A stretch of DNA of 21,785 bases, taken from positions 1-21,785 of IMG/VR virus record IMGVR_UViG_3300020385_000071; one strand, given 5' to 3'. Position 1 is the stretch's first letter. Every line of letters starts with the position of its first letter. Source of the DNA: a virus. Shown here piece by piece: positions 1-21,785 of this stretch. Under the pieces are notes generated by a model. That model worked only from the letters and a program-made list of their open reading frames with translations. It was not told the origin of the DNA and ran no database searches. Made by a program: the position numbers and the translations under genes.

Positions 1-69
1 GGTGATTCGGACGTCGATATTTTTTTAGACACTGCCCTTTTTGGGTTGGTTCAAAATCATGGCAACTAA
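1..69 (+). CDS. 3' end of an unknown upstream gene (partial)
   Basis: One + strand frame is open from base 1 to a TAA at 67-69 and gives 22 residues ending in LVQNHGN. The other two + frames are closed early in this stretch. Its stop lies 11 bases inside the start of the small terminase gene, the same tight overlap seen between real genes throughout the window. This makes a genuine gene end plausible, but 22 residues are too few to assign a family. Confidence 0.35.
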   Translation, partial: GDSDVDIFLDTALFGLVQNHGN

Positions 70-580
70 CAAAGAAGTAGCTGAACATCTAGACTGTTCG
101 CCTGAGTGGGTTTCTAGGCTAAAAGGCCAAAACATACTACCTTCTGCGCCTGGTAAGTCTATGAGCCTAGATCAATGCAGAGTTGCGTACATAAATTATC
201 TGCGGACTAAAGCCAGAATGACATCTAACACTGATGATGGAACTATTACAGAACACAAGACACGTCTTACTTCTGCACAAGCTGATAAAGCAGAAATGGA
301 AGTACAAGTGTTAAGCAGTAGCCTTATAAAAGCTGACGATGTTAGAACAACCTGGACAGAGTTTGTATCTAACGTGCGAGCAAAGTTATTAAATTTACCT
401 GCAAAATTAGCACATCAGGTAATAGGTTTAGATCACTACGCAGAAGCAGAAGAATTATTAACCAACGAAATATATGAAACACTCAACGAACTCTCAAAAT
501 CTGAATACACAGAATCCAATGAAATGGGTATGGACGGAAACGGCGAAGACGTTTCAACCGCCCAAGAAGCTACTAGTTAG
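59..580 (+). CDS. Terminase small subunit, Nu1-like DNA-recognition protein
   Basis: This is probably the small terminase subunit, which binds the packaging site on phage DNA and recruits the large subunit. The first ~50 residues form a winged-helix-like segment (NKEVAEHLDCSPEWVSRLK, then ILPSAPGKSMSLDQCRVAYI) of the kind seen in lambda gpNu1 and related proteins. The middle (about 70-150) is helical and acidic, as expected for oligomerisation. At ~173 residues it is close to the usual family length. I chose ATG 59 because the wHTH begins directly after it; a TTG at 41 would add six residues. Neither start has a clear Shine-Dalgarno. Its 3' end overlaps the large terminase gene, the normal order for packaging genes. 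Confidence 0.8.
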   Translation: MATNKEVAEHLDCSPEWVSRLKGQNILPSAPGKSMSLDQCRVAYINYLRTKARMTSNTDDGTITEHKTRLTSAQADKAEMEVQVLSSSLIKADDVRTTWTEFVSNVRAKLLNLPAKLAHQVIGLDHYAEAEELLTNEIYETLNELSKSEYTESNEMGMDGNGEDVSTAQEATS

Positions 581-2345
581 TGAATGGGCTGACAACTATC
601 GTTTCTTAACTTCTGAGTCTAGCGCAGAACCAGGCAAGTGGAGAACATCACGCGCGGCTTACCAAAAAGAAATAATGGATTGCATTATAGATCGCAACAT
701 AGAAACCGTTGTATTTATGAAAAGCGCACAAGTAGGCGCAACAGAATTGTTACTTAACGTGTTGGGTTATTACATTAGCCAGGATCCCTGCCCCATTATG
801 TGCTTACAACCTACTATAGAAATGGGAAGATCTTTTTCAAAAGATAGATTAGCACCCATGCTTGCTTCATCCCCTGCCCTAGAAGATAAAGTGAAAGAAC
901 CAAGATCTAGAGACAGTGAAAATACTGTTTTGCACAAAAAGTTTCCTGGTGGTCACATGACTATTACTGGTGCTAACTCCGCAAGTGGTTTAGCAAGTAG
1001 GCCAATAAGAATATTGTTAGTAGATGAGTGCGATAGATACCCTGCATCCGCAGGCAGTGAAGGAGATCCAATATCATTAGCAACTAAGCGTACTACTACA
1101 TTTTGGAACCGTAAAATTATCATGGCATCTACACCCACAATAGATGGATTATCACGCATACAAACAGCGTTTGAGACTAGCGATAAACGCAAGTTCTGGG
1201 TGCCATGCGTACACTGTAATGAATATATTACGTTGGAATGGGCAAATGTTCATTGGGAAGAAAGCGAACCTGAAACCGCACATTACGTATGCCAAGAATG
1301 TGGATCTATTATGGAAGAAAAACATAAAGTACAAATGCTACGTGATGGCGAATGGAGGGCAGAAAACGAAACAACTACGATTGCAGGTTTTCATATATCA
1401 GAGCTGTATTCGCCCTGGTCTACGTGGGCATCAATGGCTGTTGGGTTTGCACAAGCTAAAAAACATCCAGAGTTGTTAAAGACTTGGGTTAATACTTCAC
1501 TTGGCGAAGTGTGGCGTGATTCTGGTACAGAAATAGAATCAGAAGGCTTACTAAAACGAAGAGAGAATTGGGATGCAGAGTGCGTACCAGATGATGTGTT
1601 GGTAATTACCGCAGGCGTTGACGTACAAGATGATAGATTAGAATTACAAGTGGTGGGATGGGGTTTAGAAAGTCATTCTTACGTTATAGATAATCAGGTC
1701 TTTTGGGGCGAAACATCACAATACGCAGTTTGGCATGAACTAGATGATTACGTGCAAAGAAGATATCAAAGAGAAACTAAAGCAGATCTACCTATAGCGT
1801 GTATTGCTATTGACTCAGGTTATCAAACACAGTCTGTTTATAACTTTGTAAAAGTTAGACAAGGCAGAAGAATATTCGCTATCAAGGGGCAATCGCAACC
1901 TGGCAAGCCCATAGCAGGTAGACCAACACAATCAGGAAGACAAAGAGTGCAATTATTTCCATCTGGTGTAGATACTGCAAAAGAAACTGTGTTTAGTTGG
2001 TTACAGATTGAAGAACCAGGCCCAGGCTATATACATTTTCCATCTACTGTTGACGATGAATACTTTAAACAGCTTACATCTGAGAAAAGACAAGTTAAAT
2101 ACGTAAGAGGACGTAAAACTATTGTATGGGTACCTACACGTGAAAGAAATGAAGCGTTAGATACATACGTTTATTCATTAGTAGCCTTTCACATACTTAA
2201 TCCAGACTTAGAAAAGATTGCAAATAAGACATTAACCACAGAAGAACAACAAGAAGAACAACCTGCTAAAGAACAACAAGCTAGAGATTTAGCCAAAGAA
2301 AGACGCAGACCAAGTAGAAAAAAATCATTTGTTAAGGATTGGTAG
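519..2345 (+). CDS. Terminase large subunit, lambda gpA-like (ATPase and nuclease)
   Basis: This is the DNA-packaging motor and nuclease that translocates phage DNA into proheads and cuts it. Counting from ATG 519, the protein has about 608 residues. A deviant Walker A (MKSAQVGATE) lies near residues 67-76 and a Walker B (ILLVDECD) near 165-172. A four-cysteine zinc ribbon (CVHC near 230, CQEC near 258) follows, then an RNase H-like nuclease with acidic residues in GVDVQDDRLEL (~366) and IAIDSGYQ (~430). The opening SEWADNYRFLTSESSAEPGKW is characteristic of gpA-type terminases. An in-frame ATG at 474 would add 15 residues; neither start has a good ribosome site, and 519 better matches the usual short leader. 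It overlaps the small subunit gene by 62 bases. Family assignment is strong; the start is uncertain. Confidence 0.95.
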   Translation: MKWVWTETAKTFQPPKKLLVSEWADNYRFLTSESSAEPGKWRTSRAAYQKEIMDCIIDRNIETVVFMKSAQVGATELLLNVLGYYISQDPCPIMCLQPTIEMGRSFSKDRLAPMLASSPALEDKVKEPRSRDSENTVLHKKFPGGHMTITGANSASGLASRPIRILLVDECDRYPASAGSEGDPISLATKRTTTFWNRKIIMASTPTIDGLSRIQTAFETSDKRKFWVPCVHCNEYITLEWANVHWEESEPETAHYVCQECGSIMEEKHKVQMLRDGEWRAENETTTIAGFHISELYSPWSTWASMAVGFAQAKKHPELLKTWVNTSLGEVWRDSGTEIESEGLLKRRENWDAECVPDDVLVITAGVDVQDDRLELQVVGWGLESHSYVIDNQVFWGETSQYAVWHELDDYVQRRYQRETKADLPIACIAIDSGYQTQSVYNFVKVRQGRRIFAIKGQSQPGKPIAGRPTQSGRQRVQLFPSGVDTAKETVFSWLQIEEPGPGYIHFPSTVDDEYFKQLTSEKRQVKYVRGRKTIVWVPTRERNEALDTYVYSLVAFHILNPDLEKIANKTLTTEEQQEEQPAKEQQARDLAKERRRPSRKKSFVKDW

Positions 2346-2349
2346 AGTG

Positions 2350-2381
2350 TTGACAAGCTAAAAATGCAACTTACGGTTTTA
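2350..2381 (+). promoter_or_regulatory. Repeated intergenic element, copy 1 (possible phage promoter)
   Basis: TTGACA (2350-2355), eight bases, ATGCAACTTACGGT (2364-2377), then a T-run. It lies just after the large terminase stop and before the connector/portal genes. The same arrangement with the same spacing recurs at 16645. TTGACA resembles a sigma-70 -35 box, but no convincing -10 box sits 16-18 bases downstream, so the element could be a phage-specific promoter, an activator site or a leader RNA motif. The repeat is directly visible; its function is inferred. Confidence 0.6.
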
Positions 2382-2404
2382 AAAAAACTGTATGAGGGCA
2401 GAAA

Positions 2405-2995
2405 TTGGCTAATTTATTTGACTCAGAGAATTACCCTTCTAATGTGCCAGAAACTTTAACGGTCGGTGATCGTTGGGCATGGAAACGAGAAGACATAGCA
2501 ACAGATTACATCCCTACAAGTTATACGCTAACTTATAGCTTCAGATTATTAAGTTCAGCCGCTACAGAAATATCCCTTGCTAGTTCTGTAATTACAGAAA
2601 GTTCAACTGCCTACATAGTAGAAGTGCCTAGTACAACTACAGCAGGTTACACCAAGGGCGATTACAGTTACCAGGAATACATTACTAACTCATCTTCACA
2701 AAGAGTAGTTGTTAGTTCAGGTTTTGTAACTTTAGAAGCTAATTTAGATGCTGACACGTCAGATCCTAGATCACACGCAAGAATAGTCTTTGATGCACTA
2801 GAAGCCATGTTAGAAAACAGAGCATCTATAGATCAATCTAGTATGAGTGTGGCAGGTAGATCTTTGAGCCGTATGACTCCAGAAGAAATACGCGATTGGT
2901 ACGAATACTACAGATACAAAGTTAATTTAGAGATAAAAAAAGACAGGATTAGTAAAGGTTTAGCCACAGGATCCTCAATAAAAGCGAGATTTTAG
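2405..2995 (+). CDS. Head-tail connector: Ig-like N-terminus with gpW-like C-terminus
   Basis: This 196-residue protein sits between the large terminase and the portal, where lambda encodes gpW, a small joining protein that closes the filled head. The last ~70 residues (HARIVFDALEAMLENRAS, then AGRSLSRMTPEEIRDWYEYY, then a basic tail) have the helix-strand-strand-helix spacing and Gly/Arg pattern of gpW. The first ~115 residues are Ser/Thr-rich beta sequence (TLTYSFRLLSSAATEISL) resembling an Ig-like or carbohydrate-binding decoration. The start is a TTG at 2405 with GAGGG six bases upstream; no ATG fits. The stop abuts the portal ATG (TAGATG). The gpW assignment is by pattern and position and is moderate. 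Confidence 0.65.
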   Translation: MANLFDSENYPSNVPETLTVGDRWAWKREDIATDYIPTSYTLTYSFRLLSSAATEISLASSVITESSTAYIVEVPSTTTAGYTKGDYSYQEYITNSSSQRVVVSSGFVTLEANLDADTSDPRSHARIVFDALEAMLENRASIDQSSMSVAGRSLSRMTPEEIRDWYEYYRYKVNLEIKKDRISKGLATGSSIKARF

Positions 2996-4480
2996 ATGCC
3001 CTGGTACAAAAGATTATTTGGAAGCCGTAAAAAAAGTAGACCTATCAACTTGCGTACATACGCAGGTGCTAACAAAGGTCGTTTATTTGCAGATTTTTTT
3101 AGCAATTCTAAGTCTGCTGATGCAGAACTGGCTCCTGCTTTACGCACATTACGCGACAGATCTAGAGAGTTAGCCAGGAACGACAGTTACGTTAAACGAT
3201 ATTTAGCGTTACTTTCAGCTAATGTTATAGGCACAAAAGGCATAAGACTCTCATGCAAGGCCAGGGATGATAACGGTCAGCTAGATATAATCGGCAATCA
3301 GATAGTAGAACGTGAATTTGCTAAATGGTGTAAGAAGGAAAGCTGTACTGTAACTGGCAAATTAAGTTTTATTGATGCACAAAAGCTATTTGTTGAAACA
3401 TTAGCAAGGGACGGAGAGTGTTTAGTTAAACACGTAAGGACTAAAGACAATCCTTATAACTATTCAATCCAGTTTATTGAAGCAGATCACTTAGACGAAG
3501 AATACGACTATAAATTGAAAGACAATGCGACTATTCGCATGGGCGTTGAAGTAAATGGTGTAGGTAAACCATTGGCTTATCATTTATTCAAGCAACACCC
3601 TTATGACTCTGCACAATACAGCACAGTGCAATCACAAAAGTACACCAGGATTCCTGCGGATGAATTGATACACGCTTACATACAAGAACGACCAGAAATG
3701 ACACGCGGTGTACCCTGGACTTCAACTGCTATGGATAAGATCCATACTTTAAACGGTTACAGGCAAGCAGAATTAACTGCATCAAGACTTGCGGCTTGTA
3801 AGATGGGTTTCTATGTTTCTCCTGGCGGCGATGGTTATGTAGGTGAAGACTACGAAGATACCTATTCGCCTATTATGGAAGCTGAACCAGGCACATTTGA
3901 ACAGCTACCTAGCGGCATGGACTTTAAGAGTTTTGAGCCTAACCACCCTACTTCTGCATTTGAAGCATTTGAAACAGCCATACTTAGAGGTATAGCAAGT
4001 GGTTTAAACATCAGTTATCACTCATTAGCTAACGATTTAAGTTCAGTTAATTACAGCTCTATTCGCGCAGGATCTTTAGAAGACCGCGCACAGTTTGGAG
4101 TTATACAAGAATTTGTAATTGCACACTTTATAGAGCCAATATTTAGAGAATGGCTAGAAATGGCTATGACAACTAATCAGATCCCTATGCCTATAACACG
4201 ATTTGATAAATTTGCAGACTCAACTACGTTTATTCCAAGATCCTGGAGTTATGTAGATCCACAAAAAGAGATCCAGGCTAACATCTTAGGTCTTAAATCA
4301 GGACAAGTGACCATGAGTGATATACAAGCGGCATACGGTCGTGATGTAGAAGAACTATTTGAACAGCACGACAGAGAAACTAAATTAGCAGAGCAATACG
4401 GTGTAACAACCGCATTTCAGCCTTTTGGCGCGCAAACAACACCAGTTGAACCAGAGTTACAAGGTGCAGATGATGAATAA
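2996..4480 (+). CDS. Portal protein, lambda gpB-like
   Basis: The portal forms the dodecameric ring at one head vertex through which DNA enters and leaves and on which the head assembles. The 494 residues fit the lambda gpB family. A basic N-terminus (MPWYKRLFGSRKK) is followed by the diagnostic ALRTLRDRSRELARNDSYVKRYL and LLSANVIGTKGIRLS. The core contains ARDGECLVKH, IQFIEADHLDEEYD and PADELIHAYIQERPEMTRGVPW. The C-terminal half has SYHSLANDLSSVNYSSIRAG and ends in an acidic tail. The ATG immediately follows the previous stop, indicating translational coupling. It is followed directly by the protease/capsid gene, as in lambda-like head operons. Confidence 0.95.
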   Translation: MPWYKRLFGSRKKSRPINLRTYAGANKGRLFADFFSNSKSADAELAPALRTLRDRSRELARNDSYVKRYLALLSANVIGTKGIRLSCKARDDNGQLDIIGNQIVEREFAKWCKKESCTVTGKLSFIDAQKLFVETLARDGECLVKHVRTKDNPYNYSIQFIEADHLDEEYDYKLKDNATIRMGVEVNGVGKPLAYHLFKQHPYDSAQYSTVQSQKYTRIPADELIHAYIQERPEMTRGVPWTSTAMDKIHTLNGYRQAELTASRLAACKMGFYVSPGGDGYVGEDYEDTYSPIMEAEPGTFEQLPSGMDFKSFEPNHPTSAFEAFETAILRGIASGLNISYHSLANDLSSVNYSSIRAGSLEDRAQFGVIQEFVIAHFIEPIFREWLEMAMTTNQIPMPITRFDKFADSTTFIPRSWSYVDPQKEIQANILGLKSGQVTMSDIQAAYGRDVEELFEQHDRETKLAEQYGVTTAFQPFGAQTTPVEPELQGADDE

Positions 4481-4607
4481 GCAGTTGAGGTGGGATCATT
4501 TACTACAAATGATGAGCAAAATACAGACGTTGGGCGCACTCTCTATCGTCTTGTTTTCTTTAGGACTAAGGGTTTTTGCTGTTCTGCAAGGGGTAAAAAG
4601 TGCCTGA
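4473..4607 (+). CDS. Possible 44-residue membrane protein between portal and protease
   Basis: A short open frame runs from ATG 4473 (or ATG 4470) to a stop at 4605-4607, overlapping the portal end by 8-11 bases and the next gene start by 8. AAGG at 4461-4464 could serve as ribosome site. The last 25 residues are strongly hydrophobic (TLGALSIVLFSLGLRVFAVL), a plausible single membrane span. It fills an otherwise empty gap of about 120 bases in a tightly packed operon, which is the main reason to believe it. I recognise no family; it could also be chance coding. Confidence 0.4.
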   Translation: MNKQLRWDHLLQMMSKIQTLGALSIVLFSLGLRVFAVLQGVKSA

Positions 4608-7098
4608 ATTACATAACAGAGAAACTAATTTTCCTGAATCTGGTGATGATCAGAAGATAAGTTTGCGTAATTCTAAATATAAACAGTTTGATTATGATTA
4701 TGTTTTAGATCTAAAAAACAATCATAAGAGTATCTGGAGCGCAGGTGGCAACACAAGGGGTAGTGATGCCTTTACCTTATGGGGTAGAGCCAGGCAAGGA
4801 TCTGAAACACAAGGCGTTCTAGATTGGATTAAAGAACGCGAAGCCTGGGCGGCCAGACACAGTGTTAATGATGGCAATGCTTTCGTTGGAACAGACAAAG
4901 AACCTAACGTGTCAAATGTTGCAGGCATTGTAGCCTTAATGAAATGGGGTGTAGTAAACCCAAAGTTAGGTACAGGTGGTATGAAAAAAATCATCAATCA
5001 GCTTAAACGTAAGTTAGCTGATAGAGGTGAAACAGTTTTTATAGAGGAATCTATAGAAAGCGAGCCTAACGGCTCTAATTTAAAACTTAAATCCAAGGAG
5101 ACAGATATGGACGAAAGGACGGAAGAACGTCACATATTAGCCGTAGAAGAAGATGCTGATTCTTACAACGTAAAGTTTGCAAAAGCAGAAATTGTAGAAG
5201 ACATAGAAGCTAATTCATACGGCGATGATGAAGACGAGGAAAAGCGTTTTGACAAAGACGAAACCAACTACCGTTCCATTGATTTATCCAGAGCAGAAAT
5301 GATTAATGAGGACAAACGAACTGTTCGCATTGCTCTTTCTTCTGAGGAACCTGTGGAACGTAGTTTTGGAATGGAGGTGCTAGACCATTCCCCTGGCTCA
5401 GTTGATATGAGTTGGGCAAGAAGCGGCAATATGCCTGTTTTACTAGACCATGACACGACTAGGCAAGTAGGTATTGTTGAGGATTTTAATTTAGACGGTG
5501 CTACTAATAGGACATTAGCAACGGTGCGTTTCGGAAGAAGCGAACTAGCACAAGAAACCTGGAACGATGTTTTGGACGGTATTAAGCGTTCAGTCAGTGT
5601 CGGCTACAGAATTAACTCTATGGTAAGAGACGAATCTGCGGAAGACACAACCTATAGGGCCAATTGGACTCCTATGGAAGCAAGCCTAGTTTCACTCCCT
5701 GCTGACACAAACCCTATGGTGGGTGTTGCCAGGTCAAAAGATAGTGCAGAGGCGCAAGCCCCTGTTGATATAAACAATTCTATTAAGGAAAAAACAATGG
5801 AAGAAAATAAAACTCCAGAAGTTGATTTAGATGCTCTTAGATCTGAAACCGCAGTAAGCGTTAGATCTGAAGTTGCTAAAGAAGCAAAGGAAATACTTGC
5901 ATTAGCTACTAAACACCATAAACGTGATTTAGCTGATGTATCAATAGCGGAAGGACATTCATTAGAGCAATTTAGAGGCATCCTTCTTAATCAAATAGCA
6001 GACGATAAGCCACTAGAAACACCAGTAGCAGAAGTTGGACTAAACGACAGAGAAAGAGGAAGTTATTCCTTTTTAAATGCGATTAGAGCGGCATCAAGCG
6101 GTGACTGGTCAAACGCAGGACTAGAAAGAGAGATCTCTAATGAAATCGCTTCTAGAACTGGTAAAGAAGCTAGAGGTTTCTACCTACCTATGGACATAGG
6201 TTGGGGGCAAAGGGATCAAACTGTTGGTAGTAACACAGGTGGTGGGTTCTTAAAAGGAACAGAACACCTGGCTAATGAGTTCATCGGTGAAGTCTATGCA
6301 AACTCAGTTGTTGCACAATTAGGCGGCAGAGTTATGACTGGTTTACAAGGTGATATAGCGATTCCAAAGCTATCTGCATCTGTGACCAACACAGCTTTTG
6401 TTGCAGAAGGCGCGGCACCAAGTGAAGGCGCGGCAACTTTTGCGCAAGTCACAATGGCACCTAAGACTTTAGCCACATACGTTGACTACACAAGAAAACT
6501 AGCATTGCAATCGGATCCTTCTGTTGAGCAAATACTTAGAAATGACGTAGTACAAACTATGGCGGCTAAGATAGACCAAGTTGCTATAAACGGCGGCGGT
6601 TCTAATGAGCCTTCTGGTATCTTGCAAGAATCAGACACTAATGTTGTTGCCATAGCCACTAACGGTGGTGCTATTACATATGCCAAAGTTGTAGCCATGG
6701 AAGCGGCTATAGCGGCTGATAATGCCTTAACTGGTACTTTAAACTTTGCAACAACTCCTGGTGTACAGGGTGCAATGAGACAAATACCAAGACAGGGTTC
6801 AGGTGTTGAAGGTAATTTCATTCTAAACGATAGTAACTCTATCTTAGGACACAACGTAACTGTTTCAACTAACGTACCTAGTACCCTAACTAAAGGATCT
6901 ACTTCTGGTACTTGCCATGCACTTATCTTAGGTGACTTTGGCCAAGTAATGATGGGATTTTGGAGCGGAGTCGATGTAGTTGTGGACTCTTCAACATTAA
7001 GCACTTCTGGTGGAACTAGAATCGCGTTCTTCCAAGATGTTGATGTTGCAGTAAGAATACCTAACGCTTTCGCGGCGATTAAGGATATTACTGTCTAA
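4600..7098 (+). CDS. Fused head protein: N-terminal domain, prohead protease, HK97-type major capsid protein
   Basis: One 832-residue frame encodes three modules. Residues ~20-145 are an unrecognised domain (KSIWSAGGNTRGSDAF, KWGVVNPKLGTGGMKKI). Residues ~170-385 are an HK97-type prohead protease that trims the inside of the prohead; the likely catalytic His is H284 (PVLLDHD) and Ser S331 or S333 (KRSVSVGYR), followed by MEASLVSLPADTNP. Residues ~400-832 are an HK97-fold major capsid protein: an acidic, coiled delta-like N-terminus, GGGFLKGTEHLANEF, TMAPKTLATYVDYTRKLALQS, GGGSNEPSGIL and an ending of VDVAVRIPNAFAAI. The start is GTG 4600 behind AAGGGG. In-frame ATGs at 5107 and 5797 have strong ribosome sites, so separate protease and capsid chains are likely too. 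Protease-capsid fusions are known in other phages; the three-module form is less common. Confidence 0.93.
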   Translation: MPELHNRETNFPESGDDQKISLRNSKYKQFDYDYVLDLKNNHKSIWSAGGNTRGSDAFTLWGRARQGSETQGVLDWIKEREAWAARHSVNDGNAFVGTDKEPNVSNVAGIVALMKWGVVNPKLGTGGMKKIINQLKRKLADRGETVFIEESIESEPNGSNLKLKSKETDMDERTEERHILAVEEDADSYNVKFAKAEIVEDIEANSYGDDEDEEKRFDKDETNYRSIDLSRAEMINEDKRTVRIALSSEEPVERSFGMEVLDHSPGSVDMSWARSGNMPVLLDHDTTRQVGIVEDFNLDGATNRTLATVRFGRSELAQETWNDVLDGIKRSVSVGYRINSMVRDESAEDTTYRANWTPMEASLVSLPADTNPMVGVARSKDSAEAQAPVDINNSIKEKTMEENKTPEVDLDALRSETAVSVRSEVAKEAKEILALATKHHKRDLADVSIAEGHSLEQFRGILLNQIADDKPLETPVAEVGLNDRERGSYSFLNAIRAASSGDWSNAGLEREISNEIASRTGKEARGFYLPMDIGWGQRDQTVGSNTGGGFLKGTEHLANEFIGEVYANSVVAQLGGRVMTGLQGDIAIPKLSASVTNTAFVAEGAAPSEGAATFAQVTMAPKTLATYVDYTRKLALQSDPSVEQILRNDVVQTMAAKIDQVAINGGGSNEPSGILQESDTNVVAIATNGGAITYAKVVAMEAAIAADNALTGTLNFATTPGVQGAMRQIPRQGSGVEGNFILNDSNSILGHNVTVSTNVPSTLTKGSTSGTCHALILGDFGQVMMGFWSGVDVVVDSSTLSTSGGTRIAFFQDVDVAVRIPNAFAAIKDITV
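5095..5109 (+). promoter_or_regulatory. Internal ribosome binding site and in-frame start for the protease module
   Basis: A perfect AAGGAG (5095-5100) lies six bases before ATG 5107, in frame with the long head gene (Met170). The start falls exactly at the boundary between the N-terminal domain and the protease. Initiation here would give a separate protease-capsid chain of about 663 residues, beginning MDERTEERHILAVEEDA. The signal is visible; use in the cell is inferred. Confidence 0.65.
5785..5799 (+). promoter_or_regulatory. Internal ribosome binding site and in-frame start for the capsid module
   Basis: AAGGA (5785-5789) lies seven bases before ATG 5797 (Met400), in frame with the long head gene and just after the protease domain. 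Initiation here would yield a stand-alone 433-residue major capsid protein starting MEENKTPEVDLDAL, a normal length for an HK97-type capsid protein with its delta domain. This could supply the hundreds of capsid copies needed relative to protease. Confidence 0.7.
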
Positions 7099-7110
7099 TT
7101 ATTTTGATTT

Positions 7111-7130
7111 GAGGGGAGTTCGCTCCCCTC
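7111..7130 (+). promoter_or_regulatory. UUCG-loop RNA hairpin after the capsid gene
   Basis: A perfect 8-bp stem GAGGGGAG/CTCCCCTC encloses the tetraloop TTCG, 12 bases after the capsid stop. No T-run follows; the next bases lead into the AAGGAG of the following gene, so a simple intrinsic terminator is unlikely. It most likely protects the 3' end of, or lowers read-through from, the abundantly needed capsid message. The structure is visible; the role is inferred. Confidence 0.6.
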
Positions 7131-7147
7131 TCTCAAAGGAGCAAACA

Positions 7148-7339
7148 ATGGCACAAATAAAAATGGAACAGGATGCCTACATTAGAGGAATCATGCGTAA
7201 GAAAAATGACGTTGTAGAAGTGTCTTCTGCGGAAGCAAGACAATTCATAAGCAACGGCACAGCAAGCGATGTTTCTGATAAACCAGAAAAGACAGCTACT
7301 AAAGCAGTCAAAAAGGCACCTAGCAAAAAGGCTAAGTAA
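7148..7339 (+). CDS. Small basic head-region protein, unknown function
   Basis: This is a 63-residue protein starting at ATG 7148, six bases after a perfect AAGGAG (7136-7141); an in-frame upstream start at 7109 would translate through the hairpin and is rejected. The first ~40 residues (AYIRGIMRKKNDVVEVSSAEARQFISNGTAS) look like a small beta/alpha module seen in many phage head operons. The tail is Lys/Ala-rich (KAVKKAPSKKAK). Its position between the capsid and connector genes matches that of lambda FI-type accessory proteins, but I see no true FI similarity. Its stop overlaps the next ATG by one base. Confidence 0.75.
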   Translation: MAQIKMEQDAYIRGIMRKKNDVVEVSSAEARQFISNGTASDVSDKPEKTATKAVKKAPSKKAK

Positions 7340-7647
7340 TGGTACTTGAATCGTCAGCAGATTTAGCAGGTTACTTTGATACAGATGCACATGGTACTGC
7401 GGCCACTATCACTATAAATGGTAGCGGCTCTAGTATTAACGTCATTTTAAACAAAGAATACTTTGCTATAGATCCTGGATTGGGCATGGAAGTTGAAGGA
7501 ACACAACCTGTATGCACAGGAAGATCCGCAGACATGACCAATGTAGAGATCGGCGATACGATTCTAATCAGTTCTGTTACTTATAATATTATTAATGTTC
7601 AGCCAGATGGCGTAGGTGTTACTGCGTTAGTCTTAGAGGAGCAATAG
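7339..7647 (+). CDS. Head-tail connector, FII-like
   Basis: This 102-residue protein is probably the head-completion or attachment protein that joins the tail to the filled head, the lambda gpFII role. The C-terminal part (MTNVEIGDTILISSVTYNIINV, DGVGVTALVLEEQ) has the Gly-Asp turn, Tyr strand and closing 'DG-G-hydrophobic-L' pattern of that family. The front (TATITINGSGSSINVILNKEYFAI) is a beta strand with a long loop. It overlaps the preceding gene by one base (TAATG) and is followed by the tail-terminator candidate, as expected for the connector position. Confidence 0.65.
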   Translation: MVLESSADLAGYFDTDAHGTAATITINGSGSSINVILNKEYFAIDPGLGMEVEGTQPVCTGRSADMTNVEIGDTILISSVTYNIINVQPDGVGVTALVLEEQ

Positions 7648-8090
7648 TGTCACACGTCAGGCAACAATTAAGAGAAAGAGCGGCTACAACCCTTACAGGG
7701 CTAACCACTACTGGAACTAAAGTCTACCAATCAAGGGTATACCCTCTTGGTGCGGCTAATTTGCCTGGTTTGTTGATCTATACCAAATCTGAGGATAGCG
7801 AAGCGGTAACTATGTCAGGGGCGAGAACACTTTTAAGAAACTTATCTTTAGTTATTGAAGGCTATGTAAAAGCAGTTAGTAATTATGACGATACTGTGGA
7901 CACGATAGCAAAAGAAGTAGAAACGGCTATGGGTAATGATGTCACGCTTAACAGCCTGGCTAAAAACTCTTATCTAGAATCTACTGAAATTGAATATGAC
8001 GGCGAAGGTGAAAAACCATTAGCTGTGATATCACTAACGTACAGAGTTGAATACATGACTAAAGAAAATGCACCACAAACGGCGGTGTAA
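7647..8090 (+). CDS. Tail terminator protein, gpU-like
   Basis: This 147-residue protein has the size and position of a tail terminator, the hexameric ring that caps the tail tube and joins it to the head. The sequence starts with a helix (VRQQLRERAATTLTGLT). It continues with beta segments typical of the family: VYQSRVYPLGAANLPGLLIYTKSED, LRNLSLVIEGYVKA, then YDDTVDTIAKEVETAM, and LAVISLTYRVEYMT. The GTG start (7647) overlaps the previous TAG by one base and has AGGAG a few bases upstream. It is followed by the tail tube gene. Assignment rests on pattern and order. Confidence 0.7.
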   Translation: MSHVRQQLRERAATTLTGLTTTGTKVYQSRVYPLGAANLPGLLIYTKSEDSEAVTMSGARTLLRNLSLVIEGYVKAVSNYDDTVDTIAKEVETAMGNDVTLNSLAKNSYLESTEIEYDGEGEKPLAVISLTYRVEYMTKENAPQTAV

Positions 8091-8099
8091 GGAGTAGAT

Positions 8100-8237
8100 A
8101 TGGCAGTTTTATATTCTCCAAATGGCAAAGATAGCATTGATGCACACGTAAGCCAGGTGGAGTATTTAATTAGTAAAGGTTGGACTGAGGAGAAATCCAA
8201 GTCTGTAAGTAAAAAAAATAAAAATAGCGAGGAATAG
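8100..8237 (+). CDS. Small tail-region protein of 45 residues, unknown
   Basis: An open frame starts at ATG 8100 with AAGGAG at 8089-8094 and ends at TAG 8235-8237, three bases before the tail tube gene. The protein begins MAVLYSPNGKDSIDAHVSQV, contains EYLISKGWT and ends in a Lys/Ser-rich tail. Short proteins with a terminal 'GW' turn and charged tail are frequent beside phage structural genes, but I recognise no defined function. The strong ribosome site and fit between neighbours support a real gene. Confidence 0.7.
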   Translation: MAVLYSPNGKDSIDAHVSQVEYLISKGWTEEKSKSVSKKNKNSEE

Positions 8238-8239
8238 AA

Positions 8240-8629
8240 ATGGCAACACACGCAGGAAAAGAAGGCTTAGTAAAAGTAGGCTCAAACACAGTAGCGGAAG
8301 TTCGTACATGGACTATCAATACAAATGCTGACGTTATAGAAGACACAGCTATGGGAGATACGGCAAGAACGTACCTTTCTGGTTTGACTTCTGCTGATGC
8401 ATCAGTAGATCTATTTTGGGATGAGACAGATACAAATGGACAGGTTGCATTAGCACCTGGATCTTCTGTAACTTTAGTCTTATATCCAGAAGGATCAACA
8501 AGTGGTGATACTTATTACACTGGCACAGCAATCGTAACTTCAAAATCCATAACAGGATCTTTTGATGGCATGGTTGAAGCTAGTATAAGTGCTACCTACA
8601 CAGGCGCAGTAGCAACGGCAACGGTGTAA
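8240..8629 (+). CDS. Major tail tube protein, gpV-like
   Basis: This 129-residue protein is the likely subunit of the stacked hexameric rings of the flexible tail tube. It begins with a typical tail-tube opening (GKEGLVKVGSNTVAEVRTWTIN, then DVIEDTAMGDTARTYLSGLTS). It continues with alternating beta strands (ASVDLFWDE, VTLVLYPEG, TAIVTSKSITGSFDGMVEASISATYTG). It carries no obvious extra Ig domain. It lies directly before the tail-assembly chaperone and tape measure, the standard order. Confidence 0.85.
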   Translation: MATHAGKEGLVKVGSNTVAEVRTWTINTNADVIEDTAMGDTARTYLSGLTSADASVDLFWDETDTNGQVALAPGSSVTLVLYPEGSTSGDTYYTGTAIVTSKSITGSFDGMVEASISATYTGAVATATV

Positions 8630-8632
8630 GAA

Positions 8633-8968
8633 ATGAAAGCAATTGAGAGTGCAAAAGTTCATTTCAGTGGATTAGCAATAGAAATGGTGGAAGTCCCAGA
8701 ATGGGGAGCTGACGGCGTACCTTTAAGTGTTTATTACAAGCCAATGACGTTGGCTGAAAAGAATAAACTTTATAAGTTAGCGCAGAATGATGATCTAGAG
8801 ATTATGGCTTATACGTTGATCTATAAAGCATTAGATTCAGACGGTAATAAGATATTTGATCTAGGTGATAAGCGAGCATTAATGCATGAGGTTGATGCTG
8901 ATGTTGCGGCAGAACTAGCCGCTAAGATCATGTCTGGTGCATCTATTGATGAACAAAAGGGAAAGTAA
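8633..8968 (+). CDS. Tail assembly chaperone, G-like (upstream frame)
   Basis: This 111-residue protein lies between the tail tube and tape measure and plays the lambda gpG role: it coats the tape measure and recruits tube subunits. The sequence (YYKPMTLAEKNKLYKLAQ, DLEIMAYTLIYKALDSDGNKIFDLGDKRALMHEV, DVAAELAAKIM) matches the usual chaperone pattern, including the 'DADGNPLFT-like' turn. It ends in DEQKGK and a TAA at 8966. The last two sense codons are within the heptamer GGGAAAG, so part of the ribosomes should shift -1 and make a longer product. Confidence 0.85.
   Translation: MKAIESAKVHFSGLAIEMVEVPEWGADGVPLSVYYKPMTLAEKNKLYKLAQNDDLEIMAYTLIYKALDSDGNKIFDLGDKRALMHEVDADVAAELAAKIMSGASIDEQKGK
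8959..8965 (+). promoter_or_regulatory. Programmed -1 ribosomal frameshift site (G GGA AAG)
   Basis: The heptamer G GGA AAG, read in the frame of the upstream gene, lies immediately before its TAA stop. It is the X-XXY-YYZ slippery sequence used in lambda gene G/T. A second slippery-type heptamer, A AAG GGA, overlaps it at 8956-8962. The -1 frame is open from here for 51 codons and encodes a T-like segment. The site is directly visible; slippage is inferred from the well-known siphovirus mechanism. Confidence 0.85.
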
Positions 8969-9120
8969 GAGAGGACAATGATTTTTTTGCTCAGTACGCT
9001 TTAGCAGAAAAACTAGGTCTGACGGTATCAGATCTACAAGAAAAAATGTCATTGTCCGAGTTTAACGGTTGGATTGCTTATTTGGAGTATAAGAGCGAAT
9101 TAGAAAAAAGAAATGGCTAG
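8965..9120 (+). CDS. Tail assembly chaperone, T extension reached by -1 frameshift (GT fusion)
   Basis: The -1 frame continues from the slippery site as VREDNDFFAQYALAEKLG, through LTVSDLQEKMSLSEFNGWIA and YLEYKSELEKRNG to TAG 9118-9120. The pattern 'hydrophobic-SEFxxWxAYLEYK' is typical of T-like extensions of tail assembly chaperones, which bind tube subunits. No good independent start exists, so it is most likely made only as a fusion of about 162 residues with the G-like protein. Its end overlaps the tape measure ATG at 9113. Confidence 0.82.
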   Translation, partial: VREDNDFFAQYALAEKLGLTVSDLQEKMSLSEFNGWIAYLEYKSELEKRNG

Positions 9121-10615
9121 CAAAGACTATAGATTTAATATAACCGCGCAGAACAAGACTCAGCAGGCGTTTAGTCAAGTCAATCGCAGTTTAGATAAAA
9201 CCTCAAAAAGTATGGCTTTTATGAAAAAGTCTTTTGTTGGTTTGATAGGTACTGCGGCTATAGCTAGCTTTGGTAGGCAAACATTACAAACAGCCGATGA
9301 TTTAGCTAAAGTTTCATCATCTATAGGTGTAAGCGCAGAGTTTTTACAAAGATTTCAATTTGCGGCTGAACAATCTGGTGTAGCCGCAGAAGGTTTTGAT
9401 AAGAGTTTACGTTTCTTCTCTAAAACTATGGGTGAAGCAACAATGGGCTTAGGTCTTGGTCTAGATGCAATACAACAATTAGGCGTTTCTTTAAAAGACA
9501 CAGAAGGAAATACAAAATCAATAGATGCTCTTTTTATAGAAATGATGCACACCTTAGATGGTGTAGAGAACGCAACAGAAAAGGCAGGTTTGGCAACAAA
9601 ACTATTTGGTAGGGCAGGCATACCAATGGTCAACATGCTACGCGATGGACATCAAGCCATGTTAGATCTTGCGGAAGTTGCGCCAGGTGTGTTGACAGAC
9701 GAAGACACAAAACGAGCTGAAGAATTTAATGATGCTATGAATGTATTGGCACGTACAGTACGCGGCCCAGTTCAATCAGCAATAATTTCGTTAGTTAATT
9801 TACCTTCTACAATAAAAGAAACATTAACAGATGTATTTTTTGACAATGATGCTTTTAACCCACAACAACTAGAACAATTTTTTGGAAGAGTAAACGCAGG
9901 GGTAACTAAGACAGGTGAAGAATTAAAAATAGTAGATAAAAGAGTTATTGCATTTGCAGAAAGAATTAACGAAAGCCTTAAAACGCCTACAGAAAAAATT
10001 GCAGATTTTAGAGAAGAATTAGAAGAAGCCGTACAAGCAGGCATATTTGACAAAAATAAAGTAGAAGCGGCAGTAGCCGTATTTAGTGAATCAGTTACTA
10101 AAGGCGTAGAAGACACAATGACTGTTGTAAAACAGTTTGAAGACACGATAGAAGGATCTTTAGAAGGCGCATTTACAGATTTCTTTGATAGAACTAGTGA
10201 AGGCTTTATGAACATGAACACTTTATTTAAAACTGTTATTGATTCAATAATACAAGAAGTTTTGAGACTAGCAGTTATTAAGCCTATTGTTGATTACATA
10301 ATGGGTGGGCCTGTAGCAACTATATCAAGTATATTTGGTAAAGCATCTGGCGGCCCTGTGACTGGTGGTAGAACTTATATGGTTGGAGAAAGAGGCCCAG
10401 AATTATTTACTGCACCAGGTAACGGCAACATAGTACCAAATAACAAAATGGGCATGGCAGGTGGCGGCACAACAAATGTAAACATTACTTACGACATCAA
10501 GGCATTTGACTCAAAAGATGCTACAGCCGCTATTGCAGAACAAGCACCAACAATCGTTGGAATAGTAGAACAATCATTTAACAAACGCGGCAGACGAGGG
10601 CCATTAGGAACATGA
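9113..10615 (+). CDS. Tape measure protein
   Basis: This protein sets tail length and probably exits with the DNA into the host. At 500 residues it is short for the family, implying a short tail. The N-terminus is helical (FNITAQNKTQQAFSQVNRSLDKT) followed by a hydrophobic stretch (SFVGLIGTAAIASFG, ~residues 40-54). The region 60-200 contains the common phage motif LAKVSSSIGVSAEFLQRFQFAAEQSGV. The C-terminal part has a second hydrophobic helix (VLRLAVIKPIVDYIMGG) and the lambda gpH-like ending YMVGERGPELFTAPGNGNIV. It begins inside the end of the T extension and overlaps the next gene by four bases (ATGA). Confidence 0.93.
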   Translation: MASKDYRFNITAQNKTQQAFSQVNRSLDKTSKSMAFMKKSFVGLIGTAAIASFGRQTLQTADDLAKVSSSIGVSAEFLQRFQFAAEQSGVAAEGFDKSLRFFSKTMGEATMGLGLGLDAIQQLGVSLKDTEGNTKSIDALFIEMMHTLDGVENATEKAGLATKLFGRAGIPMVNMLRDGHQAMLDLAEVAPGVLTDEDTKRAEEFNDAMNVLARTVRGPVQSAIISLVNLPSTIKETLTDVFFDNDAFNPQQLEQFFGRVNAGVTKTGEELKIVDKRVIAFAERINESLKTPTEKIADFREELEEAVQAGIFDKNKVEAAVAVFSESVTKGVEDTMTVVKQFEDTIEGSLEGAFTDFFDRTSEGFMNMNTLFKTVIDSIIQEVLRLAVIKPIVDYIMGGPVATISSIFGKASGGPVTGGRTYMVGERGPELFTAPGNGNIVPNNKMGMAGGGTTNVNITYDIKAFDSKDATAAIAEQAPTIVGIVEQSFNKRGRRGPLGT

Positions 10616-11214
10616 GCGGAACATTCCCAAGTAGCCCTGCCCCACTCACTATAGAAGTACAAAGTTTTGAACCTACCCTACTTAGTGTTGCTAACAACCT
10701 ACGAAGACAAGCTAGATCTAGAGGTGGGCAAAGATGGTTATTCAAATGCACATTCCCACCATTAGCCAGGGCAGATTTTGATCCTATATTTGCTTTCAGT
10801 GTTGCACAACGCGGACAGTTTGAAACCTTTACCTGGGTTCCTAATACAATAGGCACAACAAGAGGTGCATCTAGTGAATCACCAGTAGTAAATGCGGCAT
10901 TAGCGGCAGGAGTTTCTACAGGCACAGTAGATGGCTTGACTGCCAGTACATCTAACATTCTAAGATCTGGTGATTTCTTTAAATTCTCAGGCCACACAAA
11001 AGTTTATATGGTTACTTCTGATATGAGCAGTAACGGATCTGGCGTTGCTACCCTTAATTTTTCTCCTAGATTAGAAAGCGCAGTTGCAGATAATGAGACT
11101 CTTACCATTGCTTCTGTGCCTTTTCAGGTGGCTTTCGCCAGTGACGTTAGAGGTTACACAACAGATCCTACGGCCTACTATCAATATGAAATAGATCTTA
11201 TAGAGGTTACATAG
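10612..11214 (+). CDS. Minor tail protein in the gpM / distal tail position
   Basis: This 200-residue protein directly follows the tape measure and precedes the L-like gene, the place of lambda gpM, which forms the ring between tail tube and tip. Its opening (SFEPTLLSVANNLRRQARSRGGQRWLFKCTFPPLARADFDPI) resembles distal-tail proteins of marine siphophages, where 'GGQRW' and 'F-PPL-R' recur. The middle (about 75-160) looks like an inserted beta domain, and FQVAFASDVRGY, YYQYEIDLIEV closes the fold. I cannot name the family with certainty; the virion role follows from position. Confidence 0.7.
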   Translation: MSGTFPSSPAPLTIEVQSFEPTLLSVANNLRRQARSRGGQRWLFKCTFPPLARADFDPIFAFSVAQRGQFETFTWVPNTIGTTRGASSESPVVNAALAAGVSTGTVDGLTASTSNILRSGDFFKFSGHTKVYMVTSDMSSNGSGVATLNFSPRLESAVADNETLTIASVPFQVAFASDVRGYTTDPTAYYQYEIDLIEVT

Positions 11215-12999
11215 ATGGCAAACAGAGGAAGTACAACTGCTTTCCAAACTGAGATCAAAAAAGATCAATCACACCCTTTGCATCTGATAGAGGTGTATTT
11301 AGACAGTGCCACTTATTACGTAACAGACAATTACAGGGATGTTGTTTACGATAGTAATACCTATGATGCTTTAGGTTTCTTTTTAAACTTTGCAAACATA
11401 GAGGAAAGCACAGAAGTTACAGCATCTAGAATCACACTTAGCTTGTCTGGTGTTGATCAGCAATACACTAATCTGTTTTTAACAGAAAATTACGTTGATA
11501 GACGTGTAGTTATTAGAAAAGCATTTATCAATACTTCAAATGCACTTATAGCAGATCCAGTCACTATATTTGATGGCAGATTAGACTCACCTGTTATTAC
11601 AGAAGATGCGGACACAGGTTTAGCCACAATAGCTGTTGTTGCTTCAAATCAATTTGTAGATTTTGAAAAGACTCCAGGGCGATACACTAACCATGAAAAC
11701 CAACAGCTACATTATCCAGGTGATAACGGTTTTATTTACGCTTCACAAATAATAAAAGACATAGTGTGGGGCCAAGAATTTAACGCAGGTAACAGAGTAG
11801 AAGGCGCAGGATCTTTAACTGGTGAATTAACTGGTGCTTCTTACACAAACACTGGCGGTATAGGATCAGAATCATTAGTAGTTACTAATCCTTGGGGCAA
11901 CCCAATATTAATAGATCCAGATCTGGGCGATAGAGTTTATGTTAATGTTGCAGAGCATGGATTAAGCACAGGTGATACCGTTGACATAGATGGTGCTGAA
12001 AGCACAACTGAAGTACCTTCAACGTCAATAAACGGTGAACAGACAGTAACCGTAGCAGATCCAAATGCTTTTTATTTTGATATTGATGAAGATGTAACAG
12101 TTGTTGAAAACTTTACAGGCGGTAGAAGTTTAACTATTTACGGTAAGCCTCCTGTTACAACTGGTATCAAAACAAATACTACAACCAATAAAGAAAATGA
12201 AGTTGAGATATTAGATCCTACTGAAACTATCAAAGTTGGCCAATTTATAGAGTTTGAAAACACAGGTGATATTGGCGGCATTACTGAACAGCATTTAATA
12301 GGTAAAAAACACGAAGTAAAAGAAGTAAACAGCAACGGTGTTAGAACAGCAAAGGTAGCAATAGTAAAACAAGAAAAAACAACATCACCTCCTATCTCAA
12401 CTGATACAACAGTAGCAAACACTGTCACAGTCAACATTGCGGATCATGGGTTAAATGTAGGCGAAACTGTAGTTATCGCAGGATCGGCCGCCGTAGGTGG
12501 TGTAGCCGCATCAAGTATTAATGGAACTAAAACAGTAACATCAATAAAAAGTAATGATGCTGTAAATATAACAGTAGCAGATTCAGTAACCAGTACCGTG
12601 AATAACGGTGGAGGTGACGGCGTTACTATAGATGGTTTGTCACCCAATAGCCCATTTGTAGCAACGACTTCAGGAAGTACGACCGTCACCTTTCACCACA
12701 CTGCGCATGGATTAGCCGTAGGAGATACAGTAGTGATAATAGGATCTACTGATGTAGGTGGTGTGCCTGCTTCCGATCTTAACAAATCACACACAGTAGC
12801 TAGTGTGCCAAATGCCAACAGTTTTACTGTTACGGTAGCCACAGCCGCTACCTCTACAGCAGTAGGCGGCGGTGCTTATACCTATGTGAAATTACCTGTT
12901 AAAGCAACAAGCGTTGCCAGGGGCGGTAAGAAAAATACAACTATCAATATTAGCGCGGTAAAACCACAAGAAAACATTAGATTTGTAATAGGGGAATGA
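11215..12999 (+). CDS. Tail-tip / baseplate hub protein in the gpL position, with inserted beta repeats
   Basis: This 594-residue protein occupies the gpL place. The first ~185 residues are hub-like: HLIEVYLDSATYYVTDNYRDV, then FANIEESTEVTASRITLSLSG, DPVTIFDGRLDSPVI and SNQFVDFEKTPGRYTNHENQ, ending GFIYASQIIKDIVWG. A long Thr/Val/Gly-rich region follows. It carries three copies of a 'HGL-x2-G-(D/E)-TV-x-I-x-G' unit, near residues 242, 405 and 487; the last two continue with GGVxAS and a closing repeat. This kind of 'ubiquitous tail' repeat occurs in many phage tip proteins. The last ~40 residues resume a hub-like end. It touches the hydrolase gene by ATGA. Confidence 0.7.
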   Translation: MANRGSTTAFQTEIKKDQSHPLHLIEVYLDSATYYVTDNYRDVVYDSNTYDALGFFLNFANIEESTEVTASRITLSLSGVDQQYTNLFLTENYVDRRVVIRKAFINTSNALIADPVTIFDGRLDSPVITEDADTGLATIAVVASNQFVDFEKTPGRYTNHENQQLHYPGDNGFIYASQIIKDIVWGQEFNAGNRVEGAGSLTGELTGASYTNTGGIGSESLVVTNPWGNPILIDPDLGDRVYVNVAEHGLSTGDTVDIDGAESTTEVPSTSINGEQTVTVADPNAFYFDIDEDVTVVENFTGGRSLTIYGKPPVTTGIKTNTTTNKENEVEILDPTETIKVGQFIEFENTGDIGGITEQHLIGKKHEVKEVNSNGVRTAKVAIVKQEKTTSPPISTDTTVANTVTVNIADHGLNVGETVVIAGSAAVGGVAASSINGTKTVTSIKSNDAVNITVADSVTSTVNNGGGDGVTIDGLSPNSPFVATTSGSTTVTFHHTAHGLAVGDTVVIIGSTDVGGVPASDLNKSHTVASVPNANSFTVTVATAATSTAVGGGAYTYVKLPVKATSVARGGKKNTTINISAVKPQENIRFVIGE

Positions 13000-13403
13000 A
13001 GGATTTAGAAACAATAGCATTTGCACAAAAGGAACTAGATACACCGTTCGCCTGGGGTACTAACGACTGCAATACCTTAGTGCTTAAATACTTAGACGAA
13101 GTATGGGGCAATGATGTTTTGAGTATGATCTATGGCAAATACAAAACTAAGATAGGTGCTGTCAAATTTAACAAAAAACAAAAATACACCTTTACTGATG
13201 GCATTGTAGAAGAACTAGGTGCTATAAGATTGCCACCAAAGTTAGCCAGGACTGGTGACATATTAATTGTGCATACCAAAGGTTTTGAAATGGGGCATAT
13301 TTGTTTAGGAACTAAAATATTATCTGTGATAGAAGACAGTAAAACATCTATCACCAGAATTGATGGTTTTGATTTTTTTAATTGGGCATTGAGGATTAAT
13401 TAA
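12996..13403 (+). CDS. NlpC/P60-like tail cell-wall hydrolase (gpK position)
   Basis: This 135-residue protein has the layout of phage tail NlpC/P60-type peptidases, which cut peptide cross-bridges in the host wall during DNA entry. TPFAWGTNDCNTLVLKYL (residues ~16-33) carries the probable catalytic Cys (C26) in a 'WG-x2-DC' context. RTGDILIVHTKGFEMGHICLG (~84-104) supplies the 'GD' and the likely catalytic His (MGH). The third catalytic position is not obvious. It lies between the L- and J-position genes exactly as gpK does in lambda and overlaps both neighbours (ATGA and TAATG). Confidence 0.8.
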   Translation: MKDLETIAFAQKELDTPFAWGTNDCNTLVLKYLDEVWGNDVLSMIYGKYKTKIGAVKFNKKQKYTFTDGIVEELGAIRLPPKLARTGDILIVHTKGFEMGHICLGTKILSVIEDSKTSITRIDGFDFFNWALRIN

Positions 13404-16400
13404 TGGGACAGGCAGTAGCTTTTGTAAAAGGAACAATTGAGTTTTTTACTTTATTATTTTCTTATGCTACTGGTAATTACATAGCAGGCCAGGTACTAGG
13501 CTATATAGCCGCAGGTGCTTTTTTTAATGCTGTTGGTGGTGTTATACAAGGTTTATATGAAGTTCCTAAAATTGGTTTAGCACAGCAAGGCGCAACAGTT
13601 CTAAGCAACAGCAGATCTAGTTCTGCACCCTTACCTGTTATATATGGCGCAAGGCGTGTTGGTGGAATACAAGTATTTGTAGCTACTTCTCCAGGCTATC
13701 CAGTGCCAGGAGATCCAGACTCAGTAGAAGAGATAGCTGATAATAGATACCTAAACATGGTCATAGCATTGTGTGAGGGGCCAATAGGAGCTGTCAAAAA
13801 AGTTTATGCCAATAACGTAGAAATATGGCCGCAAATGGATTCAAGATTTGACGGTAAGGCTTATATAAGTGTGCATAGAGGAGAAACAACACAAGCGGCT
13901 GATGCAGAATTGGTAAATGTAGCTAACGGCAGTGAAGCACCTTTTGTATGGGATTCTACTTACAAATTAAGCGGTGTGGCTTATTTGTATGTACAGCTAG
14001 AAGCTGATAATGAGGTATGGGGATCTGGTGTGCCTACAATCAATGCAGATATATTAGGCAAAGTAGTAGAAGACACTAGAAATACTTATTCTGGAACTGC
14101 ATTTTCTATAGACAGATACAGTAACAACCCTGCCCTTTGCATAAAAGATTATCTGACTAATTCTACTTACGGCAAGGGTATATCAGGAACGCAAATAAGC
14201 ACATCGTCATTTGAAGCGGCGGCAAACTATTGTGATGAACTAATTACTATTACAAAAGACGATGGTACGACTATCACACAAAAAAGATTTACCATGAATG
14301 GCGTAGTAACTGTTGGCGAATCTAGTATGAATATACTGAATAAAATGCTGACATCTTGTAGGGGTATGCTTGTTTTTAGTGGTGGTTTTTACAAATTAAT
14401 TATTGATAAAGCAGAAACAGCTTCATTGACGTTTGATGAATCTACCATCATGCCTAATTTTAATATTACGTTACCTGGTAAACAAAGTTTGGCCAACAGA
14501 GTTCAAGCAAACTTCTTTAATCCTCAGAATGAGTGGCAAGCTGATTTTGTATATTCAGAAAGCAGTACATACAAGACACAAGATAATGATCTTTTATTAG
14601 AGCGCAAAATAGAACTGCCTTTTACTGCTGATTATTACCAGGCTCAGTACATTGCAGAACAAACATTAAAGCAAAGCAGACAAGGCATCATCATTGATTT
14701 TAGAACGCTACAAGAGGGCTTGTTGGCAGAAGTGGGCGATGTCATATATATAAAATTAGATGCGCCTGGTTGGTCTAGTTTAAATAGTGGCGCAGGTAAA
14801 TTATTTAGAGTTATACAAATAGGCATAGAAGCAAACGATGAAATTTCTATAGTTGCTAGGGAATACGATGCTGATGTCTATACACCAGGAACAGCAAAAA
14901 CATTTGATACAGCACCAAATACTGCCCTTCCTGCTTTAGATGTCGTAAATACACCAAAAGGCTTAACAGCAACAGAGACTTTATTGTTTAACGATCCTAA
15001 AGTGACTAACAGAGTTAGTTTGTCATGGAAGGCCACTACATCACCTTACATAAAACATTACGAAGTAGCTTACATACAAGGTGCGAAAGGCAAAACTTAT
15101 ATACAAGCAGGAACGGTAACTGGCACACAATTTACAATAGATAATTTAGATCCTAGTGTTTATCAATTTGCTATTAGGGCAGTAAATACCGCAGGCTTTC
15201 AATCTAATTATGCAACGGTACTTATGAACGCTAAAGGCACTTCTATACTGCCTGCCGTTAATGCTCCTGGTATAACAAGCGTAGTAGAATCCTTAGTGTC
15301 AACGACAGCAGGTTCAGGTGTAAAAGCTAAAGCAGTTTTGTCCTGGGTTGCACAAAGCAACACAGACTGGGAAGCGTTGGGTGTGTATATAGAAAGTTAT
15401 GAGGTTGAATATAAGCTGACCTCTGAATCTACAAACTTTGAACGGTTAGGATCTGCAACAGGCACTTTTTTTGAATTCTTTGATATTGCACCCGCGAATT
15501 ATGATTTTAGAGTACGTGCTGTAAATGATGCAGGAATCAAATCACCTTACGCAACTACTACAGCAGAGATAACAGGACTGAGTGCCGCACCTGCTAACGT
15601 AACTAACTTTTATTTAAGAGCAGAAAGCACACAAGCCAACTTGTCCTGGACACCCACTACAGATCTAGATGTTAAAGTTGGTGGTACGTTTGAGATAAGA
15701 CACAGCGTGGCAACAAGCGGTGCAACTTGGGGTACGTCATTAAAAATAGGATCTGATGTACCAGGATCTTCTAACGCGGCTTCAATGCCATTATTGGTAG
15801 GTACTTATTTGATCAAAGCTGTAGATTCAACAGGTAATAAATCAGTTGGCGCAACAAGCATTGTTAATACCGTTTCTGCTTCACTTTTTGACAAAAGAAG
15901 CCAGGCTACTATTACAGATACAACCTTTGCAGGCACTAAAACAAATATGGTTGTTGATGCTGATAGCGGCGTACTTAAATTTGAAGCTGATACGCTTATA
16001 GATAGCAAGACAGAAAATATTGATACCTGGGGTTTATTTGATTCTATTGGTGGTGTTGATACGTCTGGATCTTACGAATTTGCAGACAAGATAGATCTAA
16101 CGCGTGTTATGTCAGCCACACTATCTGGAAGCGTGACATTTGCTACGGTTGCTACGTCAGATATATGGGATAACAGAGCAGGCAATATAGATACCTGGGA
16201 TGCTATAGATGCCAATACATTTGATGATGTAAACGCTACTTTGTTTATTGCTTCTACCAATGATGATCCTGCAAGCGGTGGTGCAACTTGGTCAGCCTAT
16301 CAAGAATTTACGATTGGTAACTATTACGGCAGAGGTCATAAGTTCAAACTAGAATGTACTACAGGCGATACTACGCACCAAATCAACGTATCGCAGTTAG

Positions 16401-16648
16401 TTGCAAAAGCAGAGGTTTACTTTAGATTTGAATCAGAAACAGGAACTACAGCTACAGGCGGTACAGCATTTACTTACGACACGCCTTTTTTAGCGACACC
16501 ACAGATAGCCATTACAGCTAACGATATGGCTACAGGTGATTACTATGCGATTACTAGCAGTTCTGCTACAGGTTTTACACTTAGGTTTTATAACGCAAGC
16601 GGATCTGGAATAGCCAGAACTGCTTACTACTTAGCAAGGGGATATTGA
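13403..16648 (+). CDS. Tail-tip attachment protein, gpJ-like, with fibronectin-III-like domains
   Basis: This 1081-residue protein is probably the central tail-tip protein that closes the tail and contacts the host. The first ~60 residues are hydrophobic (FFTLLFSYATGN, VLGYIAAGAFFNAVGG), reminiscent of a gpI-like segment fused to J. The conserved J-type core follows: SAPLPVIYGARRVGG, VIALCEGPIGAVKKVYANN, SGVAYLYVQLEAD, CIKDYLTNSTYGKGI, LTSCRGMLVFSGGFYKL and FSITARE-like IVAREYDADVY. Around 515-825 are two clear and one weaker fibronectin III-like domains (VSLSWKATTSPYIKHYEVAY, FAIRAVNTAGFQS; VLSWVAQ, FRVRAVNDAGIKS). The C-terminal ~250 residues are beta-rich and may bind the receptor or fibre. 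Confidence 0.9.
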   Translation: MGQAVAFVKGTIEFFTLLFSYATGNYIAGQVLGYIAAGAFFNAVGGVIQGLYEVPKIGLAQQGATVLSNSRSSSAPLPVIYGARRVGGIQVFVATSPGYPVPGDPDSVEEIADNRYLNMVIALCEGPIGAVKKVYANNVEIWPQMDSRFDGKAYISVHRGETTQAADAELVNVANGSEAPFVWDSTYKLSGVAYLYVQLEADNEVWGSGVPTINADILGKVVEDTRNTYSGTAFSIDRYSNNPALCIKDYLTNSTYGKGISGTQISTSSFEAAANYCDELITITKDDGTTITQKRFTMNGVVTVGESSMNILNKMLTSCRGMLVFSGGFYKLIIDKAETASLTFDESTIMPNFNITLPGKQSLANRVQANFFNPQNEWQADFVYSESSTYKTQDNDLLLERKIELPFTADYYQAQYIAEQTLKQSRQGIIIDFRTLQEGLLAEVGDVIYIKLDAPGWSSLNSGAGKLFRVIQIGIEANDEISIVAREYDADVYTPGTAKTFDTAPNTALPALDVVNTPKGLTATETLLFNDPKVTNRVSLSWKATTSPYIKHYEVAYIQGAKGKTYIQAGTVTGTQFTIDNLDPSVYQFAIRAVNTAGFQSNYATVLMNAKGTSILPAVNAPGITSVVESLVSTTAGSGVKAKAVLSWVAQSNTDWEALGVYIESYEVEYKLTSESTNFERLGSATGTFFEFFDIAPANYDFRVRAVNDAGIKSPYATTTAEITGLSAAPANVTNFYLRAESTQANLSWTPTTDLDVKVGGTFEIRHSVATSGATWGTSLKIGSDVPGSSNAASMPLLVGTYLIKAVDSTGNKSVGATSIVNTVSASLFDKRSQATITDTTFAGTKTNMVVDADSGVLKFEADTLIDSKTENIDTWGLFDSIGGVDTSGSYEFADKIDLTRVMSATLSGSVTFATVATSDIWDNRAGNIDTWDAIDANTFDDVNATLFIASTNDDPASGGATWSAYQEFTIGNYYGRGHKFKLECTTGDTTHQINVSQLVAKAEVYFRFESETGTTATGGTAFTYDTPFLATPQIAITANDMATGDYYAITSSSATGFTLRFYNASGSGIARTAYYLARGY

Positions 16649-16676
16649 CAATATGAATATGCAACTTACGGTCTTT
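16645..16676 (+). promoter_or_regulatory. Repeated intergenic element, copy 2 (possible phage promoter)
   Basis: TTGACA (16645-16650) overlaps the stop of the tail-tip gene. After eight bases comes ATGCAACTTACGGT (16659-16672) and then CTTTT. Both blocks and their spacing equal the copy at 2350. Downstream AT-rich sequence includes TATAAC near 16688, but not at standard distance from TTGACA. The element precedes the tail-fibre gene and, with it, the run of genes that ends in the curli cluster. Confidence 0.6.
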
Positions 16677-16712
16677 TATACAAAATTTATAACATGTAAA
16701 GGTGGGTTTTAG

Positions 16713-18290
16713 ATGGCACAACATGATTACGTTATAGCTAATGCCTCTGGTGCAACAGTTAGGGCAGACATTAACAATATGGCATTGGCCATATCTTCAA
16801 ACAATAGCGGATCTTCCGCACCAAGTACCACCTATGCTTATTTGTGGTGGATAGACACAGGCAATAATTTATTAAAGTTGCGTAACAGTGCTAACAATGC
16901 CTGGATCACTATGCCCTTTTCTGTCACTGCTAATAACACAGTTGATATAAATGGCGGCACTATAGACGGTACAAATATAGGTGCAAGTGCGGCAGGCACA
17001 GGTGCTTTTACTACTCTTACAGCAACTACAGTAAACAGCATAAGCAGTAAAGCTTTTGGTACTTCATCTATAATGATTGGCGATAATGTTACAGGAACTA
17101 TTAATGCCGCTAACTATAATACAGGTGTAGGTGTAGATGTCTTTGCATCTTTAACTACTGGTGATGATTGTACAGCTTTAGGTTTTAATGCTCTTGCATC
17201 AAACATTTCAGGTTTAAAACATACTGCCGTTGGAAGAGGTGCTTTAGATGCAGTTACAACAATAAATGAACTAACAGCAGTTGGTTACAATGCTTTAACA
17301 GCTAACACCTCAGGGGGATCTAACGCGGCTTTAGGTGCATACGCTCTTGCCGCTAATGATACAGGGGCGCAAAATACAGGGATTGGATATGCAGCAATTT
17401 ATCAAAATTCCACAGGATCAAGAAATACAGCAGTGGGAGATTTTGCTTTAGGTACAAACGCATCAGCTAATGATAATACAGCAGTAGGTTCAAATGCTTT
17501 AGCAGGAAACAGTACAGGTGTTCAAAATACTGCTGTGGGTTCTAAAGCACTAGATGCTAATCAAACAGCACATAATAATACCGCACTCGGGTTTGATGCT
17601 CTTTCAGGTTCTACAACCGCCGCATCAAATACAGCAGTGGGAAATGGTGCGTTATATGGTACAAGTTCAGGTTCTAGCAATACTGCCGTAGGTAATCTTG
17701 CATTAGCTTCAAATGTTACAGGGGCATCAAATGTTGCTGTTGGTGCAGGTGCATTACAAACAACAACACCAACAACGTCAGGTAGTAATAATATTGGCAT
17801 AGGGAAAGATGTTAGGGCGGCATCAGGTGCAGGGGATCATCATATAATTATTGGAAATAATATAGATGCTAGTGCTAATTCAGTTGCTATTGGTAAAAGT
17901 GGAAATAAAATTCAAAATAATTTTGATACTAATGCAACTTGGACAAGATATTCTGACCAAAATTTAAAAACTAACATTAATACAACAGACTTAGGTTTAA
18001 GTTTTATTAATAAATTAAGACCCGTAACTTTTAATTGGAAAAATAGTAAAGATTTTCCAGATGGATTTGAAGGTAAAGATACAGCTAAAATGAATACAAC
18101 TACTAAACTTTATGGAATGTTAGCACAAGAAGTTAAAACAGCATTAGATGAAGTAGGCCATTCTGATTTTGGTGGATGGTCAAAAGACCATACTGGTGTT
18201 GAAAGCTTGGCACAATCTATGTTTGTCTACCCTCTTATTAAAGCAGTACAAGAACTTGCAAAAAAAGTCGAAGAATTAGAAAGTAAATAA
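16713..18290 (+). CDS. Tail fibre with 17-residue repeats and C-terminal S74 intramolecular chaperone
   Basis: This 525-residue fibre is probably trimeric. The N-terminal ~110 residues (MAQHDYVIANASGATVRADI, STTYAYLWWIDTGNNLLKLR, NSANNAWITMP) are the common virion-anchoring start of marine phage fibres. Residues ~136-339 are twelve consecutive 17-residue repeats of form NTAVGxxALxxNxTGxx, as in YadA-type head beta-rolls. The C-terminal ~112 residues are an S74 chaperone that guides trimer folding and then cuts itself off. The Ser-Lys dyad is S414 and K419 in SDQNLKTNI, with the family's 5-residue spacing, followed by GMLAQEVKTAL and a coiled coil (AVQELAKKVEELE). DNA for the S74 part is about 25% GC (17881-18060), well below its neighbours, suggesting exchange. 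Confidence 0.92.
   Translation: MAQHDYVIANASGATVRADINNMALAISSNNSGSSAPSTTYAYLWWIDTGNNLLKLRNSANNAWITMPFSVTANNTVDINGGTIDGTNIGASAAGTGAFTTLTATTVNSISSKAFGTSSIMIGDNVTGTINAANYNTGVGVDVFASLTTGDDCTALGFNALASNISGLKHTAVGRGALDAVTTINELTAVGYNALTANTSGGSNAALGAYALAANDTGAQNTGIGYAAIYQNSTGSRNTAVGDFALGTNASANDNTAVGSNALAGNSTGVQNTAVGSKALDANQTAHNNTALGFDALSGSTTAASNTAVGNGALYGTSSGSSNTAVGNLALASNVTGASNVAVGAGALQTTTPTTSGSNNIGIGKDVRAASGAGDHHIIIGNNIDASANSVAIGKSGNKIQNNFDTNATWTRYSDQNLKTNINTTDLGLSFINKLRPVTFNWKNSKDFPDGFEGKDTAKMNTTTKLYGMLAQEVKTALDEVGHSDFGGWSKDHTGVESLAQSMFVYPLIKAVQELAKKVEELESK
17118..17729 (+). repeat. Twelve in-frame 51-bp repeats in the tail fibre
   Basis: Twelve consecutive units of exactly 51 bases (17 residues) without insertions or deletions, from NTGVGVDVFASLTTGDD to NTAVGNLALASNVTGAS, followed by a partial unit (NVAVGAGALQTTT). 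The protein consensus is N-T-A-V-G-x-x-A-L-x-x-N-x-T-G-x-x. DNA identity between units is modest, so the array is old at DNA level but constrained as protein. One turn per 17 residues fits a trimeric beta-roll. Confidence 0.85.
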
Positions 18291-18303
18291 AACGGAGAAT
18301 AGT

Positions 18304-18609
18304 ATGGCTCGAACAGTGGCAGAAGTATTAATAGCGGCAGAATATAGTGTAACGCTTATTAACGACATTAATACTAATGGCAAGAAATCAAAGTATGTTG
18401 ATGGTTCAGAAGAAACTGAGACAACTTGGACACAAGCCCAGATAAATGAAATCGTACAACGTAACGTAGATCATTTAGAAACTATCCTGCTTTATGAACC
18501 TGTTGATTCAGATGATGATACACCTAACGTAGTCGGTTCATCTTCAAGTAAAAAAACTACTTGTAGTGGCGGAGTAACAACTGGTAAAGCTTATATCGCC
18601 GCAAATTAA
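18304..18609 (+). CDS. Unknown protein of 101 residues after the tail fibre
   Basis: The ATG at 18304 follows GGAG (18294-18297). The first ~65 residues look folded and mainly helical (TVAEVLIAAEYSVTLINDIN, TWTQAQINEIVQRNVDHLET). They are followed by an acidic, Asp/Ser-rich linker and a Gly/Ser/Thr tail (TTCSGGVTTGKAYIAAN). It lies 13 bases after the fibre and may be a fibre accessory or virion protein, but I recognise no family. It contains no RGATCY site, like the adjacent fibre end. Confidence 0.7.
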   Translation: MARTVAEVLIAAEYSVTLINDINTNGKKSKYVDGSEETETTWTQAQINEIVQRNVDHLETILLYEPVDSDDDTPNVVGSSSSKKTTCSGGVTTGKAYIAAN

Positions 18610-18634
18610 AACCATTAAATAGGAGTGCAAACCA

Positions 18635-18925
18635 ATGGAAAACAAAAATGAAGAAAATAAAAGAAAAGATAAAAAAAGCCTGGAGCAAACTCAAGGCACT
18701 ATTCAAAAGCAAACCTTTGACATAAATATGCCAGATGGCACTAGCCTTAGTAGTGACACACTAGATGATGAGCAATACAGAGTGGCCGCTACCATGCAAC
18801 ATTTACAAGGTCAGATACAAGAACTAGCACCCCAAGTACAAGAATTTGAACTTAAAAGGGATCATTTCAACTTAAAGCAAAAAGAACTTGAAGATCTCTT
18901 AGGATCTAATGGAAAACCAAACTGA
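18635..18925 (+). CDS. Small coiled-coil protein of 96 residues, unknown
   Basis: It starts at ATG 18635 behind AGGAG. The first ~35 residues are charged and probably unstructured (Glu/Lys/Asn-rich). A short beta motif follows (FDINMPDGTSLSSDTLDDEQ), then a helix with heptad-like hydrophobics (MQHLQGQIQELAPQVQEFEL, KQKELEDLL). The 'strand-turn-then long helix' plan recalls small uncharacterised proteins in phages of marine bacteria, but I cannot name one securely. No signal peptide or membrane span. Its end overlaps the next gene by 17 bases. Confidence 0.7.
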   Translation: MENKNEENKRKDKKSLEQTQGTIQKQTFDINMPDGTSLSSDTLDDEQYRVAATMQHLQGQIQELAPQVQEFELKRDHFNLKQKELEDLLGSNGKPN

Positions 18926-19091
18926 AACCATCACAACACTAGAAGCGTATCAGCGTGAAAACTCTATACGCTTCAAGTACATTGAAGACAGATTAGATGA
19001 AGGATCTGCAAAATTTAAAAGACTAGAAACTATTATGTGGGGCGTTTACCCACTTATCATCACTACCCTATTAGCTTCCAGGTATATTTAG
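18909..19091 (+). CDS. Small coiled-coil protein with C-terminal membrane span (holin/spanin-like form)
   Basis: This 60-residue protein has an N-terminal helical, charged segment (ITTLEAYQRENSIRFKYIED, RLDEGSAKFKRLE) and a C-terminal hydrophobic span (TIMWGVYPLIITTLLASRYI). The start ATG 18909 has AGGA five bases upstream. A coiled coil plus a single tail anchor is the plan of XhlA-type hemolysin/holin-associated proteins, and its neighbour is also a small membrane protein. No enzymatic motif. Role in lysis is inferred from form and location only. Confidence 0.6.
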   Translation: MENQTETITTLEAYQRENSIRFKYIEDRLDEGSAKFKRLETIMWGVYPLIITTLLASRYI

Positions 19092-19092
19092 A

Positions 19093-19443
19093 ATGGATGA
19101 TGCTATTTTATTAGTGTCAGAATTAGGCGTTCCAACCGCCGCACTAATAGCCGTAGGATTCTTTTTATACAAACTTATATTTAAGATCATTGACGGCATG
19201 ACTGAAAAGGTAGATGTCTTAGATGATAAGGTGCAAGCAAGCCTGGACACTATGGAAGAAAGGCTAACAACAAAACTAGATTCGCAATACGGCATCATAG
19301 TTAGTTTGATTGACAGAGTGAGAATGATAGATCAATCATTAATTAGAAATGATGTACTTCTAAAGACTTTAGTAAAGATGCCAGAGTTGATAGACACGAA
19401 CGAAATAACCAAGGCACAGAAAAATGATCAAAGGAAAGATTAG
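19093..19443 (+). CDS. Small membrane protein with N-terminal span and coiled coil (holin-like form)
   Basis: This 116-residue protein has a hydrophobic N-terminal segment (LGVPTAALIAVGFFLYKLIF, ~residues 11-31) followed by an extended amphipathic helix (IIDGMTEKVDVLDDKVQASL, TMEERLTTKLDSQYGIIVSL). It ends in a charged tail (ITKAQKNDQRKD). It starts one base after the preceding stop and its last 20 bases contain the start of the csgF-like gene, so the two are coupled. It could be a holin-like protein or an inner-membrane partner of the curli-type machinery downstream; sequence alone does not decide. Confidence 0.6.
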   Translation: MDDAILLVSELGVPTAALIAVGFFLYKLIFKIIDGMTEKVDVLDDKVQASLDTMEERLTTKLDSQYGIIVSLIDRVRMIDQSLIRNDVLLKTLVKMPELIDTNEITKAQKNDQRKD

Positions 19444-19864
19444 TTTATTACTGCTATTCCCTACCCTGGTTCTAGCAGATGAAATGGTGCATGAGTTTAA
19501 ATCACCTTCCTTTAGTGGTGTCGGTACATCTAGTCATTACTTAACAATAGACTCACAAGAAACAAGCAGAAAACAAGCTATCCAGGACGAGATAGAAGCG
19601 TTACAAGATGAAATAGAACGCGAACAATCTAACACCGTAGAAGCCAGGTTTATGCGAAACCTTACTTCCAGGATCTATGCCAACATTGCCAGGCAAGTAG
19701 AAGATGCGTTGTTTGGTGAAGATACTAACAAAAGCGGATCTATGGAGTTAGACGGCAACCTAATTGAATACGAGATAACAGATGAAGAAGTTAAAGTTAC
19801 TATCATCAGCGAAGATGGAACAGAAACTACCGTTATTGTCCCTATCGGTGGTTTTACTTTCTAG
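19424..19864 (+). CDS. csgF: CsgF-like curli assembly protein, secreted
   Basis: CsgF is a periplasmic/outer-surface accessory that plugs into the CsgG pore through its N-terminus and couples curlin secretion to nucleation. This 146-residue protein has a signal peptide (MIKGKISLLLLFPTLVLA) and a mature start DEMVHEFKSPSFSGVG that matches the CsgF insertion motif (in E. coli, GTMTFQFRNPNFGG). A helix follows (ETSRKQAIQDEIEALQDEIE), then FMRNLTSRIYANIARQV (CsgF 'AIQSQILGGLLSNI' region) and a terminal beta sheet (LIEYEITDEEVKVTIISED, ETTVIVPIGG). Length is close to the bacterial protein. It overlaps the membrane-protein gene by 20 bases and carries the CsgG signal peptide in another frame at its 3' end. 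Confident at family level. Confidence 0.85.
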   Translation: MIKGKISLLLLFPTLVLADEMVHEFKSPSFSGVGTSSHYLTIDSQETSRKQAIQDEIEALQDEIEREQSNTVEARFMRNLTSRIYANIARQVEDALFGEDTNKSGSMELDGNLIEYEITDEEVKVTIISEDGTETTVIVPIGGFTF

Positions 19865-20603
19865 TTGTACGCTAATGATAGATCCATTACAAAACAACTT
19901 ACCGCCAGTTGAGTATTTAGAAAACGCTGTAATGCAGACCTTACATACAGATCTTAAGGATGTTGCAGAACCAGAACGCAAGCCTGTTATAGCGGTTTAT
20001 GATTTCCAGGATCTTACAGGACAAAGAAGATCTAATTCTAAGTACGCTACGTTTAGTACAGCAGTTACCCAGGCACCACATGCTTACCTAATACGCGCAC
20101 TCAAACATTCTAACTTCTTTGATGTAGTGGAAAGAGTGTCATTGGATGCAGTTACAAAAGAACGACAGTTGATTAGATCTACCAGAGAAACATTTGATGA
20201 AGAACAAAAGCTAATGCCCCTTAAATTTGGCGATATGGTTATGACAGGTGGCGTACTAAGTTATGAAGCTAACATTGAAAGCGCAGGTATAGGTGCTAGG
20301 TATCTAGGATTAGGTGCAAGCCGCAAGGTAAGAAGAGATCAAATAACAGTAAGCCTACGCACCGTATCAGTTAGCACAGGGCGTATTCTTACAGAAGTGC
20401 TTGTAACTAAATCAGTATTCTCGGCTTCTCTGGATAACGATGTATTTAGGTTCATAAGCGAAGGCACAGAATTAGTAGAAATAGAAGGTGGATCTGTAGC
20501 AAACGAAGCAATGAGCATTGCATTACAGATAGCCATAGAAACGGCCGTGTTAGAAACGATCAAAGAGGGTGTAATCAATAACTATTGGAGATATAAAGAA
20601 TGA
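19782..20603 (+). CDS. csgG: CsgG-like curli secretion pore, outer-membrane lipoprotein
   Basis: CsgG forms a nonameric outer-membrane channel that exports unfolded curlin. The protein has a lipoprotein signal (LPLLSLSVVLLSSC, acylated Cys29 from ATG 19782, or Cys18 from ATG 19815; the latter gives a normal 17-residue signal). It continues with PVIAVYDFQDLTGQ (~68-81), the constriction segment KYATFSTAVTQAPHAYLIRALKH (given here as KYATFSTAVTQ, 87-97), FFDVVERVSLDAVTKERQLI, and DMVMTGGVLSYEANIESAG. The transmembrane hairpin part follows: GIGARYLGLGAS, DQITVSLRTVSVSTGRILTE. It ends with ALQIAIETAVLETIKEGV. Order and motifs match bacterial CsgG over the full length. The constriction keeps the Phe but has Thr where E. 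coli has Asn55. The Cys codon lies two bases after the csgF-like stop. Confidence 0.92.
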   Translation: MKKLKLLSSAKMEQKLPLLSLSVVLLSSCTLMIDPLQNNLPPVEYLENAVMQTLHTDLKDVAEPERKPVIAVYDFQDLTGQRRSNSKYATFSTAVTQAPHAYLIRALKHSNFFDVVERVSLDAVTKERQLIRSTRETFDEEQKLMPLKFGDMVMTGGVLSYEANIESAGIGARYLGLGASRKVRRDQITVSLRTVSVSTGRILTEVLVTKSVFSASLDNDVFRFISEGTELVEIEGGSVANEAMSIALQIAIETAVLETIKEGVINNYWRYKE

Positions 20604-21313
20604 AAAAAATACTTTTATTACTTTTATTGTCAGCACCTTTGCATGCCGCAGATAATGAGATATTTATAGATCAAAGTTCAGGATCTTCTAATTCTAACTT
20701 TGACTTTGAGCAATTAGGATCTGGCAACATCATTGGTGGCGCAGATGCCGCCGCAGGAAGCATGACAGCTCTAGATCTAGACGGTACGGTTATGAATCTC
20801 AATTTAGACATGATTGGCGATTCTAACAAGTTCTTAGGCGATATATGGGCTGATAACTACACAGGTAACTTTGTATTTGATGGCAACAGTAATACGTTCA
20901 ACATGAGTACAGACGAAAGTAATACGTTTGGAGCCGACGGCAGTAATGTAAACGTCCAGGCTACTGGAAATAGTAATACTTTCACACTCAACCACGCCAT
21001 GGCCGCACTAGCTAGTACGTTAGATCTAGACTGGATTATTAATGGATCTAGCAACGCTATTACTGCATCTATTGACGTAGATGCGGCTACTAACTATATG
21101 GACATTGATGGATCTGATAATGCGGTTACTTATGATGGCGATGGTTATGCAGGTGGCTATTTTTGGCTTGATCACACAGGCAGTAACAGAACTTTTAATA
21201 TTCAACAAAAATCAACACAAGATAATGACTGGCTTAAAATTATTAGCGTGGGTTCTACTACTTCAACTGTGTGTGTTATCCAAAACGATCAAGGCACAAG
21301 CGCAGGTTGTTAG
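20600..21313 (+). CDS. Secreted curlin-like protein, Ser/Asn-rich, probable CsgG substrate
   Basis: This 237-residue protein has a clear signal peptide (MKKILLLLLLSAPLHA) and a mature chain rich in Asp, Asn, Ser and Gly. About ten irregular 'G-x-S-N-x-(F/I/V)' units recur (QSSGSSNSNF, GSGNII, IGDSNKF, DGNSNTFN, DESNTF, DGSNVNV, TGNSNTF, NGSSNAI, DGSDNAV, TGSNRTF). They alternate with short beta strands, a looser form of curlin repeats, which usually read S-x5-Q-x-G-x-G-N. Unlike typical curlins it carries two C-terminal cysteines (C225, C237). The ATG overlaps the csgG-like stop by four bases (ATGA). Co-location with CsgF and CsgG makes an exported fibre subunit likely; amyloid formation is inferred. 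Confidence 0.75.
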   Translation: MKKILLLLLLSAPLHAADNEIFIDQSSGSSNSNFDFEQLGSGNIIGGADAAAGSMTALDLDGTVMNLNLDMIGDSNKFLGDIWADNYTGNFVFDGNSNTFNMSTDESNTFGADGSNVNVQATGNSNTFTLNHAMAALASTLDLDWIINGSSNAITASIDVDAATNYMDIDGSDNAVTYDGDGYAGGYFWLDHTGSNRTFNIQQKSTQDNDWLKIISVGSTTSTVCVIQNDQGTSAGC

Positions 21314-21785
21314 TATTGGAAACATAAGCGAAGTAAACGGCGTTGCTAGAGTTGTAAGAGACAAACCCTATGAAGCCACAGTAGATTTTGGCGTTGTATC
21401 TTTTGACAACGTAGAAACTGCAAAGGGGCGTATGGGTATAACTTTCATTGATGATACGCAAATACGATTAACTGAAAACTCAAAGATTGTTATTGATGAG
21501 TTTGTCTTTAATCCAGATCCGCAAAAGTCACAAATGGCATTAACCTTTGCAAAAGGCACTGCAAGATTTGTTAGTAGTAAATTAGGTAAGATCCCCAAGA
21601 AGAGAATAAAGTTAAAAACAAGCAGTGCGACTATAGGTATAAGGGGTACATCGCTATCTGTAACAGTTGACGAATTACAACGCACTTTGGTTATTTTACT
21701 CCCTCAAGCTGACGGCACAAGTAGCGGTGAAATTAGCGTAACTACTGCAATGGGAACAGTCATACTTAACAAACCCTTTCAAGCT
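21225..21785 (+). CDS. Secreted FecR-domain protein (partial, runs off the window end)
   Basis: The frame is open from ATG 21225 to the last base (187 residues, no stop). It starts with a Sec signal peptide (MTGLKLLAWVLLLQLCVL, then SKTIKAQA) with cleavage expected after AQA. The mature part is a FecR-type beta domain: VVSIGNISEVNGVARVVRD, GRMGITFIDDTQIRLTENSK, KGTARFVSSKLGK and the diagnostic TIGIRGTSLSVTVDE. Outside iron signalling, FecR domains occur in secreted proteins of uncertain function, sometimes near export genes. It overlaps the curlin-like gene by 89 bases, so the whole signal peptide is encoded inside that gene. No clear Shine-Dalgarno is seen; GTG 21273 is a poorer alternative because it would lose the signal peptide. 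Confidence 0.75.
   Translation, partial: MTGLKLLAWVLLLQLCVLSKTIKAQAQVVSIGNISEVNGVARVVRDKPYEATVDFGVVSFDNVETAKGRMGITFIDDTQIRLTENSKIVIDEFVFNPDPQKSQMALTFAKGTARFVSSKLGKIPKKRIKLKTSSATIGIRGTSLSVTVDELQRTLVILLPQADGTSSGEISVTTAMGTVILNKPFQA

Follow-up and report, generated by a model that had tools for sequence, protein, structure and literature searches.

What does a sequence repeated at two gene boundaries of a phage genome do, and what recognises it? The window, i.e. the whole stretch of 21,785 bp of viral DNA analysed here, carries such an element. By comparison with related phages it would be, with a probability of about 0.8, a promoter of the sigma70 type, recognised by the host RNA polymerase and heading each late transcription unit of a phage lineage.

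Two exact copies in the window

The pattern TTGACA-N8-ATGCAACTTACGGT has exactly two matches in the window, both without mismatch (Table 1), for a chance expectation of 0.01 (dinucleotide shuffles). The original prediction of two copies, TTGACA plus a 14-base block with the same 8-base spacing, is borne out, and so is its statement that the flanks differ: the spacer block is common to copies whose flanks are unrelated. Copy 1 lies in a gap of 59 nt; it begins 5 nt after the terL stop, which ends at 2345, and its last base is 27 nt upstream of the TTG start at 2405. In copy 2 the TGA stop of a J-like tail gene (16646-16648) falls within TTGACA; the gap here is 64 nt, and the copy ends 40 nt upstream of the fibre ATG at 16713. 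These gaps are not the two longest non-coding ones of this kind, as had been claimed, since in the mechanical ORF list those at 4481-4599 and 8969-9112 exceed them. The second of these (144 nt) follows the ORF 8633-8968, has another frame open through it (window 8633-9113) and probably encodes the downstream portion of the tail-assembly chaperone, reached by a frameshift.

The predicted leaders measure about 21 nt for copy 1 and about 34 nt for copy 2, both with a Shine-Dalgarno sequence; in a relative, a GAGG of this type sits 7 nt before the corresponding TTG start. The fibre gene is closely trailed by small genes, csgF, csgG, a curlin-like gene and a gene with a FecR domain, with no further copy of the element. 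From csgF onwards (window 19424-21785) the csgF, csgG, curlin-repeat-like and FecR-domain genes stand together as an uninterrupted module of the fibre operon. Pelagimyophages and one OM43 phage were already known to carry genes of the curli type (PMC9004378). A reading of the repeated sequence as an RNA element was rejected, Rfam giving no match to it.

Table 1. Positions in the window of the two copies, their parts and the genes that follow them.
Feature	Position	Strand	Remarks
Copy 1 of the element (TTGACAAGCTAAAAATGCAACTTACGGT)	2350..2377	+	putative promoter of the connector-portal-capsid-tail (late) operon
Copy 1, -35 hexamer TTGACA	2350..2355	+	TTGAC in 23/23 distinct copies
Copy 1, conserved spacer block ATGCAACT (about -20 to -13)	2364..2371	+	common to copies with unrelated flanks
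Copy 1, -10 hexamer TACGGT (T-12, A-11, T-7 kept)	2372..2377	+	16 bp past the -35
Predicted short 5' leader	2384..2404	+	Shine-Dalgarno GAGGG before the TTG at 2405; inferred TSS
Head-tail joining protein (PHROG 5774)	2405..2995	+	first gene 3' of copy 1
Copy 2 of the element (TTGACAATATGAATATGCAACTTACGGT)	16645..16672	+	putative promoter of the fibre-to-curli operon
Copy 2, -35 hexamer TTGACA	16645..16650	+	alignment of 23 copies
Copy 2, conserved spacer block ATGCAACT	16659..16666	+	alignment of 23 copies
Copy 2, -10 hexamer TACGGT	16667..16672	+	relatives: TACCGT, TAACTT
Tail fibre/spike with Peptidase_S74 chaperone domain	16713..18290	+	first gene 3' of copy 2
csgF	19424-19864		within the fibre operon
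csgG	19782-20603		within the fibre operon

Conserved and variable positions of the element

The conservation of each position was read from an alignment of 23 distinct copies; L063, the only one whose spacer measures 17 bp, was placed in it as if the spacer were 16 bp. In the -35, TTGAC is present in 23/23 copies and the full TTGACA in 13/23. The spacer measures 16 bp throughout, L063 alone excepted; the eight bases that follow the -35 are weakly conserved and the TGCAACT block after them strongly. In the -10, T-12 is kept in 23/23 copies, A-11 in 22/23 and T-7 in 15/23, while the centre is free to vary: the hexamers found in this slot are TACGGT, TACCGT, TAGCTT, TAACTT, TAGTGT, TAGCGT, TACAAA, TACAAC and TATAAA. 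At the place of copy 1 the relatives have TAGCTT, TATTTT or TAGTGT. An invariant -12/-11 with a free centre is the pattern expected from contact by sigma region 2. When L063 is re-aligned with its 17-bp spacer its -10 becomes TATTTT, and the TGCAACT block shifts together with the -10, to which it stays attached.

The statement that no normal -10 box exists at the expected distance turns out to be half right because TACGGT occupies the place of the -10 in both copies, 16 bp from the -35, and relatives have TAnnnT at 16-17 bp. What stands of it is that TACGGT has only 3/6 bases of TATAAT (TATAAA has 5 and TATTTT 4), a consensus from which the promoters of the host may differ. Neither site of the window is listed by a plain sigma70 scan at the standard cut-off, which misses both because of its -10 cut-off. 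An extended -10 (TG at -15/-14) is absent; since AC occupies these positions in both window copies and nearly all relatives, the spacer block is not an extended -10 motif.

Distribution of the element in related phages

The exact 20-base pattern was found in 31 stretches of IMG/VR contigs, and each lies at one or other of the two gene boundaries that carry it in the window. The original prediction had called for further copies in a complete genome or in relatives, and this test did not go against it: many relatives hold both copies and several a third one. Relatives by TerL or portal carry diverged versions at the same place, i.e. TTGACAACCTAAAAATGCAACTTAGCTT, TTGACAAACCAAAAAACGCAACTTATTTT (17-bp spacer), TTGACAACCCTTAAATCGCTCATAGTGT, TTGACATTATCTCAATGCACCATAGTGT and TTGACTTATTTGTAGAAAACTTTAGCGT. 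Among 84,980 bacterial and archaeal genomes the exact pattern has 0 matches, which supports its description as phage-specific. A close terL relative, sought in the same set, was not found either, and on these two results a host or prophage origin was rejected. A relaxed 15-base pattern matched viral contigs mostly in the coding sequence of unrelated phages; therefore only intergenic, syntenic matches were counted.

Disparities appear beyond this group. The TGCAACT block is absent from the sister clades G013, G014, G015 and G017. G017 (identical sequence in L079/L081) and L210/L211 have a TTGAC[AT]-N16-TAGnGT site after terL, with no second copy of it in the sequence examined.

The TerL of the window and that of Roseobacter phage CRP-821 share 50% identity, and the late genes stand in the same order. 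Thus the window belongs in or near the CRP-822-type family, which comprises Roseobacter phages CRP-821 and CRP-822 and uncultured members (PMC12629253). Low-GC members of this family are predicted to infect SAR86 or SAR11, and the main text of the paper that describes it mentions neither promoters nor curli genes (PMC12629253). In contrast to the window, CRP-821 has no intergenic gap and no element at the two corresponding places. Because CRP-821 lacks the element and the sister clades lack the block, the element is a feature of one lineage in a wider group.

A third copy before the lysis genes

G007 is a contig of 33,360 bp; its 99-bp end repeat leads us to take it for a complete genome, 33,261 bp in length. 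In this genome and in G002 (35 kb) a third, divergent copy (e.g. TTGACGTTCTGAAAATGCAACTTATAAA) precedes a holin-like gene (PHROG 1544, no named function) and the endolysin. This lysis copy is also present in G003, G005, G006 and further contigs. A weight matrix finds exactly three sites in G007 and in G002, anything further scoring no better than shuffled sequence does. Those of G007 score 37, 33 and 30 bits, against 13 for the next best and a shuffle maximum of 7-17; as the matrix was built from all copies, these sites included, the informative value is the gap to the next match. The pattern TTGACN9[AT]TGCAACTTA was counted 3 times in G007 and never in 150 genomes simulated with a second-order Markov model.

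The late strand of G007 encodes packaging, head, tail, fibre, curli-like and lysis functions, and a divergent early block encodes a nuclease, a methyltransferase and a primase/helicase. All three copies are on the late strand, each heading a different module, and the early regions of G007 and G002 contain none. As expected of a late-promoter class, the element thus stands before late operons (head, fibre/curli and lysis) but not early ones in both genomes.

In nearly all variants of the lysis copy an ATG lies about 6-7 nt past the -10, without a Shine-Dalgarno sequence; the exception is the divergent variant L116/L165/L317, whose ATG is further downstream. Many other genes of the same genome do have a Shine-Dalgarno. 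This position of the ATG and the missing Shine-Dalgarno predict a leaderless transcript, and the lysis copy probably yields a leaderless or nearly leaderless mRNA: a start 7-8 nt past the -10 would fall at or beside the A of the ATG. Whatever the hexamers, the constant distance from -10 to ATG is evidence in favour of a promoter.

The element as a late promoter

The copies, their positions, spacing and conserved bases, and their absence elsewhere in the genome of the complete relative are observed directly. From them we infer that transcription would initiate at the element, that it would act late and that its spacer block would be recognised by sigma itself or by some phage regulator. The host RNA polymerase would engage the TTGACA -35 and the TAnnnT -10 across a 16-bp spacer whose downstream half is TGCAACT. 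Copy 1 would drive the connector/head/tail operon and copy 2 the fibre/curli operon, while the third copy, outside the window in relatives, would head the lysis cassette. Very probably, this is how the head, tail-fibre and lysis genes of an uncultured group of marine phages are turned on late in infection. The late promoter originally proposed, with its second copy heading the fibre-to-curli operon, is consistent with all the comparative evidence.

The element shares with the sigma70-type promoters used by phages its TTGACA, the spacer of 16-17 bp, the near-invariant T-12 and A-11, and T-7 in the head and fibre copies. It differs from them by the GC-rich centre of its -10, by the conserved TGCAACT and by recurring at late modules alone. 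At -7 most lysis copies carry A or C, in which they resemble the alphaproteobacterial sigma70 promoters that lack T at this position (PMC8407463), whereas both window copies have T there. The element is real and widely conserved, yet a switch of an already familiar kind whose mechanism is likely ordinary.

Under the promoter reading the element would control three operons per genome in this lineage. The curli module would be tied to the tail-fibre transcription unit, i.e. to late rather than early expression. A precise promoter, predicted starts and a block on which regulators can be tested would give a handle on late gene control in uncultured marine phages that carry curli genes.

What reads the spacer block

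The conserved TGCAACT block is the one point of special interest. It may possibly be an activator site. The odds of a phage-encoded activator fall slightly below even, and a dedicated phage regulator is doubtful, if well worth entertaining. More specifically, an unrecognised phage late regulator might read TGCAACT, act on the sigma70-RNA polymerase from inside the -35/-10 spacer and coordinate the head, fibre/curli and lysis operons, with the leaderless mRNA of the holin-like gene; we hold this to be rather unlikely.

One candidate for such a regulator is a 61-aa HTH protein, encoded just before terS in relatives, for which the block would be an operator or activator site. Its gene is conserved in relatives within the TGCAACT clade. 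A second target of this protein might be the divergent early promoter region, where TTTGCAACAAGT is found, as TGCAAC is common to the late block and to the conserved block of that region. But a match of 6 bases is close to chance, and the link between late and early regions is weakened because L317/L165 keep the late block and have no TGCAAC in their early region. Homologues are moreover found in L321 and L078, the genome of the latter (G017) being without the element. An operator or activator site of this kind is rather improbable.

Alternatively the element could be a Q-type late promoter, the block being the site from which an antiterminator loads on RNA polymerase at a promoter-proximal pause and allows read-through of the late operon. 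The Q-binding element of phage 21 lies within the -35/-10 region, with key bases at -21 and -13 (PMC6606751), close to the span of the block here (about -20 to -13); a precedent therefore exists for a factor that binds within the spacer. Like the lambdoid PR' promoters with a Q-binding element (phage 21, lambda; PMC6606751), the element has a phage-specific sequence between its -35 and -10. Unlike them it has a single block rather than direct repeats, the N8 half of its spacer being variable, and three copies per genome instead of one promoter. Searches with PF03589 and PF06530 found no Q-family gene in the window, G002 or G007 (positive controls matched). Just 3' of either copy there is no terminator-like site on the + strand, and no consistent -10-like pause sequence is found downstream. 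An antiterminator is thus improbable.

A 183-aa early protein considered as a Q-like regulator was rejected, being family-wide and present also in genomes without the element. Its AlphaFold model (pLDDT 80) has no match to solved structures at E<=0.001, and otherwise matches only uncharacterised viral proteins and one annotated "terminase small subunit".

That the element is no promoter at all, and is instead a site for packaging, replication, recombination or RNA processing which falls between genes by chance, could be suggested by the proximity of copy 1 to terL. This is very improbable: the copies stand at three module starts, always along the direction of transcription, the element has no inverted symmetry and matches no RNA family, and in nearly all lysis copies the distance to an ATG without Shine-Dalgarno is fixed. 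Finally, a promoter for a phage-encoded single-subunit RNA polymerase or a phage sigma factor would account for a long lineage-specific sequence conserved at several operons, but is hardly credible given the sigma70-like frame (-35/16/-10, variable -10 centre), the lack of an early ORF of RNA polymerase size in the complete relative (the largest is the 667-aa primase/helicase) and the lack of a Sigma70_r2 match in a profile search whose controls matched (the RNA_pol profile PF00940 had no match, nor did its control).

Other promoter-like sites in the relatives

Starts without a Shine-Dalgarno just 3' of promoter-like sites recur in these genomes: at the holin-like gene (L045, around 9844-9880), at the first early gene (L044:1044) and at the HTH gene (L044:5237). 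This recurrence suggests that leaderless mRNAs may be common in the lineage. The 61-aa HTH gene (L044:5237-5419, + strand) lies just before the late packaging genes and is preceded by the best-scoring sigma70-like site of the plus strand of its genome. Several relatives also share the block TATACTTTGCAACAAGTA, which lies between their divergent early genes (L044:931-1044 in G007). Plausible promoters on each strand overlap this block, which has the look of an operator.
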